In this document: one piece after another, positions 1 through 64,000 of the stretch | Numbering within the stretch: the stretch's first letter is position 1 | How the letters are laid out: the number at the start of each line of letters is the position of its first letter | Assembly: GCF_021233435.1 (NCBI RefSeq) | Contig: NZ_CP089469.1 | Coordinates: 62,001-126,000, forward strand | DNA: 64,000 nt | Source of the DNA: Halobacterium noricense | GTDB taxonomy: Archaea > Halobacteriota > Halobacteria > Halobacteriales > Halobacteriaceae | Direction: 5' to 3' | Position numbers and translations under genes: made by a program | Notes under the pieces: model-generated | What the model saw: the letters and a program-made list of their open reading frames with translations, nothing else | Told to the model about the DNA's origin: nothing | Database searches by the model: none

Positions 1-263
1 GGCACCGTATCGAGGTGGCCATTATATAGCAGTGTGTGGTCAGACTCACCCGGTAGTCGAACGAGCAGATTCGGCTTTGCTGGATCGACTGCAAAACGCT
101 CTACTTCGACCGGAAGCGGGTCGAGGAATTGTTCGATTCTGGTGACGATTTCGCTGGTGTCGCCGGGCGGGTTCGACGTCTCAACCGCGAGAAGGTCGAG
201 GGCGAGCGCGACCAGTTCCTCTCGGTGGGCTCGCACGTATTCGGTAGGAGTGTCATTACTCAT
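1..263 (-). CDS. M20 family metallopeptidase, N-terminal part (runs off the window)
   Basis: The gene starts at the ATG at 263 and is open to the window edge, giving 87 residues. The last visible residues, YNGHLDTV, are the first metal-ligand block of the M20 family (ArgE, DapE, ACY1, CPG2): the His binds the first zinc and the Asp is the bridging neighbour. The preceding segment VETSNPPGDT is also typical of the family start. It probably hydrolyses an amide bond of an acylated amino acid or dipeptide in the cytoplasm. It is the last visible gene of a minus-strand run that includes the two small membrane proteins upstream. The substrate cannot be told from this fragment. Confidence 0.85.
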   Translation of the reverse strand, partial: MSNDTPTEYVRAHREELVALALDLLAVETSNPPGDTSEIVTRIEQFLDPLPVEVERFAVDPAKPNLLVRLPGESDHTLLYNGHLDTV

Positions 264-393
264 TCAGGAGTGGGTTTGCTGTCGAGCGGTCCCGCCACCG
301 AGAGCGGCGAGAGCCAGTGATGGCCAAGCGTCAGTGCAGAAGCCTGGTTTCCGTCCCGTATCCCGGCCGTTACCAAGTTCGCCACAAACGACG

Positions 394-657
394 TCATGTT
401 CGTATCGCGCAGCTTTGGTCGGGATCACCAGAAGAGTAAAGCCAATACAAGGCGCCAATCACGCCAGCTGTTAGCGCAGTCACGACGATTCTGATGAGCC
501 CACCACCGAGTGCAGCCGCCGTTCCCCCGGCAGCCGCGGCGCCGGCCGCCGGCGCCGCGAAGAGACAGCAGAGACTCAACGCGCCGCCAACACCGAGTAG
601 TCGCCACGGCGGTGTCGATGCATCCTCCGTACTCGCCTCCGCGTCCGAACCAGTCAT
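394..657 (-). CDS. small two-helix membrane protein with vicinal cysteines
   Basis: 87 residues: a short acidic N-terminus, then two hydrophobic segments (about 20-50 and 54-73) and a short tail containing one more Cys. The first helix has a Cys-Cys pair followed by an Ala/Gly-rich stretch, the layout seen in small mercury transporters of the MerF/MerT kind. The match is of style only, not of alignable sequence. It lies 67 bp downstream of the interrupted CPxC membrane protein on the same strand, so the two were probably co-transcribed before the ISH3 insertion. Function not recognised; metal or thiol handling is an inference. Confidence 0.6.
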   Translation of the reverse strand: MTGSDAEASTEDASTPPWRLLGVGGALSLCCLFAAPAAGAAAAGGTAAALGGGLIRIVVTALTAGVIGALYWLYSSGDPDQSCAIRT

Positions 658-1087
658 CGATTGGTCCCTCGTTTGCCTGATGGACCCAAGTGCGTTTGGG
701 TTGTCGCGGCCGTCGCTCGCACTGTCAGCACACCTTGCAACGCCGGCGCTGGTAGACCAAGAGTGCGGTGAAGAACGCGACGCTCACGACACCGAGGATT
801 GGGCGGAGCGGGTCGAAGTACGTCATGAGCGCCGACGAGCTGAACAGCGCGAGCAACACGGCGTTGCAGATCGGACAGCCGAACGCCAGAAAGCCGCCGA
901 CGATTCCACCGGCGGCGAATCGATCGCCAATTGGCTCCTCGGCTAGCGAGCGCTGGTAGACGAACGCCCCGGCGAACGCCGCAGTCGCGACGAGGAACAG
1001 GTAGTCTGCTGGGGTCCGAGAGACCATCCGGACGTAGACTCAGTACATCACAAAGCCGCTTAGTTAGAACGTCTGCTTGCTGAAGGT

Positions 1088-2254
1088 GTGTCTACGACCC
1101 AGCAAGCAGACAGTGAGATTCACGAGGACCAGCTTCTTAACTTTCTCGTCAACACCCTTGAGGAGGAAGTTCCGCTTTCCTTAGCCAATAACGCTGAAAT
1201 CACTACTGAGGGCATCTATGAGGTCCTCGTCGGCGCTTGCGCCGACGGGACCTCTGTCTCTACGCTCTGTGCGTCGAGTCAGAACGGCCCCGCTGCCAAC
1301 ACGATCCTCTACCATCTCCGGACGAAGTTCGAGCCCAAACGGCTCGAACGAGTCGCTAACACGCTTCTTCGACGAGATATCGTCGAACTGCTTCCTGAGC
1401 AGGTGGAGGTCTGCGCAGACCTCCACCTGCGGCCCTACTACGGTGATGAAGACGACACGGAGAACCTCTATCACTCGGAAGCCAAGCGTGGAACCACCGC
1501 ATTCCACGCCTACGCCACACTCTACGCGCGTGTGAAGAACAAACGATATACGCTGGCGGTGCGCCGTCTCGAAGACGGCGACACCGCCAGCAGTGTCCTC
1601 GCTGAGTTTCTTGGTGTACTCGACGGCCTTGACGCCGATGTCAAGGCCGTCTACCTTGATCGCGGATTCTACGACAGCAAGTGTCTCACGCTGTTGCAGG
1701 CGCACAACTACGCCTACGTGGTCCCGATCATTCAGTGGGGGAAGACGATTCAGCAGGAACTTGCGGAAGGGTGGAGTCGCGTCATTCAACACGATCTGAC
1801 GGGGAAACTCGACGGTCACAGCTGGACCGTCGAGTTTCCCGTCTACATCGACTGTACGTACCTGAACGGACGGTACGACGACCACGGTGTGGCGCGTCAC
1901 GGCTACGCCGCTGACGCGCCGTTTATCGAGACACCACGCCAGGCTCGATACCATTACTCGAAACGCTTCGGTATCGAGTCAAGCTATCGCTTGTCCGAGC
2001 AAGCGATAGCGACGACAACGACGCGAAACGCGACGGTGAGACTTCTGTACGTTGTGGTGAGTCTGCTCTTGCAGAATGCGTGGCGGTATCTGCACTACGA
2101 ATACGTGGCGACGCCGCGCCGAGGCGGGCGTCGCCTCTGGTGGTGGCCGTACAAGGAGTTCGTGAATATGGTTCGGCGGGCTGCGTGGACGGCCCTCGCG
2201 GTGCGTCGGGCCGTCCCCGCGAATCGGCCACCTGACGACCGGTTCCACCGGTAG
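1088..2254 (+). CDS. ISH3 family transposase
   Basis: 388 residues from a GTG start. It is a DDE (RNase H-fold) transposase of the ISH3 group, which catalyses cut-and-paste movement of the element. Recognisable blocks are VCADLHLRPYYGD (first acidic region), VKAVYLDRGFYD (second Asp) and KRFGIESSYR (Glu in a Y/R context). It is about 90% identical by eye to the copy at 37878-39044. The coding sequence is unusual in holding at least ten long inverted repeats, for example 1220-1254, 1399-1430, 1622-1651, 1802-1840 and 1983-2010. Confidence 0.95.
   Translation: MSTTQQADSEIHEDQLLNFLVNTLEEEVPLSLANNAEITTEGIYEVLVGACADGTSVSTLCASSQNGPAANTILYHLRTKFEPKRLERVANTLLRRDIVELLPEQVEVCADLHLRPYYGDEDDTENLYHSEAKRGTTAFHAYATLYARVKNKRYTLAVRRLEDGDTASSVLAEFLGVLDGLDADVKAVYLDRGFYDSKCLTLLQAHNYAYVVPIIQWGKTIQQELAEGWSRVIQHDLTGKLDGHSWTVEFPVYIDCTYLNGRYDDHGVARHGYAADAPFIETPRQARYHYSKRFGIESSYRLSEQAIATTTTRNATVRLLYVVVSLLLQNAWRYLHYEYVATPRRGGRRLWWWPYKEFVNMVRRAAWTALAVRRAVPANRPPDDRFHR
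1399..1430. repeat. 32-bp perfect palindrome inside ISH3 transposase gene
   Basis: The 16-bp left arm, GCAGGTGGAGGTCTGC, is followed at once by its exact reverse complement. It encodes the conserved residues QVEVCADLHL. The same 32 bp occur in the second ISH3 copy at 38189-38220. In the diverged copy around 42670-42700 the arms have changed but still pair. This is the most extreme of the inverted repeats in this gene. Confidence 0.95.
1802..1840. repeat. 16-bp-arm inverted repeat inside ISH3 transposase gene
   Basis: The arm GGGAAACTCGACGGTC (1802-1817) pairs perfectly with 1825-1840 across a 7-base loop. The second ISH3 copy keeps the structure with one mismatch. Confidence 0.9.
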
Positions 2255-2290
2255 TCACCGACCGAGCAAGCTCCCTTCAGGAGTGGCAAC

Positions 2291-2330
2291 GCTGTCGCGT
2301 CGGCGGCTGACTGCCGCCGACAGCGACAGC
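2291..2330. repeat. conserved hairpin after the ISH3 transposase stop codon
   Basis: GCTGTCGC plus GTCGGCGGC pair with the downstream arm across a 5-base loop, with a single bulged base, giving a 17-bp stem. The same hairpin follows the transposase genes at 39044 and 43501. It could end transcription or block entry of outside transcripts. There is no strong T run, so a simple intrinsic terminator is uncertain. Confidence 0.75.
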
Positions 2331-2777
2331 TCCCTCTTCGATCAGCGTTGCTCGACCGTTACTGACGACTCATCACAACAGAACAGATGGCTCAGGTCAG
2401 GCTAACTGGCGATGCTTTGTGAGGTACTGAGACTGGGTTCGGCAGCAGTCCCGTCACCGCACCGAACAGGATGAAGACTGCGGCGCTCACACCGGCGCTC
2501 CGGACCAGCCGAGGGTTTGGCAGTGACGTCATGAGTTCGTATCCCGGTGATTCGAATACGTTCGCGGGGCCGCTAGCTGTTTGTCGAAGGTACGATGCAG
2601 AGGTATCTCGATGGGACAGAACAATATAGAGTTAAAGCTTGGTTTTCCGTCTCCGGGATATCGACCTCGCCCGCTAATATTGTGTTTCCAACCCACTATT
2701 ATACGATATTCCTCTGGCGTTTGAAAGTGATTATGGTCCAATCGGGCACTATATTAGAATAGTGGCTTTCGTCGGAC

Positions 2778-3191
2778 CTACACCGCGTTTTCGGCTGTCT
2801 CAATTATCGAATACGGATTGTGTGTGCCATCATTCCGTACCACGACGACGAGTCCCGCCGTCTCTTCGACTGGTACGGTGATGGTACCCAGCGTATCGTA
2901 CACACGAACGGTTGCATGCAGTGACTCTCCGTGGTACTCCTCGTAGACTGGAGTGCCGATCGCCTCGAGCTGAATGTGCTCTAGAATCGCCTGGATATCC
3001 GACGAAGCGTACTGTGCGGACGCCGCCTCGTCTCGGTACAGGACATCGTACCCGCCATCCTCGTAGGATGCCAGGCCGACCAGCGTCTCACCGAGATCAG
3101 CCTTCAGTGTCGACTTGAGGGAGCTAGCGATGTCCCCCAGTGAGCGGTCCCCCGAGAGCCGATCGTCCGCGCCAGTAGACTCATCGGTCAT
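2778..3191 (-). CDS. DUF7522-type haloarchaeal protein
   Basis: 137 residues, acidic, with no membrane segment. It belongs to a haloarchaeal family of unknown function. A second member lies at 40408-40809, sharing the layout of an N-terminal helix, a GVSYY/GLASY strand, an RSDxxA-like region, then an LEAIG/FEALG block and a TVRVY strand. It lies 7 bp downstream of the thioredoxin gene on the same strand, so it is probably in its transcript. I recognise the family but no activity is known. Confidence 0.75.
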   Translation of the reverse strand: MTDESTGADDRLSGDRSLGDIASSLKSTLKADLGETLVGLASYEDGGYDVLYRDEAASAQYASSDIQAILEHIQLEAIGTPVYEEYHGESLHATVRVYDTLGTITVPVEETAGLVVVVRNDGTHNPYSIIETAENAV

Positions 3192-3198
3192 TATTGTT

Positions 3199-3612
3199 TC
3201 ACGCGTGCGCTTCGATCACGGAGCGAAGCTGCGCTTCGTCTTGCATCCCGACGAGTCGTTCCGCCGGCTGGCCGTCAGCGAACAGGACGAGGGTCGGAAC
3301 CCCTCTGACCCCGTACTCTGCGGCGAGTTGCTGATTCGCGTCGATGTCGATCTTCGCTACGGTCGCATCGGTCTCGGCCGCGATCGTTTCGACGACTGGT
3401 TCGAGCATCTGGCACGGACCACACCAATCGGCATAGAAGTCGGCTAGCACGAGATTGTACTCGGCGACAGTTTCGGACAGCTCGGCGCCGCTGTCGATAT
3501 GGATCGGTTCGGACGGGCTCTTCAGGGTGGACGCCTCAGCACCGCCCGTTTCAGCCTTGTTTCGAAGCTCCGCCAGTTTCTGTCGACGGATCTCCTCGAT
3601 ATCTTCAGCCAT
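3199..3612 (-). CDS. trxA: thioredoxin
   Basis: 137 residues. After an N-terminal extension of about 45 charged residues comes a full thioredoxin fold with the WCGPC active site near residue 65 and the cis-Pro block GVPTLV near residue 105. It reduces protein disulfides in the cytoplasm using electrons from a thioredoxin reductase. The N-terminal extension is common in haloarchaeal thioredoxins. It lies between the HTH regulator upstream and the DUF7522 gene downstream, all on the minus strand. No signal peptide is visible, which sets it apart from the membrane-anchored CTYC protein at 11920-12402. Confidence 0.93.
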   Translation of the reverse strand: MAEDIEEIRRQKLAELRNKAETGGAEASTLKSPSEPIHIDSGAELSETVAEYNLVLADFYADWCGPCQMLEPVVETIAAETDATVAKIDIDANQQLAAEYGVRGVPTLVLFADGQPAERLVGMQDEAQLRSVIEAHA

Positions 3613-3695
3613 TAGGTGTCCGTTTGAACCGCGCCGCCTTATTTGTTTTGCATAACTCGCACAATACTGCCTCGGTGGGGTTTGAACGATAGGGG

Positions 3696-4115
3696 TCAGA
3701 GACAGGACTCAATCGACTGCTTCTCTCGGCCCTCCGGGTCTCGGCAGTACCGGTCTTCGAACTCCTGAATAAGCTGTCCGATGGCCGCATACCAATCGTT
3801 GAGCAATCGCTGCATGTCATGGGCAACTTCCTCTGGTGCCCGCGAACGATACACGTAGTAGTACCCTCCGTGCTCGTAGTTTACTTGCTCCTGAACTACC
3901 ACGCCGGCCTCAAGGAGCCGAGAAATCGAACGGTACGCAGTCGAACGCTCACAATCCATTCGATCTGCGACGTCGTCGACCGTGAGATCCCCCTCTGCCT
4001 GTTGTAGCAGCTGAAATACCATCTGATCCCGCTCGTTGAGCCCGTGGACGCAGCCCAAGAGGTCGAGGCACCCCAGGTCGCGCTCGAGGTCCTCACGCAC
4101 TGATGTGGCCACCAT
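3696..4115 (-). CDS. winged-HTH transcriptional regulator (TrmB/MarR-like)
   Basis: 139 residues. The central part (DLTVDDVADRMDCERSTAYR, then a wing) is a winged helix-turn-helix that spans roughly residues 40-90. It is followed by a helical C-terminus rich in Tyr and by a Cys near the end. Three further Cys residues (two in GCLDLLGC near the start, one in MDCERS) may sense thiols or metal. It is transcribed divergently from the DUF302/methyltransferase pair and upstream of trxA, so it is a good candidate for controlling both. Ligand unknown. Confidence 0.75.
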   Translation of the reverse strand: MVATSVREDLERDLGCLDLLGCVHGLNERDQMVFQLLQQAEGDLTVDDVADRMDCERSTAYRSISRLLEAGVVVQEQVNYEHGGYYYVYRSRAPEEVAHDMQRLLNDWYAAIGQLIQEFEDRYCRDPEGREKQSIESCL

Positions 4116-4275
4116 GTCCGAAAATAAGGTAGCAGAGACGATTAAAGTTGTTCCCGAACACTACAATACTCGGTTGGCAGAATAGGTGCTAAAGTGAGTC
4201 TTTTCCCAGGTTTCTCCGCTTTCGCGAGAGGATACCCGAAGAGACTTTGTCCTGAAGACCCAAGACAATACACGA

Positions 4276-4716
4276 ATGATGCTCCCAATCGACCCGGACC
4301 AGATCGGCTCTGCAGATATCGGTGAAGAACGGGCGACCCTTGAAATGAGCCACGAGGAGGCCGTTGAGCACGTCCGCGAGGTGTTTACGGACGCCGGCTT
4401 CGGCATTCCCGTCGAGTTCTCACCCTCCGAGATGCTTAACGAGAAAGTGGACGCGGACCGCGACCCCTACTACGTGCTCGGCGCGTGCAATCCCGAGGTC
4501 GCCGACCGCGCGCTCGATGCGACCGACAACCGGCTCGGCGCCCTGATGCCGTGCAACGTCGTCGTTTGGGAAGCAGAACCCGGGAAGCAGGTCGTCTACC
4601 ACGTCTCCATCATGCGCATCGCCCGCCTCATCGGGATGGCGCCCGACAACGAGGAGATGGCAGACATCGTCGCCGATACCGGCGAACTCGTCGACGAGGC
4701 GTTCGCGAACCTCTAA
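4276..4716 (+). CDS. DUF302 domain protein
   Basis: 146 residues. The DUF302 fold is visible in GFGIPVEF, YYVLGACNPEVADRAL and LMPCNVVVWE, the last with the conserved PCN motif. Family members are small soluble proteins that often sit beside sulfur or redox genes. No enzymatic reaction is established. The stop codon is followed after one base by the ATG of the methyltransferase gene, so the two are translated from one message. The ATG at 4276 was chosen; another ATG follows immediately. Confidence 0.85.
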   Translation: MMLPIDPDQIGSADIGEERATLEMSHEEAVEHVREVFTDAGFGIPVEFSPSEMLNEKVDADRDPYYVLGACNPEVADRALDATDNRLGALMPCNVVVWEAEPGKQVVYHVSIMRIARLIGMAPDNEEMADIVADTGELVDEAFANL

Positions 4717-4717
4717 C

Positions 4718-5278
4718 ATGGGTCATCACACGTTCGACGCCGACCGCGCCGACAAGCTCGAAGATGCACAACAGCGATACCGGTTCCTCTCCGCGGAGGA
4801 GTTGCTCTGGGCGCTCTCACCGGATGGGGACGAAACAGTGGCAGACCTGGGTAGCGGGACCGGGTTCTACACCGACGACGTGGCACCAACTGTCGACCAC
4901 GTGTACGCCGTCGACATCCAGGAGGCGATGCACGACTACTACCGGAAGAAAGGCGTCCCCGAGAACGTCGACCTCGTGACGAGTGGCGTCGACGACCTCC
5001 CACTCGATACTGGCAGTCTCGACGCTGCATTCTCGACGATGACCTACCACGAGTTCGCAAGCGAGCAGGCGTTGAGCGAAATCAGTCGCGTGCTCACGTC
5101 ACAGGGGACGTTTGTTATCGTCGACTGGGCAGCTTCCGGAAGTGGGAACCACGGCCCACCCGTTGCCGAACGATTTTCGGCCGTCGAGGTTGCAAATGTG
5201 CTCCGCCAGCACGGATTCAATATAGAGTTTCAGGCCGAACGGCCGGAAACGTTTCTGCTGATAGGACATACTAAATAA
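4718..5278 (+). CDS. class I SAM-dependent methyltransferase
   Basis: 186 residues. The Rossmann motifs are VADLGSGTG (motif I, near residue 42), VYAVDIQ (motif II) and DAAFSTMTYHE (motif IV region). This is the methyltransferase domain 11 type, a soluble enzyme that methylates a small molecule or metalloid. Its partner DUF302 gene is one base upstream. The substrate is unknown. The absence of a conserved Cys trio argues against an ArsM-type arsenite methyltransferase. Confidence 0.88.
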   Translation: MGHHTFDADRADKLEDAQQRYRFLSAEELLWALSPDGDETVADLGSGTGFYTDDVAPTVDHVYAVDIQEAMHDYYRKKGVPENVDLVTSGVDDLPLDTGSLDAAFSTMTYHEFASEQALSEISRVLTSQGTFVIVDWAASGSGNHGPPVAERFSAVEVANVLRQHGFNIEFQAERPETFLLIGHTK

Positions 5279-5357
5279 ACCGTCTGGTGCGTTTTGCAGT
5301 AATTTTTCGTAGAATCTGACAAGAACGTGTTCGTGCGCCGATCAGATATAGGAGTTC

Positions 5358-5398
5358 GTAACCAACAATCTAAGTGGGAAATCGCTACTGTTGGTTAA
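5358..5398. repeat. 41-bp dyad module a
   Basis: GTAACCAACA, 21 unconserved bases, TGTTGGTTAA. It is one of four copies in the window with the same arm sequence and exactly the same spacing (others at 30136, 31181 and 32249). It lies between the methyltransferase gene and a degraded coding stretch. Confidence 0.85.
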
Positions 5399-5433
5399 GT
5401 TTCTCTGCGCCCGCGGAAGGGCGGAGGCGCGTT

Positions 5434-5765
5434 CTGACACGTAGCGAGCGGAGGTCCACTACCTCTGGCCGGAAGGCCATATGGTGGAGAAAGTGCTCCA
5501 CGAGCCGCTCAGTGGCCCTGCGGAAGCCGTCGCTCCCGACGGTGGCCGAACAGGCGACGTTCGCGACCGACTGGTCGTCAACGAGAACCCACAGTCGCAG
5601 GACAAACTCGAGCCCCGCACCAAGCGTGCCGTCACCGAAGCGATGGACGTCTCACTCCTCTCAAAAGGGAGCCGCTACGAGGTGCAGTTCGCGCCCGAGA
5701 ACCGAAGCCGGCGCGATTGGAGAAGCGTTCGCAGAATGAGTTACTGCCCCTGTTTCGTTCTCTAA
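5434..5765 (+). pseudogene. degraded stretch: IS1341-end fragment and possible SWIM-type protein remnant
   Basis: Bases 5434-5452 match the sequence next to the relic transposon end at 25358-25376. From 5481 an open frame encodes a segment (LEPRTKRAVTEAMDV..GSRYEVQ) that resembles the start of haloarchaeal SWIM zinc-finger proteins. The expected Cys-x-Cys..Cys-x-His part is absent and the frame ends in an unrelated tail. I treat it as a remnant; it may be a short unrecognised gene instead. Confidence 0.3.
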
Positions 5766-5909
5766 CGCTCAAAGCGTACCACCCTCCTTTCGAAATACGT
5801 CGAAAACTGACGGCAACAACGGCAGACTTGCACCACCAATTGTTCACGCCACTTACCACCAAACTCGAAGTTCAATAGAGCCCTGCCTCGTGACTTCATC
5901 CACGCTCGC

Positions 5910-6284
5910 CTAGCCCGGGCGGGCGTTAATGGTCCCCCAGGCAACGAGCGCCAAGGAGACGACCAGGGATGTCCCCCAGAGGTAGGCGGTCGCCAACAAC
6001 ATGGGTTCGACCGACCGCATCAGCATCGACGCGGGGAGAAGCCACTGTCCAACAATAAATGACCAGACGGCGACCGAGCGGGTGCGCCCCGAAAGAGTTG
6101 TGTGCTCGATACCGAACCCGGCGACAACGGCGAGGATAGACAGCATCCCGAACTGGGCGTGTGCGGTGACCGCCATCGGCGGCATCGTGGGGCCGGCGGG
6201 CGACAGCGCGAACGTCTGGAGCAGTCCCCACAGCGCTTGCACGGTGAGCGCGACGAAGCCCGACACCCGGAGCGTCCACGACAT
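5910..6284 (-). CDS. four-helix membrane protein beside the ccm island
   Basis: 124 residues with four hydrophobic segments, near residues 5-27, 38-60, 68-90 and 97-118. There is a His pair at HAQF and GIEHTT, which could bind haem or metal. It is divergent from ccmE with about 160 bp between. It is not a recognised Ccm component. Its position suggests a role linked to cytochrome c biogenesis or electron transfer, but that is inference. Confidence 0.65.
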   Translation of the reverse strand: MSWTLRVSGFVALTVQALWGLLQTFALSPAGPTMPPMAVTAHAQFGMLSILAVVAGFGIEHTTLSGRTRSVAVWSFIVGQWLLPASMLMRSVEPMLLATAYLWGTSLVVSLALVAWGTINARPG

Positions 6285-6441
6285 TAAGTGACAGATGGTA
6301 CGAGCACGTCAGTGATAAGTCTACGGAGACGACTGGCTGCCGCGTCCAACCCGTAACAGCGACCTGGACGGGTTGACGGCTCTCGGCGGAATGGAATGTA
6401 AAGCCGGTACAGTAATACGCATCCCCAAACATCATCCGGCA

Positions 6442-6816
6442 GTGCGACGGAAGAACAAGCTACTGGTCGCCGGGGTCGGTATTCTTGTGCTCCTGGGCGT
6501 TCTAGGGGTGACGACGATGAGCGCGTCCACCGAGTTTGTAACGCCGACAGCGCTTTCCGAAGACAACAATTACGAGGGTGACTGGGTAAACCTCGAGGGT
6601 ACCGTCCAGAATCTGGACACGAGCGGCGAGCGCACTACGTTCGCCGTAGCTGACGGGAACCACTCTATCCCCGTCACCTACGAGGGGACGCTCCCCGACA
6701 CGATGCAGGAGGGACGGATCGTCGTCGCGAAGGGCCGGTACGCGGATGGCTCCCTGACCGCCCAGCAGCTCTCGGTGCGTGCCCACGAGGGCGAGGAACG
6801 ACCCGACGACGTCTGA
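6442..6816 (+). CDS. ccmE: CcmE-like haem chaperone
   Basis: From the GTG at 6442 the protein has about 124 residues: a basic start, one membrane helix (about 8-27) and an outside OB fold (NLEGTV..FAVAD..VTYEGTLPDTM..RIVVAKGRY). In bacteria CcmE carries haem on the His of an HxxxY motif. Here a His aligns with it in RAHEGEE, but the Tyr position is Glu. The frame stays open upstream to 6373, so the start is uncertain. The stop overlaps the ccmA start (TGATG). It would hold haem outside the membrane for transfer by CcmF. Confidence 0.75.
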   Translation: MRRKNKLLVAGVGILVLLGVLGVTTMSASTEFVTPTALSEDNNYEGDWVNLEGTVQNLDTSGERTTFAVADGNHSIPVTYEGTLPDTMQEGRIVVAKGRYADGSLTAQQLSVRAHEGEERPDDV

Positions 6817-7601
6817 TGAGCGCCGACGAGCCCGCTACCGACGGTAAGAGCACCGGCCCGCCGGCGATAAGCGCCGACAACTTGACGAAGCGTTACGGCC
6901 AGTTCCACGCCGTTGACGGTGTCTCATTCTCGGTTGCGGACGGCGAGACTATCGGGTTCTTCGGGCCGAACGGCGCGGGGAAGTCGACAACCATTCGAAT
7001 GCTCGCTGGGCTCGTGCGGCCGACGGCCGGGTCGGTCCGCTTCGGGGGTGTGGAGCGATCGCTCGGCGACCCGGACGCCACCAGCGGTGTCGGCGTCGTG
7101 ACGCATGACGCGATGCTGTACGACGACCTGACCGCCCGTGAGAACCTCCAATTTCACGCCCGCCTACACGGCGTCGACGGCGTCGACGCCCGAGTCGAAA
7201 CGGTCCTCAACAACGTGGGTCTCGCCGACCGGGGAAGCCAGCGGCCTGCGACATTCTCGCATGGCCTCCAGAAGCGCCTGTCCCTTGCGCGCGCGCTGCT
7301 CCACGACCCCGACGTACTGTTGCTCGACGAACCGTACTCGGGGCTCGACCAGCGCGGTGTTGCCGACCTCGGCCACATTCTCGACGGCATCGACGACAGG
7401 ACCGTCCTCCTATCTACCCATAACCTCAACCTGGGACTGCAGCGGTGCTCGCGAGCGCTCGTCCTTGACCGTGGCCGCGTCCAGGCCGACATCCAGACCG
7501 CGTCCACGTCGCCGGACGAGTTCGAAGCTATCTACCGGCGTGCTATCGGGCTTGACGGCCAGTCGACGGACAACCGCTCCACCGCCACCGACCAGCAATG
7601 A
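6816..7601 (+). CDS. ccmA: CcmA haem-exporter ATPase
   Basis: 261 residues. Walker A is GPNGAGKST (near residue 50), the signature region is FSHGLQKRLSLARAL in place of LSGGQ, Walker B is VLLLDEP and the switch His is in STHN. The FSxGxxKR signature fits CcmA, the ATPase that with CcmB and CcmC loads haem onto and releases it from CcmE. A disordered N-terminal extension of about 20 residues and an acidic tail are haloarchaeal features. It overlaps ccmE at its start and ccmB at its end (ATGA). Confidence 0.88.
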   Translation: MSADEPATDGKSTGPPAISADNLTKRYGQFHAVDGVSFSVADGETIGFFGPNGAGKSTTIRMLAGLVRPTAGSVRFGGVERSLGDPDATSGVGVVTHDAMLYDDLTARENLQFHARLHGVDGVDARVETVLNNVGLADRGSQRPATFSHGLQKRLSLARALLHDPDVLLLDEPYSGLDQRGVADLGHILDGIDDRTVLLSTHNLNLGLQRCSRALVLDRGRVQADIQTASTSPDEFEAIYRRAIGLDGQSTDNRSTATDQQ

Positions 7602-8272
7602 CAAGCTACCTCACCGCCGTCTACCTCGTAATGCGCAAGGATCTCCACCTAGAGGTGCGAACAAAGCAGGTGACGACCACGGCCGCCGTGTTCGCGTTAC
7701 TGGTCGTACTGGCGTTCGCGTTCGGATTCGTGAAGACGTTCACCGACCCTCAGGTCGTCGGGCGGAGCGCGCTCTGGGTTGCGTTCGTGTTCGCCGGCAC
7801 CCTCGGAGTGACTGAAGCGGCCGACGTCGAGGCCCAGCACGCCGCCCTTGACGGCCTACTGCTGGCGCCTGTCGATCGATCGGCGGTGTACGTCGGGAAG
7901 GTCCTCAGCACGACCGCGTTCGTGCTCGCCGTAGACCTCGTCACCCTCGCCGCGACTGGCGTATTCCTCGGGTATGAACTTGCGCTCTCGATGATGCCGG
8001 CGCTCGTCGGCGTGCTCGGGCTGGCCGCATTCGGCTTCTCAGCGGTCGGCGTTGTCGTATCGACGCTGACGTTTCGGTCGTCGCTGGGCGAACTCGTGTT
8101 GCCCGTGCTACTCGTGCCGCTGGTCGTTCCGGTGTTGCTCGCAGGCGTCGAACTTACAGCCGCGCTCACGACCGGCGCACCGACGGGCACGTGGCTCCGT
8201 GTATTGGGTTCGTACGCAGGCATTCTATTCCTTGGCGGACTCGTCACCTTCGAGTACGCCGTCGAGGAATGA
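7598..8272 (+). CDS. ccmB: CcmB haem-exporter permease
   Basis: 224 residues with six hydrophobic segments. The early block MRKDLHLEVRTK and the later DGLLLAPVDRSAVYVGK are typical of CcmB. It forms the membrane channel part of the CcmAB complex, which drives release of holo-CcmE. The start overlaps the ccmA stop by 4 bp. The next gene converges from the other strand 23 bp later. Confidence 0.87.
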   Translation: MTSYLTAVYLVMRKDLHLEVRTKQVTTTAAVFALLVVLAFAFGFVKTFTDPQVVGRSALWVAFVFAGTLGVTEAADVEAQHAALDGLLLAPVDRSAVYVGKVLSTTAFVLAVDLVTLAATGVFLGYELALSMMPALVGVLGLAAFGFSAVGVVVSTLTFRSSLGELVLPVLLVPLVVPVLLAGVELTAALTTGAPTGTWLRVLGSYAGILFLGGLVTFEYAVEE

Positions 8273-8295
8273 GAATGAGCGAAGGGTGGCGCTGA

Positions 8296-9519
8296 TTACA
8301 GCACGCGGTAGGCGACGAGGCCGCCGCCGACCATCACAGCGAGACTGCCGAAGACAGGCATCGTCGGGAACTCAGGGATCGAATTACTCTCCGATGACCC
8401 TGTCTCGGCCATATTGGCTCCACCAGCACTTCCGTTACCGCCGGCCGTAGCGGAGCGCGCGTTCGAGACATCGACCCTGACTGTCTCGTTCGCACTCACT
8501 GGGCCGTCTGACGTGAGAACCGGGACGGGCGAGTCACCAACGCGGAGGTTCTCGGAGTGGTCAACCTCATCGATGTCGTATCCCTGGAACGACACCGCGA
8601 AGCTCTCCGCGTCGCGACGGAGTTGCTTCTCGAACGTTCGGTCGGCGATGTCGTAGGCGACGCCGACCTGTGTGCTGCCGTTCGCGGGGACCGATACGTC
8701 CACAGCGACGCCGCCATCGACGCGCCGGTAGTTGGTCTCTTCACCGGCCGCCATCGCGGAGTACGGCTGGCCGTCCGACGGCACTCCGATGACGACCGTA
8801 CCGGCGAACGGCCGGTCGGCGTCATTCTGGAGGGTGAGCGTCTCCACCACGCCCGTGAGACCCGAGCGATTCTGTGGTGCAAGCACGCGGACGACGTGGC
8901 TGACGGGGTCGCCGCCCATCACCGAGAGCACGCTGGATTCGTTGATGGGCGGCGGCGTCGACACGGTCACATTCTGGGTGCCGCCGTCCGCAGTGGAAAC
9001 CGTTTCGCGATACTGGACGCCGTCGACGGCGACGGCAAGGCGGTACGTCTCGTTCGACTCCAGGGGAGCGAACGCAAACGTCCCGTTTTCGGCCGCCTGG
9101 GTGCGGTCGACCGAGAAGCCGGCTTCGTCGATGAGGCTGACAGTGGTGTTTGGTCGCGGCTCGCCGGCCTCGTCGACTACCTGGCCGGAGATAGCGGCCT
9201 CGAGGTCGATGGTCGCTGTGGAGTCGTTCCGCAGCACCTCGTAGTGGGCGGCGCCGTCGTGGACGACGCGGACGACGTACGCGGGCGAGTCGGGCGCGTC
9301 AACGGAGAAGGTGGTTCCATCGACGGTCGTCCGCACGGAGTTCCCCGTACTGCGCAGGTTTTCGTCGACAGGTGCGACGGTCACGCGAGCGCCATCGGCT
9401 GAGCCGTCCGCAACGGTGACGGTGCCTGAAACTGAGGTAGTCGCTGCAGCGATACTTGGGAGGGCAATGATGCAAGCGGTGAAAACAACGACTGCGGCAA
9501 GAGCGTGCTTATGGTTCAT
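8296..9519 (-). CDS. secreted carboxypeptidase-regulatory-like domain protein, C-terminally anchored
   Basis: About 407 residues from the ATG at 9519, chosen because a Sec signal peptide follows it directly. Two Ig-like carboxypeptidase-regulatory-type repeats (near residues 25-105 and 105-190) are followed by a beta-rich domain. Near the C-terminus comes a Gly/Ser linker, then PEFPT, a hydrophobic helix and a short basic end, which resembles a PEF-CTERM sorting signal. The start lies one base after the ccmF stop, so it belongs to the ccmF transcript. It has no Cys in the mature part and so cannot replace CcmH. Function unknown. Confidence 0.7.
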   Translation of the reverse strand: MNHKHALAAVVVFTACIIALPSIAAATTSVSGTVTVADGSADGARVTVAPVDENLRSTGNSVRTTVDGTTFSVDAPDSPAYVVRVVHDGAAHYEVLRNDSTATIDLEAAISGQVVDEAGEPRPNTTVSLIDEAGFSVDRTQAAENGTFAFAPLESNETYRLAVAVDGVQYRETVSTADGGTQNVTVSTPPPINESSVLSVMGGDPVSHVVRVLAPQNRSGLTGVVETLTLQNDADRPFAGTVVIGVPSDGQPYSAMAAGEETNYRRVDGGVAVDVSVPANGSTQVGVAYDIADRTFEKQLRRDAESFAVSFQGYDIDEVDHSENLRVGDSPVPVLTSDGPVSANETVRVDVSNARSATAGGNGSAGGANMAETGSSESNSIPEFPTMPVFGSLAVMVGGGLVAYRVL

Positions 9520-9520
9520 G

Positions 9521-11923
9521 TTAGTCTGTTGCCTCCGGTTCGACATCGGTACTCGAAGCAGTCGAAGCAGTTAGCGTCTGAATACCGTGCTCGGGGTCGA
9601 ACACGAGCACGGTGGACATCCCTGCGACGAGCAACACGAGGCTGAGCCGCAGTAGGGACATTAACGGCACCTGCTTGACGGTCATCGAGGCAGTGCCGTC
9701 GCTGACGCCTGCGATAACGTAGGTGTCGGTCACGAGTCCCCGGTCGATGAGGACATCCCTGACCTGCATGTTACCTTGCTGGGGGTACTCGCGCTGACCG
9801 GCGACCCCGGAGGTGACAAGTTTCCCGTCCTCGTAGACCGCGAGCGAGACGCCGTCGACTTGAACGCGCGTCGGGACCACACCTTCGGGCGGATTCGCTG
9901 GCGAGCCGATGGCCTGCGGGCTCGCGAGCACCGTCGCGTCGGCGTTCGGCACGAAGTTCCACATCAGCCGGCCGCGTGCGACAAGGCCTTGACCGGTCTG
10001 GACGGAGAAATTGCCCGCAGTCTCGTTGCGTTGGATGACGCCTACCCACGTCCGGGAGCCGTCGAGTTGGATAACCGTCGCCTGTGGCCCCCTTCTGACG
10101 TCAGTGACGGTGCCGTACACCGCCTGTACCGTTCCGTTTAGTGACGGTCCACGAGCGGCCACTTGGTCGGTCGAGAGCGCGTACGACTCAGGCTCGGGGT
10201 TCTGGGGGAACTCGTTGCTGGTGTAGTCCAGCACGCGGACCGAGTAGTCGGTGCCGGCAACGTCCTGATAGGAGGTATCAACGGACTCAGACGCGACGCC
10301 GGTTGCTATCGCTGACGCCTGGCCCGCGAACATATACATAAACGGGAGCGACAGCACGAGTAGCACGGCACCGACATGGATGGCAGTAATTCCTGTCTCC
10401 TTAAACACCGCGCCCCGGTCGGCGGCCGCCGGAATTCGGGCGAGCGCGCGCTTCGTGACGCCAAGAATGGCGTACGCGGCTGGGGGGAGAATCGAGAGCA
10501 CGCTGATACTCCCGAGGACGCCATATATAGGGGATTGAGTCGGAGGCGAAGGATAAAGCTGCCAGATCTCTGAGGGTGCAACGAACGCAGCGACCACGGC
10601 CGCGGTGCCGAAGACGGCTAATCCGGCGAGGCTGCGGCGGCGTCCTTCGACGTCGAAGTCCATGTAGAAACCCAACAACAGCAGCGCGACGCCGACCAAC
10701 GGGTAGCTCCAAAGGTTGAAGTAATGAGACTCCACGGACACTTCGACGCCGGTAACCGCGGCCCGGAGGACAGGGAACGACAGCCCCCAGAGGGAGACGA
10801 ACGTCAGCAGACCGAACAGCAGGACGGCGGCGTGCAGGAGATTGTCCCGCGTGAGCCACGCGCCGTCTGAGCCGGTCGCTTCGTCGTCCTGGAGGAACCA
10901 GTACGCGAGCGGGACGACGACGCCCAAGACGCTAGTCAACACCATCAGGACGATGAACGAGATGCCGATACCGCCGTCGGCGAACGAGTGGACACTCCGG
11001 AACGTCCCGCTGCGGACGATGGAGGTGGTGTAAATTGCGAGCGAGAATACCGTCGCAGTCATCGCGGGCGCGAGAATCCGGTACTCGTCGTTCGGCCGGT
11101 ACCGGACGACGGCGTGGACAGTGGCAGTGAGGAACAACCACGGCACAAGAATGGCTGTCTCCACCGGGTCCCACGCCCAGATACCACCCCAGCCGAGTAC
11201 GGTGTACGACCAGAGGCCGCCGAGCGCCACGGCGACCGTAAGGAACAGCCAGCTGACGCGCAGCCAGCGCGTGACGCTCCCGCGCCAGGCCGCAAACACG
11301 CTTCCGTCACCCCGGAATAGAGAGACGAAGTGCGCGGCGCCGATGGCGAACGGCATTGTGAGCAGCGCGTAGGAGATAAACATCACGGGTGGGTGGATGG
11401 CCATGTACGGGTCGACCAGCAGAGGGTTGAGCCCCTCGCCGCTCGTCGGAATGTACCCCGGTGGCGCGTTCGCGAACTCCGTCCGAATGGACGCGAACGG
11501 GCTCTGGAGCAGTAGCATCCCGACGAAGTACGTGACGATCCCGAACGTGATAGCGTGGACGAGCTTCGAGTGGCGGTCCGGGAACCCGCGGATGACCCCG
11601 GCGGTGAACGCGACCAGCACAGTGAGTGCCGCCCACAGCAAGATCGATCCCTCGTTACCGGCGTACACGCCGGTCACGCGGTACAGCAGCGGGAGGTAGT
11701 CGGCGGTGTTGTTCCACACGTACGCGTTCGAGTAGTCCGTCACCACGAACTGGTACGTGAGCTGGGCCAGGGCGCCGGCCAGCGCTACCGCGCCTGCGCC
11801 CGTGAGTATTGTCACGTACCCGACGTGCCGGTCGTCATCGGCGAGGTACGCGCGGGCAAGAATACCGGTTGCGCCCAGCAGAACGGTGAACGCGGTGGCG
11901 AGCAGGACATTCCCGACGTTCAT
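9521..11923 (-). CDS. ccmF: CcmF cytochrome c haem lyase
   Basis: 800 residues with about 15 membrane helices. The periplasm-facing WWD block reads WGGIWAWDPVE (near residue 250), and His residues in HPPVMF and VHAVVR flank it, matching CcmF haem-binding loops. A large soluble loop lies near residues 530-740. CcmF takes haem from CcmE and joins it to the CxxCH motifs of apocytochromes. The start overlaps the end of the upstream thioredoxin-like gene (ATGA). In this window its clear substrate is the di-haem protein at 12625-13989. Confidence 0.92.
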   Translation of the reverse strand: MNVGNVLLATAFTVLLGATGILARAYLADDDRHVGYVTILTGAGAVALAGALAQLTYQFVVTDYSNAYVWNNTADYLPLLYRVTGVYAGNEGSILLWAALTVLVAFTAGVIRGFPDRHSKLVHAITFGIVTYFVGMLLLQSPFASIRTEFANAPPGYIPTSGEGLNPLLVDPYMAIHPPVMFISYALLTMPFAIGAAHFVSLFRGDGSVFAAWRGSVTRWLRVSWLFLTVAVALGGLWSYTVLGWGGIWAWDPVETAILVPWLFLTATVHAVVRYRPNDEYRILAPAMTATVFSLAIYTTSIVRSGTFRSVHSFADGGIGISFIVLMVLTSVLGVVVPLAYWFLQDDEATGSDGAWLTRDNLLHAAVLLFGLLTFVSLWGLSFPVLRAAVTGVEVSVESHYFNLWSYPLVGVALLLLGFYMDFDVEGRRRSLAGLAVFGTAAVVAAFVAPSEIWQLYPSPPTQSPIYGVLGSISVLSILPPAAYAILGVTKRALARIPAAADRGAVFKETGITAIHVGAVLLVLSLPFMYMFAGQASAIATGVASESVDTSYQDVAGTDYSVRVLDYTSNEFPQNPEPESYALSTDQVAARGPSLNGTVQAVYGTVTDVRRGPQATVIQLDGSRTWVGVIQRNETAGNFSVQTGQGLVARGRLMWNFVPNADATVLASPQAIGSPANPPEGVVPTRVQVDGVSLAVYEDGKLVTSGVAGQREYPQQGNMQVRDVLIDRGLVTDTYVIAGVSDGTASMTVKQVPLMSLLRLSLVLLVAGMSTVLVFDPEHGIQTLTASTASSTDVEPEATD

Positions 11924-12402
11924 TGGTTGTCACCCGCGTCGTACTCGCGCTCGGCCTCTGCGAGGTAATCGAGGAACGCCTCGCGGTCGGCGTACCCGGA
12001 GATTTTCACGAGCTGTTCGCCCTCGGGCGTGATGATGACGTGCTGTGGCGGGTAGTTGGCGTTGTACCGCTGCTGGAGGCGGCCGTATTCGCCCTGGTCG
12101 CTGTCGAGGTTCACCGCTACCTTCACGAAGTCGTCGAGTTCAGCTTGTACCTCGGGGTCAGAGTAGACGTACTGGTTGTAGTCTTCGCAGTACGTACACC
12201 ACGTCGTCCAGAAGTAGACGATAATAGGGCGGTCCTGCTCGCTGGCTAGCTGCTCGGCCTCGGAGAAGTCGGTCCGCCATTCGGTTTCGCCGTGGTACGA
12301 ATAGTTATCGTCGCTCAACACTGGTGCGGAGTGCATCGACAGGTAGCCAATGCCCAGAAGGAAGACGAAGAAGGCGATTGTAAGCGCCTTTCGAGGCTTC
12401 AT
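11920..12402 (-). CDS. membrane-anchored thioredoxin-like protein (CcmG/DsbD-gamma type)
   Basis: About 160 residues from the ATG at 12402. An N-terminal helix (about 5-24) anchors a thioredoxin fold outside the cell with the active site WCTYC and the cis-Pro block YPPQHVII. It resembles the gamma domain of DsbD and CcmG, which keep apocytochrome CxxCH thiols reduced. It overlaps ccmF by 4 bp. CcdA at 14015 would supply electrons across the membrane. Other upstream starts (12423, 12432, 12471) are possible but add only basic residues. Confidence 0.85.
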   Translation of the reverse strand: MKPRKALTIAFFVFLLGIGYLSMHSAPVLSDDNYSYHGETEWRTDFSEAEQLASEQDRPIIVYFWTTWCTYCEDYNQYVYSDPEVQAELDDFVKVAVNLDSDQGEYGRLQQRYNANYPPQHVIITPEGEQLVKISGYADREAFLDYLAEAEREYDAGDNQ

Positions 12403-12624
12403 CGATGTGTGACGCTTTCTCATCTCTCTCATTAAAATGTGCTGTCTGTGAACGACCCGGGGTCGGCGCACGTCAGACGGTCTTTCGTGTGTCCGCTAAT
12501 ACTCCCATGTCCGCAGAAAAGCTTTATTACAGTCGTGTCCACATATTGGAATACCGATTGCGAATACCGCAGTAGCAAGCTGAAATCACCACCGGGACCG
12601 ATGAGCAATATGTAGAGATTTACG

Positions 12625-13989
12625 ATGAGCAAACGAGATTCAACGAGACTACTGAAACCGACGCTGCTCGTGGTCGGAGCGCTCGTCGCGGGTGTTATCG
12701 TCGTCTTCGCCGTCAACGGCGCGTTGGCGTTCATGAGCGACACCGGCGGGGCGCCGTCGGCTATGGAGGGCGACGGCGGTGGCGGCGTCATCCAGCTACC
12801 GGGAACGTGGAGCGGCTCGGAGTGGTACAGTCCGGAACTCCGCGATGAGGGGTTCGAGTACAAGAACGCTTCAGCGGGCGACGAGGTGGAGTTCGTCCCG
12901 AAGGAGATGAACAACTCAACGCTCCCGGAGAACGAGAATCGGCGGGAGCTCGTCCAGTACGGGCGTGAGATCTTCGCGAACACGTCCAACGAGATGCCCA
13001 ACCACGTCGGCAACGAACTGTCGTGTGCGAACTGTCACGGCGGCGGCGACCTGCCGACGACCACCGGTATGGTCGGCCAGGATATCGATATGATTCCGCT
13101 CGTCGGCACCGCAGCCGGCTATCCCGAGTGGACCGGCCGTACTGAGCGGATGCGGGACATGCGCCAGCGCATCATGGGCTGCTTCCTGCGGAGCATGGAC
13201 GCGCCCGGTTCCCCCGAGGGGGTCCCAGCGTACGACAGTCGTGAGATCCAGGCGATGGAGTCGTACATGGTCTGGCTGAACAAGGGCACGCCGAGCCAGA
13301 AGGTGCCGTACTGGCGGCACATCCGGAAGCCCGAGGGCGACGAGAAGGTGAACGTAACAGAAGCCAACCCGGTGCGGGGCGCCGAGCTCTACCTCGAGAA
13401 CTGCGCATCCTGCCACGGCGCTGACGGCCAGGGGACTCCCGGCCAGTATCCGCCGCTATGGGGTGAGGGCTCCTACAACGACGGTGCCGGCATGGGCCGG
13501 CTGTACACGTCTGCCGGATTCATCCGGGAGGCCATGCCGTACGGCACGGCGCACACGTTCACGGACTGGAGGGACGTCCATGACGTCGCCGCGTTCATGA
13601 ACGGCCACAAACGCCCGCACCTCCCACGGCAGCCCAAAGACTGGGCCGAGTCTGGGGCGCCCGACGAGGGGATCTACTACCAGCGCGTTCAGGAGCGGTT
13701 CGGCTACGACATGAACCCGATGACGAAGAAGCTCATGATCGCCGGGATTCCCATCGGCTCCCAGGAGATCAATCAGAGCGTCATCCCTGACAACGTTGAC
13801 CGCTACGACCAGCCCCTCCGTGACGTCGAAGTGAACGGCTCGTGGCAGACCACCTGGATTCGGACGTACGAGGACCACGACAACGGCTGGTCCACGAACG
13901 AGACCGAGTCGAACAACTCAACGTCCACTGACGCGCAAGAGTTGATAGGGGCAGCAATAGACGGCGGCAGTAGCCAGCAGGCAAGCTGA
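12625..13989 (+). CDS. tsdA: TsdA-like di-haem cytochrome c (thiosulfate dehydrogenase)
   Basis: 454 residues. An N-terminal anchor helix (about 11-34) is followed by two cytochrome domains with CANCH (near 134) and CASCH (near 260). Between them lies MGCFLRSM, which matches the TsdA block carrying the axial Cys ligand of haem 1. GAGMGRL..AGFIREAMP in the second domain is also TsdA-like. TsdA oxidises two thiosulfates to tetrathionate, or reduces tetrathionate, at the outer face. It lies between the divergent ccmF operon and ccdA, and halocyanin nearby is a plausible electron acceptor. c-type cytochromes are uncommon in haloarchaea. Confidence 0.82.
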   Translation: MSKRDSTRLLKPTLLVVGALVAGVIVVFAVNGALAFMSDTGGAPSAMEGDGGGGVIQLPGTWSGSEWYSPELRDEGFEYKNASAGDEVEFVPKEMNNSTLPENENRRELVQYGREIFANTSNEMPNHVGNELSCANCHGGGDLPTTTGMVGQDIDMIPLVGTAAGYPEWTGRTERMRDMRQRIMGCFLRSMDAPGSPEGVPAYDSREIQAMESYMVWLNKGTPSQKVPYWRHIRKPEGDEKVNVTEANPVRGAELYLENCASCHGADGQGTPGQYPPLWGEGSYNDGAGMGRLYTSAGFIREAMPYGTAHTFTDWRDVHDVAAFMNGHKRPHLPRQPKDWAESGAPDEGIYYQRVQERFGYDMNPMTKKLMIAGIPIGSQEINQSVIPDNVDRYDQPLRDVEVNGSWQTTWIRTYEDHDNGWSTNETESNNSTSTDAQELIGAAIDGGSSQQAS

Positions 13990-14014
13990 CCGCCGTCCGT
14001 GATTCGCTGACATA

Positions 14015-14707
14015 ATGGTAGAGGCTCCAACTACGTTCGCGGTGTTCGCCGCCGGCATTCTGACGATCTTGACGCCGTGCTGTCTGCCGATGATCCCGGT
14101 ACTCGTAGTTGGGTCGTCAGGCCACTCGCTGCGCCCGGTGGCCATCGTGGCGGGGAGTACGCTCACGTTCACCGTGCTCGGGGTCGCGACTGGGATGATA
14201 GGGTCCGTAACCCCTGACACCGTCCGGTTACCGTTCGCCATCATGATGCTGGCGTTCGGGGCCATAATGGCAGACGACGACCTCAACGAGATGTACTCCC
14301 GGTACGCGTCCCGGCTGTCAGGACGCGCGTCGGCTGCGAGCACGCGGATCGACAAGGACGAGCGGCCGCTGACAAACGCGTTCGTCGTCGGCCTCCTGCT
14401 CGGGGTTATCTGGCTACCGTGCGTCGGTCCCGTCCTTGGGGGCGTGCTCGCGCTCGCCGGAACGACCGGTGACGTTGGGCGGAGCGCATGGCTGTTGTTC
14501 ACCTACGGTGGCGGCTTCTCAGTGCCGCTGCTCGGGGTGGCCTACGCCGGTAAGCACGGTGTCCGGCGGATCTTCAATTCCGTCACTGAGGGTGTCTCGG
14601 GGGACGCGGTCCAGACAGCGACCGGGTACACGTTCCTGGCATTAGGCGTGGCCGTCCTCTTCGACGTGGACAAATTGCTGCTTGCGTCAATCGTTGAGTA
14701 CCTATGA
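14015..14707 (+). CDS. ccdA: CcdA/DsbD-type transmembrane thiol-electron transporter
   Basis: 230 residues with six membrane helices. The paired redox motifs are TPCCLPMIP in helix 1 and LPCVGPVLGG in helix 4, which are diagnostic for CcdA. It passes electrons from cytoplasmic thioredoxin to the outside thioredoxin-like protein used in cytochrome c maturation. It lies 25 bp after tsdA and 10 bp before ccmC, in one likely transcript. Confidence 0.9.
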   Translation: MVEAPTTFAVFAAGILTILTPCCLPMIPVLVVGSSGHSLRPVAIVAGSTLTFTVLGVATGMIGSVTPDTVRLPFAIMMLAFGAIMADDDLNEMYSRYASRLSGRASAASTRIDKDERPLTNAFVVGLLLGVIWLPCVGPVLGGVLALAGTTGDVGRSAWLLFTYGGGFSVPLLGVAYAGKHGVRRIFNSVTEGVSGDAVQTATGYTFLALGVAVLFDVDKLLLASIVEYL

Positions 14708-14717
14708 GAGCACACGC

Positions 14718-15491
14718 ATGAGTTCGGACGAGATTGAATCGACGACCGATCAAGCAAGCGAGCGGTCCCAGAGTCTGCGGCTCGGACAGCTGGTCGGACG
14801 TGTGACCCGCGTGCTGCGTGCGGTGATCATGAGCCGCGTCGTGAAGTGGGGAGCGCTGGTGTCAGGCGTGGCATCGTTCGTACTGGTGTTCGGTTCCGCG
14901 TCGGACGTGATGTACGGCGTCTCCCACGGTGGAAACCTGCTGGCGTATTGGCACATCGCGCTGGCATGGGTGGCGGCATCCGCGCTCGGGACGACGTTCG
15001 TCGGCAGTGCGCTCTACCTTCGGTACCGGGGAGCGTTCTGGAGCCGGCTCGCGCACAGCGCGGGTGAACTCGGATTCTTGCTCGTGACGCTGACGCTGCT
15101 GTTCGGGAGTTTCTGGGGGAAGGTTATCTGGAACTCCTACTGGGAGTGGACGGACGTGCGGCTGGTGACGTTTCTGGTCGTGTGGTTCATCTACGCGGGC
15201 TACCTGGTCGTCCACGCTGGTACCGATGGTGGCAGCGGCGACCGATACGCCGCCGTCTACGGCGTGCTTGGCTTTATCACAGTGCCTATCTCCTACGTCT
15301 CGACGCGGCTGTGGACGCCGACATTTCACGAGACGACGCTGGGGAACCCGGACGTGAGTGCGAATATCGACCCGACGACGCTACTGGTGTCGCTGCTGGC
15401 GGCGTCGCTACTATACCTCTACCTACTCGGGCTCCGCATACGGCTGCACGAACTCGAAGACGACCTCGCGGCACGCCAGCAACGGAGGTGA
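14718..15491 (+). CDS. ccmC: CcmC haem-handling protein
   Basis: About 257 residues from the ATG at 14718. A hydrophilic start of about 40 residues precedes six membrane helices. The tryptophan-rich block FWGKVIWNSYWEWTDVRL (near residue 145) matches the CcmC haem-binding WWD motif, with His residues on either side. CcmC places haem on CcmE. The stop is 4 bp before the ATG of the tiny ccmD gene. Confidence 0.85.
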   Translation: MSSDEIESTTDQASERSQSLRLGQLVGRVTRVLRAVIMSRVVKWGALVSGVASFVLVFGSASDVMYGVSHGGNLLAYWHIALAWVAASALGTTFVGSALYLRYRGAFWSRLAHSAGELGFLLVTLTLLFGSFWGKVIWNSYWEWTDVRLVTFLVVWFIYAGYLVVHAGTDGGSGDRYAAVYGVLGFITVPISYVSTRLWTPTFHETTLGNPDVSANIDPTTLLVSLLAASLLYLYLLGLRIRLHELEDDLAARQQRR

Positions 15492-15495
15492 CATA

Positions 15496-15615
15496 ATGGA
15501 ACCACTGCTACTGGCCGGCTACACGGCACTGTTCGTGACGCTGTTCGGGTACGTGGCGTACCTGCAGCGGCGGATGGAACACCTTGAGCGCCGTCTCGCC
15601 GACCTCGACGACTGA
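15496..15615 (+). CDS. ccmD: CcmD-like small membrane protein (39 residues)
   Basis: One hydrophobic helix (about residues 4-21) is followed by a charged amphipathic tail (QRRMEHLERRLADLD), the CcmD layout. CcmD stabilises the CcmABC-CcmE complex. The gene lies 4 bp after ccmC. It is short, but position, topology and tail composition all agree. Confidence 0.7.
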   Translation: MEPLLLAGYTALFVTLFGYVAYLQRRMEHLERRLADLDD

Positions 15616-15667
15616 AGTCACGCCAACGACCAATAGCTTATTGCCATTACATGGTTCATACACTATT

Positions 15668-16366
15668 ATGAATTCGAGTGGTAACGGGGGAACGACGGCA
15701 GCCGGCCGCCGGGCGTTCCTTAAGAGAGCAGCGCTGGTGACCGGCGCCGCCGCAGCGGGCGGCACAACCGGAACAGTCACGGCCCAAGAGGGACAGAGTT
15801 ACGACGGCTGGCTCGCCAACACGAGTAACTTCGACGGAACCTACGACTACACGGGCCAAGATCAGGTGACTGTCTGGGTCGGCGCATCCGGCAACGGTGG
15901 GAACCTCGCGTTCGGTCCGGCAGCGATCCGCGTCGATCCCGGCACCGAAGTCGTCTGGGAGTGGACAGGCAAGGGCGGCACCCACAACGTCGTCGACAAC
16001 GCGGGGAACTTCGAGAGCGACACGTACAGCCAGGCTGGCGAGACGTACTCACGGACGTTCGAGTCAGAGGGGACGTACAAGTACCTCTGTGTCCCTCACC
16101 AGTCGATGGGGATGAAAGGCGTCGTTGTTGTCGGCGGGTCAGGCGGATTGGATCCAAGCGAGTTCGAGAAACCTGCCTCGGCCAGTGGCTCCGGCGATGG
16201 CAACGGAGCGGGTGGTGACGGCTCGTCCAACGGTGGAAACGGCCGACCGATATCCCTGGAGGCAGCTCTGATGGTGACTAGTGTGGCAATAGCGTTCCTC
16301 TCGCCCATCATGTTCGGCCTGTTCCTGATGTTCGACGACAGTGACGACACTGCCGCCGCCGAGTAA
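15668..16366 (+). CDS. halocyanin, Tat-exported and C-terminally anchored
   Basis: About 232 residues from the ATG at 15668. A Tat signal (GRRAFLKRAAL) is followed by one plastocyanin-like domain. The copper ligands are visible: His in THNVV, then Cys, His and Met in LCVPHQSMGM. A Gly/Ser linker and a C-terminal helix near residues 200-222 tether it. It is a mobile or tethered one-electron carrier outside the cell. Next to tsdA and the ccm genes it is the likely acceptor for thiosulfate electrons on the way to a terminal oxidase. The spacing to ccmD is 52 bp. Confidence 0.9.
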   Translation: MNSSGNGGTTAAGRRAFLKRAALVTGAAAAGGTTGTVTAQEGQSYDGWLANTSNFDGTYDYTGQDQVTVWVGASGNGGNLAFGPAAIRVDPGTEVVWEWTGKGGTHNVVDNAGNFESDTYSQAGETYSRTFESEGTYKYLCVPHQSMGMKGVVVVGGSGGLDPSEFEKPASASGSGDGNGAGGDGSSNGGNGRPISLEAALMVTSVAIAFLSPIMFGLFLMFDDSDDTAAAE

Positions 16367-16439
16367 GCGCCACTGTCGGCGACCCATCTAATGTTCGACG
16401 ATAAGATGCACACCGCTAGCGCGGCTGAACCAGGTGACA

Positions 16440-16620
16440 CAAGCAAGTGACATCCGCCGCGCCGTGAACGGTGCGGCTTCCCTTGACAAAGGGAACCCGG
16501 CCTGGTACCGGTTGGTTCCAGGACTTGCTCTTCCGAGGTCGGCGGGGTAGGTTTTCGGCCCTTCGCTAGGGAGCGTCCTATGGCCCTGTCACGGGGGCTC
16601 CCATCTGTCACCGAGTCATC
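16440..16620 (-). mobile_element. relic of an IS1341-type element: tnpB end and right-end hairpins
   Basis: The sequence at 16446-16500 has the two-hairpin layout of the tnpB right ends elsewhere in the window: TGACATCC, then a GC hairpin with GTGAA in the loop, then TTCCCTT-GAC-AAAGGGAA. Behind it a minus-strand frame of about 50 basic residues looks like the tail of a TnpB. No transposase core remains. It could still make a short structured RNA. Confidence 0.4.
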
Positions 16621-16775
16621 GCCCCGCGGTTTCTCAACGTGTCTCTCTCCGTGGCGGTCGCGTGGTTCGAGGGAGCGAATCGCTCCCTCGTCGTTTTCGG
16701 TGTTAGTGGTACTATTGGCCTCTTCCTTGCAGGAGCGCCGGGTGCGGCCATATTAGGCGTTCTCGGTGTTGTGGT

Positions 16776-17472
16776 GGCATTGTTCAGATTAGCTGATTCC
16801 AGGTGAACGCGAAGGTTTGCAACCATGTTTCTGCAGAGTCAGCAGTTGCGTGGCGGAAGTGGTTGGCGAACTGCTCAGTCCGACGTTTCAGCTCCTTAAA
16901 CACGCGTTCGACAGCATTCCGATTCCCATGCGTGACGTGTCGGAATCGGAGCCCAAGCTCGAATAATGCCGCTTTGAGCCACGGTGCGCCATCAACGAGA
17001 AACACGGCAGTTTCGACGCGATGTTTCTCACGGAGTTCCTCCACAAACTGTTTTGTCAAGACGATTGTTCGGGTGGGAAAGAGTCTGACGTGCAGGAATT
17101 CGTTGGTTTCAGGATCAACGGCAGCGTACAGCCAGTAACGCTGGTCGTTGAGTTGAATCACGGTTTCGTCGAGTGCGACGTGATTCGGATTCTTCCCGGA
17201 ATTGGGCTGTAGGCCGGCTTTCTGGACCCAATTGTGGACAGTTGAGCGAGCACGTTCGACACCGAATGAAGCTAAGACTGAGACGGTATCCGAGAGTGAT
17301 AATCCGGCAGCATGGAGTCGGATACCCAATTTCATCGCGGGTTCCGGTGTCGCTTCTCGCTCCACAAATTCTAACTCGAAGCAGTCGCTACCTCCGGTGA
17401 GGCGGGCGATTTCTGGCATGGATCACTAGAATCTCGCTCCGCCTCACCCTTCATCCTTATCTGAACACTGCC
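16776..17472 (-). mobile_element. IS6-family insertion sequence (697 bp)
   Basis: The ends are GGCATTGTTCAGAT on the left and the complement of GGCAGTGTTCAGAT on the right. Both sides carry TTGTGGT (16769-16775 and 17473-17479), a 7-bp target duplication; IS6 elements usually make 8 bp. A single transposase fills it. Confidence 0.87.
16784..17419 (-). CDS. IS6-family transposase
   Basis: 211 residues. An N-terminal helix-turn-helix (LSDTVSVLASFGVERARSTV) is followed by the DDE core: VALDETVIQL, VFLVDGAPWLKAAL and NAVERVFKELKRR. The three acidic residues are present, so the enzyme is probably active. IS6 elements move by copy-in and cointegrate formation. A frameshifted relative lies at 34498-35129. 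Unlike the ISH3, ISH8 and IS1595 genes it has few internal inverted repeats. Confidence 0.93.
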   Translation of the reverse strand: MPEIARLTGGSDCFELEFVEREATPEPAMKLGIRLHAAGLSLSDTVSVLASFGVERARSTVHNWVQKAGLQPNSGKNPNHVALDETVIQLNDQRYWLYAAVDPETNEFLHVRLFPTRTIVLTKQFVEELREKHRVETAVFLVDGAPWLKAALFELGLRFRHVTHGNRNAVERVFKELKRRTEQFANHFRHATADSAETWLQTFAFTWNQLI

Positions 17473-17612
17473 TTGTGGTCTTTGCAAAGACACTTGGTCA
17501 TCCGTCTTTAGCTAAGCCAGAAACCGCGTGACAGCAGCGACTTATCGAGGCTACTTTTCGGGAGGAATGAGGAGGCGTAGCTGTGTCCAACAGAGCCTCC
17601 TCATCGAGAATT

Positions 17613-18887
17613 ATGCGTCGGCTCACTACTCTCTTTCCCTCCGAGTTCCTCGAAGAGCACGCCGAGGAACTCGGCGTGGTCGAGCGAGAGGGCAAGCTTC
17701 AGATTCCCGTCCTCGTGTGGGCGCTCGTGTTCGGCTTCGCCGCAGGCGAGAGCCGAACACTCGCCGGGTTCAGACGCTGCTACAACTCCACAGCTGATGA
17801 AACGATCTCTCCCGGTGGATTCCATCAGCGGCTGACGCCGACGTTGGCAGAGTATCTCCGCGACCTCGTCGAGCGTGGTCTCGACGAGGTCGCTGTTCCC
17901 AACGCTGTTGACGCTGATATCGACCGATTCAGAGACGTGATGATCGCTGATGGAACGGTGTTGCGGTTGCACGAATTCCTCTCTGATGAGTTCCAAGCCC
18001 GTCACGAGGAGCAGGCTGGAGCGAAGCTCCACCTGCTCCACAACGCCACCGAGCAGACGATTGAACGACTCGACGTGACCGACGAAAAAGCGCACGACAG
18101 CACGCTGTTCAAAACGGGCTCGTGGCTCCAAGGACGGCTCGTTCTGTTCGATCTAGCGTACTTCAAGTACCGCCGGTTCGCGTTAATCGACGAGAACGAC
18201 GGCTACTTCGTGAGTCGGCTGAAGCAGAACGCGAATCCGGTGATAACGGAGGAATTACGGGAATGGCGCGGGCGCGCCATTCCCTTAGAGGGCAAGCAGA
18301 TCCACGATGTGGTCGATGATCTCTCTCGGAAGTACATCGACGTTGAGGTCGAAGCGGAGTTCAAGCGAGGCCAGTACGAAGGAACGCGGTCGCTGGACAC
18401 GAAGCGGTTCCGCGTCGTCGGCGTCCGTGACGAGGACGCCGACGACTACCATCTGTATATCACGAATCTATCGCGAGAGGAGTTCTTCCCGGAGGATTTA
18501 GCAACGCTGTATCGGTGTCGGTGGGAGGTAGAAACGCTGTTTCGTGAACTGAAGACGCAGTACGAGTTGGACGAGTTCGACACAAGCGACCCGGATATCG
18601 TGAGAATTCTGCTGTATGCGGCGTTGCTGTCGCTGCTGGTGAGTCGTGAGCTGTTGGATCTGGTGACCGAGCAGGCTGATGACGAGATCGTGTTTCCGCC
18701 AGAACGCTGGGCGGCGACCTTCCGGTCGCACGCCCAGCTCATCCTCCACGAACTCGGTGAGTATCTCGGTTACTCACCACCGCCGTTGCTGGAGCGGCTG
18801 ATCGAGGATGCTCAGAAGATTCACCAGCAACGACCGGTCTTACAGGAGACGCTCGCTACCGCTACACAACCGAGGTGTGAGTCTTAG
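17613..18887 (+). CDS. ISH8-type (IS4 family) transposase
   Basis: 424 residues from the ATG at 17613 (a GTG at 17583 is also possible). The DDE residues sit in MIADGTVLRL, VLFDLAYFKY and WEVETLFRELK, the last being the IS4 YREK-like block. It catalyses cut-and-paste transposition. The coding sequence contains many long inverted repeats: 17727-17760, 17860-17893 (14-bp arms), 18008-18039, 18259-18284 and 18414-18446 among them. Confidence 0.93.
   Translation: MRRLTTLFPSEFLEEHAEELGVVEREGKLQIPVLVWALVFGFAAGESRTLAGFRRCYNSTADETISPGGFHQRLTPTLAEYLRDLVERGLDEVAVPNAVDADIDRFRDVMIADGTVLRLHEFLSDEFQARHEEQAGAKLHLLHNATEQTIERLDVTDEKAHDSTLFKTGSWLQGRLVLFDLAYFKYRRFALIDENDGYFVSRLKQNANPVITEELREWRGRAIPLEGKQIHDVVDDLSRKYIDVEVEAEFKRGQYEGTRSLDTKRFRVVGVRDEDADDYHLYITNLSREEFFPEDLATLYRCRWEVETLFRELKTQYELDEFDTSDPDIVRILLYAALLSLLVSRELLDLVTEQADDEIVFPPERWAATFRSHAQLILHELGEYLGYSPPPLLERLIEDAQKIHQQRPVLQETLATATQPRCES
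17860..17893. repeat. 14-bp-arm inverted repeat inside ISH8 transposase gene
   Basis: GCGACCTCGTCGAG (17860-17873) pairs perfectly with 17880-17893 across a 6-base loop. It is one of at least five such structures in this gene. Confidence 0.9.
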
Positions 18888-19025
18888 CTAAAGACGAATG
18901 GCGGTGGAGGTGGGTGTACTTCTCGGCGTCGAAGACGTTGCTGGTGCCGCCGCAGTTCTGAAATTATCGCGCGCTACCGTATAAAATACTTTGACGAGGG
19001 CGTCGGCGCCGAACCAGGGTCGAGA

Positions 19026-20597
19026 TCACTCCAGTCGCTCTTCGAGGGTGCACTCAATTGCGTCGTCGACGAGTCCTTCTTGGACGAGGTCCACCACCGC
19101 GTCGATGTCGTCGTGTAGCGGTCGGTCCGCCTCGACGGGTGGAGAGACCTCCCGCACGAGGTCGTAGACAGCGCTCGTGCCAGCAGCGTGTTCGAGGTCG
19201 TCGTCGAGGAACTCGCTGGCCTGGGCGGCTACGAGGAGTTCAACGCCGACGACCGTCCCGGCTTTCTCGGCAGCCTCGCGGAAACCGTACGCGCTCCCCG
19301 CGCTCATACTCACGTGATCTTCCTGGCCGCCGGAGACCGACGTGTTGTCCGTCGAGGGGCGGCCTAGCGACCGGAGGTCGTTGATGAGTGCGGCGGCCGT
19401 GTACTGGGGAATCATCAATCCCGAGTGGAGGCCGCTGTCGGGCGTGAGGAACGGCGGCAGGTGGGATTCCTGGACGTTCGGGTTGAGCATGCGGTCGACG
19501 CGGCGTTCGCTGATGGCCGCCAGTTCTGCGAGCGCGGTCGCGGCGTAGTCGAGGCGGAGCGCGAGCACCTCGCCGTGGAAGTTCCCGCCGGAGACGACTG
19601 CTGCGGTGTCGGTGCCGCTCGCGCGCGGGTCCGCCGACTCGGCGTCGAAAACTAGGGGGTTGTCAGTCGCGCTGTTGAGTTCGGTCTCGATGGCGTCTCG
19701 GAGGTGGTCGAGCGCGTCTCGGACGGCGCCGTGGACTTGGGGTAGACACCGGATAGAGTAGGCGTCCTGGACGCGGTCGCAGTTCCGGTGGCTCTCCACG
19801 ATCTCGGAGTCCGCGGTGAGGCGCTTGACGTTCCGCGCGCTCGCCGCCTGGCCGTCGTGGGGACGAACGCGCTGGACGGCAGCGCTGCAGTTCGCGGTCG
19901 TCGACATCGTTACTTCCGTGGTGAGCGCGCCCGCGGCGTCAGCAGCACGGAGCGCGCGCTCGCCGTCCAGAAGGGCGAGCGCGGCCAGCCCAGTGGTGAG
20001 TTGGGTGCCGTTAATGAGCGCCAGCCCCTCCTTCGCGCGCAGCGTCACGGCCTCGAGGTCAACGCGTGCGAGCGCCTCATCGCCGGGAAGCCGGTCGCCG
20101 TCGACGTCGGCCTGTCCCTCGCCAATGAGCACGAGCCCGAGATGCGCGAGTGGCGCGAGGTCGCCACTTGCGCCAAGGCTGCCCCGGGAGCGAACAACTG
20201 GGTGGACGCCAGCGTTCAGCATCCCAGCAAGCAGGTCGACAATGCGTTCGCGGACTCCCGAATAGCCCTTCACGAGTGCGTTCAGCCGCGTGAGCAGGAG
20301 CGCACGCACCTCCTCGCGGTCAAGCTCGCGGCCCGCGCCCGCGGCGTGGCTGCGCAGGAGGTTCGTCTGGAGGGACTCGACCTCGTCGCGTGGAATCTGG
20401 GTATCGACGAGCTGGCCGAACCCCGTATTCACGCCGTAGACCGGGTCACCAGCCTCGACGACATCCTCGACGCGCTCCCGCGAGCGGCGCACGGCCTCCC
20501 GGTCGTCGTCGGCGATACCGACGGTGGCGTCCCGGCGTGCGACCGCCTCGACGTCTTCGGGCGTGAGCGTTTCGCCGTCAACGACGACGTCACTCAC
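19026..20597 (-). CDS. hutH: histidine ammonia-lyase
   Basis: About 523 residues from the GTG at 20597, which overlaps the hutI stop by 8 bp (the frame is open to 20636). The Ala-Ser-Gly triad that forms the MIO electrophile is in SLGASGDLAPL at residues 143-145, and YGVNTGFGQ near residue 54 is the conserved substrate-loop block. It removes ammonia from L-histidine to give urocanate, the first step of histidine degradation. It is the last gene of the hutU-G-I-H operon. Length and motifs are normal. Confidence 0.95.
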   Translation of the reverse strand: MSDVVVDGETLTPEDVEAVARRDATVGIADDDREAVRRSRERVEDVVEAGDPVYGVNTGFGQLVDTQIPRDEVESLQTNLLRSHAAGAGRELDREEVRALLLTRLNALVKGYSGVRERIVDLLAGMLNAGVHPVVRSRGSLGASGDLAPLAHLGLVLIGEGQADVDGDRLPGDEALARVDLEAVTLRAKEGLALINGTQLTTGLAALALLDGERALRAADAAGALTTEVTMSTTANCSAAVQRVRPHDGQAASARNVKRLTADSEIVESHRNCDRVQDAYSIRCLPQVHGAVRDALDHLRDAIETELNSATDNPLVFDAESADPRASGTDTAAVVSGGNFHGEVLALRLDYAATALAELAAISERRVDRMLNPNVQESHLPPFLTPDSGLHSGLMIPQYTAAALINDLRSLGRPSTDNTSVSGGQEDHVSMSAGSAYGFREAAEKAGTVVGVELLVAAQASEFLDDDLEHAAGTSAVYDLVREVSPPVEADRPLHDDIDAVVDLVQEGLVDDAIECTLEERLE

Positions 20598-21864
20598 GGC
20601 CGACCACCCGTCCGTCGTCGGCAACGACGACGCCATCCTTGAGGACAGTGTCGACGCAGTTCACACCAAAATTGTAGGGGATGTGGACGTGACTCGGGCC
20701 GTCCACGACCGCGACGTCGGCGGCCGTGCCCTCACGGAGCGTGCCAGTACCGTCGTCGCGGTCGAGCGCGAGCGCGGCATCCCGCGTGGCGCCGACGAGC
20801 GCGTCTCCGGGTGCCATCCGCATGCCGTTGCAGGCGAGCGCGACCGCGAAGCCCATGCTCTGGCTGTAGCAGTTCGGGTTCAGGTCGGTTGCAAGCGCGA
20901 CCGGCGACCTGCTCCGATCGTCGCCTGCCGCCCGGAACTGTTCGGGGTCGGCGTAGTCCTCGCCAAGCGAGAACGCTGTCCCCGGCAACAGGACAGGTAC
21001 GACGCCCGCTTCCGCGAGCGCTTCGGCGTCGTCCTCATCGGCGTGCAGGAGGTGGTCCGCGCTCACCGCCTCGAGGTCGGCTGCAAGCTGTGCGCCCCCG
21101 AGGCGCGTGAACTCCTCCGCATGAATTTTCGGCTTCAGGCCATGCTCGCGGCCTGCCTCCAGCACACGACGAGACTGCTCAACGGAGAACACGCCCTCTT
21201 CGCAGAACACGTCGCAGAACTCCGCAGCCGGGTGGTTGGCGGCGACCGGCAGCTGCTCATAGACAACCTCGTTGACGTAGTCCTCGGTGTCCTGGCCGTC
21301 GGGAACGGCGTGTGCACCCATGAACGTCCCGACAACGTCGACCGGGTGGTTGGTGCCCGCACGCTCGATGGCGTCCAACAGCCGGCGCTCAGTATCCACA
21401 TCGAGGCCGTAGCCGGTCTTGACCTCCGCAGTCGTCGTGCCGTGCGAGAGCATCAGATCCAGCTGGGCCTCGAGGTTCGCGGCAAGCTCCTCGGTGCTTG
21501 CATCGCGGACGGCCTCAACGGTCCGGAGGATGCCGCCACCCGCCGCAAGAATCTCTTGGTAGGTCTTCCCACGGAGCTTCGCCGCGAACTCGTCACTGCG
21601 GTCACCCGCGAAGACGGCGTGCGTGTGCGGATCCACAAACCCCGGAATCACGGTCTGTCCCCCAGCGTCGACAGCAGTGTCAGCGTTCTCGCGGGGATAC
21701 TCGCGAGTCACCGCGTCGCTATCCCCAACCGTCACGACGTCGCCATCGATAGCGGCGATGGCGGCGTCCTCGCGGGTCTCAAGCGCGCCGTTCGCACTCT
21801 CGGATTCATTGGGGCCGACGACAACCTCCGCGGCATCGTAGACGACTGTCAAGTGCTCAGACAT
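20590..21864 (-). CDS. hutI: imidazolonepropionase
   Basis: About 424 residues from the ATG at 21864. Amidohydrolase metal ligands are visible in [14 protein letters not shown] (near residue 70) and later His blocks ([17 protein letters not shown]). [12 protein letters not shown] is a typical HutI block. It hydrolyses imidazolone-5-propionate to N-formimino-L-glutamate in the third step. It overlaps hutG by 8 bp upstream and hutH by 8 bp downstream, so translation is coupled. Confidence 0.94.
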
Positions 21865-22765
21865 GAGTTCCAGCCAGGAAGTGTGCGATGGTTCGCGCCG
21901 CCGTGTCAACGGTGCGGTCATCCTCGTCGAGTGGCGGCGCGGTCTCTACGACCTCGAAGCCGGCGACCCTGGGGTCGCGGGCGACCTCGCGGACGAGACG
22001 GAACAGCTCGCGGGGCTGGAGGCCGCCCGGCGTCGGCGCGCTCGCGCCCGGGTAGGCGGCGTCCAGGACGTCGATGTCTACGCTTACATAGAGGTGGTCG
22101 ACGCCCTCAAGCGCAGCGAACGCGTCCTCAAGCGCGTGCTCTGGGTCCGCGCCCACGGCCTCCGCGGTGACGACGCTGCCGCCCTGCTCGCGGACGAACT
22201 CGGCGTACCGCGTCGACGTCTCGAAGTGTCGCGCGCCCACGACCGAGAGGCCGTCCAGGCCGGCGTCGAAGAGCTGGCGGTACGGCGTCCCACTCGTCGG
22301 TTCGCCACGGACCTCCCGACAGTCTAGGTGGGCGTCGAAGCTCACGACGCCAAGGCTGCCAGCCTCGAGGAGAGGCGCAGCGTTCGCGTACGATAGCGAG
22401 TTGTCGCCGCCGACGAACACGGGGACCGTGTCGGCATCGTGGACTGCCGCAGCGGCTTCCGTGACCTCCTCCTGAACGACGCTCACGTCGTCATCCACGA
22501 GCACGACATCACCGACGTCTCCCACGGACGCTACCGGTCCGGCCGTGAAGTGGTGGGTCTTCACGCCGGCGAGTGCGTCCTTCACCGCGGCGGGGCCCTC
22601 GTTGGCGCCGCGGCGGCCGATGACCGCGCCGTCGTAGGGCTCGCCGACGAGCACGGCGTCGTACTCGCCGGCATCCTCGATGGTCGTTGACTCCACGATG
22701 TCGCCGAACTGCTCGTCGTTCGGATCTTTGGAGGGCGCCGTCCAGTCCTCGGGGTTCCGGAACAT
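21857..22765 (-). CDS. hutG: formimidoylglutamase (arginase family)
   Basis: 302 residues. The binuclear Mn site is visible in SFDAHLDCR and SVDIDVLD. The first ligand block, GGDHS in most arginases, reads GGDNS here, so one His ligand is replaced by Asn. It hydrolyses N-formimino-L-glutamate to glutamate and formamide. It overlaps the hutU stop (TGATG) and the hutI start. The family assignment rests on these motifs and on the operon. Confidence 0.9.
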
Positions 22766-24525
22766 CAGTTGTCCTCGCTCATCGGCACCCGGACACCTGA
22801 GTGTTCGGCTTCCTCGACAGCGTCCTCGTAGCCGGCGTCAGCGTGTCGAATCACACCCATCCCGGGGTCGGTGGTGAACACGCGGCGGGCCTTCTCGGCG
22901 GCGAGGTCGCTGCCGTCGAGGACGACGTGGTTGTTCGCGTGGAGGGCATTCCCGATGCCGACGCCGCCGCCATCGTGGACGCTTACGATGTCCGCGCCCG
23001 CTGCGCAGTTCAACAGCGCGTTCAGGATGGGCCAGTCCGCGACCGCGTCCGAGCCGTCTTGCATCGCCTCCGTTTCCCGGTTCGGACTGGCGACCGACCC
23101 CGCGTCGAGGTGGTCCCGTGTGACGACTACCGGGGCGTCGATCTCGCCATCTGCGACGAGGTTGTTGATGCGGAGCGCGAACCTGGCGCGCTCGGTTAGT
23201 TCGTCTTCCCCTGCTTGGTACCCCAGCCAGCAGACTCTGCTCGGGAGGCCCTGGAACTGGACCTGTTCCTGGGCGAGGTCGATCCAGCGGTGGAGCGCAT
23301 CCTTCTCCGGGAACAGTTCCTTGACGGCCTCGTCGGTGCGGTGGATGTCCTCGGGATTTCCGGAGAGCGCGACCCACCGGAATGGCCCTTTCCCGCGGCA
23401 GAACAGCGGCCGGATGTACGCCGGTACGAACCCCGGATAGTCGAAGGGGTCGTGGGTCTCGCCATCGCTCGTGGTGACGTCGCCGCGGTAGTCTTCAACC
23501 TGGCCGCGGATGTTGTTCCCGTACTCGAAGGCGACCGCGCCACGGTCCTGAAGTTCGAGAATAGCGGCGACGTGGCGCTCCATCGTGTCCATCGCCGCCT
23601 CGACGTACCGGTCGGGGTCGTCCTCACGCAACCGGTCGGCCTCCTCAACGGTGTAACCGCTCGGGTAGTACCCCTCGAGTTCGTCGTGGGCGCTCGTCTG
23701 GTCGGTCACCACATCCGGCACGAACCCGCGGTCAAGCATCCCTTCGAGCATGTCCGCAGCGTTCACGTGCACGCCCACCGAGTAGGGCTCACCGGCTTCA
23801 GCGGCTTCTTCAGCGCGCCGAATGGCCTCGTCAAGGTCGTCGGTCTTCTCCATGCAGTAGCCGGTCTCAATACGGCGGTCGATGCGGTCCTCGTCGACCT
23901 CGGCGGCGATGCAGACACCGTGGTTCATCGTCACTGCGAGCGGCTGTGCGCCGCCCATGCCGCCGAGTCCACCGGTCGCGACGACCTTCCCGCGGAGCCC
24001 CTCGCTGCTGGGGTAATGCTCGCGCGCGAGTTCCGCGAGCGTCTCAAAAGTCCCCTGGATGATGCCCTGCGTGCCGATGTACGCCCACGAACCCGCAGTC
24101 ATCTGGCCGTACATGATGAGGCCCTCCGCCTCGAGCTCGTGGAAGTGATCCCAGTTGTCCCACTTGCCCACGAGGTTGGAGTTCGCGATCAGGACTCTCG
24201 GAGCTCGCTCGTGAGTCTCGAAGACGCCGACGGGCTTCCCGGACTGTACGAGTAGTGTCTCCTCGTCGTCGAGCTCGCGGAGTTCCGTGAGGATAGTGTC
24301 GTAGGCGTCCCAGCTTCGGGCGGCCCGTCCGGTGCCGCCGTACACCACGAGGTCCTCGGGTTTTTCGGCGACCTCGGGGTCGAGGTTGTTGTTCAGCATG
24401 CGCAGGGCGGCCTCCTGTCGCCATCCCTCGCACTCGATGTCGGTGCCGGTCGGCGCGCCCTGGTAGTCGCGCCACTGTTCGGAGGGTTCGCCGACGTTGA
24501 AGTCACCATCTGGCGCGTCTGGCAT
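22765..24525 (-). CDS. hutU: urocanate hydratase
   Basis: 586 residues. The NAD-binding Gly-rich block [14 protein letters not shown] (near residue 190) and the later [11 protein letters not shown] block identify urocanase. NAD acts as an electrophile in adding water to urocanate. It is the first gene of the operon. The divergent HTH_10 regulator starts 87 bp away, so this gap holds the operon promoter. Full length compared with bacterial HutU, with an acidic start of about 35 residues. Confidence 0.96.
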
Positions 24526-24612
24526 GCGTTGACGTAGGCGGCGAACAACAAAGGAAGGTTAGCCCGCGTACGGAGGAGTATTTATCAGTCTGGGGGCGAG
24601 AGTTGCCGCAAC

Positions 24613-25257
24613 ATGTACGAAGCCAGGTTCCGCGTCGAGGACCACGGACCGTACGCCGCGGTCACCCGCGACTCCGACGCTCGCATCGAACTCTGGTGCA
24701 ACGACCACTGCGACCTCCTGCACGTCGCCGAATCCGACGACAACGCACTCGACCGCGTCGCGTCGTCAGTCGGCGTCCGCGACGAACTCTCGCTAGGCGA
24801 CGACCGCGTCGTCATCACCGACGACTGCCTGCAGCGCCACGAGGAGACCGTCGAGTGGTACCTCGAGCGCCATGACTGCCTACTGTTGCCACCGCTCGCG
24901 TACGAAAACGGCGCGAAACACTGCCGCGTGCTCGCGCTCGACCCCGCGAACCTCACTGGCGTCTACCGCGACCTGTCGGCCGACCACGAGGTCGCGGTCG
25001 CAGAGAAACACGAACTCGCGACGCCCGCCCGCGAGGCCCCCGTACTCTCTCTGGACGGCATCCTCCCCTCACTGACCGCCCGCCAACGGGACGTCCTGCG
25101 GACCGCCCACCGCAACGGCTACTACGAAATCCCCCGGGAAACCACGACCGCCGAACTCGCGGAGCGATTCGACCTCGACCGCCGTACCGTCGAAGAGCAC
25201 CTGCGGCGCGCAGAAAACAAGATTCTCGGCGCGCTCGTCGACCACGGCGTCGTGTAG
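24613..25257 (+). CDS. HTH_10 (bacterio-opsin-activator-like) regulator, probably of hut
   Basis: 214 residues. The C-terminal third is the HTH_10 domain: LTARQRDVLRTAHRNGYYEIPR, then a recognition region ending in VEEHLRRAENKI. The N-terminal 150 residues are a sensory domain of the type found in haloarchaeal Bat paralogues, with several His and Cys residues. It is divergent from hutU across an 87-bp gap, which makes it the best candidate for sensing histidine or urocanate and switching the operon. A TATA-like GTATTTATC lies upstream of its start. Confidence 0.85.
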   Translation: MYEARFRVEDHGPYAAVTRDSDARIELWCNDHCDLLHVAESDDNALDRVASSVGVRDELSLGDDRVVITDDCLQRHEETVEWYLERHDCLLLPPLAYENGAKHCRVLALDPANLTGVYRDLSADHEVAVAEKHELATPAREAPVLSLDGILPSLTARQRDVLRTAHRNGYYEIPRETTTAELAERFDLDRRTVEEHLRRAENKILGALVDHGVV

Positions 25258-25357
25258 CGACTACAGCATCGCGTAGGGAACAGAAACGACCGACGAACCG
25301 CCGATGACGGCAGGAGACGAGCGGCGTCTACAGGTGGACAGGCTGAGTGCCTCGGAC

Positions 25358-25412
25358 CTTGACACGTAGCGAGCGGAAGCCCACCTCTTCAGGGGTGGGA
25401 GGATGTCAAGTC
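25358..25412 (+). mobile_element. relic right end of an IS1341-type element
   Basis: CCCACC-TCTTCAGG-GGTGGG followed by AGGATGTCAAG repeats the right-end hairpin and cleavage region of the tnpB elements at 43990 and 47933. No tnpB is left beside it. The preceding GACACGTAGCGAGCGGA is shared with 5434-5452. Confidence 0.5.
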
Positions 25413-25420
25413 GAGGTGGT

Positions 25421-26851
25421 TTACAGTAGTCCGAGCGCGGCGACCGCGTGAGTCATCGCGGCGATAACCGGGACGAGGATGACGGTGCGCATCGCGAACA
25501 GCGCCACGAGATCGCGGAACCGGACCGGCACGTCGCTGAACATGTCCATCACCATCGGGCCGACGCTGGAGAAGAAGATAAGCTGGGAGACCGACAGCAC
25601 CGCGATGAAAAAGCGAGCCTTCGGGGCGGTCTCGGTGACGAGGAGGACGGGCACGTACATCTCCGTGATACCGACAATGGTGGCGGGAGCGACGGTCTCC
25701 GCGTTCGGGATGCCGAGCGCGCCGACGACCGGGACGAGGGGCGCACCGAGGTAGTCGAAGACCGGCGTGTGCGCCGACAGCAAGGTCGCCGCGAGGCCGA
25801 CTGCGAGGATAGTTCCGAGAATAAGGCTGGTGAGCTTGAAGCCGTCGACGAACCCGCGCCACGCGGCCTCGAGGAACGTCTCGCCTTCTTCAGCCTTCTC
25901 GACAGCCTCGTTGACGGCGAACCGGAGGTAGTCGAAGCCCGACCCCTCGAAGGGGCGCTCGGGATCGGGTTCGTCGATGTACTCCTCGGGGACGTTGCTA
26001 ATGGGCGGAATCCGCACCAGGATGACCCCACAGATGGCGACGCAGAGGAAGTACGCGAGGAAGATAACGGGGAAGAGGTCGAGCATGTTCAGGGTGGCGG
26101 CGACGACGCCGACGAACCCGATGCTCACCGTGGAGAAACACGTCGCGATGGTGAAGACGTCGCGTTTGTGGTAACCGCCGCGTTCGAAGACGTTTCGCGT
26201 GACGTAGAGGCCGACGCTGTACGAGCCGACCCAAGATGCGAGGCTGTCGAGGGCTGCGCGTCCCGGAAGCTTGAACAGCGGCCGCATCAGCGGGCGGGCG
26301 AGTGTGCCGACGAATTCGAGGCCGCCGAGCTCTACGAAGATAGTGATGAAGATGGCGCCGATGGGGATGATGACGCCGACGCTGTACACCAGCGTCGACC
26401 ACATAAACTGGCCAGTGTTGGGACCGTGGAGCCAGCCAGGGCCGACCTTGAGGAACATTACAGGCGCGAGCAGGAGGCCAGCGACCCGGAGCGCCCAGAA
26501 CACGGTCGAGCTCTCCCAATAGGAGGCATCGACGCTGACGTCGATAGCGCCGCGATCGTCGAGTTCCGCGACCGTCGTGAGGAGGCCGCCGGCGACAATG
26601 ATAGCCATCGAATAGACGCCAACAGCGTCCGGGAACGTCGCCGTAATTCGGCTGACGACAATGTCGAACGGCACCGTGAATTCGCCCTGCCACGGCACGG
26701 GCAACAGGAAGAAGAACGCGCCAATGGCGAATGCCACGACGAACTTCGCGACGTGGCGCACGTCGAAGGACTGCAGGTCAATCTCGTCGAGCGTCCGGGC
26801 GTCGGGTTCGACGTCCACGGTCCAGGTCTGCTGCTCTGGTTGAGTGCTCAT
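25421..26851 (-). CDS. YjiH-type transporter with nucleoside-recognition (Gate) domains
   Basis: About 476 residues from the ATG at 26851, with 11-12 membrane helices. The two-part layout, with Gate-type segments near residues 160-270 and 370-470 (GITEMYVPVLLV, SSVGPMVMDMF), fits the YjiH family. Members often sit beside histidine-utilisation genes, so import of histidine or urocanate is a reasonable inference. It is on the hut strand but separated from hutU by the divergent regulator and a transposon relic, and so has its own promoter. Confidence 0.75.
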   Translation of the reverse strand: MSTQPEQQTWTVDVEPDARTLDEIDLQSFDVRHVAKFVVAFAIGAFFFLLPVPWQGEFTVPFDIVVSRITATFPDAVGVYSMAIIVAGGLLTTVAELDDRGAIDVSVDASYWESSTVFWALRVAGLLLAPVMFLKVGPGWLHGPNTGQFMWSTLVYSVGVIIPIGAIFITIFVELGGLEFVGTLARPLMRPLFKLPGRAALDSLASWVGSYSVGLYVTRNVFERGGYHKRDVFTIATCFSTVSIGFVGVVAATLNMLDLFPVIFLAYFLCVAICGVILVRIPPISNVPEEYIDEPDPERPFEGSGFDYLRFAVNEAVEKAEEGETFLEAAWRGFVDGFKLTSLILGTILAVGLAATLLSAHTPVFDYLGAPLVPVVGALGIPNAETVAPATIVGITEMYVPVLLVTETAPKARFFIAVLSVSQLIFFSSVGPMVMDMFSDVPVRFRDLVALFAMRTVILVPVIAAMTHAVAALGLL

Positions 26852-27163
26852 ACCGTGGTATATTCTATCATGGAAGTTATACCAAATACCTCCAAACGCG
26901 GACGTATTTATACACTGCCGCTGCGACACCACCGCGGAAAACCACCACTCCAGGGGTGTTTAACTGACTCAACTTCTGTTAAGCCGGCCGCTGTGAGCAG
27001 CGAGAGGGTCATGGTCTCGAATTGGGCTTCGAACGCCAGCCCTTCGGCTACTGTGTGGCAATTCTTCGTCTGCCTGTGGAACTACGGCTGGATTGTCACG
27101 GCCAGTGTATTACTTAGTGGTACCACGCACATATTTCACCGCGGAATCTCATTAGACCTGTAC

Positions 27164-27829
27164 ATGGGATTCACGGACGATTTGGAAACGGTAGCCGAAC
27201 CAATCTGGGACGCCATCGCGTCACACCCGATGGTTGAAGCACTCGGGAACGGCACGCTCGACGAGGCGCCATTCCGGTATTGGGTCCGGCAGGACTACGT
27301 CTACCTGATTGAATACTCGCGCGTGTTCGCCCACGGGGCAGCGAAAGCACCTAGTCTCGGTCGGATGGGTACGTTTGCGGAACTCCTGGATTCGACGCTG
27401 AACACTGAAATGGACCTCCACCGCGAGTACGCCGCGACGTTCGACGTCTCGGAAGCAGAGCTGGCGGCGACCGAGCCATCGCCGACGACCCAGGCGTACA
27501 CCGACTTTCTCGTACGGGTTGCAGCGACCGACACGTTCGGCGACCTGGTCGCGGCGCTTCTACCCTGTATGTGGGGATTCAACGAGACCGGCAAGCGACT
27601 CGCTGAACGCAGCACACCTGACGACGACCGGTACGCCGAGTGGATTAACATGTATGCTGGCGAGGAGTTCACTGAGCTGACCGAGTGGTGCAAGACCCTG
27701 ATGGACGATGTCGCCGCGAACGCGACGGACGCAGACCGCGAGCGCTATCGCGAGCGCTTCGAAACGTCGGCCCGCTACGAATACCGATTCTGGGACGCCG
27801 CCTGGCGCCAGGAGGAGTGGTCGCTTTGA
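27164..27829 (+). CDS. tenA: TenA family protein (thiaminase II type)
   Basis: 221 residues from the ATG at 27164, all helical. The active-site Cys lies in LLPCMWGFNETG (near residue 130), and RYWVRQDYVYL near residue 38 is the conserved substrate-pocket block. TenA hydrolyses aminopyrimidine breakdown products of thiamine for salvage. It starts a plus-strand group with an Nramp-like transporter and a P-loop protein. I looked for a TPP riboswitch upstream (26970-27163) and saw none. Confidence 0.9.
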   Translation: MGFTDDLETVAEPIWDAIASHPMVEALGNGTLDEAPFRYWVRQDYVYLIEYSRVFAHGAAKAPSLGRMGTFAELLDSTLNTEMDLHREYAATFDVSEAELAATEPSPTTQAYTDFLVRVAATDTFGDLVAALLPCMWGFNETGKRLAERSTPDDDRYAEWINMYAGEEFTELTEWCKTLMDDVAANATDADRERYRERFETSARYEYRFWDAAWRQEEWSL

Positions 27830-27975
27830 CCCACGGCCGCGGAAGCGACACGCTACCACGGTTCTGTAGTTCGGAGCAAGTCGCGCTCCGTCCAGCGCAG
27901 GAGATCAAGGCTGTCGCGATCTTCGTCTCCCAGGTGTCAGTGATTGCGGCCGACTACAGGGGTAATCGCCAGTGA
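27826..27975 (+). CDS. possible small protein between tenA and the transporter
   Basis: A 49-residue frame begins with TTG overlapping the tenA stop and ends with a TGA that overlaps the GTG start of the next gene. The perfect overlaps suggest translational coupling, which is the only support for it. Composition is unremarkable and no family is recognised. It could be plain read-through space. Confidence 0.3.
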   Translation: MTHGRGSDTLPRFCSSEQVALRPAQEIKAVAIFVSQVSVIAADYRGNRQ

Positions 27976-29306
27976 GCAACCGGACCGATAGTGCGGCCCC
28001 CCTGCAGACCCTGCGGGAATCTCTCCAGCGGATGGGGCCATCGTGGGTCGCGGGCGCCGTCGCGGCAGGCCCGGCGTCGCTGGCGTCACTAATCACCGCT
28101 GGCGGCGCGTACGGCTACGCGCTGTTCTGGGTCGTAGTGTTGTCGGCCCTTGCAGGCGCGTTCGCCCAGTATCTCGCGATGCGGTTGGGCCTCCTCACCG
28201 AACGCGGCATCGTCGCCGTTGTCGAAGCCCATCTCGGCGACAGCTGGGCATGGCTGCTCGTCTTAGACGTCGTGCTGGCCGCCGGCTCCGCCCAGCTCCT
28301 CATCATGAAGACAGTGGCGACTGTCTCCGAGACCATCACCGGCGTTGATGCTCGCATCTGGGGCGTCGTCTGGGCCGTCGTCTTGGCCGTCGGCCTTGCC
28401 ACCCGAGGCTACCGATTCCTCGAAACGGTGGCGAAAGCGCTGGTCGCCGGCGTCGTTCTCGCGTTTCTCGCGTCACTGCTCGTCGTGCCCGTCGATGCGG
28501 GCGCCGCCGCGCGCGGCCTCGTCCCCGCGCTCCCAGCCGGCAGCGCGCTCGTCGCCGCGGGCGTCCTCGGTGGCGCCGTCCACATCACCCTGATTACGAT
28601 GCACTCGTACACGATGCGCGCCAGAGAGTGGACCGTCGAGGAGTACGGCCTCGCGACGTTCGATGTCGGCGCGTCAATGCTCGTCGCGTTCGGCATCTAC
28701 AGCATCGCCGTATTCCTCGTGACGGCGAGCGTCCTCACTACCGGAGATCTCTCGGCTGTTGAGGCCGCTCGCACGCTCGGCCCGCTCGCCGGCCGGTACG
28801 CGGAGTGGCTGTTCCTCCTCGGCTTACTCGGCGCTGCGGTCTCAACACTCGGCGGGAACACGATCGCCCCACCGTTCCTCCTCGCGGACAAGCTGGGGTG
28901 GGGAACCACTGTCGACGACAACCGCTACCGGGGGCTGCTGGTCGCTGCCGCACTTCTGTCGGCACCGGGCGCGTTCATCGGCGGTCCGGTCCTCAGCCAA
29001 CTGGCGCTCGTGCTCGCTATTGGAACTGTTGGCACACCGTTCGCTATTGTGGTCGTGCTCTACCTCTTGAACTCCGCGGCGGTCGCCGAGTCGCCTTCGA
29101 CGCTTACGAACCTCGGCGGTCTCGGGCTGCTGGCAGTCACCGGTACGCTCGCGGTGAACTTCGTCGCCGAACAGGTCGCGGGCGGTGTCGACACCCTCTC
29201 AGGGGCCATCCTCGCGTTCGCCGTCATCCTCACAGCTGCTACGGTCGCACTCGTCGCGAAGTTTGCTCGACTGTCGCTCACCGGCCCTGCCGCGTCTAAT
29301 GAGTGA
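27972..29306 (+). CDS. Nramp-like membrane transporter lacking the usual metal motif
   Basis: 444 residues with 11 membrane helices in the LeuT-like arrangement of the Nramp family. In helix 1 the canonical DPGN metal-binding motif is replaced by AGPAS. In helix 6 the expected MPH is replaced in GGAVHITLITMHSYTMRAR. Divalent Mn/Fe transport is therefore doubtful and another substrate is likely. The start GTG overlaps the preceding small frame and the end overlaps the next gene by 8 bp. Its tie to tenA may point to a thiamine-related compound, but this is inference. Confidence 0.72.
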   Translation: MSNRTDSAAPLQTLRESLQRMGPSWVAGAVAAGPASLASLITAGGAYGYALFWVVVLSALAGAFAQYLAMRLGLLTERGIVAVVEAHLGDSWAWLLVLDVVLAAGSAQLLIMKTVATVSETITGVDARIWGVVWAVVLAVGLATRGYRFLETVAKALVAGVVLAFLASLLVVPVDAGAAARGLVPALPAGSALVAAGVLGGAVHITLITMHSYTMRAREWTVEEYGLATFDVGASMLVAFGIYSIAVFLVTASVLTTGDLSAVEAARTLGPLAGRYAEWLFLLGLLGAAVSTLGGNTIAPPFLLADKLGWGTTVDDNRYRGLLVAAALLSAPGAFIGGPVLSQLALVLAIGTVGTPFAIVVVLYLLNSAAVAESPSTLTNLGGLGLLAVTGTLAVNFVAEQVAGGVDTLSGAILAFAVILTAATVALVAKFARLSLTGPAASNE

Positions 29307-29865
29307 CCGTCGAGTCCCACTCACGGGGTCGACACTGATTGTCGGTCCCTCGCAGGCCGGCAAAACCCGACTCACCGCCCGCGCCCTGAACGCATGGATT
29401 GACACGCACGGCGCTGCCGGTGTTGTTGTTCTTGAGTTCGCACCCGAAGTCGAACAGGACGGGACGCTGCTCGGCGGCCGCCTCGACCGCTTCACGACGG
29501 TTCCCGACGACGCCTGGCACGGCATTCTGGATGCGTACGCACCCCGAACTGCGGGTGAGACCGACGCGAAAGCCGCCGCACTCGCCGCAGATAACGCTAA
29601 CCGTGCGGCCCGCCTCCTCAACGCCGCGCCCGACGACCCTGCCGCCGTTTTCGTCAACGATGCCACCATCCCTCTCCAAGCCGAGGAGATCGCCCCGCAC
29701 CGACTCGTGGCCTACTGCAAGCAGGCCTCCTGTGCGGTCCTGAACGCGTACGAGGGAGAGCTCGGCACTGATGACTCGGTTTCACAGCGTGAGTACGAGG
29801 CGCTCACGGCACTCAGATCGTGGGTCGACCGAACCCGCTCACTCTCGGTACCCTCCAATAGCTGA
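29299..29865 (+). CDS. P-loop protein of unknown role coupled to the Nramp-like gene
   Basis: 188 residues from the ATG at 29299, overlapping the transporter stop by 8 bp. Walker A is GPSQAGKTRL (near residue 15), a hydrophobic strand VVVLEFAPE follows, and AAVFVNDATIPL could be the Walker B strand. There are no G-protein NKxD or ABC signatures. It is probably a small ATP- or GTP-binding protein working with the transporter. I do not recognise the family. Confidence 0.7.
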   Translation: MSDRRVPLTGSTLIVGPSQAGKTRLTARALNAWIDTHGAAGVVVLEFAPEVEQDGTLLGGRLDRFTTVPDDAWHGILDAYAPRTAGETDAKAAALAADNANRAARLLNAAPDDPAAVFVNDATIPLQAEEIAPHRLVAYCKQASCAVLNAYEGELGTDDSVSQREYEALTALRSWVDRTRSLSVPSNS

Positions 29866-29892
29866 AGGACTATGTGTCCCCCTTACAGCGGT

Positions 29893-29940
29893 AGCGAAGC
29901 AAAAGCCCACCCCTGAAGGGGTAGAAGAAGTTAATACTGA
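29893..29940 (+). mobile_element. degraded right-end hairpin of an IS1341-type element
   Basis: CCCACCCCTGAAGGGGTAGA resembles the right-end hairpins elsewhere in the window, but the cleavage region has drifted (GTTAATAC in place of TGTCAA). The rest of 29866-30135 shows no gene; a short frame at about 29932-30100 has no recognisable content. Confidence 0.35.
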
Positions 29941-30135
29941 ACGGACGACGCACGCGTCGATTCCAGACTTCACAGACACCGGCGACCTCGTGGTCGCCGA
30001 CGACCGCGTAGACAACCAGTTGGCCTACCCGACGCCGACGGAATTGCGCCACTGTCACCGAAGACGCCGGACGGTCGTCATTCTCGTCATTTCGGCGTAG
30101 ATTCTGGCAAGGAGAGAATGGAACTGCGCCAAGAA

Positions 30136-30176
30136 TTAACCAACACCCGCTGGTAAAACGTCCAGTTGTTGGTTAA
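30136..30176. repeat. 41-bp dyad module b
   Basis: TTAACCAACA, 21 bases, TGTTGGTTAA. The spacer holds an inner CTGG/CCAG pair. It lies just upstream of the operator and promoter of the toxin-antitoxin-like pair. Bases 30180-30188 add a further TGTTGG half-site. Confidence 0.9.
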
Positions 30177-30214
30177 GATAATGTTGGTATAGTACCCCAC
30201 GGAAAGACTTATAT

Positions 30215-30239
30215 TATGTTGGCACGACACACCAACATA
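30215..30239. promoter_or_regulatory. inverted repeat at the promoter of the toxin-like gene
   Basis: TATGTTGG, 9 bases, CCAACATA. It lies right after a TATA-like CTTATATTATG and 9 bp before the ATG at 30249. The core TGTTGG/CCAACA is the same half-site as in the 41-bp modules but in the reverse arrangement. Autorepression by the HTH protein encoded in the operon is the simplest reading. Confidence 0.7.
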
Positions 30240-30248
30240 GGGGCACAG

Positions 30249-30548
30249 ATGGGCTCAACAGTCATCTACAAAGATGAAGACACATTCGCCGACGGGTCCA
30301 GATATGAAATGATCGCGACCGCCATCCCGAAAAGCGACGACTACCCCGAGGGCGTCAAGTACCGGTTCCAGTACATGGCCGAAGACGGTCGAACTCTGCT
30401 CCGGTTCGACAACTTCCCGGACCACCCGGGCGTTGACCGGCACCACTACCATACGCCCTCTGGCGTCTACGACGACATCGAGTACACCGGCATCAAAGCC
30501 CACGCCCAGACGTTCTACGACGAAATGGACGACCGCCGCGAGAGGTAA
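30249..30548 (+). CDS. DUF6516/TumE-like protein, probable toxin
   Basis: 99 residues from the ATG at 30249. The pattern of beta strands followed by LLRFDNFPDHPGVDRHHYH is that of the DUF6516 (TumE) family, which is paired with HTH antitoxins in many archaea and bacteria. The DN..H..HHxH residues may form an active site. The HTH gene follows 6 bp later. The known pairing supports a toxin role; the molecular target is not known from the sequence. Confidence 0.7.
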   Translation: MGSTVIYKDEDTFADGSRYEMIATAIPKSDDYPEGVKYRFQYMAEDGRTLLRFDNFPDHPGVDRHHYHTPSGVYDDIEYTGIKAHAQTFYDEMDDRRER

Positions 30549-30554
30549 CCCACC

Positions 30555-31073
30555 ATGCCTGACAAATCCAACACACCCGACGACACCGACGTCAACAGTA
30601 CCAACTCCGAGACCGAGGAGATCGTGATGGACGACGTCGAAGCCGAGGCGGGCTTCCTCGAGGACCGCGACCCTGAGGACTACCCCTCGGTGCTGCGAAT
30701 CACATCCGACCCCGAGGAAGCCCACCGCCAGGACGCGCTCGACCGCCTCGACCGCTGGAAAGCTGGCGAGGAAGTCCCACATGTCATTAATTTCGAGAAC
30801 CCCAGCGACCTCCGAGCGCTGCTCACCGACCGCCGTGTTGAACTGCTCCGCAGTATCATGACCGACCGGCCGGATAGTATTCGCCAGCTGGCTGAGCGCC
30901 TCGACCGCGATGTCAAGAGCGTCCACGACGACCTGCAGGTCCTCGCTGACTACGACATTGTCCACTTCGAGCAGGCTGGCCGGGCAAAGCGCCCGTTCGT
31001 CCCCTACGATTCCATCGAGGTCAGTCTCGAAATCTCGACCCCAACCTCGGCCGACGACGTTGCCCCTGCATGA
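30555..31073 (+). CDS. HVO_A0114-type winged-HTH protein, probable antitoxin
   Basis: 172 residues. An acidic N-terminus of about 60 residues is followed by a linker (VINFENPSDLRALLTDRR) and a winged HTH (DSIRQLAERLDRDVKSVHDDLQVLADYDIV), ending in a GRAKRPFVPYD beta wing. It is a haloarchaeal DNA-binding family that recurs at 31808-32203 and 45947-46285. It probably neutralises the upstream toxin-like protein and represses the operon by binding TGTTGG half-sites. Confidence 0.75.
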   Translation: MPDKSNTPDDTDVNSTNSETEEIVMDDVEAEAGFLEDRDPEDYPSVLRITSDPEEAHRQDALDRLDRWKAGEEVPHVINFENPSDLRALLTDRRVELLRSIMTDRPDSIRQLAERLDRDVKSVHDDLQVLADYDIVHFEQAGRAKRPFVPYDSIEVSLEISTPTSADDVAPA

Positions 31074-31180
31074 CCAACCGCGATTCCGCACGATGCAGAG
31101 ACGAAACGAATCGTTGACGTCGAAGAATACTGATTGTCCTCGCGCGTATTTTCAAACGTCGTCTGATTACAAGCGCGTCG

Positions 31181-31221
31181 TTAACCAACACCGGTGAAGA
31201 ATAGTCGGATTTGTTGGTTAA
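31181..31221. repeat. 41-bp dyad module c
   Basis: TTAACCAACA, 21 bases, TGTTGGTTAA. It lies 107 bp after the HTH gene and 1004 bp from module b. The spacer has a CCG/CGG inner pair. Confidence 0.9.
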
Positions 31222-31320
31222 CTGGCTGGATGGTGAGAATCTTCCGTTACGGGATGCAGCGGCCGGCGTCACAGTGTTGTGGCGCCGGAGAAGGTTGTGA
31301 CGTTTGACGAGGACATTCCT

Positions 31321-31653
31321 TTACTGTTCGGGGGCCGGGTGGTGTGGGGGTTTGACGTAGTGAATTGGCCGTCTCAGGTAGTAGTACGCGGCGACCAGTA
31401 GCAGTGCGAGTCCCACTACGGGTAGAATGGTTCCAGTAATTCCGCCTTGGTCGGTGGTGAAGATCAACACGAGACCGATGATTACGGCTGTTCGACGAAC
31501 GACTCTGCCTCGTAGCGTGAAGATTTTCGCGCCGCAGTGCGGACAACGGCGAGCATCTGGCTGAATAGCTTCTCGGCAATCACCGCACCGGATTGTGTTT
31601 CCATCTTTCTTCGGGCGTGACCCACCAAATGCGATGTTCTTGAGCAACCCCAT
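31321..31653 (-). CDS. zinc-ribbon membrane protein
   Basis: 110 residues. Residues 20-45 form a zinc ribbon (CGDCRE..CPHCGAK, four Cys), followed by two membrane helices (about 52-90) and a short His/Pro-rich tail. Proteins of this form are common in haloarchaea and have no assigned function. It is the only minus-strand gene between modules c and d. Confidence 0.72.
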   Translation of the reverse strand: MGLLKNIAFGGSRPKKDGNTIRCGDCREAIQPDARRCPHCGAKIFTLRGRVVRRTAVIIGLVLIFTTDQGGITGTILPVVGLALLLVAAYYYLRRPIHYVKPPHHPAPEQ

Positions 31654-31683
31654 ATTCGGCTACTTATATTGAGATAAAATTAA

Positions 31684-31779
31684 TTCTTCGACAAGAAGAG
31701 AAATGACTACCCCGGACTGGACGCCACCTACCGAGCGTGGCGGGCGGCACTCCCCGAAGAGAAACGCACCGATTGGTAG
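31684..31779 (+). pseudogene. C-terminal fragment before the second HTH gene
   Basis: A frame of 31 residues without a start (YPGLDATYRAWRAALPEE..) ends 28 bp before the HTH gene at 31808. Its position equals that of the toxin-like gene in the first cassette, so it may be the tail of a lost toxin. The short length keeps confidence low. Confidence 0.3.
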
Positions 31780-31807
31780 CCACTAACCACCCCACACCCA
31801 ACACACC

Positions 31808-32203
31808 ATGACTCAGACACTCCACGTCACGATTGGCTCCCCCGACCGTAGCGGCCTCGAAGACCGCCTCAAAGCAATTGACAGCGGCGAAGACGTCACG
31901 CCCCACAATCCGACGCTCGCCATCGAAGACCTCGAAACGTTCGGACGGGTGTTCCGCAGCACGAACCTCGAACTCCTGGAAGCCATCGTCGAACACAATC
32001 CCAGCAGCATTCGGGAACTCGCGCGTTTCGTCGACCGGAACCCGCCGGAGGTCTTGGAGAACGTCAACGAGCTCGCAGACTACGGCCTGCTCGAACTCGA
32101 GGAGGATGGGCAGGCGAAACGGCCGGTCGTTTGGTACGACGAGATCGACGTCGATCTCCCGTTGACGTCGACGGGGGGCCAGCGGGACCCGGCAAACGCC
32201 TAA
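31808..32203 (+). CDS. HVO_A0114-type winged-HTH protein, second copy
   Basis: 131 residues, aligned with the 30555 gene over the linker and HTH (LEAIVEHNPSSIRELARFVDRNPPEVLENVNELADYGLL) and the GQAKRPVVWYDEI wing, with a shorter N-terminus. It lacks an intact toxin-like partner; only a fragment precedes it. A predicted repressor or orphan antitoxin. Module d follows 45 bp after its stop. Confidence 0.72.
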   Translation: MTQTLHVTIGSPDRSGLEDRLKAIDSGEDVTPHNPTLAIEDLETFGRVFRSTNLELLEAIVEHNPSSIRELARFVDRNPPEVLENVNELADYGLLELEEDGQAKRPVVWYDEIDVDLPLTSTGGQRDPANA

Positions 32204-32248
32204 CGGACCGATTCTTTGCTTAGGTCGGTGCGATTCTCGCCCTCAGTG

Positions 32249-32289
32249 TTAACCAACACTGGCCAAATATGGCGGTGGGTGTTGGTTAA
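32249..32289. repeat. 41-bp dyad module d
   Basis: TTAACCAACA, 21 bases, TGTTGGTTAA, extended by one more paired base on each side. It lies 1027 bp from module c. The spacer includes GGCC..GGC. From here to 32603 (314 bp) I see no gene. Confidence 0.9.
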
Positions 32290-32664
32290 GACAATGCTAG
32301 CCGAGTAACCCCGACTTACCCGGCGGTTGCCCGGTCGTGTGAACAAGAACGCACTCAGGACACAGTATCGCCGTGAATCAGCGTCTAAACGAGTGAACGT
32401 TCCAATCTTCCCACCGGCTCGTTCACACAGGATTCCCGATCTCGTATGCACATCTCGAAAGTCCATTCTCTTGACGTGGAATCCTGTGGGGAATTCCGTA
32501 GAGGGACCTAAATAATGGTATAACATTTACAAGATTTCCCGCGAAGGGTTACGCAGAATGACTGGATTCCCGGACCGAGAAAACCCTCAAACTCAACGGC
32601 TAACGCTCTTCTGTAGGAGATTGTTGATTCAGTTCAGCTGTCGCTCTGGAATCGAAGAGAGCAA

Positions 32665-32686
32665 GGACACCGCGCTAGCGGTGTCC
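32665..32686. repeat. leader hairpin just before the IS1595 transposase start (copy A)
   Basis: GGACACCGC, 4 bases, GCGGTGTCC; the ATG follows 7 bp later. The more diverged copy C has a hairpin at the same place with four of nine pairs changed but still perfect (52871-52892). This suggests that the structure itself matters, perhaps for translation. Confidence 0.85.
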
Positions 32687-32693
32687 GACACGA

Positions 32694-33578
32694 ATGATTC
32701 CGCTCGATGTGTTTGGCTCGGAATCGCTCGCAGCGGACCTGCTGGAACAGGTGCGCTGGCGTGACGGCGTTTCCTGCCCTCGCTGCCGTTCTGACCGGAC
32801 GGTCAAGAACGGCAGCTATGGGGCGTTTCAACGCTATCTCTGTAAGAATTGCGACCGCACGTTCAACGATAAGACGGGCACAATTTTCGCTCACTCGAAG
32901 GTTGCGCTCCGCAAGTGGTTGTTCTCGATTTACGCGTTCTTACGGTTCAATACGAGTCTTCGCCAACTTCAGCGAGAGATCGATGTGACCTACAAGACGA
33001 TGCACCGGCGCGTCGAGCGCTTCACCAGAGCGCTCGACGCGCCTCAACTCGACCTCGTTGGACCGGTCGAAATCGACGAAGTGTACGTCTCTGCGGGGTT
33101 GAAAGGCCGCGAGCGCGACCAACCGTCGCGCTCGCGTGGCCTGTCCACGCGCGGACGAGGTTCGTACGAGGGAGACAAACCACCCGTCTTCACCATCGTT
33201 GACCGTGGAACGGGACAGCGGTACGTCGTCCCGGCGAAATCCGCAGACGAATCGACGGTGCGACTCCTCCTCGCTGACCACGAGGAGGAGTCGCTAACAG
33301 TCTACACCGACGGATTTCGGGCATACGACCCGCTTGAGGACGACGACGAGTTCACCCGCAAATACGTCGTCCACGGTGACGGCGAATACGCTGATGGAGA
33401 CATCCACGTGAACACGTGCGAGAGCCACGCGTCGCTGGCGCGACGCTGGCTCTCGCCGCATCGAGGCGTCTCGAAGGACAAGTTGACACAGTATCTCCGC
33501 GCCTTTCAGCTACGCAGCGAACTCTTCAGAAAATCCGGTCGAGAAGCACTCAAACACGCTGTCAAAGCGACTCTCTGA
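32694..33578 (+). CDS. IS1595-family transposase, copy A
   Basis: 294 residues. An N-terminal zinc ribbon (CPRCRSD..CKNCDRTF) is followed by an HTH region and the ISXO2-like DDE domain: VEIDEVYV, LTVYTDGFRAY and HVNTCESHASLARRW. The product differs from copy B at one residue (Ser versus Pro in RKSGRE/RKPGRE). The coding sequence holds several long inverted repeats, for example 32782-32816, 33007-33043 and 33261-33293. Confidence 0.94.
   Translation: MIPLDVFGSESLAADLLEQVRWRDGVSCPRCRSDRTVKNGSYGAFQRYLCKNCDRTFNDKTGTIFAHSKVALRKWLFSIYAFLRFNTSLRQLQREIDVTYKTMHRRVERFTRALDAPQLDLVGPVEIDEVYVSAGLKGRERDQPSRSRGLSTRGRGSYEGDKPPVFTIVDRGTGQRYVVPAKSADESTVRLLLADHEEESLTVYTDGFRAYDPLEDDDEFTRKYVVHGDGEYADGDIHVNTCESHASLARRWLSPHRGVSKDKLTQYLRAFQLRSELFRKSGREALKHAVKATL
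33007..33043. repeat. 15-bp-arm inverted repeat in IS1595 transposase gene (copy A)
   Basis: GGCGCGTCGAGCGCT pairs perfectly with 33029-33043 across a 7-base loop. In copy C (53214-53250) the ninth pair is C-G in place of G-C, a compensatory change. Confidence 0.93.
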
Positions 33579-33604
33579 AATCAACAATATGCTACACATG
33601 AGCG

Positions 33605-34246
33605 ATTGAACTTATTGACGCGTTCAGCGCGGAGGTGTCCAACGCGTTTCTTGACACCAACCTACCGGACAAACCGATGGTATTCGTGGAGTTCCATGCC
33701 AACTACGGCGTCGAGAACGAGATCGAGTTTTGTCGAACGGTGTTTGAGGCCCACGACGTGCAGCGCTTCGAGGTCAGTGATAACGACCAGGAGATGCGGG
33801 AGCTATGGGAGGCCCGACGCGAACTGGCAGAGGCATTTGAACCGTACGATCGGGACCTCTCGCCCCTCACACCCGGCGACATTACCGTCCCAATTAGCAA
33901 CTACACAGATATCGTCAACTATGCCAAGGAACTCGGCGACGAACACAGCGTTCCGGTGGCGTGCTTTGGCCACGCCGGAGATGGCAACATCCACTACTTC
34001 GTCATGGTCAACCCTGACGATCCCGACTCCGTGGCTGCGGGCGAAACCGTCTCAAAGAAACTCGTTGAACGGGCTATCGAACTCGGTGGTACCGCGACTG
34101 GTGAACACGGAATCGGTATCGGTAAGCGCGACTATCTTGCCAGGGAGTACAATGATGCGACGGTGGAGTCCATGCGAGCCATCAAACGTGCGTTGGATCC
34201 GAACGGGATTCTCAATCCCAGGAAAATTTTCCCTAGTGAGGAGTAG
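33605..34246 (+). pseudogene. glcD: GlcD-type FAD-linked oxidase, C-terminal half
   Basis: The frame is open from the insertion-sequence edge (IELIDAFSAEVSN..) for about 213 residues. It contains the FAD-oxidase C-terminal domain: VACFGHAGDGNIHY, GGTATGEHGIGIGK and ALDPNGILNPRKIF. Full-length family members (glycolate or D-lactate oxidases) have about 460 residues, so the FAD-binding half is missing. A GTG at 33635 could start a useless fragment. Truncation is by IS1595 copy A. Confidence 0.88.
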
Positions 34247-34449
34247 CCGTAACAGTTCCTATCCGTACTGTTTACCACACACTTGACTTCTGGTGGGCGA
34301 ACTCTCGGCAACGTGAGTTGCTACCACGGACAGATGTATGTCATCCATTGCGGAACGCCTGTCGATGCCGGCAGCGTCGCGGCCCTGGGCGAACTGTTCC
34401 TTCTTGAACTGTTCGTAGTCGGGACTCGTGTTGTCGTTTGGACGGGGTC

Positions 34450-35133
34450 GTGTTTAGTTAAGACTGAAAAGTGAGGCGAGAGTGATTTCTGCTGTCCATG
34501 GCTGAAATCACTCGCCTCAGTGGCTGTAGCGACTGGATCGAGTTAGATTTTGTGGAGCGAGAGCGGACACCGAGCGAGCTGATGAGCCTCGGTATTCGAC
34601 TTCATTTGGCTGGACTCTCACTTTCAAATACCGTCAAAGAACTTGAGAAGTTCGGTGTCCAACGCTCGCGGAAAGCCATCCATGACTGGGTACAGAAAGC
34701 TGATCTACAGCCAGCGACGCCAGTCCGGATCAGGTTGCGGTTGACGAAACGGTGATCCGCATCGACGGCCAGCAGTACTGGCTGTACGCTGCCGTCAATC
34801 CAGCCTCAAACAAATTCCTGCATATACGGCTGTTTCCGACCACAACAACGGCGTTGACTGAACGATTCCTGCAGAAACTCCGCGAGAAACACGATGTCGA
34901 AGACGCGGTGTTTCTGGTTGATCACGCCCAGCATCTCAAAACAGCACTGCAACGAGTTGGGCTTCGATTCCAGGCCGTTCGTCATGGGAATCGGAATGCT
35001 GTCGAACGTGTCTTTCGAGAGATAAAAAGACGGACTTCCTCATTTAGTAATAGTTTTAGCCACGTCGAGCCAACAACAGCGGAATCGTGGTTGCAAGCCT
35101 TCGCCGTCTGGTGGAACTCGCTAAACTAAACAC
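34450..35133 (+). mobile_element. IS6-type insertion sequence with a broken transposase
   Basis: The ends GTGTTTAGTTAAGACTG (left) and the complement of GTGTTTAGTTTAGCGAG (right) frame a degraded transposase gene. The flanks do not match. Bases 34247-34449 to its left hold no gene I can name, though a minus-strand frame there looks protein-like. Confidence 0.7.
34498..35129 (+). pseudogene. IS6-family transposase, frameshifted
   Basis: The first frame (34498-34755, HTH part with VHDWVQKADLQ-like end) and the second (from about 34730, DQVAVDETVIRI onward to 35129) together make a full IS6 transposase. A frameshift near 34725-34735 separates them. All three catalytic blocks (VDETVI, VDHAQHLKTAL, ERVFREIKRR) survive in the second frame. 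It cannot be made as one protein without programmed frameshifting, for which I see no slippery site. Confidence 0.85.
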
Positions 35134-35460
35134 GATGATAGGGTCCGCCCGAAGATAGAGGATACCCTCGAGGGCAGCAACCTCGTCCAGAAGTCGGGGC
35201 TGTGGCTCGAACTCGATCCGCTGTCCGTCGTGAGGGACGGCACGCGTGAGGCCGCGATGGACCTGTACGAGGAGAACCTTCACCTCGTCCTCGAAACCGT
35301 CGCCGACGTGATTCCCCGATTGGACGGGAAGGTCGTCGTCACCGCGGACCACGGCGAGGCGTTCGGCGAACAGGGCGTCTGGGAACACCACATCGAGACC
35401 CACATTCCTGCACTGGTCGAAGTGCCGTGGCTGGAGGTCGACGGGCCGAGTGAGGGGTGA
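35134..35460 (+). pseudogene. sulfatase/alkaline-phosphatase-superfamily enzyme, C-terminal fragment
   Basis: An open frame from the IS6-type edge encodes 108 residues, including GKVVVTADHGEAFGEQGVWEHH, the metal-binding DHG..H block of sulfatases. At least two thirds of the usual protein is missing, including the catalytic Cys/Ser region. Truncated by the element to the left. The following 400 bp (35461-35861) hold no gene with a start; a minus-strand frame at about 35643-35770 looks like another coding remnant. Confidence 0.85.
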
Positions 35461-35861
35461 CGCTTCCAACGGTTTCGACTAACTGAGGGACCTCCGCTTT
35501 GCGCGTTGAGTATCTCCCACTATATCGGTCGAAACTGGCGGCTGAGACGGTGTTCAAAATGGAACGGAGAGGTTCAGTCGCAGCCTCTCCGCTGGAGGAG
35601 CAAACGGCGTGAACGCTGCCGTCATCATCCCAGTGGATTCTCATTCCTGTTCGAGTAACCCCGTAAATCCTACGTAGAACACTTCTTCCCCCGCTTCCTG
35701 TCCTAATGCTGTGCAAAGCTGATCTTTGAACTCAATGGTACCGAGTACGTCGGCTTGGACGTGAGCTTCCCCGAGAATTCGGCGTTTGAATTAGTGGTGG
35801 ACCCCACCTATCCATTCAAAATCCGGTGGTACGATATCCAAGAATCCGATTAACGTAGCCC

Positions 35862-37088
35862 TCATCGGTCGATTTCTTCCAAAGCTTCCGTGGCGACATC
35901 GCCCAATTCCCCGGCCTCAATATGTGAGTAGCGCTCCCGAACCATCTCCTCTGAGTTATCGAGATACCGGGCCGCCACCGTGTACCCGAACGCCCGGACA
36001 AGCACCTCACCCATACCTCGGCGACCGCCGTGCGGAGCGAGGTAATCGTGTTTTGGGTGGTCTATGTCGATCTCTGCGGCCTCCGAGAGCCGTTGGAGAA
36101 TCGACCGTGCGCCATCCGTCGTGATCGACGGCGGCCGAATGTTCTCATCGAGCGCCAGCAGGAGGTCTCGAGCGTACTCATCACGCCGCTCAGTAATTGC
36201 CTCTGGGGGTTCCCCTCGGTCGGCGAGCTCATCCTGGACGAGCCCTGCGAGCGTCCGTTGGTCGAACGTGGGGAACACCGGCCACCGCTCCGTCGGTGGG
36301 TTCATCAGCTGGCGGTAGCTCCGCAGCGGCGAGATCACCGGATCGGGGAGACTGGCGGCGTCCCACTGCTGTTTCTTCCGGTAGACGTCCATACTGCCGT
36401 CGTCGAGGGAGAGGTCCTCCCAGCGGACGCCGCGCCGGCGAGGGTCGTTTGGATCTCGGAGGAGTTCGCCAACGCGGACGGCGGTGTACGCAAGGACGAA
36501 CACCAGAGCCCGGTCACGAGCCGCCTTCAGCGCCGCGTAGCGTGCTCGCTGCTTGTCGAGGGGATCAGTATCCTCCGGGAGTGTCGTGAATGCCTCGACG
36601 GCGTCGCGGGCCCGTTCGTCGACGTGGCGAGTGAGGGCGTGGCGCTGTTCGGACGTCCAAGCCTGCTGGTCGCCAGGCTTGCGGCCGTCGTCCTCCGGCA
36701 GCGGCGCCATCGCACTCGCCCGCTGGGCGTAGTGCGCTTCGAGATACCCTTCGTTGACACACCAGCCACACCACGCAGAGATATAGCGGTAATAGGTTTG
36801 TACCGTGTTCTGCTTGAGTCCCCGATCTCCACCGAGATGTCGGGCGTACTCCCGGAACACGCGTTCGTCGAGATCGTCGAAGGTCGGCTCGCGGTCGACG
36901 TCGTCGGGGACGATCCCGGTCCAGTCGTCGGCGCCGCGGTCGCCGGCGGCCCACTCGGCGAACCGCTCGAGCTCACGGGCTGCGTTACGTCGATAGTTCC
37001 CGCCGTCGCCGCCGCGGCCTTTCCCCTTGTCTTGGAGGTAGCGCTCGAAGCTATCGTCGAGCGGCGTCGAAAGCGCTCGGTCAGGCAT
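35862..37088 (-). CDS. tyrosine recombinase (phage/plasmid integrase type)
   Basis: 408 residues. The N-terminal SAM-like DNA-binding domain spans about residues 15-130. The catalytic domain shows Arg in AYTAVRVGELL (near 210), the His-x-x-Arg block as HGGRRG (near 350) and the nucleophile Tyr in RERYSHIE (near 385). It catalyses site-specific strand exchange, as in integration of a plasmid, virus or element. No matching attachment sites are obvious nearby. The neighbours are gene fragments, so the element it belonged to may be partly deleted. Confidence 0.88.
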   Translation of the reverse strand: MPDRALSTPLDDSFERYLQDKGKGRGGDGGNYRRNAARELERFAEWAAGDRGADDWTGIVPDDVDREPTFDDLDERVFREYARHLGGDRGLKQNTVQTYYRYISAWCGWCVNEGYLEAHYAQRASAMAPLPEDDGRKPGDQQAWTSEQRHALTRHVDERARDAVEAFTTLPEDTDPLDKQRARYAALKAARDRALVFVLAYTAVRVGELLRDPNDPRRRGVRWEDLSLDDGSMDVYRKKQQWDAASLPDPVISPLRSYRQLMNPPTERWPVFPTFDQRTLAGLVQDELADRGEPPEAITERRDEYARDLLLALDENIRPPSITTDGARSILQRLSEAAEIDIDHPKHDYLAPHGGRRGMGEVLVRAFGYTVAARYLDNSEEMVRERYSHIEAGELGDVATEALEEIDR

Positions 37089-37269
37089 TCACCGGCCCTC
37101 CACCGTCCTGCGGGCCCGGTCTCGGGTCCTCTACCCCGGGGGAAGCGCCGTCGTGAAGCGGTTGCAGCATCCGTGCTTCACCGACGGCGGCGGGGTACTT
37201 CAAAGTGGTCGTGATTACCGGCGTAATCAGAACCACCGGTGACAGATGTCTCATAACCATTTTTCCTAT

Positions 37270-37328
37270 GATAGAAGGGTTCTATCCCCCGAAATTCGGT
37301 TTTGGCCAACGGTATAAATCATATACCG
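37270..37328. promoter_or_regulatory. two dyads upstream of the integrase gene
   Basis: GATAGAA-ggg-TTCTATC (37270-37286) and CGGTATA-N5-TATACCG (37310-37328). The stretch 37089-37540 has no gene. The dyads lie about 180-240 bp before the integrase start in AT-rich sequence and may be operator or recombination sites. Confidence 0.45.
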
Positions 37329-37540
37329 CTATACCAAAACCGCGACCGGTGGAGTTGAGACTACAGTGGGTTTAGCGGGCCTGTGATGCGTAGTTTCGAC
37401 CGATTTGACGAACGGAATCTGCCTCAGATCGCTCTCGAAACGCGTGTTCTTGTTGAACTGGAAACTAACCCGGGGCATTTCCGAGGCTTCGGATAGTGTA
37501 GCCACTCAGACGCCGCGCTACCACGGGGAGAGTCCCCTCA

Positions 37541-37830
37541 CTATCCGATTCCCGTTTCTTTCTTCAACAGCGTCAGTGTGTTGTCGGCTGTGACGATGGG
37601 CGAATGCTCGTACTCACCGGTCAACTCAACCTGTACGAGCAGATCCACCGCTCGCCAGATCGAGTACAGGAGACACGCGAACGCGAAGTAGAAGAACCGT
37701 AGGCCGAAATGCTTCGACGTGGTTGCGGCCATAAATCGCTTGATCGACTTGTACCCACTCTCGATCTCCCACCGATACCCATACTCGGTGAGGTGGCCAC
37801 TCCTCCGATTCGTCATAAACACCGAATACT
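37541..37830 (-). pseudogene. IS4-type transposase, C-terminal fragment
   Basis: About 95 residues open to the edge of the ISH3 copy. EYGYRWEIESGYKSIKRFMA is the Glu-containing Y/R..K block of an IS4-like DDE transposase, and a typical hydrophobic helix (FFYFAFACLLYSIWR) follows. The N-terminal three quarters are gone, cut off by ISH3 copy 2. Confidence 0.8.
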
Positions 37831-39229
37831 CAGTACTTCACAAAGCCGGTTAGTTAGAACGTCTGCTTGCTGAGGATGTGTACTCCAACAAGCAAGCAGA
37901 CGGTGAGATTCACGAGGACCAACTTCTTAACTTTCTCGTCAACCGCCTTGACGAGGAAGTTCCAATCTCTTTAGCAAATAACGCTGAAATCGCTGCTGAG
38001 GACATCTATGAGGTCCTCGTCGGCGCTTGCGCCGACGGGACCTCTGTCTCTACGCTCTGTGCGTCGAGCCAGAATACACCCACTGCGAACACGATCCTCT
38101 ACCATCTTCGGACGAAGTTCGAGCCGGAACGGCTCGAACGAGTCGCTAACACGCTCCTTCGGAAGGATATCGATGAACTGCTCCCCAAGCAGGTGGAGGT
38201 CTGCGCAGACCTCCACCTGCGACCCTACTACGGTGACAAAGCCGACACAGACGGTCTCTATCACTCGGTAGCGAAGCGTGGAACCACCGCGTTCCACGCC
38301 TACGCCACACTCTACGCGCGTGTGACGAACAAACGCTACACGCTGGCGGTGCGCCGTCTCGAAGACGGCGACACCGCCAGCAGCGTCCTCGCTGAGTTCC
38401 TCGGTATTCTCGACGGCCTTGACACCGAGATCAAGGCCGTCTACCTTGATCGCGGATTCTACGACAGCAAGTGCCTCACGCTGCTTCAGACGCACGACTA
38501 CGCGTACGTGATCCCAATCATCCGGTGGGGTGAGACGATTCAGCAAGAGCTCTCGGAAGGGTGGAGTCGTGTCATTCAGCACGATCTGACAGGGAAACTC
38601 GACGGCCACAGCTGGACCGTCGAGTTTCCCGTCTACATCGACTGTACGTACCTAAACGGGAAGTATGACGAGAACGGTGTGGCGCGTCACGGCTACGCCG
38701 CTGACGCGCCGTTCATCGACTCACCACGCGACGCTCGATACCACTACACCAAGCGGTTCGGTATCGAGTCGAGCTATCGATTGTTTGAACAAGCGATAGC
38801 GACAACAACCACACGAGATCCAACGGTACGGCTGCTGTACGTCGTGGTGAGTCTGCTATTACAGAACGTCTGGCGGTACCTTCACTACGAGTATGTGGCG
38901 ACGCCCCGCCGAGGCGGGCGTCGCCTCTGGTGGTGGCCGTACAAGGAGTTCGTCAATATGGTTCGACGAGCTGCGTGGACGGCCCTCGCGGTGCGTCGGG
39001 CCGTCCCCGCGAATCGGCCACCTGACGACCGGTTCCACCGCTAACCACCGACCGAGCAAGCCAGCAAAGTGAGTGGCAACGCTGTCGCGTCGGCGGCTGA
39101 CCGCCGCCGACAGCGACAGCTCTCCGTCGATCCGTCCGTAATCATCTCATCGAGACCATCAGTACAACCGCTTCGAGACAGAACTTAGGCCGCAGAAACA
39201 GCTAGCTGTGGATGCTTTGTGAGGTACTG
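37831..39229 (+). mobile_element. ISH3-type insertion sequence, copy 2 (1399 bp)
   Basis: The ends CAGTACTTCACAAAGC and GCTTTGTGAGGTACTG match copy 1. The flanks are ATACT and AACTT, so no target duplication is present and both flanking genes are truncated fragments. This is what recombination between two ISH3 copies or an adjacent deletion would leave. Confidence 0.9.
37878..39044 (+). CDS. ISH3 family transposase, copy 2
   Basis: 388 residues from a GTG. It has the same motifs as copy 1 (CADLHLRPYYGD, VYLDRGFYD, KRFGIESSYR) and appears intact. The internal inverted repeats are retained, including the 32-bp palindrome at 38189-38220, although many codons between them differ from copy 1. Confidence 0.94.
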   Translation: MYSNKQADGEIHEDQLLNFLVNRLDEEVPISLANNAEIAAEDIYEVLVGACADGTSVSTLCASSQNTPTANTILYHLRTKFEPERLERVANTLLRKDIDELLPKQVEVCADLHLRPYYGDKADTDGLYHSVAKRGTTAFHAYATLYARVTNKRYTLAVRRLEDGDTASSVLAEFLGILDGLDTEIKAVYLDRGFYDSKCLTLLQTHDYAYVIPIIRWGETIQQELSEGWSRVIQHDLTGKLDGHSWTVEFPVYIDCTYLNGKYDENGVARHGYAADAPFIDSPRDARYHYTKRFGIESSYRLFEQAIATTTTRDPTVRLLYVVVSLLLQNVWRYLHYEYVATPRRGGRRLWWWPYKEFVNMVRRAAWTALAVRRAVPANRPPDDRFHR

Positions 39230-40356
39230 AACTTGGGATTACGCTCGCCTCACTGGGCCTGGGGTGGGCCGGTGAACCCGCGGTAGCCGGGCTCATCGAA
39301 CCTGTCTTGGGGTCGATCCTCCCGGAGACGCTCATCCATCTGGTGGCCGTCGCGATTGGGTTTACCGTCATCACGTTCCTGCACGTCGTCTTCGGTGAAC
39401 TCGCGCCGAAGACGTTCGCAATCGCCCAAACCGAGCGGATTTCGCTGTATCTCGCCCCGCCGATGAAGGTCTTCTACTACCTCTTCTACCCCGGCATCGT
39501 CGTGTTCAACGGCGCAGCCAACGCGTTCACGGCATTCCTCGGCGTTCCGCCGGCGTCCGAATCCGACGAGACGCTCGGCGAACGCGAAATCCGGCGCGTC
39601 CTCGCACAGTCCGGTGAGGAAGGCGATATCGACGTCGCGGAAGTTGCCATGATCGAGCGCGTGTTCGAACTCGACGACACCACCGTCCGTGAGGTCATGA
39701 TCCCGCAACCGGACGTCGTGAGCGTGGCCGCCGACGCCACACTGTCGGAACTCCGCGAAACCGTCTTCGAAGCGGGCCACACGCGCTACCCCGTCGTCGA
39801 GGCCGACGACCGCACCCAAGTTATCGGGTTCGTCGACGTCAAGGACCTCCTGCAGGCAAGCGAGCGCGAGGACGAAGGTACCACGACGGCCAGCGACCTC
39901 GCTCGTGACATCCTCATCGTTCCCGAAACCACGACCATCAACGATCTGTTAGTACAATTCCGCTCCGAACACCGGCAAATGGCCGCTGTTATCGACGAGT
40001 GGGGCGCCTTCGAGGGGATTGCAACCGTCGAGGATGTTGTTGAGGCCGTCGTCGGCGATCTACGTGATGAATTCGACGTCAGTGAACGCGAACCGTCGAT
40101 TCGCCGGCGTGAGGACGGCAGCTACGACGTCGATGGGGGCGTCTCTCTAGCCGATCTTAACGACGTGCTCGATGCGGACTTCGAACATCCGGCAGTCGAA
40201 ACGGCTGCCGGATTGGTCCTCGACCAACTGGACCGTGCCCCAGATGTCGGTGACCGAGTCGAGGTTGATGAGTACGGATTCGAGGTGACGGGCGTCGACG
40301 GATCACGGATTTCGTCGCTTCGAATCTTCGAATCTGGCAGCGACGAGACGAACTAG
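39230..40356 (+). pseudogene. CNNM/CorC (HlyC)-type membrane protein, 5' truncated
   Basis: Open from the ISH3 edge (LGITLASLGLGWAGEP..) for about 374 residues. It contains the last part of the DUF21 membrane domain (FGELAPKTFAIAQTER), two CBS repeats (near MIPQPDVVSVAADATL and ILIVPETTTINDLLV) and a C-terminal CorC_HlyC domain. These proteins export Mg or Co. The first membrane helices are missing. A TTG at 39307 might start a shortened product. Truncated by ISH3 copy 2. Confidence 0.88.
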
Positions 40357-40407
40357 GTAGCCAGGCAAATTCCGGCTATCGAGGTTTCCCGGCCGAAAAG
40401 GGAGATG

Positions 40408-40809
40408 TTAATCGTTGGACTGGGTGGTCGTCGGTCCTGTCTCCCGAAGAGCGTCTTCGACGGTGTCGATCACTTCTCGGATGTTGAAATTCTCGTCGGC
40501 GTCAAGGGCGAACGCGACGCCATGTGTCTCGTTCGTTGGCACAGCAACGTCCAGCATTTCCTGATACACGCGCACTGTCGCCCGTAGCTCCTCCTCCTGA
40601 TGCTCTTCATGGACGACGTGGCCTAACGCCTCGAATCGTAATTCTTCGACAATCTCGTCGACTTGCTCTGGGTCGTATTTCTGTTCAGCCCAGTTTGAAC
40701 GGAAAACGTGGCCGACGCCTTCTCGGTTATAATAACTCACGCCGATCATCGCCTCTTCGCCCACCTCCTCTCTTAGGACTTCCTCCGTCCGTTCGGCTAA
40801 CTCTTCCAT
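40408..40809 (-). CDS. DUF7522-type haloarchaeal protein, second copy
   Basis: 133 residues, a paralogue of the protein at 2778-3191 with the same order of blocks (GVSYYNREG, FEALGHVV, ATVRVYQEM). No function is known. It faces the CorC fragment tail to tail and has the insertion sequence at 40858 just upstream of its start, leaving about 48 bp for a promoter. Confidence 0.75.
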   Translation of the reverse strand: MEELAERTEEVLREEVGEEAMIGVSYYNREGVGHVFRSNWAEQKYDPEQVDEIVEELRFEALGHVVHEEHQEEELRATVRVYQEMLDVAVPTNETHGVAFALDADENFNIREVIDTVEDALRETGPTTTQSND

Positions 40810-41141
40810 ACAGACAAGTAACTGTAAGACGATTAAGGAGTTGTGGCCGGGTCTCTCCTAAATGTGGCAGGAACCGCTCTGGAGGGAGGAACACCAATCC
40901 CTACATGGCATCACCCAGACGACGTCAGGGACATGGTATATCATCGACGTATTTGATAGCAAAATCGGTACTTCCCGAACGTCGCTTCGTGAACTGTGCT
41001 GAGTCATGGACGAACAGAGTGAATGCCGGTGTGGTAACTGAGTGAACAGGAAGTAGAATCCACGCATGAGGAGAAGTGAAGTAAGAAGGCTGAGATACGC
41101 TGTTCTAGGCGAATGCTGTTGCTCACCAGGAGCTTGCCCAA

Positions 41142-41169
41142 GGCCGCGGGCTGACGTCAGCCCGCGGCC
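41142..41169. repeat. 28-bp perfect palindrome over the transposase stop codon
   Basis: GGCCGCGGGCTGAC followed directly by its reverse complement. The TGA stop of the minus-strand transposase lies in its centre. It may stop transcription or translation from both directions. Confidence 0.9.
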
Positions 41170-42335
41170 GGCGCGTATGCTTCTGGCACACCTGTTCCGT
41201 TCATTTCGATCTCCCAAGTCCGCTCTAGCTCTTCCTCTAATGCATGTCTGATCCAGTCAGAGAAGGTCTTGAACGTGAATTCCTCGGGCAGGTCGCGCCC
41301 GCCCCGCTGGGGGCGGGCGACGACCGCCCATCGAAGCACAAGCCAGAGGTTCTCCAACAGGAATCCAACCAGGACGAACGCGAAGCGGATGATTGGGTCT
41401 TGTGTCGTCGTTACCACTCGTGCTTGGCGAAATACACGGTAGCTCGTTTCGATCGCTGACCGTTTCCGATAGAGCCGTTCGACTTGTTTCGGCGTGCGAT
41501 CGGCCAGATCGCACGCCACATAGCCTCGAACGACCTCGCCACTTTTCCCGCGATCTCCGGCGTGATATGACACAGCGACCGCGAGCGGGAATTCCAGTTC
41601 CCGCTCGCGGCCTTTGTACATCCGATAGGTTGTCATGTACGAGCAGTGCGTATCCAGCTTCTTCCTCATGCGCTTGCCCTTCTTTTGGACGGGAACGACA
41701 GTCGCAGCAACCTCCCGTGAGCGGCGCAGAATACGTTCGTTGTAGAAGCCGCGATCAGCCAACAGAAGCTCTATCTCGAAGGGATAGGCCTCGACGCGGT
41801 CGAGGACGCGCTCGACCGCGTCGGCCTCTTTCTCATCACTACGGACGTACGTCATCGCCAACGTCACTGGCTTTCCGTTCGAGACGAGATACGCCGTGCA
41901 GTACCGGTGGCACGTCGTTGTTCCGTCTTTCGCGTGCATGCGACAGAGTTCACCTTCTTCATCGGCGTACGTTCCGTGGTAGGGGTTATCGACGAAGTCA
42001 ATGGAGACGATCCTCGACCGATCAGGGTCGAGGATCGTCATCGCTAACTCTCTGAGAAGGCGGTTAGCAACCCGCTCAAGCCACTCCCGGTTGAGCGTAT
42101 GTAGCCAGTCCATGACAGTATCGTCACAGACAGCGTTGTCGTTGTCCTTGCACGTCTCCCAGATGGACGTCTGATTGACTGCTGCAAGAATGACGACCGC
42201 CCAGATATCGCCGGGATCGAGGGGTGAGCCCTCGATCCCTGGCAAAGGGAGCTGGCAGATGACGTCTTCCGCTAAATCTTTCACGTCCGAGTCCGAAAGA
42301 ACACCGTCTGGTTGAGGGGTTTTGAACACATTCAC
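41157..42335 (-). CDS. DDE transposase, ISH3-like
   Basis: 392 residues from a GTG. The order SIDFVDNPYHGTYADEEG, IELLLADRGFYNERIL, KRSAIETSYRVFRQAR parallels ISH3 transposases, with low overall identity. The three catalytic acidic residues are present. The gene contains at least five inverted repeats with arms of 10-14 bp: 41491-41517, 41579-41610, 41792-41823, 42006-42039 and 42213-42239. Confidence 0.9.
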   Translation of the reverse strand: MNVFKTPQPDGVLSDSDVKDLAEDVICQLPLPGIEGSPLDPGDIWAVVILAAVNQTSIWETCKDNDNAVCDDTVMDWLHTLNREWLERVANRLLRELAMTILDPDRSRIVSIDFVDNPYHGTYADEEGELCRMHAKDGTTTCHRYCTAYLVSNGKPVTLAMTYVRSDEKEADAVERVLDRVEAYPFEIELLLADRGFYNERILRRSREVAATVVPVQKKGKRMRKKLDTHCSYMTTYRMYKGRERELEFPLAVAVSYHAGDRGKSGEVVRGYVACDLADRTPKQVERLYRKRSAIETSYRVFRQARVVTTTQDPIIRFAFVLVGFLLENLWLVLRWAVVARPQRGGRDLPEEFTFKTFSDWIRHALEEELERTWEIEMNGTGVPEAYAPAAG

Positions 42336-42359
42336 TTAACCAGACATCTTCCACATCAG

Positions 42360-43501
42360 ATCAACGCTTTAGCTCCAGCTCTCATACCGGTTGGGAAGTA
42401 CCGAATTTTGTCGTCAACAGTCTCGATGAGGAACTTTCGCTGGAGCTCGGGGAGAATGTAGTGGTCACGACCGAAGAACTGTACGAGGTCCTCGCCGGCG
42501 CCAGCGCCGGCGGGACCTCGATTAATCACGTCTGCGAGACGACCGATGACTCGCCCCACGCCAATACCGTCCGTGGATATCTTACCGATCAGTTCGATCT
42601 TGATACCGTTGAAGCGGTTGGGAACACCCTCCTTCAACGAGATGTCCTTGAGACGCTTCCAGATCGACCGGTGGAGGTCGTCGCCGACCTTCACCTCGAT
42701 CCCTACTACGGTGACGAGGACGAGACGGAGTCACTGTACTTCTCACAGGCAAAACGAGGAACCACTACCTTTCACGCCTATGTCACGCTCTACGCACGAG
42801 TGCGTAACAAGCGATACACACTGGCGGTTCGCCAGCTGGTCGCTGGCGAAGCTACCAGCGATGCTCTTGATGAGTTCCTCGAACTCCTCGACGGCCTTGA
42901 CCTGCGCGTCAAGGCCGTCTACCTTGACCGCGGATTCTACAACAGCACCTGTCTCAAACTGCTGTACGCGCACAACTACGCCTACATCATGCCAATCGTC
43001 AAGTGGGGCGAAACGATTCAAGACGAACTCAGCAAAGGCTGGAGTCGCGTGATCGAACACGAACTCGCTGGGCGGGTGACATTCCCCGTGTTCATCGACT
43101 GTGTCTACCAGCGAGGACGATACGACGAGCATGGGGTGGCGCGTCACGGCTACGCCGCTGACGCGCCGTTCATTGACACGCCACAGGATGCACGAGAACA
43201 CTACAGCAAGCGCTTCGGCATCGAAGCAAGCTACCGATTAGCCAAGCAGAGCCTTGCTCTCACCAGTTCTCGAGACGCTGGGCTTCGGTTATTGCTGTTT
43301 GTCGTGAGTCTGTTGCTGCAGAACGTCTGGCGATACCTTCACTGGATGTACGTGGCGGCGCCCCGCCGTGGGGGGCGCCGCCTCTGGGAGTGGTCGTTCA
43401 CGGAGTTCTGTGAGATGGTGGTTCGTGCTGCCTGGACAGCTCTCGGTGTGCGCAGAACTGTCCCAGCGAATCAACCACCAGACGACCGGTTCTTCCGGTA
43501 G
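42360..43501 (+). pseudogene. ISH3-family transposase, diverged and 5' truncated
   Basis: The frame is open from the edge of the neighbouring element. The ISH3-like sequence begins at VPNFVVNSLDEELSLELG, so about the first 17 residues and the left terminal repeat are missing. The rest (VADLHLDPYYGD, VYLDRGFYN, KRFGIEASYR) is intact to 43501. A GTG at 42461 could start a 346-residue protein. The hairpin after the stop (about 43541-43575) matches the other ISH3 copies. No right terminal repeat was found. Confidence 0.85.
42485..42519. repeat. inverted repeat with compensatory change relative to ISH3
   Basis: GAGGTCC, T, CGCCGGCGC, 2 bases, GCGCCGGCG, GGACCTC. Copy 1 has CGTCGGCGC/GCGCCGACG at the same place (1220-1254). 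The T-A pair became C-G on both arms. Confidence 0.9.
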
Positions 43502-43714
43502 CTGTCCATGAATTGGGGCAGCGCTCGTGAGTGGCTACACTGTCGCGTCGGCGGCGGATCGCCGCCGACAGCGACTGACTGACGCTAGATCTCGCCACCA
43601 CCATCGTATCGAAGGCTATCCAGACATCATAGACGCAGATTCAGTGTCTTCTGGAGGAGACTGTGAGTCTCTCGATGTGATCGACTGAGCGTGAACTAGC
43701 CACTGGCTGGAGTC

Positions 43715-43945
43715 GTGAGATCGCCTAGTGATCAACGAAACTTCTGGGTGAACTGGGATGAGGACTCAGTCGAAGAAAGCCTCTCTACCTTATCTCTGGC
43801 ACGTGGAGTACCCAAAACTTCTGTGAACTACTATAGGTACGGGAACAGAGAACAGGTTTACAGGCGGTTGGGGCGAATGTTCCCAGAGCTTGATGCCGGA
43901 TTGCAGTCAATAACTCGTGAGACAAACCCAGATGGAAATCGCTAG
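43715..43945 (+). CDS. uncertain small protein
   Basis: A 76-residue frame with an acidic start and an Arg/Tyr-rich middle (SVNYYRYGNREQVYRRLGRMF). It is not recognised. It sits between a truncated insertion sequence and an IS200/IS605 right end, and the upstream 43580-43714 shows no promoter. It may be chance. Confidence 0.25.
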   Translation: MRSPSDQRNFWVNWDEDSVEESLSTLSLARGVPKTSVNYYRYGNREQVYRRLGRMFPELDAGLQSITRETNPDGNR

Positions 43946-43989
43946 CATTCGTGGGGAGGTAGATGTTTCCCGTTCGTACTTCCGGGGGA

Positions 43990-44100
43990 TTGACCTCCTC
44001 CCGCGCCTGAAGACGCGGGAATCCCGCCACGGGATTTCAGGCCGAGTGCAACGACCTTGTGGTTTCAAGACGCATACGTTCCAAGCGTCAACTGCTGGAT
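43990..44100 (-). ncRNA. candidate omega/reRNA region at the tnpB right end
   Basis: In IS200/IS605 elements the guide RNA of TnpB comes from the end of tnpB and the right end. Here the two right-end hairpins follow the tnpB stop directly. I infer the RNA from the family and did not identify its exact ends. Confidence 0.4.
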
Positions 44101-45303
44101 TTCAGCATCGGCTTGGCTGTCTTGTGGCGCGGTCAAACGCGCCCCATCCTCAGCCGAGTCATCGTCGTTCTCGTGTTCTCTGAAACGACTCTCTCCGCTG
44201 AGGTAGCGGTCTGCGATATTTATCGCCCCATTCACGTCCGCTTGGTACTCGCCCGTCCAGCAGTCATCGTTCGTGCATTTGAACGTCGCCTGCTTCGGGC
44301 GATACCCAACTTCACCGCACGCATGGCACTCCTTCGAGGTATTTCGAGGATTCACCGTTTCGACGGGAATCCCCTTCTCGACGGCCTTGTACCGTATCTG
44401 CGCGTGGAGTTTAGCGAACCCCCACCCGTGGAGACGGCGATTCATATACTCGCCGTAGTCCATCGACTCCCGAATGTACGTCAAGTCTTCCAGAACCAGC
44501 ACGGGATTCTCGACGGATTCTGCGTACTCCACGACTTCATGGGTGACACGATGGAACACGTCGTCTATCTGGTTCCACAGGTCGTCGCCGAACGATTCGA
44601 CGATACGGTCACTTCCGCGTTCTTGAAGCCGTCGCGTAGCGGTGAAGTAGGTCTTGCGGAGCCGACGAACGGTTTTTCCTTCGTCCGCCCATAGTTCGGG
44701 GCGGGTCGGAGAACCGTGATCGTCGCGGTGACACACCGTGACGAGTGACGCTTCCCCAATGTCAACTCCGATAGGAGTCCGTTCATCTTCGGACGCCTTG
44801 GAACAATCCTCCACGTCGCGGGTAGCGGTGACGTGGAGATACCACGTCCCGTCCCGCTGAAACAGCCGACTCTCACCCATCTCCGCGTCCCCCGCGTTCA
44901 ACGCTTCCAACCAGTCCCGCTGGTCGGGGTTAGGATGTGCTGGCATCCAGAGGTGGTAGTCTTCGTGGTGCGGGATTTTGACGTACCACTCGATAGCGTT
45001 CTCGGGCTGGTGGTCGAGGCGGAGCCCCTCGTTGGTGAACCGAACAGGGTGGTCGTCGTGAAGGCCGCCCGCGTTGTACGTCGTCGTCAACTGCGGGACG
45101 TACTTCTTGAGGGCGTTCTTCGCGTATCCCGACAGGTCGTAGTTGACCACCACGTCGTTCGCTTCGGTCTGCGTGGTGCAACCAGCGTCGAACGCATCTC
45201 GAAGGGCCTGCTGGTAGGCGTCCCGCGTCTCACGGAGTTTCCGCCGTTTGTGTGCGTTCGGGTCTACCAGTTTCAGTTCCAGCGTCTTGGTGAGTTCCGT
45301 CAT
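44065..45303 (-). CDS. tnpB: TnpB RNA-guided nuclease
   Basis: 412 residues from the ATG at 45303, which overlaps the tnpA stop (ATGA). The RuvC residues are complete: Asp in GVDIGEASLV, Glu in LVLEDLTYI and Asp in QADVNGAINI. The zinc finger has CHAC..CTNDDC. TnpB uses an RNA from the element's right end to cut DNA at sites the element has left, favouring its retention. The tail after the last RuvC motif is long and acidic. Confidence 0.92.
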   Translation of the reverse strand: MTELTKTLELKLVDPNAHKRRKLRETRDAYQQALRDAFDAGCTTQTEANDVVVNYDLSGYAKNALKKYVPQLTTTYNAGGLHDDHPVRFTNEGLRLDHQPENAIEWYVKIPHHEDYHLWMPAHPNPDQRDWLEALNAGDAEMGESRLFQRDGTWYLHVTATRDVEDCSKASEDERTPIGVDIGEASLVTVCHRDDHGSPTRPELWADEGKTVRRLRKTYFTATRRLQERGSDRIVESFGDDLWNQIDDVFHRVTHEVVEYAESVENPVLVLEDLTYIRESMDYGEYMNRRLHGWGFAKLHAQIRYKAVEKGIPVETVNPRNTSKECHACGEVGYRPKQATFKCTNDDCWTGEYQADVNGAINIADRYLSGESRFREHENDDDSAEDGARLTAPQDSQADAEIQQLTLGTYAS

Positions 45304-45689
45304 GTGTCGCCCTCCTTGTGACGCTGAATGTAGTCCTGCACCGTTTCGCTGGAGACGTGACCCGCCGTTCCTGCGTAGTAGCCCCGCGCCCATCGAATCT
45401 TCTCGCCGTCGTTGTCGGCGTAGCGATGGTTGTATTTCCGCGAGGAAATACCCTTGAACCAGTTGGCGAGAAGTGACGGTGCGTGCTTCGGTGGACTACT
45501 GACGAATAGGTGGATATGGTCGGGCTGAACGGTCAGGTCGATAATTTCCAAGCCCTTGTCGTCGGCGATTTCGTGGAGGATGGTTCGCACACGGTCGGCG
45601 ACCTCGCCTTCGAGTACCGACTGACGGTACTTCGGCAACCACACTATGTGGTAGTTGAGGTTGTAGGTCGCGTGCCGTGTGGTCTTCAT
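45300..45689 (-). CDS. tnpA: IS200/IS605 transposase TnpA (Y1 HUH)
   Basis: 129 residues. The HUH motif is HIH in VQPDHIHLFVS, and the single catalytic Tyr is in ETVQDYIQRHK. It cuts and rejoins single-stranded ends, moving the element in a peel-and-paste manner. Complete, and overlapping tnpB. Confidence 0.94.
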   Translation of the reverse strand: MKTTRHATYNLNYHIVWLPKYRQSVLEGEVADRVRTILHEIADDKGLEIIDLTVQPDHIHLFVSSPPKHAPSLLANWFKGISSRKYNHRYADNDGEKIRWARGYYAGTAGHVSSETVQDYIQRHKEGDT

Positions 45690-45946
45690 CCGTGTTGCAC
45701 ACTATGGGTCGCCGAGGTCTTAATACCGTCGGTGAAGCGTGGGAAATCCAGCAATGGCGGGATTCGTGGATTGACGCACTATGCCTACCGCTTGACCTCC
45801 GCCTGAAGACGGAGGTATGCGCTATCGGTCTGTATCAATCCGAAGACGAAAATAGCGGGAGGGCGCGTGGTAGAGATGCGAAGAAGGCCGGCTCGCGGAG
45901 CGTGTCGACTTTGATAGGAGGTTGGAACTGCGGCAGCCGTAGTCGG

Positions 45947-46285
45947 TTAGACGATCGGCTCGATGACGACGTGGTCCTGCGTGAGGATAGGGCGCTTCGC
46001 CCGGCCGTCTTCCTCGTAGGTGATGATGTTATGCTCTGCTAGCTCACGGAGGTCGCGGCTGACGGCAGCCTTATCGCGGCCGAGCTGTCGAGCGAGAGCG
46101 CGGACTGACTCCGGGGAGCTCTCCTTGAGGGTGTTGATGATTTCGTGGCGCCGGTCAGTGAGGACTGCGTTTGCGGTGTCGTGGCTGACGACGTGGACGT
46201 CGTCCATGCCACCCTTTGCGAGTGCCCGGGCCATCTGTTGGCGGAGGCGCTGCTGGTCGGTTATCTGGGGTTTTGTTTCTGCCAT
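45947..46285 (-). CDS. HVO_A0114-type winged-HTH protein, third copy
   Basis: 112 residues. The HTH (ESVRALARQLGRDKAAVSRDLRELAEHNII) and the GRAKRPILTQDHVVIEP wing match the 30555 and 31808 proteins. It is divergent from the split DUF7718-like gene, a toxin-antitoxin-like arrangement with about 190 bp between. No 41-bp module is nearby. Confidence 0.75.
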   Translation of the reverse strand: MAETKPQITDQQRLRQQMARALAKGGMDDVHVVSHDTANAVLTDRRHEIINTLKESSPESVRALARQLGRDKAAVSRDLRELAEHNIITYEEDGRAKRPILTQDHVVIEPIV

Positions 46286-46708
46286 AGTGTATTCCCTTAC
46301 TGTTGTGTAACGAGGTCAACGGTGATAAGAATATCGGTAGTGCTTGAGAAGCCGACTAACGGCTGTTCTCGAATTTTATCCATTCAGTTGTGTCGAAAAC
46401 TTTAAGCACCTGAAACTGTTACACGTTAGTAGGGACAAACCTACTCTACCAGCATCTCATCTCAACTATCTACTATGGCAGGATTCGATTATACCTACGA
46501 GATTCAGGAGTACAGACAGAGAACCTACCAGATAGGCGTTCGAGTGGACCCATCTTTCAACACCGTTGAATCGTTCGCTGTCGTTCTGTTCTTCCGCCGA
46601 GCCGACGGTGAACGTGTCACGGTGGCGAAGGTGGACAACGCCGAACACGACGAAGGGCGCATCCACATCGACCGCCACTACCGAGAGCAAAGTGCGGAAA
46701 CCAAAGAC

Positions 46709-47709
46709 CGCTCATGTGTAGCATATTGTTGATTTCAGAGAGTCGCTTTGACAGCGTGTTTGAGTGCTTCTCGACCGGGTTTTCTGAAGAGTTCGCTGCG
46801 TAGCTGAAAGGCGCGGAGATACTGTGTCAACTTGTCCTTCGAGACGCCTCGATGCGGCGAGAGCCAGCGTCGCGCCAGCGACGCGTGGCTCTCGCACGTG
46901 TTCACGTGGATGTCTCCATCAGCGTATTCGCCGTCACCGTGGACGACGTATTTGCGGGTGAACTCGTCGTCGTCCTCAAGCGGGTCGTATGCCCGAAATC
47001 CGTCGGTGTAGACTGTTAGCGACTCCTCCTCGTGGTCAGCGAGGAGGAGTCGCACCGTCGATTCGTCTGCGGATTTCGCCGGGACGACGTACCGCTGTCC
47101 CGTTCCACGGTCAACGATGGTGAAGACGGGTGGTTTGTCTCCCTCGTACGAACCTCGTCCGCGCGTGGACAGGCCACGCGAGCGCGACGGTTGGTCGCGC
47201 TCGCGGCCTTTCAACCCCGCAGAGACGTACACTTCGTCGATTTCGACCGGTCCAACGAGGTCGAGTTGAGGCGCGTCGAGCGCTCTGGTGAAGCGCTCGA
47301 CGCGCCGGTGCATCGTCTTGTAGGTCACATCGATCTCTCGCTGAAGTTGGCGAAGACTCGTATTGAACCGTAAGAACGCGTAAATCGAGAACAACCACTT
47401 GCGGAGCGCAACCTTCGAGTGAGCGAAAATTGTGCCCGTCTTATCGTTGAACGTGCGGTCGCAATTCTTACAGAGATAGCGTTGAAACGCCCCATAGCTG
47501 CCGTTCTTGACCGTCCGGTCAGAACGGCAGCGAGGGCAGGAAACGCCGTCACGCCAGCGCACCTGTTCCAGCAGGTCCGCTGCGAGCGATTCCGAGCCAA
47601 ACACATCGAGCGGAATCATTCGTGTCGGACACCGCTAGCGCGGTGTCCTTGCTCTCTTCGATTCCAGAGCGACAGCTGAACTGAATCAACAATCTCCTAC
47701 AGAAGAGCG
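46709..47709 (-). mobile_element. IS1595-family insertion sequence, copy B (1001 bp)
   Basis: Its ends are the same as those of copy A. It is flanked on both sides by ACCAAAGAC (46700-46708 and 47710-47718), a 9-bp direct repeat that contains the expected 8-bp target duplication. With its near identity to copy A this marks very recent movement. Confidence 0.94.
46735..47619 (-). CDS. IS1595-family transposase, copy B
   Basis: 294 residues with a zinc ribbon (CPRC..CKNC) and ISXO2-like DDE domain, identical to copy A except for Pro in RKPGRE. Intact. It is likely to be the functional source, or a sibling, of copy A, and shares all inverted repeats including the leader hairpin. Confidence 0.94.
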   Translation of the reverse strand: MIPLDVFGSESLAADLLEQVRWRDGVSCPRCRSDRTVKNGSYGAFQRYLCKNCDRTFNDKTGTIFAHSKVALRKWLFSIYAFLRFNTSLRQLQREIDVTYKTMHRRVERFTRALDAPQLDLVGPVEIDEVYVSAGLKGRERDQPSRSRGLSTRGRGSYEGDKPPVFTIVDRGTGQRYVVPAKSADESTVRLLLADHEEESLTVYTDGFRAYDPLEDDDEFTRKYVVHGDGEYADGDIHVNTCESHASLARRWLSPHRGVSKDKLTQYLRAFQLRSELFRKPGREALKHAVKATL

Positions 47710-47932
47710 ACCAAAGACTTCGACATCGACGTGACGTCGTGGGAAGAAGCCGAGGAGTACCTCCTCGAACGCTGGCGTCGGTATGCCGACCGCTATGAGG
47801 AGACCCACGGTACGTCCCACGTAGAGTAGCAGAGAAGGCAGCCCGCTTGTTCCTCGATGGCACTGCGATGCCGTTTGCGAGCTGGTAGAGAGTGCGACTA
47901 CGTCCTCACTTCAACTTACGCCACTCCAATTG

Positions 47933-49260
47933 TTGACATCCTCCTCCGCCTGAAGGCGGAGGAATCCCAACGCTTGGGATATTAGGGTTTGCAGTCTCCG
48001 TGTTCTCTCGGTGTGAACCGGCCGCTCTCGCGGTCGAACAGGAAGACTCCGGGCTGTGCCAACCAGCCGTTACTCATATCCCCGGTTGGGAGACTCTGAG
48101 TTATCTTTCGCCGAATGTTTACCGCACCATTCACGTCTGCGTTCATCGTCGTCCCGCAGGACGAGCAGACGTACAGACCACGCTCCACACGATTCGAGTT
48201 ACGAATCTGTCCGCAACACGAACATGTCTTCGAGGTGTTTTCCTCGTCTACGCGGTCAACGAGGATACCGTGTTCCTCGGCCTTGTATTCAAGCAGGTTC
48301 GTGAAGCGGTTGAACTCCCAGCCGTGGAGTTTCTTGTTCCCCGACGCCCCCCAATTCCGAGATTCTCCATCGTCGTCACGGATATCGCTGAGGTCGCCAA
48401 CAGCTATCGTCTCCACGCCTGCTTCGACACACCGTTGGACAATGTGCTTCGAGAGCGTGTGGAGAAAATGGTCCTTGCGTCGAGAGAGTGACCGGCGAGC
48501 CCTTACTGCTCGCTTCGACGGGCCGTTCTGGCCTTCGGTCTGGTACTGTTCACGGGTGAAGTAGTGCTTGTCCTCTTTGAGCGTGTTCCCCGGATACAAC
48601 TCCGAACGGCCGTCTTCGTAGTCGATAGCGAGGTAGTTGCTGATCCCGAGGTCGATACCCGCCGTCTTCTCGCCGGGTGCATCCTCGACGGGAATTGCTT
48701 TCTTGCAGACGAGGTGCAGTTCCCAACAGTCGCCGTTGTAGACGGCACGCACCTGCTGAATGTTCTCGACTACTACGTCGGGTCGGGTTTCGTACTCTGC
48801 GAGGATGAAGTCCGACCGACTCGCTTTCAGGTTGAAGCCTTTCGAGAGGCGAACCTGCCCGTGTTTGTCGTCGTGTTTGATGCCTTTCTGCTTCCACGTG
48901 ACGGTCGAGCGCGGGTGGTCGTCGCCACGTTTCCGATATCCGGGTGGGTTGTTGCCGTCGTCGGAGTTGTACCAGCCGGTGAACGCTTCAGCAAGTTCTT
49001 CGAGAACTCGCTGACTTGACTGCGAATGGAGGTCACTGTAGCGTTCGTGGTCTTTCAACTCCGATTTGAGTTCGGCTTCGTCGGGGATCTCACCATCTTC
49101 GTCCCACCGGTCTTGAATGTAGTAGCGGCCGACATTCCACAGTTTTGATGCTGCGAACCCGCACTGGTCGAGATCGTCACGAACCTGGCTGTGGTTCGTA
49201 ATGCGTGCGACGTAGGTGCGGGTTGTCTCCAGCATCGTACTGTTCATAACTAGTTATGGA
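47933..49260 (-). mobile_element. IS1341-type element (tnpB only)
   Basis: The right end at 47933 has TTGACATCC, the hairpin CCTCCGCC-TGAA-GGCGGAGG (47943-47962) and a second hairpin TCCCAA-CGC-TTGGGA. There is no tnpA. The left boundary beyond the tnpB start is not defined. A further hairpin CCACGG..CCGTGG lies at about 49350. Confidence 0.75.
47982..49247 (-). CDS. tnpB: TnpB-family protein with altered RuvC-II motif
   Basis: 421 residues. The RuvC-I Asp (AGIDLGISN) and RuvC-III Asp (NADVNGAVNI) are present, and the zinc finger is CSCCG..CSSCG. The RuvC-II block reads IAVGDLSDI where canonical TnpB has xVEDL, so the usual Glu is Gly. This could mean a nuclease-dead TnpB relative or one of the TnpB groups with a relocated Glu (a Glu in YKAEEHG or VDEENTS could serve). 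It differs strongly from the 44065 TnpB. Confidence 0.9.
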   Translation of the reverse strand: MNSTMLETTRTYVARITNHSQVRDDLDQCGFAASKLWNVGRYYIQDRWDEDGEIPDEAELKSELKDHERYSDLHSQSSQRVLEELAEAFTGWYNSDDGNNPPGYRKRGDDHPRSTVTWKQKGIKHDDKHGQVRLSKGFNLKASRSDFILAEYETRPDVVVENIQQVRAVYNGDCWELHLVCKKAIPVEDAPGEKTAGIDLGISNYLAIDYEDGRSELYPGNTLKEDKHYFTREQYQTEGQNGPSKRAVRARRSLSRRKDHFLHTLSKHIVQRCVEAGVETIAVGDLSDIRDDDGESRNWGASGNKKLHGWEFNRFTNLLEYKAEEHGILVDRVDEENTSKTCSCCGQIRNSNRVERGLYVCSSCGTTMNADVNGAVNIRRKITQSLPTGDMSNGWLAQPGVFLFDRESGRFTPREHGDCKP

Positions 49261-49398
49261 ATAGAGGATATTAAAGGCGATGTTTTGGCGTGGAATATCC
49301 GAACCTGTCGGAGTCAGTGGAACGTGTCACTGAGTGACGGCGCGTATCCACGGCCTGAAGTCCGTGGTATTGCGCCTGCTCCGCATATAATCTTAACC

Positions 49399-49629
49399 TT
49401 AGTATTCGCGTCCGATTTCGAGTTTCTTCATGGCCTTCTCAAATTCTTCGTCGTATCGCCGCGCGGGATCTCGGAGGTGGTCGCGAATCGACTCGGTCAC
49501 GTTGACGGCTCGTCTTTGAGCTGCGAAGCAGTCACTAACGGCAGCAAGTAGTTCGACAGCCCTGCTTTCAGCCCGCCTTTCCTCAGGAGAAGCGTCGCAA
49601 AAGTCCTGCCAGAACAGTAAGACGAGCAA
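49399..49629 (-). CDS. small acidic protein downstream of the par genes
   Basis: 76 residues from a TTG; the frame is open about 25 codons further back but has no ATG. It is helical and charged (REYDEEFEKAMKKLEIG-like end). Codon use looks haloarchaeal. It lies about 130 bp after the partner gene of parA, with an iteron cluster between. Not recognised; it may be a remnant. Confidence 0.4.
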   Translation of the reverse strand: MLVLLFWQDFCDASPEERRAESRAVELLAAVSDCFAAQRRAVNVTESIRDHLRDPARRYDEEFEKAMKKLEIGREY

Positions 49630-49725
49630 ATCTTCTGCATCAGTACGCGATAACCGCTTGAAACGAAGTAGCGTACACTCTATCCTACGTCATAGAATCC
49701 AAACGCTTCTTCAGCCGCGTATTTT

Positions 49726-49770
49726 GGTTACTGAATTCGGTTACAGGTTACGTATACTGTTTCAGTAACC
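49726..49770. repeat. GTAACC iteron cluster 1
   Basis: GGTTAC at 49726, 49739 and 49746 and GTAACC at 49765, the last just inside the end of the parA partner gene. The same hexamer occurs in three more clusters flanking parA and the 269-residue gene. Confidence 0.75.
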
Positions 49771-50187
49771 GCCAGTCTGATCTAGGGCCTTCTGCTGTTC
49801 AGCTTCTGTTGCATCCTCCCGCACTTCTGGGAGCGCCTCACGGAGCCCGACGCGCATCAGTAACCGAGCGAGGTCACTCTGCGAGACACCATCCTCCGTG
49901 TCGATATCTTCGTCAAGAACGGCGCCAAGTTTCTTGGCTGTCTCGCCAAGCTGTCTAACATCGTTGAGGCCGACGAGGAGTGCCTTCAGTTGCGCGTCGC
50001 GAAAGTTGATGTTTTCCGGTGACTCGCCGTCCTCGATGGCGACGAGAGCGTCCTTAATTGCGGCGACGCGGTCGGCAGCGGCGTCTTGGTCGTCTTCGGT
50101 GCTGGTTGCCTGTGAGGTGTGGCGCTTCTGCTCTTTCGCTGCTTGGAGCGCTTCCTCGGCGTCGACATTGGATTGCTGGTCGGACAT
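49762..50187 (-). CDS. ParA partner protein (candidate centromere-binding factor)
   Basis: 141 residues, very acidic at the start, then helical (SQSDLARLLMRVGLREALPEV could be a DNA-binding helix pair). It follows parA by 2 bp, the usual position of a small ParB-like protein in plasmid partition operons. It has no ParB nuclease-fold motifs. The role is inferred from position; the iterons around the operon are its likely targets. Confidence 0.6.
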   Translation of the reverse strand: MSDQQSNVDAEEALQAAKEQKRHTSQATSTEDDQDAAADRVAAIKDALVAIEDGESPENINFRDAQLKALLVGLNDVRQLGETAKKLGAVLDEDIDTEDGVSQSDLARLLMRVGLREALPEVREDATEAEQQKALDQTGGY

Positions 50188-50189
50188 GA

Positions 50190-51050
50190 TTACTGGAGTT
50201 TGAGGTGATCGAGCAGGGTGGTGGTGTTCGTTCGGTACGCTTCGCGAGCGCGCTTGCCCGTCTGGTACAGCTCGTCGTCGTCTGCTGCGAACAACGTTCG
50301 GCCCTCAGCCTGGAGGTTTCCAATATTCTGGCTGTCTGCAACCGGGTCGCCGGCGATGTCGGGATAGGTTTCCTCAAGGTCGTCGACAAACTCGCCGGAC
50401 TGCTTCGTTGCTCCAGAAATCATCGTCGGGATGACCATCGAGAGGTGTGGGTGGACGTCGTGGGCGTCAAGGACGTCCCCGAGGTCCTCACGGATCGCTT
50501 CGAGGTCGTCGCGAAGGCTGTCGAGTTGGTCGCGCTCGAACGCACCCGGACAAAGCGGTGTGACGACGTGTTCGGCAGCGAAGATGCCGTTAAGCGCGAT
50601 GTTGTCTTCTTTGCCGGGCAAGTCCAGGACGACGAGGTCGTAGCGGTCTGCGAGCTGTTCGCTGATGAACGAGTCGAGTTTCAGATAGCGTTGCTCGACG
50701 GGGACAGAGGCAAGGTTATTGTCGGCGCCGCTAATGCCGGTGTCCGCGGGAATCAGGTCCGGGCCTTCACCAGTAGCGTAGACCATGCGGTCGACGATAT
50801 CCGGGATGTTGTCGACGATAAACTCCCAGTCGTCGCCGAAGACTGCGGAGATCGGTGCGTCAGGGTCTTCGACGTCGTCGACGATGCCGAACTGTGTGGC
50901 GAGGTCGTTCTGGGTGCCGGCGAGGTCCAAGAGAACGACATCGAGGTCGTGGTCGGTGGCAGCAGCTGTAGCGACATGGGCTGCGGAGGTTGTTTTTCCG
51001 ACGCCTCCTTTTTGGACGTAGAAGGCGGCGCGTGCTGTATCACGATTCAC
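50190..51050 (-). CDS. parA: ParA-family partition ATPase
   Basis: About 286 residues from the GTG at 51050. A longer frame to 51095 would translate the iterons as repeated Val-Thr, so the GTG is preferred. The deviant Walker A KGGVGKTTSA is near residue 15, Walker A' is VVLLDLAGTQND and the Walker B region is DLVVLDLPG. ParA moves replicons apart using ATP on the nucleoid. The start sits directly beside iteron cluster 2, which suggests autoregulation. Confidence 0.9.
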   Translation of the reverse strand: MNRDTARAAFYVQKGGVGKTTSAAHVATAAATDHDLDVVLLDLAGTQNDLATQFGIVDDVEDPDAPISAVFGDDWEFIVDNIPDIVDRMVYATGEGPDLIPADTGISGADNNLASVPVEQRYLKLDSFISEQLADRYDLVVLDLPGKEDNIALNGIFAAEHVVTPLCPGAFERDQLDSLRDDLEAIREDLGDVLDAHDVHPHLSMVIPTMISGATKQSGEFVDDLEETYPDIAGDPVADSQNIGNLQAEGRTLFAADDDELYQTGKRAREAYRTNTTTLLDHLKLQ

Positions 51051-51076
51051 GGTTACAGTAACCGTAACCACGTTAC
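51051..51076. repeat. GTAACC iteron cluster 2, at the parA promoter
   Basis: GGTTAC at 51051, GTAACC at 51058 and 51064, then CGTTAC at 51071. It lies immediately upstream of the chosen parA start and is a likely operator or partition site. Confidence 0.8.
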
Positions 51077-51322
51077 ATAAAGTTTCGTCAGACACTCAGT
51101 ATCCACCGCTGACCGCGAAGCGACAGTGATGCCGCTCGGTGGAAAGGTACCGCGCGCCGCTGAAGTGGTCGTAGGTGTGGAGCGCACCAAGGACGTGTAT
51201 CAGAGACACGGGGCGTGGCTATTGATCCGTGTGAGGATGCTAATGGCTCTCCCTCGATTCTCAAGGATACACGAACGTCTGAGACGAAGGAGCCAGTCAA
51301 ACAGACAAAGCGGCTGCTGGCT

Positions 51323-51348
51323 GTAACCAGTAACCGTAATCAGTAACC
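51323..51348. repeat. GTAACC iteron cluster 3
   Basis: GTAACC, A, GTAACC, GTAATC, A, GTAACC: a 13-bp unit repeated twice, differing by one base from the perfect cluster at 52403. A further GGTTAC lies at 51373. The 51096-51432 stretch between parA and the next gene otherwise holds no gene. Confidence 0.85.
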
Positions 51349-51432
51349 ATAGTGCGTGACTGTTGATTCGGTGGTTACAGGGACGTGAAACAGAACCCTC
51401 AATAAATCGGGGAATCATCGGTAAAATAGCCT

Positions 51433-52242
51433 GTGCGCCCGTTTAATGCCGGTGACTCGGAATACACCCGCTCTATCGCTATCGACGCCAGCACTATTGA
51501 CGGGATAACAGTCACGACGGCAGTTCTCTCGGAGCGTGATGACGAACTCTCCGTTCTTGATAGTATCTACGAAGCAGCGGAGGGTCACGAGTTCCGGCCG
51601 TTTCAGGACAAATCTCATCGTCTCGACTACGAGGGGAGTATTGACTTCTTCGAGACGGTCACCAATCAGAATAAGGACCGAGTGATCGCGACCTCGCACT
51701 TGGGACGGGACGGTTCGAACCCAGAGCGTGTCGAAGCAGTTCAGTCGGCCGTATTAGTGAATGAGCTGGCTGTTGACGACACGCTCGTTATTCTCGATGG
51801 TGCTGCCGATAAGGCGGATCGGTTTGGGCGCGCGTACTACGGGATCTCTGAAAATGTTCCACCGGTCGTGACCTGCATTCAATCAGAATACTACTATCCT
51901 GCTTCGCTCCTTGCGGACGTTTCCGCGAATCATCTTGCCCGGCAGATCGACCATCCTCGACACTGCTCAGCGGTTGATCCCGAAGCGCCCCAGACGAAGG
52001 AAGACTTCAACGACCGGTGGGGTAGTGCGTATAATTCTCTGTTCACCAATTCTAATCCGGTCGAAGTAGAGCCGATAACGCAGCGCCGCGCTGAGTCGGT
52101 CGCAAGCCGAGTGAACTGCTGGTATCGAGGCTGGATGGGGGGCGGAGAGCCTGACGAATTCAACCGGTCACTACGACCAGTTGCAGAGTACGCCCGGCGT
52201 CAAGGCTACGACAAGCTGGCATCGCGGCTATTGGAGATTTAG
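51433..52242 (+). CDS. unrecognised 269-residue protein of the partition locus
   Basis: A soluble protein, divergent from parA. The start SIAIDASTIDGITVTTAVL has the strand-turn-strand pattern of an RNase H-like fold with an early Asp. TLVILDGAADKADRFG could carry a second acidic residue, and the end is helical with Trp and Arg. A role in replication initiation or DNA processing is possible because it is enclosed by iteron clusters 3 and 4. I do not recognise the family and no catalytic claim is made. Confidence 0.7.
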   Translation: MRPFNAGDSEYTRSIAIDASTIDGITVTTAVLSERDDELSVLDSIYEAAEGHEFRPFQDKSHRLDYEGSIDFFETVTNQNKDRVIATSHLGRDGSNPERVEAVQSAVLVNELAVDDTLVILDGAADKADRFGRAYYGISENVPPVVTCIQSEYYYPASLLADVSANHLARQIDHPRHCSAVDPEAPQTKEDFNDRWGSAYNSLFTNSNPVEVEPITQRRAESVASRVNCWYRGWMGGGEPDEFNRSLRPVAEYARRQGYDKLASRLLEI

Positions 52243-52402
52243 AAGCAAGGTGGGATTGCTGCACCCACGTCCATCTTCAACGCCCGTCGGCTTGCGCCTC
52301 AAGGCTTGCGGGTCATGGTCATGCAGCCTCCACGCGGCACCTTCCGCGCTCACCTAGAACACACTCCCACGCTCATATAGAGCTTTTGGAGAAACGCTCG
52401 AC

Positions 52403-52428
52403 GTAACCAGTAACCGTAACCAGTAACC
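52403..52428. repeat. GTAACC iteron cluster 4
   Basis: GTAACC, A, GTAACC, twice, without a mismatch: a perfect 13-bp tandem. It lies 160 bp after the 269-residue gene. The stretch 52243-52402 holds no gene. Confidence 0.88.
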
Positions 52429-52463
52429 AGACTAACCTCTCTGCATTCGTCGCATGGGCCCTT

Positions 52464-52790
52464 GACATCCTCCTCCGCGTTCACGCAGAGGAATCCCGAG
52501 CGGTGAGAGTTTCAGGTTTGCAGTCCCACCGAACCCCGACACGGTAAGAATCCGTGTGGGGTTCACGGACTGAGTGGGTGGGAGTGCCAAGCCCCCGGTA
52601 CTCCTATCCTCGGTCAGATCGGGACTCCCAGGGTTGTTTTTGCCTCAAGGGAGTCCCCCAGACTTCGACGGACTCGGAGTTACTTTTCGTGGTGCGTACA
52701 GCAGTCCGGCACAGCGCTGGTTCATTATAGGAACCAGCCGTTCACCAGACTGATTCCGGATACTGTCGTCCGAGAGACGCGGTTTCTCGT
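52464..52790 (-). mobile_element. relic of an IS1341-type element: tnpB 3' end and right end
   Basis: TTGACATCC with a hairpin CCTCCGCG-TTCA-CGCAGAGG matches the 47933 right end. Further in, GGTTTGCAGTC and the region near 52680 align with the end of the tnpB at 47982, including the terminal DCKP. The frames are broken, so only the structured 3' part is left. Confidence 0.65.
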
Positions 52791-52870
52791 GATCACGAAA
52801 ATCAGTGATCGCTCTTGGGTAGAGGATTGTTGGTCAGTTCTCAGCAATAGCTGGAAGTCACAGCAGGCAA

Positions 52871-52892
52871 GGGTGACGCAACCGCGTCACCC
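52871..52892. repeat. leader hairpin before the IS1595 transposase start (copy C)
   Basis: GGGTGACGC, 4 bases, GCGTCACCC; the ATG follows 8 bp later. It sits where copies A and B have GGACACCGC/GCGGTGTCC. Four of nine pairs differ and all are compensated. Confidence 0.87.
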
Positions 52893-52900
52893 GACGAACA

Positions 52901-53785
52901 ATGATGCCAATCAAGACGTTCGTCTCGGAGCGTCGCGCCGCGAATCTGCTGGCACAGATTCGCTGGCGTGACGGCGTCTATTGCCCGCGCTGCCGTGACG
53001 AATCTGTGATTCGGTACGGCAGCTATCGCGTGTTTCAACGGTATCTGTGTAAGGATTGCGACCGGACGTTCAACGATCAAACTGGCACCGTCTTCGAACA
53101 CTCGGCGGTCGCACTCAGAAAATGGTTTCTCGCCGTCTACACCTACATCCGCATGAACACGAGCGTCAGGCAGCTAGACGCAGAGATCGACGTTTCCTAC
53201 AAGACGGTCTACCGGCGCGTCCAGCGCTTCTTGCGAGCGCTGGACGCGCCTCGACCACACCTCAAAGGCCCCGTTGAGATCGACGAATTCTACGTGAAAG
53301 CGGGTCTCAAGGGCCGCGAGCGCGACCAACCGTCGCGCTCGCGTGGCCTGTCCACGCGCGGGCGTGGAACATACGCTGAGGACAAGCTCCCTGTGTTTGT
53401 TCTCGCAGATCGTGGCACCGGTGAACGGCACGTGATCCCAGCGAAAGCCGCAACCGAATCACGGATTCGACTCCTCCTGGCTGCCCGCCAGCAGGAGTCG
53501 TTAACCGTCTACACAGACGGGTTTCGGGCGTACGACCCACTTGACGAGGACGACGCATTCACCCGTCAATACGTCGTCCACGGTGACGGCGAGTACGTCG
53601 ATGGAGCCGTTCACGTGAACACCTGCGAGAGCCACGCGTCGCTGGCGCGACGGTGGCTCTCGCCGCATCGAGGCATCTCGAAAGACAGACTCACACCGTA
53701 TCTCCGAGCGTTTCAGCTCCGCCGTGAAGTATTCCGAAAACCGGGGAAAGAAGCGCTCAAAACCACCCTCGAAACTGCGCTATGA
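52901..53785 (+). CDS. IS1595-family transposase, copy C
   Basis: 294 residues, the same architecture as copies A and B (CPRCRDE..CKDCDRTF zinc ribbon, VEIDEFYV, LTVYTDGFRAY, HVNTCESHASLARRW) with roughly 70-75% identity by eye. Intact. Its inverted repeats lie at the same codons as in copy A but with substituted, still complementary, bases. Confidence 0.93.
   Translation: MMPIKTFVSERRAANLLAQIRWRDGVYCPRCRDESVIRYGSYRVFQRYLCKDCDRTFNDQTGTVFEHSAVALRKWFLAVYTYIRMNTSVRQLDAEIDVSYKTVYRRVQRFLRALDAPRPHLKGPVEIDEFYVKAGLKGRERDQPSRSRGLSTRGRGTYAEDKLPVFVLADRGTGERHVIPAKAATESRIRLLLAARQQESLTVYTDGFRAYDPLDEDDAFTRQYVVHGDGEYVDGAVHVNTCESHASLARRWLSPHRGISKDRLTPYLRAFQLRREVFRKPGKEALKTTLETAL
53214..53250. repeat. 15-bp-arm inverted repeat in IS1595 transposase gene (copy C)
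   Basis: GGCGCGTCCAGCGCT pairs perfectly with 53236-53250. It is the counterpart of 33007-33043 with one compensated pair change. Confidence 0.93.
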
Positions 53786-53815
53786 CTCACCAACAATCTC
53801 CGCCACAAGAGCGCA

Positions 53816-54058
53816 CTCTATTATATCGATCCACATCGAGCCGACGAGCTAAAACAGCGACTTGTATCGCTCGATTCAGCCGTTCAACGCTTCGAGGCGG
53901 CACCCGACGACGCCTACGCCAAGCAGGGCTGGGAACAGGAAGTCTCCAGTATCGATCGAGGTGAAAGAACCGAGCCGACAAGCGAGCACTCCAAAACTGC
54001 AGAAGAACGAGCACAAGCCCTTATCGCAGATATCGAAGACCGCCGCGCAGAGAAATAA
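53816..54058 (+). pseudogene. C-terminal fragment of a helical protein, cut by IS1595 copy C
   Basis: Open from the element edge for 80 residues (LYYIDPHRADELKQRLVSLD..) with strong haloarchaeal codon use and a coiled-coil-like, highly charged end (TAEERAQALIADIEDRR). The style is that of the C-terminus of an HTH regulator, but the family is not recognised. There is no start codon. Confidence 0.65.
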
Positions 54059-54141
54059 TCTCAACGGCGTGGTCCATTCGGCGTTGAATATCTGGTCTCC
54101 TTACGATCCCCCTCCTTATCCCGACAAGAGCGAGAGTTGAA

Positions 54142-54692
54142 TTAGTAGATACCGTTCGTAACGGACGTCGGTGCCGACAGCCTTGGAATGGTCGTGCTCT
54201 GGATGTCGTACCGGGCGTCCCCTCGGAGGGAAGTGACGACGCCACCCCGCTCTGAGAACGCTAATGGTTGTCGTCGCCGAACCAGCCACGCTCTTCGAGT
54301 TCGCTTCGCAGTCGCTCGACTGCAGCAGCCTTGTCGCCGTCGCCGACGACGATCACCTCCCACGGTTTGAGGCCGATTTTCCCACCTTCGACCCAGTAGT
54401 CGATATCGCCCTCGAGGATGACTTCGGTCCTGTCCTCGAGGTCGGCGTCCATCTCCCGGTAACGGTTCGCCCAGATCATACAGGGGAGCTCGGCGTCGCC
54501 GTCGGTGAGCGTGAAGTAGAGCGCCGTACTGTTCTTGTGGAGGCCAGTGACCTCCCCGATACAGCGGACGCCGTTGAGGGCAGGCGTGTCCTGGACGACC
54601 GACGCGATCCGGTCGTTCAGCTGGGATACGCTAAGGACCTCTCTCGCATCGGGTTCGACCGCCTCCCATTCGGTATCCGATGCGTCCGCCAT
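54142..54692 (-). pseudogene. xseA: exonuclease VII large subunit, truncated and frameshifted
   Basis: Residues 1-143 (54692-54261) are the N-terminal OB-fold domain of XseA: LSVSQLNDRIASVVQDTP, GEVTGLHKNSTALYFTL and CMIWANRY. The frame then ends, but the next XseA block (VVTSLRGDARYDIQ) continues in another frame at about 54250-54180. Beyond that the catalytic domain is missing. The OB domain alone could still bind single-stranded DNA. Confidence 0.8.
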
Positions 54693-54767
54693 CTCCGTTT
54701 CCTAACTTCTGAGCACGAACCCCAAAAAGCTACGTTCGAGTGTTGGGGTTGGCTGCGTTACACAGAC

Positions 54768-54935
54768 CTACAGGTCGCGAGGCTGGACCGTCTTCCGGTT
54801 GTTCGCTTCGGCACGGTCGGCGGCGTCATTGAGCAGTTCAGCGACTTCCCCGTTGAGGGCGTCGTAGAAATCGGCCGAGACGTTGTGCTCCGAAAGTTCG
54901 TCCTTCACGGCTGCTTTGACGATTAGGTCAGACAT
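54768..54935 (-). CDS. DUF1931 histone-fold protein (55 residues)
   Basis: It starts MSDLIVKAAVKDEL and ends KTVQPRDL, which matches the haloarchaeal DUF1931 family. The family has a histone-like fold, and the NxRKTVxxRDL end is the histone L2-alpha3 segment. It may bind DNA or act as a small chromatin factor. It lies between xseA and a TATA box at 54957-54968, on the xseA strand. It is a complete short gene. Confidence 0.82.
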   Translation of the reverse strand: MSDLIVKAAVKDELSEHNVSADFYDALNGEVAELLNDAADRAEANNRKTVQPRDL

Positions 54936-54954
54936 TCTATCACGGAGTTCTCTT

Positions 54955-54970
54955 GTCCACTATATAAGGG
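54955..54970 (-). promoter_or_regulatory. TATA box of the DUF1931 gene
   Basis: On the minus strand the sequence reads CTTATATAGTGG, ending about 20 bp before the ATG at 54935. That spacing fits a leaderless haloarchaeal transcript. Confidence 0.6.
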
Positions 54971-55158
54971 TTCAAAGCTTTTCGCGAGGGATTCTGACCA
55001 TTTTATTTCCGAACTCCGTATCGAACGTTCTCCCGGCTACGAAAGGGGGATTCGGTGGCTCTCCAGTACCTTCGCCGCATTCTTGCAGGCCCGGCCGCTG
55101 TTGCGTTCCTGAACGTCCGAATGACAAGGTTAAAACGGACCGATAGACAATACCTCCC

Positions 55159-55977
55159 ATGAGTGCGCTTTCCGGTCTTCGGAACCCGGCGTACACGGGG
55201 GAAAACCGGTGTCTCCCCTGTACCGTTCTTAACCTCGTGCTGGTCGCCGTGCTCGTGGTCCCGATCCTGCGTTTCCTCGGACTGCCGGCTGCGACGCTCG
55301 TTGCCGCCATCGGCGCAGGCGTCGTCTGGGTACGAGGCTACCTCGTTCCATACACGCCACGGATTGCACCTGAATTGGTCGCGCTGTCGCCGCTTCCGGG
55401 CCACTGGTTCAAGAAGCAGGTCGGCGGCGGGTCAATTTCGGGCGACGAGCCGGCTGGAGAGGAGGTCTTCGAGGCGCTCGTCGCTGCCGGCGTTGTCCGA
55501 CTTGACGAGGAGGCCGTGTTGATGGACTCAGACTTCGAGTCCGAATGGCACGTGGAGATGTCCTCACTCGCCTCACAATCGCTAGACGAATTGGCCGCCG
55601 CAGCGGAGGGTATCTCGGGTGTCGAGAGTGCTCGACCTCTTCGCTCGGAGGGGAAGCGCTGGTTCGTCGTGAACAAGCGCCACTCGCTGGTCCCGTATCC
55701 GATACTCCTTGCGGAAGTCGGGGCAGTTCGTGCGCTTCCGCCGTCAGTACCCGACGGGTCGGTTCAACTCACCTCGGCACGGATGCTCCGACAATTCCTC
55801 GAAACGTGTCCCGTCTGTGAGGCCGACCTCGTCCGGTCCTTGACGACCGGCTGTTGTGGCTCTCCGAAGAACGCGTCGGAAATGCGAGTCTGTACGGTCT
55901 GCGGACATCGGCTGTTCACCATCCCCGAACCCGAGTCGGCTGATCCGCCTGCCGACGCTGAACCGGCCTCCGTGTGA
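55159..55977 (+). CDS. membrane protein with C-terminal zinc ribbon
   Basis: 272 residues. Two hydrophobic segments near residues 22-60 (with CLPC just before) anchor a soluble domain of about 130 residues. The C-terminus has CPVCEADLV..CC..CTVCGHRL, a double Cys-x-x-Cys zinc ribbon. Proteins like this are found in haloarchaea without known function. A TATA-like AAGGTTAAAA lies about 30 bp upstream. Intact. Confidence 0.72.
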   Translation: MSALSGLRNPAYTGENRCLPCTVLNLVLVAVLVVPILRFLGLPAATLVAAIGAGVVWVRGYLVPYTPRIAPELVALSPLPGHWFKKQVGGGSISGDEPAGEEVFEALVAAGVVRLDEEAVLMDSDFESEWHVEMSSLASQSLDELAAAAEGISGVESARPLRSEGKRWFVVNKRHSLVPYPILLAEVGAVRALPPSVPDGSVQLTSARMLRQFLETCPVCEADLVRSLTTGCCGSPKNASEMRVCTVCGHRLFTIPEPESADPPADAEPASV

Positions 55978-56120
55978 GACTGTCCTACACTACTGTCTAT
56001 TGCCACTATCGGATACGGTCTGTTCCGAACGCGGATGTGCACGGCCCTCAAACCGGCTGGTTCACACAGTATTGTACTATTGGAAAACACTTTTACCAGC
56101 ATCCATGCAATACAATACCA

Positions 56121-56516
56121 ATGAAACGAGTCGTGAAGTGGGCCGCTGTGCTCGGAACGATCGCAAGCCTCTGGACAGCCGTCTCGCCCACGTTCTGGCA
56201 ACCCGACCACGTCCAAGTACTTACCAACGTCCTGTTAGGCGAGTTCGCGGCGCTCGCGCTCGCACATACCGCCTATCGGCTTGCCTCCGAACAGCAACCC
56301 TCCATACGGTTCTCCCTCGCGGCGACTGCGCTTGGCGTGCTGATCGCAGCCTCGCCGCTGACGTTCGGGCTCGTTACAGGGCTCACCACGAGCAACATAG
56401 TCTCCGGCGGTCTGATCGCTGTAACCGGTCTTACGGCCGCTTTCATCACGTTCCGTAGATCGAAGGAACGGAACCTTCCGAACGCGCTGGCGGCCGACGA
56501 GGCACCTGCGGCCTAA
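56121..56516 (+). CDS. four-helix membrane protein, SPW-repeat-like
   Basis: 131 residues from the ATG at 56121. Two helix pairs each contain a W/A..SP motif (LWTAVSPTFW and LIAASPLTFG), which recalls SPW-repeat proteins. The C-terminus is short and charged. Function unknown. It follows the zinc-ribbon protein by 143 bp. Confidence 0.6.
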   Translation: MKRVVKWAAVLGTIASLWTAVSPTFWQPDHVQVLTNVLLGEFAALALAHTAYRLASEQQPSIRFSLAATALGVLIAASPLTFGLVTGLTTSNIVSGGLIAVTGLTAAFITFRRSKERNLPNALAADEAPAA

Positions 56517-57152
56517 GGCCCGACTGCTTTTCCCGCCCCCAATCGTTCGGTTCCCTCTCCCTCCGGAACGAGTCGAAGACACGGGGGCGACTTCGATTTG
56601 CTCGAAGTGGAAGTGCAATTCCGACACGGCATCCGTACACGAACGTCCTCGTCGGGAATATTCACCGTCTCGTGCCCCAAATGCCAACGTTTTTCTTCTT
56701 GACGGCGTCGACCATCTTGGAACGCTTCTGCGTTGGGGACCACGATGCGCTTGCGACACGGACGTATCCGCCAAGTGCCATCGATGTCCTCCCAATTCAT
56801 ATGCTGGAGCGGCGTACTCCCATGTAATCCGATGAAATGCGTCCGATTCTCGGTGCGCTACCCGGACACCTCGTCCACTCCATTACACCGGGTCGCGGGG
56901 AAGATCTTCGTTCCACGGGTGGTGATGCTCACATAGAGGCTGACCTAGATGCGACGGCATTACTCTGGTAGGACAATGACCGCGAGGTCACCGAAGCCTT
57001 CGGTTTGCTCCGTTCGAGCAACTTCGCCGTGACTCAGCTGGGGGCGCTTTCCTTCTGTCGGTCGTCTTCTACGGGGCGGTACGATTCGAGTCGGAGAACA
57101 CACAGTGTGCTGAAATGTTTCACGACGGTCTTATCGAATTGAGGGATATCCG
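56517..57152. other. stretch without a confident gene
   Basis: A minus-strand frame at 56513-56800 (95 residues, with PCRNC) is the only candidate. Its codon use is not convincing and it resembles nothing I know. The rest shows no gene, repeat or RNA structure I can support. Confidence 0.5.
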
Positions 57153-57347
57153 ATGTTGATCGCGTCCAGTCGTTCGGTGGACGACTTATCGAGGCTCACC
57201 GAGCGTCAGCGCGCCCCTATACACCGGACTCGACGCAGGCTACTACGACATGTCCCACGTGGTGAAGTTTTCACGGGCGTAATCGCGGACCTTGACTACC
57301 CGACGAGCACGGCAGGAGAGTTGCTCCGCAAGGCGGAGGCGAAGTAA
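57153..57347 (+). pseudogene. HTH_10 regulator remnant, frameshifted
   Basis: LTERQR begins in one frame (57195), YTGLDAGYYDMSHV continues in a second, and TSTAGELLRKAEAK ends in the first. Together they make the HTH_10 domain of a Bat-type regulator, as in the 24613 gene, with at least two frameshifts. The sensory part is gone. Confidence 0.65.
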
Positions 57348-57439
57348 AGAAGAGGCACGCAAACAAACGAAAGAACTCTATTCTCGGCGGGACGGACCGA
57401 AACGCTGTCGCCGCTCGCGAGTACCAAAGAAAGGCGAGT

Positions 57440-57655
57440 TCAGTACAGCTGTTTCTCGCGCTCCTCGCGCTCATCCTGCTCCTTTTCTTCCTCTTCTTCC
57501 TCTTTGATCCGCTGCCGCCCGCGCCAATACTGGCGTATCCCGGGGATGATCTTGTTCTTCAGGTCGAGGCCGAAAGAGACGATGCCATAGGTCCAGAAGA
57601 AGAAGAGGACCACCATCGCGCTCCAGTAGACGAACGCCAGCGTTTCCGTCGCCAT
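57440..57655 (-). CDS. small membrane protein after the ABC transporter
   Basis: 71 residues from the ATG at 57655, one base after the ATPase stop. One helix (about 8-30) is followed by a basic patch and a long Glu-rich coiled coil. It is the last gene of the sugar-transport operon. An accessory or regulatory subunit is possible. Not recognised. Confidence 0.6.
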   Translation of the reverse strand: MATETLAFVYWSAMVVLFFFWTYGIVSFGLDLKNKIIPGIRQYWRGRQRIKEEEEEEKEQDEREEREKQLY

Positions 57656-57656
57656 G

Positions 57657-58847
57657 TCAGTCGTTGCTCTCCCCCCGCGACCCGACGGGACTCTTGGTCT
57701 CGGGAACGGTGTCAACGCCGTGGAGGAGTGCGTCACCCGTCTCGGCGTCGAAGAGGTGGACCTTGCTTCGGTCAAGGACTACCTCTATCTCCTCGTCTTG
57801 GTCGATCCCCTCGTTAGGGTCGACGCTCATGAGCAACTGGTCACTTGTCGCTGTCTCCTGTGCCATCGACGTCTCGCCATTGCCGAGGAGCAGGTAGGCG
57901 AATACCTCGTCGCCCATCGGTTCGAGGACGTCCGTGGTGACTTGGATGCGCCCCGAAGGGTTTGCCAGTGACTCAGTCTGGTAGGCGGGGTAGACGTTCT
58001 CCGGACGGATACCGACGGTCACGTCGTCCCCTATTTCCACCTCTTCGAAGGCGGCGGAGTCAAGGTCGAAGTCGAGGTCGAAGTACTCCGTGACGATTGC
58101 GCGTTCAGTTATTTCACCCTCCACGAAGTTCATCGACGGCGAGCCGATGAAGCCAGCGACGAACCGGTTGACGGGTTCGTTGTAACAGACCAATGGAGGG
58201 TCTATCTGCTGGAGCTGACCAGTATCGAGGACGGCGATGCGATCGGCCATTGTCATCGCCTCCGCCTGGTCATGAGTGACGTAGATAATTGTTGTGTCCA
58301 ACTGCTTGTGGAGGCGCTGGAGCTCTGTACGCATGTGTACCCGGAGCTTCGCGTCCAGATTGGCGAGCGGCTCGTCCATCAGAAACACGTCCGGCTCTCG
58401 GACAATGGCCCGCGCGATGGCGACACGCTGGCGCTGTCCGCCGGACATTTCGTCGGGCATCCGGTCGAGCATCCCCTCGAGCTGGACTACATCGGCCGCG
58501 CGCTCGACCCGGCGATCGACCTCCTCTTTGGGATAGTCCCGGAGCCGGAGCCCGAAGCTGATGTTGTCGTAGACATCCATGTGCGGGAAGAGAGCGATAT
58601 TCTGGAACACCATCGCCACACCCCGGTCCTTCGGCGGAAGGTTTGTCACGTCCCGGGTTCCGATGGTCACCGTCCCCTCGCTTGGGGTAGTGAGCCCCGC
58701 GACCATCTCCATCGTTGTCGACTTCCCACATCCTGAGGGACCAACGAGACAAATGAACTCTCCATCGTCGATGTCGAGGTTCATGTCGTCGACGGCGATG
58801 ACATCCTCGTAACGTTTCGTGATGCGATCTAGTTTAAGTTCTGCCAT
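57657..58847 (-). CDS. ABC transporter ATPase, MalK/UgpC type
   Basis: 396 residues. Walker A is GPSGCGKST (near 37), the signature is MSGGQRQRVAIARA, Walker B is VFLMDEP and the switch His is in VTHDQAEAMTMADRI. C-terminal OB domains (about 240-370) are those of the CUT1 sugar-transporter ATPases. It energises uptake by the two permeases upstream. The start overlaps the preceding permease stop (TAATG). Confidence 0.94.
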   Translation of the reverse strand: MAELKLDRITKRYEDVIAVDDMNLDIDDGEFICLVGPSGCGKSTTMEMVAGLTTPSEGTVTIGTRDVTNLPPKDRGVAMVFQNIALFPHMDVYDNISFGLRLRDYPKEEVDRRVERAADVVQLEGMLDRMPDEMSGGQRQRVAIARAIVREPDVFLMDEPLANLDAKLRVHMRTELQRLHKQLDTTIIYVTHDQAEAMTMADRIAVLDTGQLQQIDPPLVCYNEPVNRFVAGFIGSPSMNFVEGEITERAIVTEYFDLDFDLDSAAFEEVEIGDDVTVGIRPENVYPAYQTESLANPSGRIQVTTDVLEPMGDEVFAYLLLGNGETSMAQETATSDQLLMSVDPNEGIDQDEEIEVVLDRSKVHLFDAETGDALLHGVDTVPETKSPVGSRGESND

Positions 58848-59857
58848 TATTCTTTGAGTGCGCCTGCAGTCAGTCCGCTTACGATGCGTTCCTGTGCGAC
58901 GATGACGAGTATCACGACGGGGAGGACCCCGATGATGCTCGCCGCTGCCATGAGGTTGTACTGCGTCGCGTACTGTGTCTGATAGCTGAGGATACCGCCA
59001 ACAAGTGGCGACCAGTTGGCTGCCTGTGGGGAGGTGGCCATGATAGAGCTGAAGAAGTACTCGTTGTACACCGAGATGAAAGTGAGGATCGCGGCCGTCG
59101 CGACCCCCGGTGCCGAGAGGGGCATGATAACGCGGAATAGCGCACCGAGCCGTGTGGTCCCCTCAATACGTGCGGCGTCCTCGAGCCCGTCGGGGATTTG
59201 GGCGTAGAAGGTCGTGAGGATGAAGATTGAAAGGGGTAAGAACAGCGCGCTGAACGGCATTACCATTGACCCTGGCGTATTCAACAGCCGCGGCGGCGTG
59301 AACACTGGAATTTCGGTGAACGGTAGCGTCACCGGCACATTTCCCGTGAACGCCTCGAAGAGGGGGATTACGAATGCCGCTGGCGGGAAGTAACTGATCG
59401 CCAGGATCGCAAGCATCAGCGCTCCCCGACCGGGGAACTCCAGCCGGCCGAAAGCGTAGCCGGCGAGACTAGCGATGACGAGGACGATGAGCGTTGTTGT
59501 GATGGCAAGCGTAAAGCTGTTCAACACAAACAGGTGGAACGGAACCTGCTGGAACACCTCCACGAAGGCCTCCACATTAAACCCCTTCGGTATGGGCAGC
59601 GGGAACGTCACCGAACTCCCCATCAACTGGATCTCAGGCAGGAAGCTTCCCGCTAGAAGCCGTCCTTCCGGCGTCAGGGTTAATACCAGTAGCCAGTAGA
59701 AGGGGAATAACGTTGTCACCCCAAAGAAGGCTGTGGCAACGTAGAACAGCGCGCGGTATACACGATTTGGGTTCCGTATCGCCCGCTGTGTCCACCGGGC
59801 GAGCGGCCCGTCATCCTCGGCCGTTTCCTGTCTGTCCGTGTCGTGCTCGGTTGCCAT
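58847..59857 (-). CDS. ABC sugar permease, MalG type
   Basis: 336 residues with six membrane helices after a 35-residue acidic start. The EAA loop reads LEDAARIEGTTRLGALFRVIMPLSAPG (near 245), the contact site for the ATPase. It lies one base downstream of the other permease gene. CUT1 family, importing oligosaccharides or glycerol-type substrates. Confidence 0.92.
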   Translation of the reverse strand: MATEHDTDRQETAEDDGPLARWTQRAIRNPNRVYRALFYVATAFFGVTTLFPFYWLLVLTLTPEGRLLAGSFLPEIQLMGSSVTFPLPIPKGFNVEAFVEVFQQVPFHLFVLNSFTLAITTTLIVLVIASLAGYAFGRLEFPGRGALMLAILAISYFPPAAFVIPLFEAFTGNVPVTLPFTEIPVFTPPRLLNTPGSMVMPFSALFLPLSIFILTTFYAQIPDGLEDAARIEGTTRLGALFRVIMPLSAPGVATAAILTFISVYNEYFFSSIMATSPQAANWSPLVGGILSYQTQYATQYNLMAAASIIGVLPVVILVIVAQERIVSGLTAGALKE

Positions 59858-59858
59858 C

Positions 59859-60851
59859 TTAGATTCCCTCCTTGTACTGTTGGTAGATGATCACCGTCAC
59901 TGCAATACCGATGATAGCCGCGGTGACGAACGCGATGGTCGCCGACGTTCCCTGTCGGGTGAGAAACGTCGAGACAACCATACAAGACAGCGATGGTACA
60001 ACCTCACAGCCCGCCACCGAGTCGATGAGACCGTACACTTTCAACGCACCCACCATCCGGAAGAGGACGGCAACACCGACCGTCGGCAGGATGAGCGGCA
60101 GGGTGATCATCCGGAACTGCTGCCATTTCGAGGCCCCAGCGACCTTCGCAACGTCGTAGAGGCTCCGGTCGATGCTCTGTAGCCCAGCGAGGATGAGTAG
60201 CGCCATGAATGCCGATGTCTTCCAGATATCGGCGACGATGACGATGAACAGTGCGCTCTGTGGGTCGTTGAGCGTGTTGGTTGCGGAGAGGATCCCGAGG
60301 TCGGCGAGTGGTCCGACTGCGAACCCGACGTTCGGGTGGAACATCAGGTAGAACATGATCCCCTGAATGACGACCGGCACGGCCCACGGGATGATGATGG
60401 CCGCGCGCACCCAGCGCCGGCCGAAGAAGTCCTGGTCAAGGATGAGTGCCTGCCCCATCCCAATCACCGTCTCAAAGGTAACGGTAACACCAGCGAACAG
60501 AACTGTCACAACGAGTGCGCTTGATATCATTCCCGGGATGCTGAACTCGCTCGGAAGGAATGTCGTTGTCCCCGGGAGCCAACGGTTCTTCTCCCCGGTG
60601 AACAGCTCAATGTAGTTGTCGAACCCAACGAACGTCTGGGACGCCTGGTCGATCGTTGTCTCGTACAGCGACAGCTCGAAGGTCCGCAACAGCGGGTAAA
60701 ACGCGACGGCTCCGAGGATGACGAAGACGGGTACCAATAGCAAGTAGGCGTACTGGGTGTCGCTGAGGTTCTCAACCCGCCGAGTCAACGTGACAAGTGG
60801 TCCGGAGCGTTTCGACTCGCGCGAGCGGTCTGTAGCTGTCCCTGAGCTCAT
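59859..60851 (-). CDS. ABC sugar permease, MalF type
   Basis: 330 residues with six membrane helices. The EAA loop YDVAKVAGASKWQQFRMITLP is near residue 245. An unusual external Cys pair (GCEVVPSLSC) lies between the last two helices and could form a disulfide. It follows the binding-protein gene by 71 bp. Confidence 0.92.
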   Translation of the reverse strand: MSSGTATDRSRESKRSGPLVTLTRRVENLSDTQYAYLLLVPVFVILGAVAFYPLLRTFELSLYETTIDQASQTFVGFDNYIELFTGEKNRWLPGTTTFLPSEFSIPGMISSALVVTVLFAGVTVTFETVIGMGQALILDQDFFGRRWVRAAIIIPWAVPVVIQGIMFYLMFHPNVGFAVGPLADLGILSATNTLNDPQSALFIVIVADIWKTSAFMALLILAGLQSIDRSLYDVAKVAGASKWQQFRMITLPLILPTVGVAVLFRMVGALKVYGLIDSVAGCEVVPSLSCMVVSTFLTRQGTSATIAFVTAAIIGIAVTVIIYQQYKEGI

Positions 60852-60922
60852 GCGTTCGTCCTTAAGCGTAGCGTAATATCACTGTGCATAGTAGTGTGTC
60901 AAAAAGGATGCGTTTCCGAGAG

Positions 60923-62401
60923 TTATCCCTCGATGTCTTCCAGCTCGGACTGCAACGTTGTCATCCCCTCGGCAGCGGAGACGTTCTGGGCGACGACCCG
61001 GTTGGCCTGCTCAGCGATGACGCTCGACTGGTCGCTCCAGACGGAGGTGACGGGCCGGGCCATCGTGTTCTCACCGGCTACGCGGAGGGTATCGAGGTAC
61101 TGACCCGTCGGATCGACGTTCTGCGCCTGGTCGGAGTTGAACAGCTCGCTTCGCGGGGGGAGCCACCCCTCAATCTCGAAGAGGGAGAGCTGGACTTCCG
61201 GCACCATCGTGGCCTCCATCACCTGACGGACAGCATCCAATTTTTCGCTGTTCGGGTTGGCAGTTACGTGCCAGCCGCCAAGCGCGGAGGTACTACCGCC
61301 GGTGCCCTGGAACTCAGCCTCACTCTCGGAGACGGCGTAGGGAATCGGCATCGTACCGACGTTCTCCACTCCGAGCTCATTCGCGCTCTGGGCAATCGCG
61401 TAGGGCCAGTTTCGGTGGAAGAGGGAGTCCCCGTTCGTGAACGGCGCCAGTGAGGCGTCCTCAATCCAGCCGAGGATCTCTGTGGGAGCGAAGCCGCCAC
61501 CGTACTCGGAGAGGTGGTCATATTCCTCGTCGTGGACGAACTTCCGCATCATTTGCAGGGAGTTGATGACGGGATCCGAGTCGACCGTCACGGGCCTTTC
61601 GCCAACAGGACCGAACAGGTTGTCCCGACCACCGAAGTACGCCCCGCCCCACGAGGAAAGGACTTCGTTGAACGTACAACAGGCGGTGCCCGCGTAGATG
61701 TCCCACTGCGTGGTAAAGCCGTACTCAACATCAGAGTTAGCCGTAACTTCCTCGGCGATGTTCGACCAGCGCTGCCACGTCATTGGCTCGGTCGCCCAGT
61801 TTTCGCCCTCGGGGTCGTAGCCCGCCTCCTCAATGAGGTCCTTTCGGTAGAGCATCACCGGGTAGTCTGGATAGAGCGGGACGCCATAGAGGTCGCCGCT
61901 CTGGGGAGCAATAGCTGTGTCGGTGAACCCGCTGAAGTATTCCTCGTCAATAGTCGTCAGCGCATCATCGCTGAGTAGTTCCGAGAGGTTGGCAACCTGG
62001 CCCCGCTGGATGAAGATATTCACCCAGCCGTTGTCCATCATGAACATGTCGGGGGATGCCTCTCCGGCACTCAGAAGCCGGTTGTAGTTCGCCCGCCGCC
62101 CACCGGTGTCCTCCTGGCCGCCCTCCAGTTCGATCTCGATGTCGTCCGAGAGCCCCCCCTCGTTATGGAGGAGATCGCTGAACTCCTCGCCATGGTCGTT
62201 TGCGAAAGTCGCGTCAAAGCCCCACGTAACCGTCGTAGTCGACCCCGAATTATTCGATCCGTTAGGGTTGCTGTTCCCGCCCAACACGCCTGCACAGCCG
62301 GCGAGTCCAGCTGCCATGCCGGTTGCTCCGGCGCCCGCAACAAAGCGGCGCCGGGAGACTGACGTTTCATCCTGTCCACTACCTGTGCCGTGTGGTGGCA
62401 T
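60923..62401 (-). CDS. extracellular sugar-binding lipoprotein
   Basis: 492 residues. The Tat signal has SVSRRRFVAG, followed by the lipobox LAGC with the Cys near residue 36 and a Gly/Ser/Asn linker, so it is exported folded and lipid-anchored. The mature part is a cluster B (family 1) solute-binding protein: WNRWSNIAEE-type hinge blocks and FTNGDSLFHRNWPY. It captures a sugar for the two permeases. First gene of the operon; the ligand is not predictable. Confidence 0.92.
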   Translation of the reverse strand: MPPHGTGSGQDETSVSRRRFVAGAGATGMAAGLAGCAGVLGGNSNPNGSNNSGSTTTVTWGFDATFANDHGEEFSDLLHNEGGLSDDIEIELEGGQEDTGGRRANYNRLLSAGEASPDMFMMDNGWVNIFIQRGQVANLSELLSDDALTTIDEEYFSGFTDTAIAPQSGDLYGVPLYPDYPVMLYRKDLIEEAGYDPEGENWATEPMTWQRWSNIAEEVTANSDVEYGFTTQWDIYAGTACCTFNEVLSSWGGAYFGGRDNLFGPVGERPVTVDSDPVINSLQMMRKFVHDEEYDHLSEYGGGFAPTEILGWIEDASLAPFTNGDSLFHRNWPYAIAQSANELGVENVGTMPIPYAVSESEAEFQGTGGSTSALGGWHVTANPNSEKLDAVRQVMEATMVPEVQLSLFEIEGWLPPRSELFNSDQAQNVDPTGQYLDTLRVAGENTMARPVTSVWSDQSSVIAEQANRVVAQNVSAAEGMTTLQSELEDIEG

Positions 62402-62404
62402 AAA

Positions 62405-62443
62405 ACGTTCATCATTGTATGAGTACTTATATCTTATGAACGT
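62405..62443. promoter_or_regulatory. inverted repeat spanning the transporter operon promoter
   Basis: ACGTTCAT, 23 bases, ATGAACGT. It encloses a TATA-like AAGATATAAG on the minus strand, just upstream of the binding-protein start at 62401. A regulator bound here would block transcription. The TrmB protein divergently encoded at 62779 is the natural candidate. Confidence 0.55.
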
Positions 62444-62778
62444 GGGTTTTGATATAACAAAACGGTTTTACCGACAAACGAAACCAAGAGAAGGCGGCGG
62501 AACAAGAGATCCAAATCAGTTAGATAATTGTGAACTCAGGCCAGAGTTAACTCTCGTTTGGTGGTGCTGACGCTCGCCAGGGAACGTATTCGGATCGGTT
62601 CGTGGCCGTAATGCAGTCGTGTTTTAGAAACGGATCTCTGCTCACCGATGGTGATGGGGCGGATCGTACGAGGCTTTTCGAGGCTACCTCACCGGCGAGA
62701 TTGACGTGGTCGTCATCCCGATACACTGCCCGCAGCGCTCAGACAAGTTTATCCGTCGGATTCGCTAATAATACCGCG

Positions 62779-63834
62779 ATGGACGCCGACGACGTTGTCG
62801 ACGAACTTACCGACTTCGGCCTCTCCGAGAAGGAGGCGCTCGCCTACGTGACAATCCTCCAGAACGGCTCCACGCGGACTCGAGTCGTCAGCGAGGAGGC
62901 CGACATCTCGAAGAGCTACACCTACGACATCGTCGAAAAACTCGCTAACCGTGAACTCATCCAGATTGACGATCATGTTGTTCCCACACAACTGCGCGCA
63001 GTCCCACCTTCCGAGGGTATCGCTAACCTTGTCGGTCGGCTCCACACGATCGAATCGGAATTGGAGAGCTTCTTCGACTCGGAGAACTACGAGCGCCAGC
63101 GCTTCCGGATCATCAAGTCCCGGCAGACGATCCTAACGAGCCTGACCGACCTCATTGACGATGCAGAATCCGAGATAGCTCTCTCACTGCCCGCATCGGC
63201 GCTCAACAAGGTCGAAGGCTCACTACGTCGGGCACAGGAGCGCGACGTGTTCTGTGTACTCCTAGTCACGGAGCACGACGGCGAGGTACCTATCGACGAC
63301 GATATCGCCGACGTCATCCAGACGTGGTCCCCGCCCGCGCCGCTCACCCTCGTGGTGGACCTATCCGAGGGTATCGCCGCCTCTGAGCGTGCCGTCCTAA
63401 ACTCCAATTCCGACAAATACGCTATCTACCACGCCGAGGAACGCATCGCTTCTATCCTCTCCGATTCCTTCATCGCGAACTACTGGCCGATGGGCGAACA
63501 GATCTACGTCGACGACCCCTCCCCGCTCCCGAAGACCTACGACAGCTTCCGCCACGTGGTCTTTGATGCGACGCTCCATCTCCGTGCTGGCCAAGAACTT
63601 CCCGTGGAGATAGAGGCCCGCCCAACACACACACGGGAACCGTACGAGACAATTCGAGGCACCGTCGTCGACACAGTTCAAAGTCTCGTCCGTCCGTACT
63701 CCGAAGGGTTCTCAGGTAAGCTTTCAATGGTCGTCGACACTGGCAACGAACGTCTCACGGTGGGTGGTCCGGGCGCCTTTATTGAGGAATACGAGGCCAA
63801 CATTGTCACGCTCGAACCTACGTCCGATCCGTAA
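62779..63834 (+). CDS. TrmB-family sugar-responsive regulator
   Basis: About 351 residues from the ATG at 62779. The N-terminal winged HTH (FGLSEKEALAYVTILQNGSTRTRVVSEEADISKSYTYDIVEKL) is followed by a coiled coil (about 95-110) and the TrmB sugar-binding domain, with a C-terminal beta domain. TrmB proteins repress or activate sugar transport genes depending on bound sugar. It is divergent from the ABC operon with 377 bp between. The frame is open to 62602 but the ATG fits the family start. Bases 63835-64000 show no gene. Confidence 0.9.
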   Translation: MDADDVVDELTDFGLSEKEALAYVTILQNGSTRTRVVSEEADISKSYTYDIVEKLANRELIQIDDHVVPTQLRAVPPSEGIANLVGRLHTIESELESFFDSENYERQRFRIIKSRQTILTSLTDLIDDAESEIALSLPASALNKVEGSLRRAQERDVFCVLLVTEHDGEVPIDDDIADVIQTWSPPAPLTLVVDLSEGIAASERAVLNSNSDKYAIYHAEERIASILSDSFIANYWPMGEQIYVDDPSPLPKTYDSFRHVVFDATLHLRAGQELPVEIEARPTHTREPYETIRGTVVDTVQSLVRPYSEGFSGKLSMVVDTGNERLTVGGPGAFIEEYEANIVTLEPTSDP

Positions 63835-64000
63835 ACCTGGCACGATAGATAGCTGATTCATACAGCGCCCTGAATCTGTGTACCACCTAACCACGAGGGA
63901 TTCATTGTTGCTTAACTAAGCGGGTGACAAGTCTCGTAGAGATGGGCGGCGAACACCCTATTGGATGTAAAGCGATCGGTTTCGGGTAATCGGTCACTCA

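Follow-up and report, generated by a model that had tools for sequence, protein, structure and literature searches.

Gene content of the locus

The window analysed here, a stretch of 64,000 nucleotides from Halobacterium noricense, belongs to a secondary replicon (its host contig has 368,639 bases) and holds, between positions 6391 and 15615, a cassette in which the gene of a TsdA-family di-haem cytochrome is accompanied by those of CcmE-A-B, CcmF, CcmC-D, CcdA and a membrane thioredoxin, with a halocyanin gene next to it (Table 1). The genes named in the original prediction (a TsdA-like cytochrome, CcmA to CcmF, CcdA, a thioredoxin and a halocyanin) were all recovered at their places by profiles and homology, and one conserved gene, that of the beta-sandwich protein, has to be added to them. 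In terms of profile scores, CcmD is above its NCBIfam cut-off and CcmB, CcmC, CcmE and CcmF are above those of Pfam; CcmA, CcmB, CcmC, CcmE and CcmF remain below those of NCBIfam, with CcmF reaching 187-191 bits against TIGR00353 and TIGR03145 (below both cut-offs) and CcmC 75.3 bits against TIGR01191 (cut-off 186). The thioredoxin kept beside CcmF is probably the protein in the CcmG role. Relatives of the four associated genes at 3199-5278 adjoin some of the cassettes found in other genomes.

Table 1. Genes of the cassette and its surroundings, with their positions in the window and the basis of each assignment
Product	Position	Strand	Basis
Thioredoxin, associated gene	3199-3612	-	
Winged-helix regulator, associated gene	3696-4115	-	
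DUF302, associated gene	4276-4716	+	
Methyltransferase, associated gene	4718-5278	+	
Small ORF	5910-6284	-	no family match; absent beside other cassettes
CcmE, haem chaperone	6391-6816	+	PF03100 54.8 bits; SVRAHEG with conserved His
CcmA, haem-release complex ATPase	6816-7601	+	PF00005; TIGR01189 125.9 bits, below cut-off 131.6; between CcmE and CcmB across cassettes
CcmB, membrane subunit	7598-8272	+	PF03379 78 bits
Beta-sandwich protein, membrane-anchored, extracellular, carboxypeptidase-regulatory-like domain	8296-9519	-	PF13620; downstream of CcmF
CcmF, cytochrome c haem lyase	9521-11923	-	PF01578; WGGIWAWDPVE motif
Membrane-anchored thioredoxin, WCTYC	11920-12429	-	PF13899; kept beside CcmF
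TsdA-family di-haem cytochrome c, N-terminal membrane anchor	12625-13989	+	PF21342, PF00034, PDB match
CcdA / DsbD transmembrane-domain thiol transporter	14015-14707	+	PF02683 69.9 bits
CcmC, haem handling	14718-15491	+	PF01578 74 bits; WGKVIWNSYWEW motif
CcmD, 39 aa, one transmembrane helix	15496-15615	+	TIGR04391 38.7 bits, cut-off 24; kept after CcmC
Halocyanin-type copper protein, twin-arginine-like N-terminus, C-terminal anchor	15668-16366	+	PF00127 67.4 bits

Assignment of the cytochrome to the TsdA family

The cytochrome carries both haem motifs in one long open reading frame, i.e., CANCH (residues 134-138) with an axial cysteine, C186, within QRIMGCFLRSM for haem 1, and CASCH (260-264) with an axial methionine, M304, for haem 2, and both PF21342 and PF00034 score above their cut-offs. 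The nearest solved structures are those of the thiosulfate dehydrogenase of Allochromatium vinosum (PDB 4v2k and others, E ~1e-35). The residues C134, C137, H138, C186, C260, C263, H264 and M304 are invariant in 21 haloarchaeal sequences and also in a set that mixes haloarchaeal and bacterial ones. The same 21 sequences show no variation at R172 and R182 either. Counting from Cys96 of the A. vinosum protein (AvTsdA), these two arginines fall on its positions 82 and 92, a pair of arginines with a role in that enzyme. The predicted phylogenetic position was also borne out, since in a quick maximum-likelihood tree, in which long branches meet at the haloarchaeal stem according to the warning of the tree program, SoxA is split from TsdA with an SH-aLRT of 99 and the haloarchaeal cytochrome falls on the TsdA side. 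There, the haloarchaeal proteins and a single bacterial sequence (from Salinivenus) form one deep group with a support of 100 and a long stem. By every sequence test applied, the cytochrome is a member of the TsdA family. The number of CxxCH motifs was discarded as evidence: the window holds four for an expected 2.7, which is not above chance, so the assignment rests on homology and not on motif counting. Regarding the direction of the reaction, the residue preceding the haem-2 methionine is Ala or Ser in haloarchaea, at the place of Lys208 in AvTsdA and of Asn254 in the Campylobacter jejuni enzyme (CjTsdA); the direction, which the Asn254 position affects in C. jejuni (PMC5146829), is therefore transferable from neither of the two.

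Pairing of CcmF copies with c-type cytochromes

In a survey of 391 haloarchaeal genomes, TsdA was found in 26, a MauG peroxidase in 14 and CcmF in 40, in line with the expectation that c-type cytochromes with a Ccm set are uncommon in haloarchaea. The 43 CcmF copies of these genomes match 28 TsdA, 14 MauG and one multihaem locus, one for one, which bears out in numbers the "dedicated" maturation set originally proposed. The multihaem locus belongs to the only CcmF genome with neither TsdA nor MauG (G346), where open reading frames with eight and four CxxCH motifs lie at the CcmF locus. A search for CcmE returned the identical 40 genomes, with 42 copies. Every CcmF in the sample is found beside a c-type cytochrome, with the exception of G021, whose cytochrome lies elsewhere in the same fragmented genome. 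The CcmF proteins of the MauG sets are 43-45% identical to that of the window, and PF00034 picked up no further cytochrome c domain in the genome to which the window belongs.

The only genome with both cytochromes (G037) has two CcmF, each adjoining its own cytochrome, together with a single CcmC and a single CcmE; because of this, the CcmF lyase looks client-specific there, with haem export being shared. The gene set of the fetched TsdA loci is kept as three blocks that vary in order (CcmEAB; the beta-sandwich protein, CcmF and the thioredoxin; and TsdA-CcdA-CcmC-CcmD), except for the TsdA locus of G037, without CcmEABCD, and for L069 and L071/L072, cut by contig ends.

CcmE, CcmD and CcmH

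All 42 haloarchaeal CcmE copies have an invariant histidine in the motif (V/I)(R/K)(A/S)H, with E, D or N as the next residue; none of them has a tyrosine at +4 from that histidine (as in HXXXY) or a cysteine in the motif (as in CXXXY). The histidine is the only invariant one in the motif region, where no cysteine is available. On the bacterial side, 14 of 14 proteobacterial CcmE carry AKHDExY and the CcmE of Salinivenus carries KCPSKY. The OB fold of the haloarchaeal protein matches E. coli CcmE (8ce8, 1sr3; Z 12.5-13.1), and its histidine falls on E. coli H130 by sequence alignment, and on H130 or one residue later by structural alignment. In holo-CcmE of E. coli, the haem iron is coordinated by Tyr134 (PMC3884852).

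CcmD was recognized by TIGR04391 with 31.5-38.7 bits (cut-off 24) in the five haloarchaeal sequences scanned, of both the TsdA and the MauG type, although Pfam gave no recognition and the profile produced only chance-level matches against the PDB. For CcmH, PF03918 exceeded its cut-off in none of 32 haloarchaeal genomes, that of the window included, with controls such as E. coli being positive. Among the hallmarks of a bacterial-type System I, CcmA, B, C, D, E and F are thus present, and CcmH and the HXXXY motif of CcmE are absent. A study from 2022 described archaeal CcmE as universally CXXXY and ccmD as absent in archaea (PMC9084895). Going by the haloarchaeal sequences, neither generalization holds (the CcmE exception was possibly noted by Allen et al. 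2006), and these two statements on all archaea are hereby corrected. The chances appear evenly balanced that the System I of haloarchaea is of a third kind: its CcmE would use a histidine with no stabilising tyrosine, CcmD would have been kept, CcmH lost and CcmF allotted per cytochrome.

Neighbouring genes

The halocyanin has a plastocyanin/azurin domain with His, Cys, His and Met as copper ligands (GTHN and CVPHQSM, as read from the sequence). It was originally put forward as the electron partner of the cytochrome, which its place next to the cassette favours here; however, it adjoins the cassette in just six of the 26 TsdA genomes, so that it is a plausible partner of TsdA, but not a general one.

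The second copy of the cassette in the same genome adjoins a sulfur-transfer module with genes for DUF6691, YeeE, TauE, rhodanese/MBL, TusA and DsrE2, and most of this module, including DsrE2, TusA and rhodanese/MBL, also lies beside the cassette on a plasmid of Halorussus halophilus and in two further genomes. The DsrE2/TusA/rhodanese module was absent from 11 of 11 other CcmF loci, and the copy in the window retains only the thioredoxin, the regulator, DUF302 and the methyltransferase. Thiosulfate transporters counted over whole genomes were rejected as evidence: the YeeE type occurs in 21 of 26 TsdA, 13 of 13 MauG and 34 of 39 other genomes and, being no commoner with TsdA, lends no support from genome-wide thiosulfate uptake. 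The beta-sandwich protein is present beside TsdA-type cassettes and at none of seven other CcmF loci. A fold search gave no usable lead to its function, with generic multi-domain beta-sandwich matches at a query TM-score <0.3.

Duplication, distribution and transfer

The block at 5521-16675 is repeated outside the window, at C2:234026-245182, with 96.4% identity, and another 11.3 kb upstream of it are likewise repeated (95%). Outside these two copies, plasmid sequences searched by megablast matched only the first 184 bases of the block. Both copies are intact, with dN/dS between them of 0.00-0.38 for every gene, and both are under purifying selection. Across tsdA-ccdA-ccmC-ccmD the silent divergence is low (dS 0.016-0.045), rising to 0.07-0.18 on both flanks, and a dip in the mismatch profile of the two copies covers the same four genes; gene conversion is a possible cause.

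The TsdA cassette lies on plasmids as well as on larger contigs. Its proposed mobility as a single unit is supported by its distribution: 26 of the 391 genomes, spread over several families, share this gene set, and all 12 other sampled genomes of the same genus lack it. Outside the haloarchaea, a haloarchaeal-type TsdA was found in the halophilic bacterium Salinivenus iranica (Rhodothermota), 58% identical to that of the window and with no ccm genes near it. This protein nests inside the haloarchaeal group, beside that of G021 (support 97), and such nesting suggests a transfer from haloarchaea to the bacterium. No bacterial donor of the haloarchaeal TsdA was found, the best bacteria being at most 40% identical, Salinivenus aside.

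Proposed function and alternative readings

The cassette probably encodes an extracytoplasmic TsdA anchored in the membrane and, to attach its two haems, a largely private System I. The genomes show directly to which family the cytochrome belongs, which genes accompany it, how CcmF copies and cytochromes pair and which motifs are kept. For catalysis, its direction towards oxidation, the tasks of the individual Ccm parts and the partnership with halocyanin, the known families serve as the guide. By analogy with them, thiosulfate and tetrathionate would be coupled at the Cys-ligated haem 1 of TsdA, and the electrons would leave it via haem 2, with halocyanin as the likely acceptor where it is adjacent. 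In the maturation branch, CcmABCD would put haem onto CcmE, which would hold it through the histidine with no help from the usual tyrosine, the thioredoxin and CcdA would keep the CXXCH cysteines reduced, and CcmF would attach the haem in the absence of CcmH, perhaps aided by the neighbouring beta-sandwich protein.

The same enzyme might also work in reverse, as a tetrathionate reductase of anaerobic or microaerobic respiration that receives electrons from halocyanin or through a quinol route. Enzymes of the TsdA family work in both directions, and that of C. jejuni acts as a tetrathionate reductase (PMC5146829); the haem-2 Lys of AvTsdA is replaced here by Ala or Ser, at the position where the N254G variant of CjTsdA favoured reduction (PMC5146829). 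Nevertheless, the haem-2 methionine, whose loss in CjTsdA damages oxidation most, is invariant here, and the DsrE/TusA and rhodanese/MBL neighbours are at least as compatible with the processing of sulfur that comes from thiosulfate, which leaves the reductase reading rather unlikely. A SoxA-like action on some other sulfur substrate, for instance on thiols of proteins or organic compounds, appears very unlikely: PF21342 spans both SoxA and TsdA and the stem of the haloarchaeal group is long (1.45 changes per column), but the two haem domains share one polypeptide, as in TsdA, the grouping is with TsdA against SoxA, the arginine pair of AvTsdA is kept and no SoxX, Y or Z was found among the genes of this neighbourhood.

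As for the maturation genes, they could be a general-purpose set, lying beside the cytochrome merely because horizontally moved genes tend to cluster. The related machinery of the MauG sets, judged by its CcmF, would be compatible with this, and the single CcmC and CcmE that serve two cytochromes in G037 mean that part of the set is shared. On the other hand, CcmF always has a c-type cytochrome alongside in the sample (for G021, in the same fragmented genome), G037 keeps a CcmF by each of its clients and the genome of the window offers no further cytochrome c domain to PF00034, all of which makes a general-purpose set unlikely. The preferred reading, a thiosulfate-converting TsdA with a largely private System I, would point to archaeal thiosulfate/tetrathionate cycling in brines, and no paper testing such cycling, or the activity of a haloarchaeal TsdA, was found in the literature searched. 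One haem lyase seemingly serving one cytochrome is a clean case that makes recognition by CcmF testable and, should the third kind of System I be real, nature would offer in it a haem-attachment system with one client, through which the specificity of the lyase can be addressed.

Comparison with known systems

The pairing of TsdA and Ccm in haloarchaea is not new and has been known in outline since 2015, when Kletzin et al. described, for five species of haloarchaea, thiosulfate dehydrogenase (TDH) homologues ("cluster 28") in operon-like arrangements with ccm genes and inferred their acquisition from bacteria (PMC4429474). One passage of that paper speaks of a monohaem domain, whereas two haem sites are present here, and its passages on cluster 28 give no one-to-one count, CcmE motif difference, CcmD or CcmF specificity (PMC4429474). 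With the TsdA of A. vinosum and C. jejuni, the haloarchaeal protein shares two c haems, with Cys as the axial ligand of the first and Met as that of the second; it differs from them in the Ala/Ser at Lys208/Asn254, in the anchor or lipobox at its N-terminus, in its long C-terminal tail and in its private Ccm set. The streamlined Ccm of Methanosarcina acetivorans (PMC9084895) is likewise a System I with no CcmH, but its CcmE is of the CXXXY type and not of the tyrosine-free histidine type seen here, where, in addition, there is a CcmD, CcmF consists of a single chain and the thioredoxin and CcdA lie within the cassette. The CcmABCDEFGH system of E. coli is similar in its CcmA, B, C, D, E and F, its CcmG/CcdA-like genes and the fold of CcmE; unlike it, the haloarchaeal set lacks CcmH and the counterpart of Tyr134 in CcmE, and adjoins a single client cytochrome.

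Duplicated blocks and neighbouring genes

Besides the cassette block, a further block of 11.3 kb is duplicated in H. noricense: its two copies, 95% identical, lie upstream of one cassette copy each, so either an extensive part of the replicon was duplicated long ago or two related plasmids have fused to form it. About 180 bases (window 5521-5704) at the margin of the duplicated cassette block show 89-93% identity to places on 24 haloarchaeal plasmids from many genera, annotated there as hypothetical protein. Within that block, the small membrane-like ORF is kept in both copies (dN/dS 0.086), and no counterpart was found beside the other cassettes. The histidine-use cluster comprises aromatic amino acid lyase (HutH-like), amidohydrolase, arginase-family and urocanase genes, and the family match of the 793-aa ORF is confined to its last 200 residues.

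Features and their locations (C2, contig holding the window; L059, CcmF locus of the sampled genome G346)
Feature	Location	Strand	Basis
11.3 kb block, copy one	window 1-244 and upstream, about C2:50917-62244		sequence identity
11.3 kb block, copy two	C2:205000-216327		sequence identity
Small membrane-like ORF, 124 aa	window 5910-6284	-	no family match
Histidine-use cluster	window 19026-24525	-	four gene types, same insertion-rich replicon
793-aa ORF	window 25448-27829	+	TENA/THI-4/PQQC match
ORF with eight CxxCH motifs	L059 (G346:C1:2695000-2714999) 290-2113	+	motif count
ORF with four CxxCH motifs	L059 (G346:C1:2695000-2714999) 4622-5530	+	motif count

Multihaem ORFs at another Ccm locus

In the haloarchaeal genome G346, which has CcmF and neither TsdA nor MauG, both CxxCH-rich ORFs lie near its own Ccm genes. 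According to Kletzin 2015 (PMC4429474), haloarchaea harbour, as far as known, no multihaem cytochromes.

What the first reader, a model, noticed from the sequence alone, without database searches (positions are those of the whole stretch)
42485..42519. Covarying stem in the diverged ISH3-family copy
GAGGTCC-T-CGCCGGCGC..GCGCCGGCG-GGACCTC compares with CGTCGGCGC/GCGCCGACG at 1220-1254. The pair changed on both arms although the encoded residues also changed (ACADG versus ASAGG). The 30-bp structure at 42895-42930 (GACGGCCTTGAC arms) and the post-stop hairpin are kept as well. Structure seems better preserved than sequence.
Basis: seen in the sequence. Interest (0 to 1): 0.65.

Follow-up and report, generated by a model that had tools for sequence, protein, structure and literature searches.

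The report
Hairpin array inside transposase genes
The stem seen here is one of about ten hairpins kept by matched mutations along a jumping-gene's coding sequence, and unrelated jumping genes of salt-loving archaea carry similar arrays, which may hold their expression down.

Summary
The stem is real and conserved. In 77 distinct intact ISH3-type coding sequences from haloarchaea, a perfect stem of at least 8 bp stands at this place in 76. All 14 core pairs are Watson-Crick in 65 of 77, and compensatory changes arose repeatedly.

It is one of about ten hairpins along the element: one around the start codon, seven or eight in the reading frame, one after the stop. Dips in synonymous variation fall on the stems. 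Main stems show 23 independent double Watson-Crick changes, against 0-5 in shifted controls.

The larger finding is convergence. Of 585 open reading frames scanned in this genome, 25 of the 27 richest in stems are transposase-like. ISH3, IS4, IS5, IS66, IS1595 and ISH6 elements of Halobacterium salinarum carry 3-11 stems against 0.1-0.8 expected. ISH7, most TnpB genes, ordinary genes, E. coli ISs and ISH3 relatives in other orders mostly do not. Deinococcus radiodurans ISs show 2-5.

Inferred mechanism: a cis-acting RNA brake on transposase synthesis, fitting published translational repression and Sm-protein dependence of ISH3/IS4. A DNA-level role is not excluded; strand tests were uninformative. 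The copy pointed at has lost its left end. No paper describing such arrays was found in the searches made.

The parts
42404..43687 (+). Diverged (B-type) ISH3-family copy, 5'-truncated: homology to other B-type copies begins at 42404; right terminal repeat CGATGTGATCGACTG at 43673-43687. It lacks its own left end, start codon and start-codon hairpin
   Evidence: (the first 15 of 53 matching plasmid records start at 42404 or later)
42461..43501 (+). Remaining ISH3-family transposase reading frame (346 aa from the first GTG)
   Evidence: NCBIfam NF033541 365 bits, cut-off 225
42485..42519 (+). Hairpin H2, the stem of the finding
42670..42695 (+). Hairpin H3 (GGTGGAGGTCG/CGACCTTCACC, one G.T)
42828..42859 (+). 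Hairpin H4 (TTCGCCAGC/GCTGGCGAA; B-type form of CGCCGTCT/AGACGGCG)
42890..42919 (+). Hairpin H5 (GACGGCCTTGAC/GTCAAGGCCGTC)
43138..43167 (+). Hairpin H7 (GGCGCGTCA/TGACGCGCC)
43354..43382 (+). Hairpin H8 (GGCGGCGCCCC/GGGGCGCCGCC)
43547..43569 (+). Hairpin H10 after the stop codon
1041..2429 (+). Complete A-type ISH3-family element (91.7% to ISH27-2) with terminal repeats and flanking AGACT direct repeats at 1036-1040 and 2430-2434
1088..2254 (+). A-type transposase gene, 388 aa, GTG start
1071..1111 (+). Hairpin H1, arms flanking the start codon
1220..1254 (+). H2 in the A-type copy
1399..1430 (+). H3, 16-bp perfect palindrome
1552..1591 (+). H4, outer and inner stems
1622..1651 (+). H5
1802..1840 (+). 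H6, 16-bp stem; the residues are deleted in B-type
1891..1920 (+). H7
2107..2135 (+). H8
2187..2216 (+). H9, kept mainly in A-type
2299..2321 (+). H10, post-stop hairpin
37878..39044 (+). Second intact A-type copy, 11 stems
41157..42335 (-). C-type ISH3-family gene (31% identical to A) whose element joins the B copy at about 42404; conserved stems at 42213-42239, 42006-42039, 41792-41823, 41581-41608, 41491-41517, 41296-41319
17583..18887 (+). IS4-family (ISH8-like) transposase; conserved stems at 17643-17672, 17658-17678, 17727-17760, 17860-17893, 18008-18039, 18259-18284, 18414-18446, 18706-18738
32694..33578 (+). IS1595-family transposase; conserved stems at 32782-32816, 33007-33043, 33108-33136, 33261-33293, 33418-33456
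46738..47619 (-). IS1595-family transposase, 5 stems
52901..53785 (+). IS1595-family transposase, 4 stems

Best explanation
Shown: the stem is one of about ten hairpins in an ISH3-family insertion sequence. The hairpins are kept by selection (fixed synonymous codons, compensatory changes, breakage without compensation in dead copies), and unrelated haloarchaeal DDE ISs carry similar arrays. Inferred: they act in the transposase mRNA. Short-loop stems of 9-16 bp, roughly every 60-220 nt, slow or stall ribosomes and favour processing or decay, so that an abundant mRNA yields very little transposase. The start-codon hairpin would additionally shut off transcripts reading in from outside. An Sm-type RNA chaperone (SmAP1) that can melt hairpins would permit enough translation for transposition. 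The brake works in cis, so it limits host damage without depending on a particular host factor sequence.
For: Synonymous variation (observed/expected) falls to about 0.04-0.4 over the stems against about 0.6-0.95 elsewhere. 102 stem pairs are 93.3% Watson-Crick, with 23 independent double WC>WC changes against 0-5 in ten slid controls. IS4, IS1595 and C-type sets: 91.8, 90.1 and 85.2% Watson-Crick, with 23, 14 and 18 double changes against 2-7, 1-2 and 1-6 in slid controls. mRNA folding is more stable than recoded controls, z -4.7 to -7.5 in 6 of 6 genes. Dead copies: 80 pairs broken and 2 compensated, intact copies 116 and 15, P = 0.019. Published: in H. salinarum, mobilome mRNAs are abundant but 4 of 33 proteins were detected, 3 of them TnpB; ribosomes pile up at the 5' end of an ISH3 mRNA; loss of SmAP1 lowers IS4 and ISH3 transposition (PMC10134880, section read; the hairpin-melting remark is theirs, passage). 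ISH3/ISH27 transposase mRNAs are translationally repressed in stationary phase, and in H. volcanii genes with constitutively low translational efficiency are virtually all hypothetical proteins or transposases (PMC3225822, passages). TnpB genes mostly lack arrays.
Against: No experiment here shows RNA folding or translation effects. G.U and A.C departures from pairing are about equal after allowing for mutation bias (84:51 against 2588:1909, OR 1.21, P = 0.29), so the sense RNA strand is not singled out; standing cells in IS stems are 298 G.U to 251 A.C, whereas a RNase P control shows 12.4% and 2.4%. The event test also failed to show a preference in RNase P (21:14, OR 1.24), so it has little power. 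H1's left arm lies upstream of the start codon and may not be in a leaderless mRNA. One detected non-TnpB protein belongs to ISH2 of the ISH8 family, whose stems were not examined. ISH7A/B carry only one stem, so the array is not universal. Some loops are 0-2 nt, which suits a palindrome as much as an RNA hairpin.
Confidence: 0.45

Rival explanations
1. DNA-level role: the palindromes act as cruciforms or as hairpins in single-stranded DNA during replication, repair or strand exchange in these hosts, for example to limit recombination between multicopy ISs or to attract nucleases.
For: No strand preference between G.U and A.C. Some palindromes have 0-2 nt loops (H3; ISDra7). H1 spans the likely transcript start. 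Arrays also appear in Deinococcus radiodurans ISs; that both host groups are polyploid is recalled, not tested.
Against: No DNA transaction of DDE ISs known to me needs many internal palindromes. Stem sequences differ, so no sequence-specific protein site is implied. Arrays follow coding frames of the transposase type and are scarce in TnpB genes of the same genome.
Confidence: 0.25
2. mRNA protection: the hairpins shield weakly translated transposase mRNA from RNases or from factor-dependent transcription termination, raising mRNA level rather than lowering translation.
For: Transposase mRNAs are unusually abundant for their low protein (PMC10134880). Stems are distributed along the whole gene plus one after the stop.
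Against: No decay or termination data examined. Transcript processing sites are reported on these mRNAs, so they are not fully protected.
Confidence: 0.18
3. Neutral palindrome maintenance: template switching during replication keeps turning imperfect inverted repeats into perfect ones, so the compensatory changes need no function.
For: The process is known in other organisms (recalled). Compensatory changes occur on both arms together.
Against: Ordinary genes of the same genome show few stems (558 remaining ORFs: 313 against 248 expected). Dead copies break pairs without restoring them (80:2). Arrays are absent from ISH3 relatives in other orders.
Confidence: 0.07
4. By-product of codon usage and protein constraint in G+C-rich genes.
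For: G+C-rich genes have more chance stems (general knowledge).
Against: Recoding controls that keep protein, codons and dinucleotides give 0.17-0.88 stems against 4-11; third-position changes in stems are 0.26-0.45 of those outside.
Confidence: 0.02

Closest known systems
ISH3 family (ISH3B, ISH27 of Halobacterium salinarum)
   Same: All three ISH3-type genes in the window that were scanned pass the ISH3 family model; the 1088 copy is 91.7% identical to ISH27-2; ISH3B, ISH27-2 and ISH27-3 carry 11, 10 and 9 stems
   Different: No description of the CDS hairpins was found in the papers searched; ISH3-profile relatives in other orders of the phylum have 0-2 stems
5' hairpins that hide the start region of IS10, IS50 or IS200 transposase mRNA (recalled; the IS200 paper seen only as a reference)
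   Same: H1 places the start codon in the loop between arms, one of them upstream, as a read-through guard would
   Different: Here seven or eight more conserved hairpins run through the coding sequence and one follows the stop
ISPpu9 transposase regulation by sRNAs and mRNA 5'-UTR structure (PMC8450116, search listing and abstract start only)
   Same: mRNA structure is held to control a transposase
   Different: 5'-UTR plus trans sRNAs, not an array inside the gene
Genome-scale ordered RNA structure in the coding regions of RNA viruses (recalled)
   Same: Many structures spread through coding sequence
   Different: Discrete short perfect hairpins with covariation, in DNA insertion sequences, shared by unrelated families of one host group

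Membership tests
ISH3 family transposase | Protein model NF033541 above curated cut-off | tested here: met
   373, 365 and 411 bits for the 1088, 42461 and 41160(-) proteins, cut-off 225
ISH3 family transposase | Terminal inverted repeats and target duplication | tested here: met
   1088 copy: arms 1036-1056/2414-2434, 90% complementary, with AGACT direct repeats (and sequence). The 42404 copy keeps only its right end
ISH3 family transposase | DDE catalytic residues intact | not tested
   No residue-level catalytic assignment was made
Read-through guard hairpin (IS10/IS50 type) | Stem pairing upstream sequence with the start region | tested here: met
   H1 window holds a stem of 8 bp or more in 57/58 A-type and 16/19 B-type; compensatory forms seen
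Read-through guard hairpin (IS10/IS50 type) | Represses translation of read-through transcripts only | not testable with these tools
   Needs transcript start mapping and expression assays
Known structured RNA family | Match to an Rfam model | tested here: not met
   Only sot0042 at 47942-48106(-) in the whole window
Selected RNA structure in coding sequence | Covariation beyond phylogeny and synonymous constraint at paired sites | tested here: met
Selected RNA structure in coding sequence | Excess of G.U over A.C departures on the sense strand | tested here: inconclusive
   OR 1.21, P 0.29; the RNase P control was also non-significant

The most novel reading that the evidence does not exclude
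A host-specific class of cis-acting control: unrelated DDE transposases (ISH3, IS4, IS5, IS66, IS1595, ISH6) living in haloarchaea, and apparently in Deinococcus, have convergently evolved arrays of perfect, covarying hairpins through their coding sequences, which meter transposition through a shared host machinery such as an Sm protein, leaderless initiation or recombination in polyploid cells.
Probability: 0.55. Interest if true: 0.9.

Novelty: new variant of a known kind. Interest (0 to 1): 0.8.

Why it matters
Transposase synthesis is usually thought to be restrained at the 5' end of the mRNA, by antisense RNA or by frameshifting. Here the whole gene is shaped by structure, to the point that amino acids in two arms change together, and six IS families arrived at it in one host group. 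It gives a concrete, mutable candidate for two published puzzles: why haloarchaeal transposase mRNAs are abundant but the proteins scarce, and why loss of SmAP1 lowers transposition of the ISH3 and IS4 families in particular. It also warns that dN/dS, codon-usage or divergence dating of these ISs is biased by overlapping constraint.

Tried and rejected
G.U versus A.C asymmetry to separate sense RNA from DNA: no signal. The RNase P positive control failed first because an untrimmed sequence spoiled the alignment; repeated, it covered only 31 pairs and was itself non-significant, so the test decides nothing.

Dead-copy test: a first version aligned unrelated flanks in some truncated copies; it was repeated on BLAST-aligned parts only, where 22 of the 24 copies examined had at least one lesion. 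L103 was dropped between the two, and L273 and L274 showed no lesion in the aligned part. The result is significant for all lesioned copies (P 0.019) but not for those with 2 or more lesions (P 0.059) or 4 or more (P 0.20).

TnpB and DDE_Tnp_1 stem counts read some loci on the wrong strand; one search replaces them. (other-order ISH3 relatives) had the same fault and is replaced, where L329 and L330 were still cut short. One search's TnpB set is 12 loci with 0, 0, 0, 4, 0, 0, 1, 1, 1, 0, 0, 0 stems (L254 and L255 are the same length and may be identical; L252 cut short).

Two of the 27 top ORFs (L178:937-1479, L148:17860-19518) match no Pfam family and are not counted as transposases; L176:18214-19536 has only weak IS similarity.

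Weak stems 1944-1978 and 1983-2010 of the 1088 copy are poorly kept (76.6% and 56.1% Watson-Crick) and were left out, with H9, of the 102-pair set. The C-type set wrongly held two A-type sequences, removed.

Literature: nine searches gave no paper describing hairpin arrays within haloarchaeal transposase genes. Only open-licence PMC was searched; ISfinder itself was not consulted. PMC10134880 was read as passages and one whole section; PMC3225822 and PMC6523106 as passages; the other papers as search listings only.

Full report
WHAT IS THERE. The stem at 42485-42519 is exactly as described. It lies in the reading frame of a diverged ISH3-family transposase (NF033541, 365 bits, cut-off 225), 65% identical in protein to the copy at 1088-2254. 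The 1088 copy is a complete element, 1041-2429, with terminal repeats and an AGACT duplication, 91.7% identical to ISH27-2 of Halobacterium salinarum. The diverged copy is truncated. Homology to other B-type copies starts at 42404, where homology to a second, C-type ISH3-family element on the minus strand ends. Intact B-type copies have a normal start and their own left end. So the copy singled out is a decapitated relic, but its stems are those of its living relatives.

THE STEM ACROSS THE FAMILY. From a search of 392 genomes of the order and stretches taken from them, plus the own genome, I kept 77 distinct intact A- and B-type coding sequences (length filter 1080-1180 nt; copies with stops or outside that range were dropped). 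In this stem 95.9% of 1232 cells are Watson-Crick; 65 of 77 sequences have all 14 core pairs, and 76 of 77 have a perfect stem of at least 8 bp at this place, against 3 of 77 after synonymous shuffling. Arm codons are nearly invariant while the loop codon GCN and the flanking TCN vary freely. Compensatory changes silent on both sides (GTC/GGG to GTT/GGA) arose three times (L043, L073, L096); others change amino acids on both arms (GTC/GAC to GCC/GGC in B-type) or on one (GCC/GGC to GCT/AGC in L045).

AN ARRAY, NOT A STEM. Synonymous diversity along the gene drops sharply at seven regions of the frame, and these are the stems H2-H8. Pair by pair, 102 pairs are 93.3% Watson-Crick, with 23 independent double changes from one Watson-Crick pair to another on the tree; ten controls with the partner slid by 1-9 columns gave 0-5 and at most 41.3% Watson-Crick. 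H6 lies in residues that B-type lacks; H9 is kept in 50 of 58 A-type but 3 of 19 B-type, and H4 at 8 bp or more in 56 of 58 and 8 of 19. Two more hairpins bracket the gene: H1 holds the GTG start in its loop, and H10 follows the stop; both show compensatory forms and are present in 57/58 and 16/19, and in 55/58 and 18/19.

CONVERGENCE. I scanned 585 ORFs in 41 stretches (about 0.84 Mb) of the own genome for perfect stems of at least 9 bp against synonymous shuffles. Of the 27 most enriched, 16 are ISH3 A/B-type, 1 C-type, 2 IS4, 5 IS1595 and 1 weakly IS-like; 2 match no family. The other 558 ORFs have 313 stems against 248 expected. For IS4 (21 sequences), IS1595 (27) and C-type (23, including two A-type), consensus helices are 91.8, 90.1 and 85.2% Watson-Crick, with 23, 14 and 18 double changes against 2-7, 1-2 and 1-6 in slid controls. 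Third codon positions change 3.25, 1.69, 1.72 and 1.17 times per column inside stems (ISH3, IS4, IS1595, C) against 10.46, 3.75, 4.48 and 4.56 outside. A stricter null keeping dinucleotides gives the same picture in 6 of 6 window genes. In named H. salinarum NRC-1 plasmid genes: ISH3B 11, ISH27-2 10, ISH27-3 9, ISH8/A/B/C/E 6, 5, 5, 6, 6, ISH28 3, ISH11 6, ISH10 7, ISH4 6 and ISH6 5 stems, expected 0.1-0.8; ISH7A and ISH7B 1 each; two TnpB genes 2 and 0; 112 non-IS genes together 41 against 24 expected.

WHERE IT STOPS. TnpB genes of the own genome (12 loci) have 0-1 stems except one with 4, and three long DDE genes of 564-626 residue frames have 0-2. ISH3-profile relatives in other orders of the phylum (11 loci, two cut short) have 0-2, including some at 52-56% G+C. 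Two long-frame haloarchaeal matches to the ISH3 profile have 0 and 1, a third haloarchaeal match 4. E. coli IS1, IS2, IS4, IS5 and IS30 genes have 0-1. IS1595 genes of Octadecabacter, Bacteroides and Alicyclobacillus have 0, 1 and 0, whereas a distant haloarchaeal one (38% identical) has 5. Two Sinorhizobium fredii IS genes have 0. Against a purely haloarchaeal pattern: D. radiodurans ISDra7 genes have 4-5, ISDra1 2-3 and another transposase 5, while an IS3 OrfB has 0 and 36 non-IS genes there have 9 against 15.7 expected; a D. aquaticus IS1595 piece has two 14-bp stems; two D. wulumuqiensis relatives of ISDra7 have 4 and 2, while more distant relatives in Leptolyngbya, Persicobacter and Parabacteroides have 0, 0 and 1.

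SELECTION OR MUTATION BIAS. If palindromes were merely repaired by template switching, dead copies should keep them. In 22 lesioned copies 80 Watson-Crick pairs were broken and 2 compensated relative to the nearest intact copy; among intact copies 116 and 15 (P 0.019; not significant in the more lesioned subsets), and first/second-position change in stems was 0.021 against 0.010. Together with the scarcity of stems in ordinary genes this favours selection. Intact comparisons include longer divergences, so this is moderate evidence.

RNA OR DNA. The event test for G.U tolerance on the sense strand was null (OR 1.21, P 0.29), and a RNase P control gave OR 1.24, also non-significant. Standing G.U and A.C cells are near equal in the IS stems (298 and 251) but 12.4% and 2.4% in RNase P. 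So the sequence evidence does not single out the sense RNA.

MECHANISM. Outside evidence points to RNA. In H. salinarum mobilome mRNAs are abundant, yet 4 of 33 proteins were detected, three of them TnpB; an ISH3 mRNA has a ribosome pile-up at its 5' end together with SmAP1 binding and a processing site; deleting SmAP1 lowers transposition of the IS4 and ISH3 families (PMC10134880, section read), both array-bearing here. Its authors mention hairpin melting by such proteins (passage). Polysome profiling lists three ISH3/ISH27 transposases as translationally repressed in stationary phase (PMC3225822, passages). I therefore propose a cis-acting translational and processing brake, relieved in part by an Sm protein. 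The structure and its selection are shown; the brake is inferred.

NOVELTY. Hairpins at the start of transposase mRNAs are known (recalled). An array of covarying hairpins through the whole coding sequence, shared by unrelated families in one host group, was not found in nine literature searches or in Rfam. ISfinder and subscription papers were not searched, so I rate it a new variant of a known kind, with the bolder reading given separately.

Noticed in passing
42404 (junction of C-type and B-type elements): A C-type ISH3-family element on the minus strand abuts the B copy inside its codon 12 or so, removing the B copy's left end and start codon.
   Followed up: yes
L361, L364, L365, L366 (Deinococcus plasmids): D. 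radiodurans and D. wulumuqiensis IS4-type genes also carry 2-5 perfect stems, some with 0-2 nt loops, while ordinary genes there have fewer than expected.
   Followed up: partly
L176:18214-19536 (-): 440-aa gene with 6 stems and only weak similarity to IS1595/ISKra4 models; possibly a further IS family with an array.
   Followed up: no
L312: 332-codon-frame DDE gene on contig 3 with six stems of 10-14 bp; weak similarity to IS5 and IS1182 models only.
   Followed up: partly
41142-41169: Perfect 28-bp palindrome without a loop spanning the stop region of the C-type gene (GGCCGCGGGCTGAC/GTCAGCCCGCGGCC).
   Followed up: no
47942-48106 (-): Match to Rfam sot0042 (sense overlapping transcript RNA), near a TnpB gene.
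   Followed up: no
L178:937-1479 (-) and L148:17860-19518 (-): ORFs with 5-6 stems and no Pfam match; perhaps spurious frames over structured RNA genes.
   Followed up: no
L247: One TnpB gene of the own genome has four 9-bp stems, unlike the other TnpB loci.
   Followed up: no

Follow-up and report, generated by a model that had tools for sequence, protein, structure and literature searches.

Locus organization

Four tight clusters of the hexamer GTAACC, or of its complement GGTTAC, surround a parA operon on a haloarchaeal replicon, and the question that they raise is whether they mark a partition site, a replication origin, or something else. The clusters are located in a 64,000-bp window (positions 62001-126000 of C2, a 368,639-bp contig of a three-contig haloarchaeal genome), and the features of the region are collected in Table 1. 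According to the analysis described here, the boxes most likely serve as docking sites, or "centromere", and at the same time as the self-control switch of a ParA-type machine that distributes plasmid copies when the cell divides. In halophilic archaea the simultaneous segregation of the chromosome and several megaplasmids has been listed as an open question (PMC5120986), and archaea generally lack a chromosomal ParABS system (PMC12704722).

Table 1. Features of the parA region (window coordinates).
Feature	Coordinates	Strand	Remarks
GTAACC array 1	49726..49751	-	GGTTAC-T-GAATTC-GGTTAC-A-GGTTAC (7-6-7); directly after the parB stop
parB-like partner gene	49762..50187	-	141 aa, acidic, unnamed family, RHH-like C-terminal signature
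parA	50190..51050	-	Walker-type ParA ATPase, no N-terminal HTH region
GTAACC array 2	51051..51076	-	GTAACG-T-GGTTAC-GGTTAC-T-GTAACC; spans parA TATA box to start codon
parA TATA-like element TTTATG	51077..51083	-	Immediately upstream of array 2; also in homologous loci
GTAACC array 3	51323..51348	+	GTAACC-A-GTAACC-GTAATC-A-GTAACC; single box 51373-51378 nearby; kept in L070
269-aa gene	51433..52242	+	Possibly RNase H-like
Predicted structured ncRNA	52246..52351	-	Convergent with the 269-aa gene; conserved in relatives; covariation
TATA box CTCTATATG	52374-52382	-	TATA box of the predicted ncRNA
BRE-like CCAAAAG	52383-52389	-	Adjoins the ncRNA TATA box
GTAACC array 4	52403..52428	+	Perfect tetrad (GTAACCAGTAACC)x2; identical in G014:C4, G008:C4, G368:C50

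The GTAACC arrays

The clusters reported by a first-pass annotation at nucleotides 49726-49770, 51051-51076, 51323-51348 and 52403-52428 were all found at these positions, and they have in common a 26-bp design consisting of four hexamer half-sites with a spacing of 7-6-7 bp. The numbers of mismatches to this tetrad are three at 49726, one at 51051, one at 51323 and none at 52403. A scan of C2 for half-sites with the 7-6-7 spacing returned these four clusters (0 to 3 mismatches) and no other match on the contig, and tetrads with up to four mismatches were absent when C2 was shuffled 12 times under a second-order Markov model (4.4 Mb of sequence). The last cluster is, as had been described, a perfect tandem of the 13-bp unit GTAACCAGTAACC. 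When up to one mismatch was allowed, the 13-bp unit was found in the whole genome at this locus only, with the addition of one chromosomal copy with one mismatch. The second box of array 1 is degenerate (GAATTC), array 2 is a full tetrad in mixed orientation (<>><) with CGTTAC as the fourth box, and arrays 3 and 4 consist of four direct repeats each. Isolated additional boxes start at 49765, 49860 and 51373, the first of which (49765-49770) overlaps the end of parB.

The total count of the hexamer is ordinary, with 29 copies of GTAACC or GGTTAC in the window versus 20.5 +/- 4.9 after shuffling (29 or more in 9 of 100 shuffles). The clustering, on the other hand, is exceptional: groups of at least three boxes occur only at this locus on C2, and none was found in 60 first-order Markov shuffles of the contig.

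parA and its partner gene

The parA and 141-aa genes form one minus-strand operon. The ParA protein matches the AAA_31 (6.8e-17) and CbiA (3.8e-10) profiles, both above the curated cut-offs, as well as ParA/Soj proteins in PDB. Two GTG codons could initiate translation, and the one at 51050 is favored over that at 51095 because homologues start at the former position and because the longer ORF would be translated through array 2. With starts chosen near the P-loop, roughly 13 residues separate this motif from the start so assigned; independent annotation gives lengths of 278-295 aa for ParA in relatives. The DNA upstream of the start is occupied by the array and the TATA box, and array 2 fills the gap between TTTATG and the start codon, so placed that a protein bound to it would prevent transcription. 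The locus thus combines a Walker-type ParA ATPase, a partner gene in the same operon and centromere-like repeats at this operon, as expected of type I partition systems, and the ParA lacks the N-terminal HTH region, as in type Ib. Where a parA was identified in homologous loci, its distance to parB is almost always -17 to +3 bp.

The 141-aa partner matched no Pfam or NCBIfam family. The ParBc/HTH domains (PF02195, PF17762) that would be expected of a ParB-CTPase were detected neither in this protein nor in the other family members scanned, and a ParB profile gave no credible match among PDB sequences. Comparison with ribbon-helix-helix (RHH) profiles using hhalign aligned RHH helix B only, over 17 columns (P 4.5e-4, probability 33%), and one member of the partner family showed a weak RHH_1 match (E 0.55). 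An AlphaFold model generated without an alignment was unusable (pLDDT 52). We therefore hold more strongly that the locus works like a type Ib partition system than that the partner is an RHH protein. We consider the partner a putative centromere-binding protein and repressor. No description of the protein or of the repeats was found in the open-access literature, where prior descriptions may be missed.

Related arrays on other haloarchaeal plasmids

The 26-bp tetrads are present in corresponding places on the 21.6-kb contig G014:C4, on the H. salinarum plasmid pKBTZ03_437, and in Halorubrum halophilum, with ParB identities to the window protein of 62%, 61% and 96%, respectively. An array is found at the same place as array 1 in loci L070 (2345-2370) and L058 (27707-27732), and the array 2 tetrad occupies the equivalent place in L053, L058 and L070. 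The reading as a partition site, one of two offered by the first-pass annotation, is supported by the same arrays bracketing homologous parA-parB operons on other plasmids. Tetrads with up to three mismatches were detected in 4 of 391 haloarchaeal genomes; three of these carry the ParB clade of the window, and the fourth (G008) has a truncated 269-aa gene together with array 4 (G008:C4), with no ParB match. The 54-kb contig C3 of the same genome as the window includes a distant ParA-ParB pair (G000:C3 1-190, locus L060; ParB 27-35% identical depending on the alignment), which is preceded by a 6-bp periodic repeat of ACG type and not by GTAACC. Scans of a viral collection with the ParB profile, the 269-aa profile and the array patterns revealed no relatives. 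A 19-bp pattern, GGTTACGGTTACTGTAACC, was seen on three viral contigs, and clusters of this type are located on viral contigs L071 (5300-5395) and L073 (5098-5337), outside the haloarchaeal par loci studied.

A common design in haloarchaeal parAB loci

Homologues detected with the partner profile are present in 77 of the 391 haloarchaeal genomes and in 31 of 86 genera. The Halomontanus locus L027, whose partner is not homologous, was left out of the ParB alignment. The 66 bp at the parA start were compared with the 150 bp after parB in 62 non-redundant loci whose parA had been identified. The two flanks had a mean of 7.48 7-mers in common versus 1.44 for unrelated pairs (permutation p ~2e-4), whereas control regions of the same loci gave 1.43 (300-450 bp beyond parB), 1.66 (upstream DNA) and 0.48 (within parA), and shuffled sequence gave 1.51. 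At least four 7-mers were shared in 48 of the 62 loci and fewer than four in the other 14. The parA starts were parsed automatically and are wrong in some loci, an error that should weaken the flank signal and not create it.

The repeated words fall into classes according to the ParB clade, namely GTAACC, GTATCT/GTATAC, CGTATAC, CGTTTGC, CCTATAG and AAACAG. Distances between repeats peak at 6, 12-13 and 24-26 bp, and the pair spacing of 12-13 bp is kept across classes: 13 bp (7+6) is favored in the GTAACC, GTATCT and AAACAG classes, and 12 bp in the CCTATAG, CGTATAC and CGTTTGC classes. Mapping of the word classes onto a maximum-likelihood ParB tree required 11 changes versus 38 after shuffling (none of 200 shuffles as low); the classes were named after viewing the sequences, so this test measures their clustering and is not an independent prediction. 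Since members of one class span different host families, the motif is tied to ParB more closely than to the host. The agreement between motif and tree supports a direct match between protein and DNA but does not prove it, because vertical descent alone could produce the same agreement. Several genomes hold modules of different classes, such as G368 (GTAACC, CGTATAC and CCTATAG) and G200 (GTATCT and CCTATAG), and a few have two modules of one class. That array sequences change in step with the partner protein among the haloarchaea speaks for the reading as a partition site.

These loci provide a concrete candidate for segregation in haloarchaea, with a partner family found in about one-fifth of the sampled genomes. 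Its predicted binding sites and its specificity classes are directly testable by DNA binding and plasmid incompatibility, and the occurrence of the same layout with different box sequences on haloarchaeal plasmids suggests a means by which several plasmids are kept apart in one cell.

Origin, operator or mobile repeat

Origins of replication associated with Orc1/Cdc6 in haloarchaea have clustered repeats on replicons beside a maintenance gene, a likeness to the locus studied here. The first-pass annotation had offered an iteron origin as an alternative to a partition site while remarking that no Orc1/Cdc6 was visible. This remark is correct as far as the window goes, but elsewhere C2 includes several full-length Orc1/Cdc6 genes, which score above the curated cut-off at approximately 36, 154, 181, 190, 246, 328 and 343 kb. 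The module is located at 111.7-114.4 kb of C2, about 40 kb from the nearest of them. If the clusters were the iterons of a Rep protein, the initiator would have to be the 269-aa or the 141-aa protein. The iteron-like direct repeats lie beside an uncharacterized gene, neither Orc1/Cdc6 nor a RepH-type initiator was recognized among the ORFs scanned at the repeats, and small replicons such as G014:C4 have the arrays too, all of which are points in favor of this reading. However, in pKBTZ03_437 the arrays are located at parAB, 11 kb away from an Orc1/Cdc6 gene and with no adjoining 269-aa gene, and GTAACC clusters are absent from most 269-aa relatives. The hexamer half-sites in 26-bp tetrads that track ParB also differ from the repeats of Orc1/Cdc6 origins. 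The cumulative GC skew of C2, which had been proposed as a check, is noisy and shows no extremum at the locus. The iteron origin is therefore left without support, and we regard it as highly doubtful. The 269-aa protein was rejected as an initiator, its relatives adjoining restriction, toxin-antitoxin or other genes with no repeats in common. Two of the Orc1/Cdc6 genes (G000:C2 36370-37503 and 190453-191586) have identical scores, and near-identical stretches containing GTAACC are found at positions 76182 and 242690 of the same contig; these pairs suggest large duplications within C2.

It is unlikely, although less so, that the arrays are operators only, with ParB as an autorepressor, regulatory arrays on the side of the 269-aa gene, and no role in segregation. 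Array 2 sits in the parA promoter, and arrays 3 and 4 precede the 269-aa gene and the predicted promoter of the ncRNA, as this explanation would have it, but most loci also have an array after the parB stop, where no operon promoter is expected, and a ParA gene adjoining a DNA-binding candidate favors segregation. If the arrays had spread as a recombination hot spot or small mobile repeat belonging to the 269-aa/ncRNA cassette, with no function for ParB, this could explain why the cassette that they flank precedes parA in the window but follows parB in G014:C4, and why the truncated cassette of G008:C4 keeps array 4. Such a spread is scarcely credible, given that pKBTZ03_437 has three arrays around parAB and no cassette, that other parAB clades have arrays of differing sequence in the same places, and that most 269-aa relatives are without them.

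A putative partition module

We thus consider it very probable that the locus is the partition module of a low-copy plasmid, in which the four tetrads are parS sites for the putative ParB, array 2 is also an operator, and the half-sites are matched to this ParB. The sequence itself shows the arrays, with their geometry, positions and conservation across plasmids, and the agreement of their motifs with the ParB tree, whereas binding by ParB, its action as a repressor, partition and incompatibility are inferred. On the four tetrads of 26 bp, dimers of the 141-aa protein would occupy the hexamer half-sites in tandem, and together the tetrads would constitute the plasmid centromere. The ParB-parS complexes would stimulate and follow nucleoid-bound ParA, and plasmid copies would in this way be moved apart. 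Array 2, a putative operator and parS site that separates the parA TATA box from the start codon, would allow bound ParB to block transcription and so keep ParA and ParB levels low. Arrays 3 and 4 are putative additional parS sites; that they flank the 269-aa cassette and not parAB is a point against the partition reading. With the same design and different half-site sequences, each matched to its own ParB, homologous systems could coexist in one cell.

The type Ib system of TP228, ParF-ParG-parH, includes a ParA without an N-terminal HTH, a small partner encoded directly downstream and a centromere upstream of parA. The window locus, with its putative centromere, resembles it in these three respects, but the repeat sequences are different and the partner is not demonstrably homologous to ParG. 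The closest experimental model is the delta/omega (ParA/RHH-ParB) system of the Streptococcus plasmid pSM19035, in which parS consists of 7-10 consecutive 7-bp direct or inverted repeats that overlap promoters and are bound by the RHH-ParB, four contiguous repeats being needed to activate ParA (PMC9499535). Both systems have short contiguous repeats in direct and inverted orientation (7 bp there, 6-7 bp spacing here) and several sites per plasmid with promoter overlap, and the four half-sites per array found here fit closely the four in a row needed there. By this analogy the best reading is that ParB binds the arrays as parS and as parA operator, as omega does on pSM19035. Unlike pSM19035, the host is archaeal, the partner of about 141 aa showed no sequence match to omega, repeats are also located directly after parB, and the repeat sequence has diversified by clade. 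The archaeal systems AspA-ParB-ParA of pNOB8 and SegAB of Sulfolobales likewise combine a ParA-family ATPase with a small DNA-binding partner, here a candidate (PMC5120986, PMC12284271), but differ from the two-gene operon described here, with a partner outside the named families and iteron-type arrays on both sides, on haloarchaeal plasmids.

In a broader sense, we lean with some reserve toward an undescribed haloarchaeal partition family in which the half-sites obey a fixed grammar (pairs of 12-13 bp, with arrays ahead of parA and behind parB) while their sequence would have diversified with ParB into at least five classes that act as a compatibility code, accompanied at this locus by a separate undescribed cassette of a 269-aa gene and an RNA of about 105 nt, maybe for addiction or defense.

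The 269-aa gene and the predicted structured RNA

The first-pass annotation had named the 269-residue gene, together with parA and its partner gene, among those that the clusters flank. It is better regarded as an accessory cassette than as a core partition gene: it is absent beside parAB in pKBTZ03_437 and it occurs elsewhere without GTAACC boxes. Homologues were detected in 33 of the 391 haloarchaeal genomes, and numerous plasmids of haloarchaea encode relatives, in many cases close to restriction, Fic or toxin-antitoxin genes. In L027 (NZ_CP135523.1, nucleotides 200-2402) a homologue follows a parA with an unrelated partner, and the cassette is therefore associated with partition loci at least twice. 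A gene with a Piwi domain is located a few kb from this homologue. The 269-aa protein has no Pfam match; comparison with DUF3800 (PF12686) by hhalign aligned only a P-LLADL-A stretch (P 0.096), and the AlphaFold model generated without an alignment was unusable.

The ncRNA element is found downstream of nearly all 269-aa relatives, down to about 30% protein identity, including the homologues in L021-L032 and L170-L195. In its helices 98.1% of cells are paired, with a covariation of 0.392 versus 0.134 after shuffling (0 of 500 as high), and seven pairs are changed on both sides; since the structure had been drawn from the sequences that were scored, it is at an advantage over slid controls. Searches of Rfam with cmscan yielded no match at 52246-52351 to E 5, and the corresponding element of five related loci likewise had none up to E 1. 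The gene and the RNA likely form an ncRNA-protein cassette, which we offer as a lead and not as a conclusion; it may be a new one, possibly with a role in addiction or defense.

The region is bordered by a TnpB gene on one side (47982-49247, minus strand) and by a gene for an IS1595-family transposase on the other (52901-53785, plus strand). A sub-threshold match to sot0042, a sense overlapping transcript, is located at 52471-52685 on the minus strand, and an ORF at 54261-54692 (minus strand) encodes a 143-aa protein that matches only the N-terminal OB-fold part of the exodeoxyribonuclease VII large subunit (XseA).
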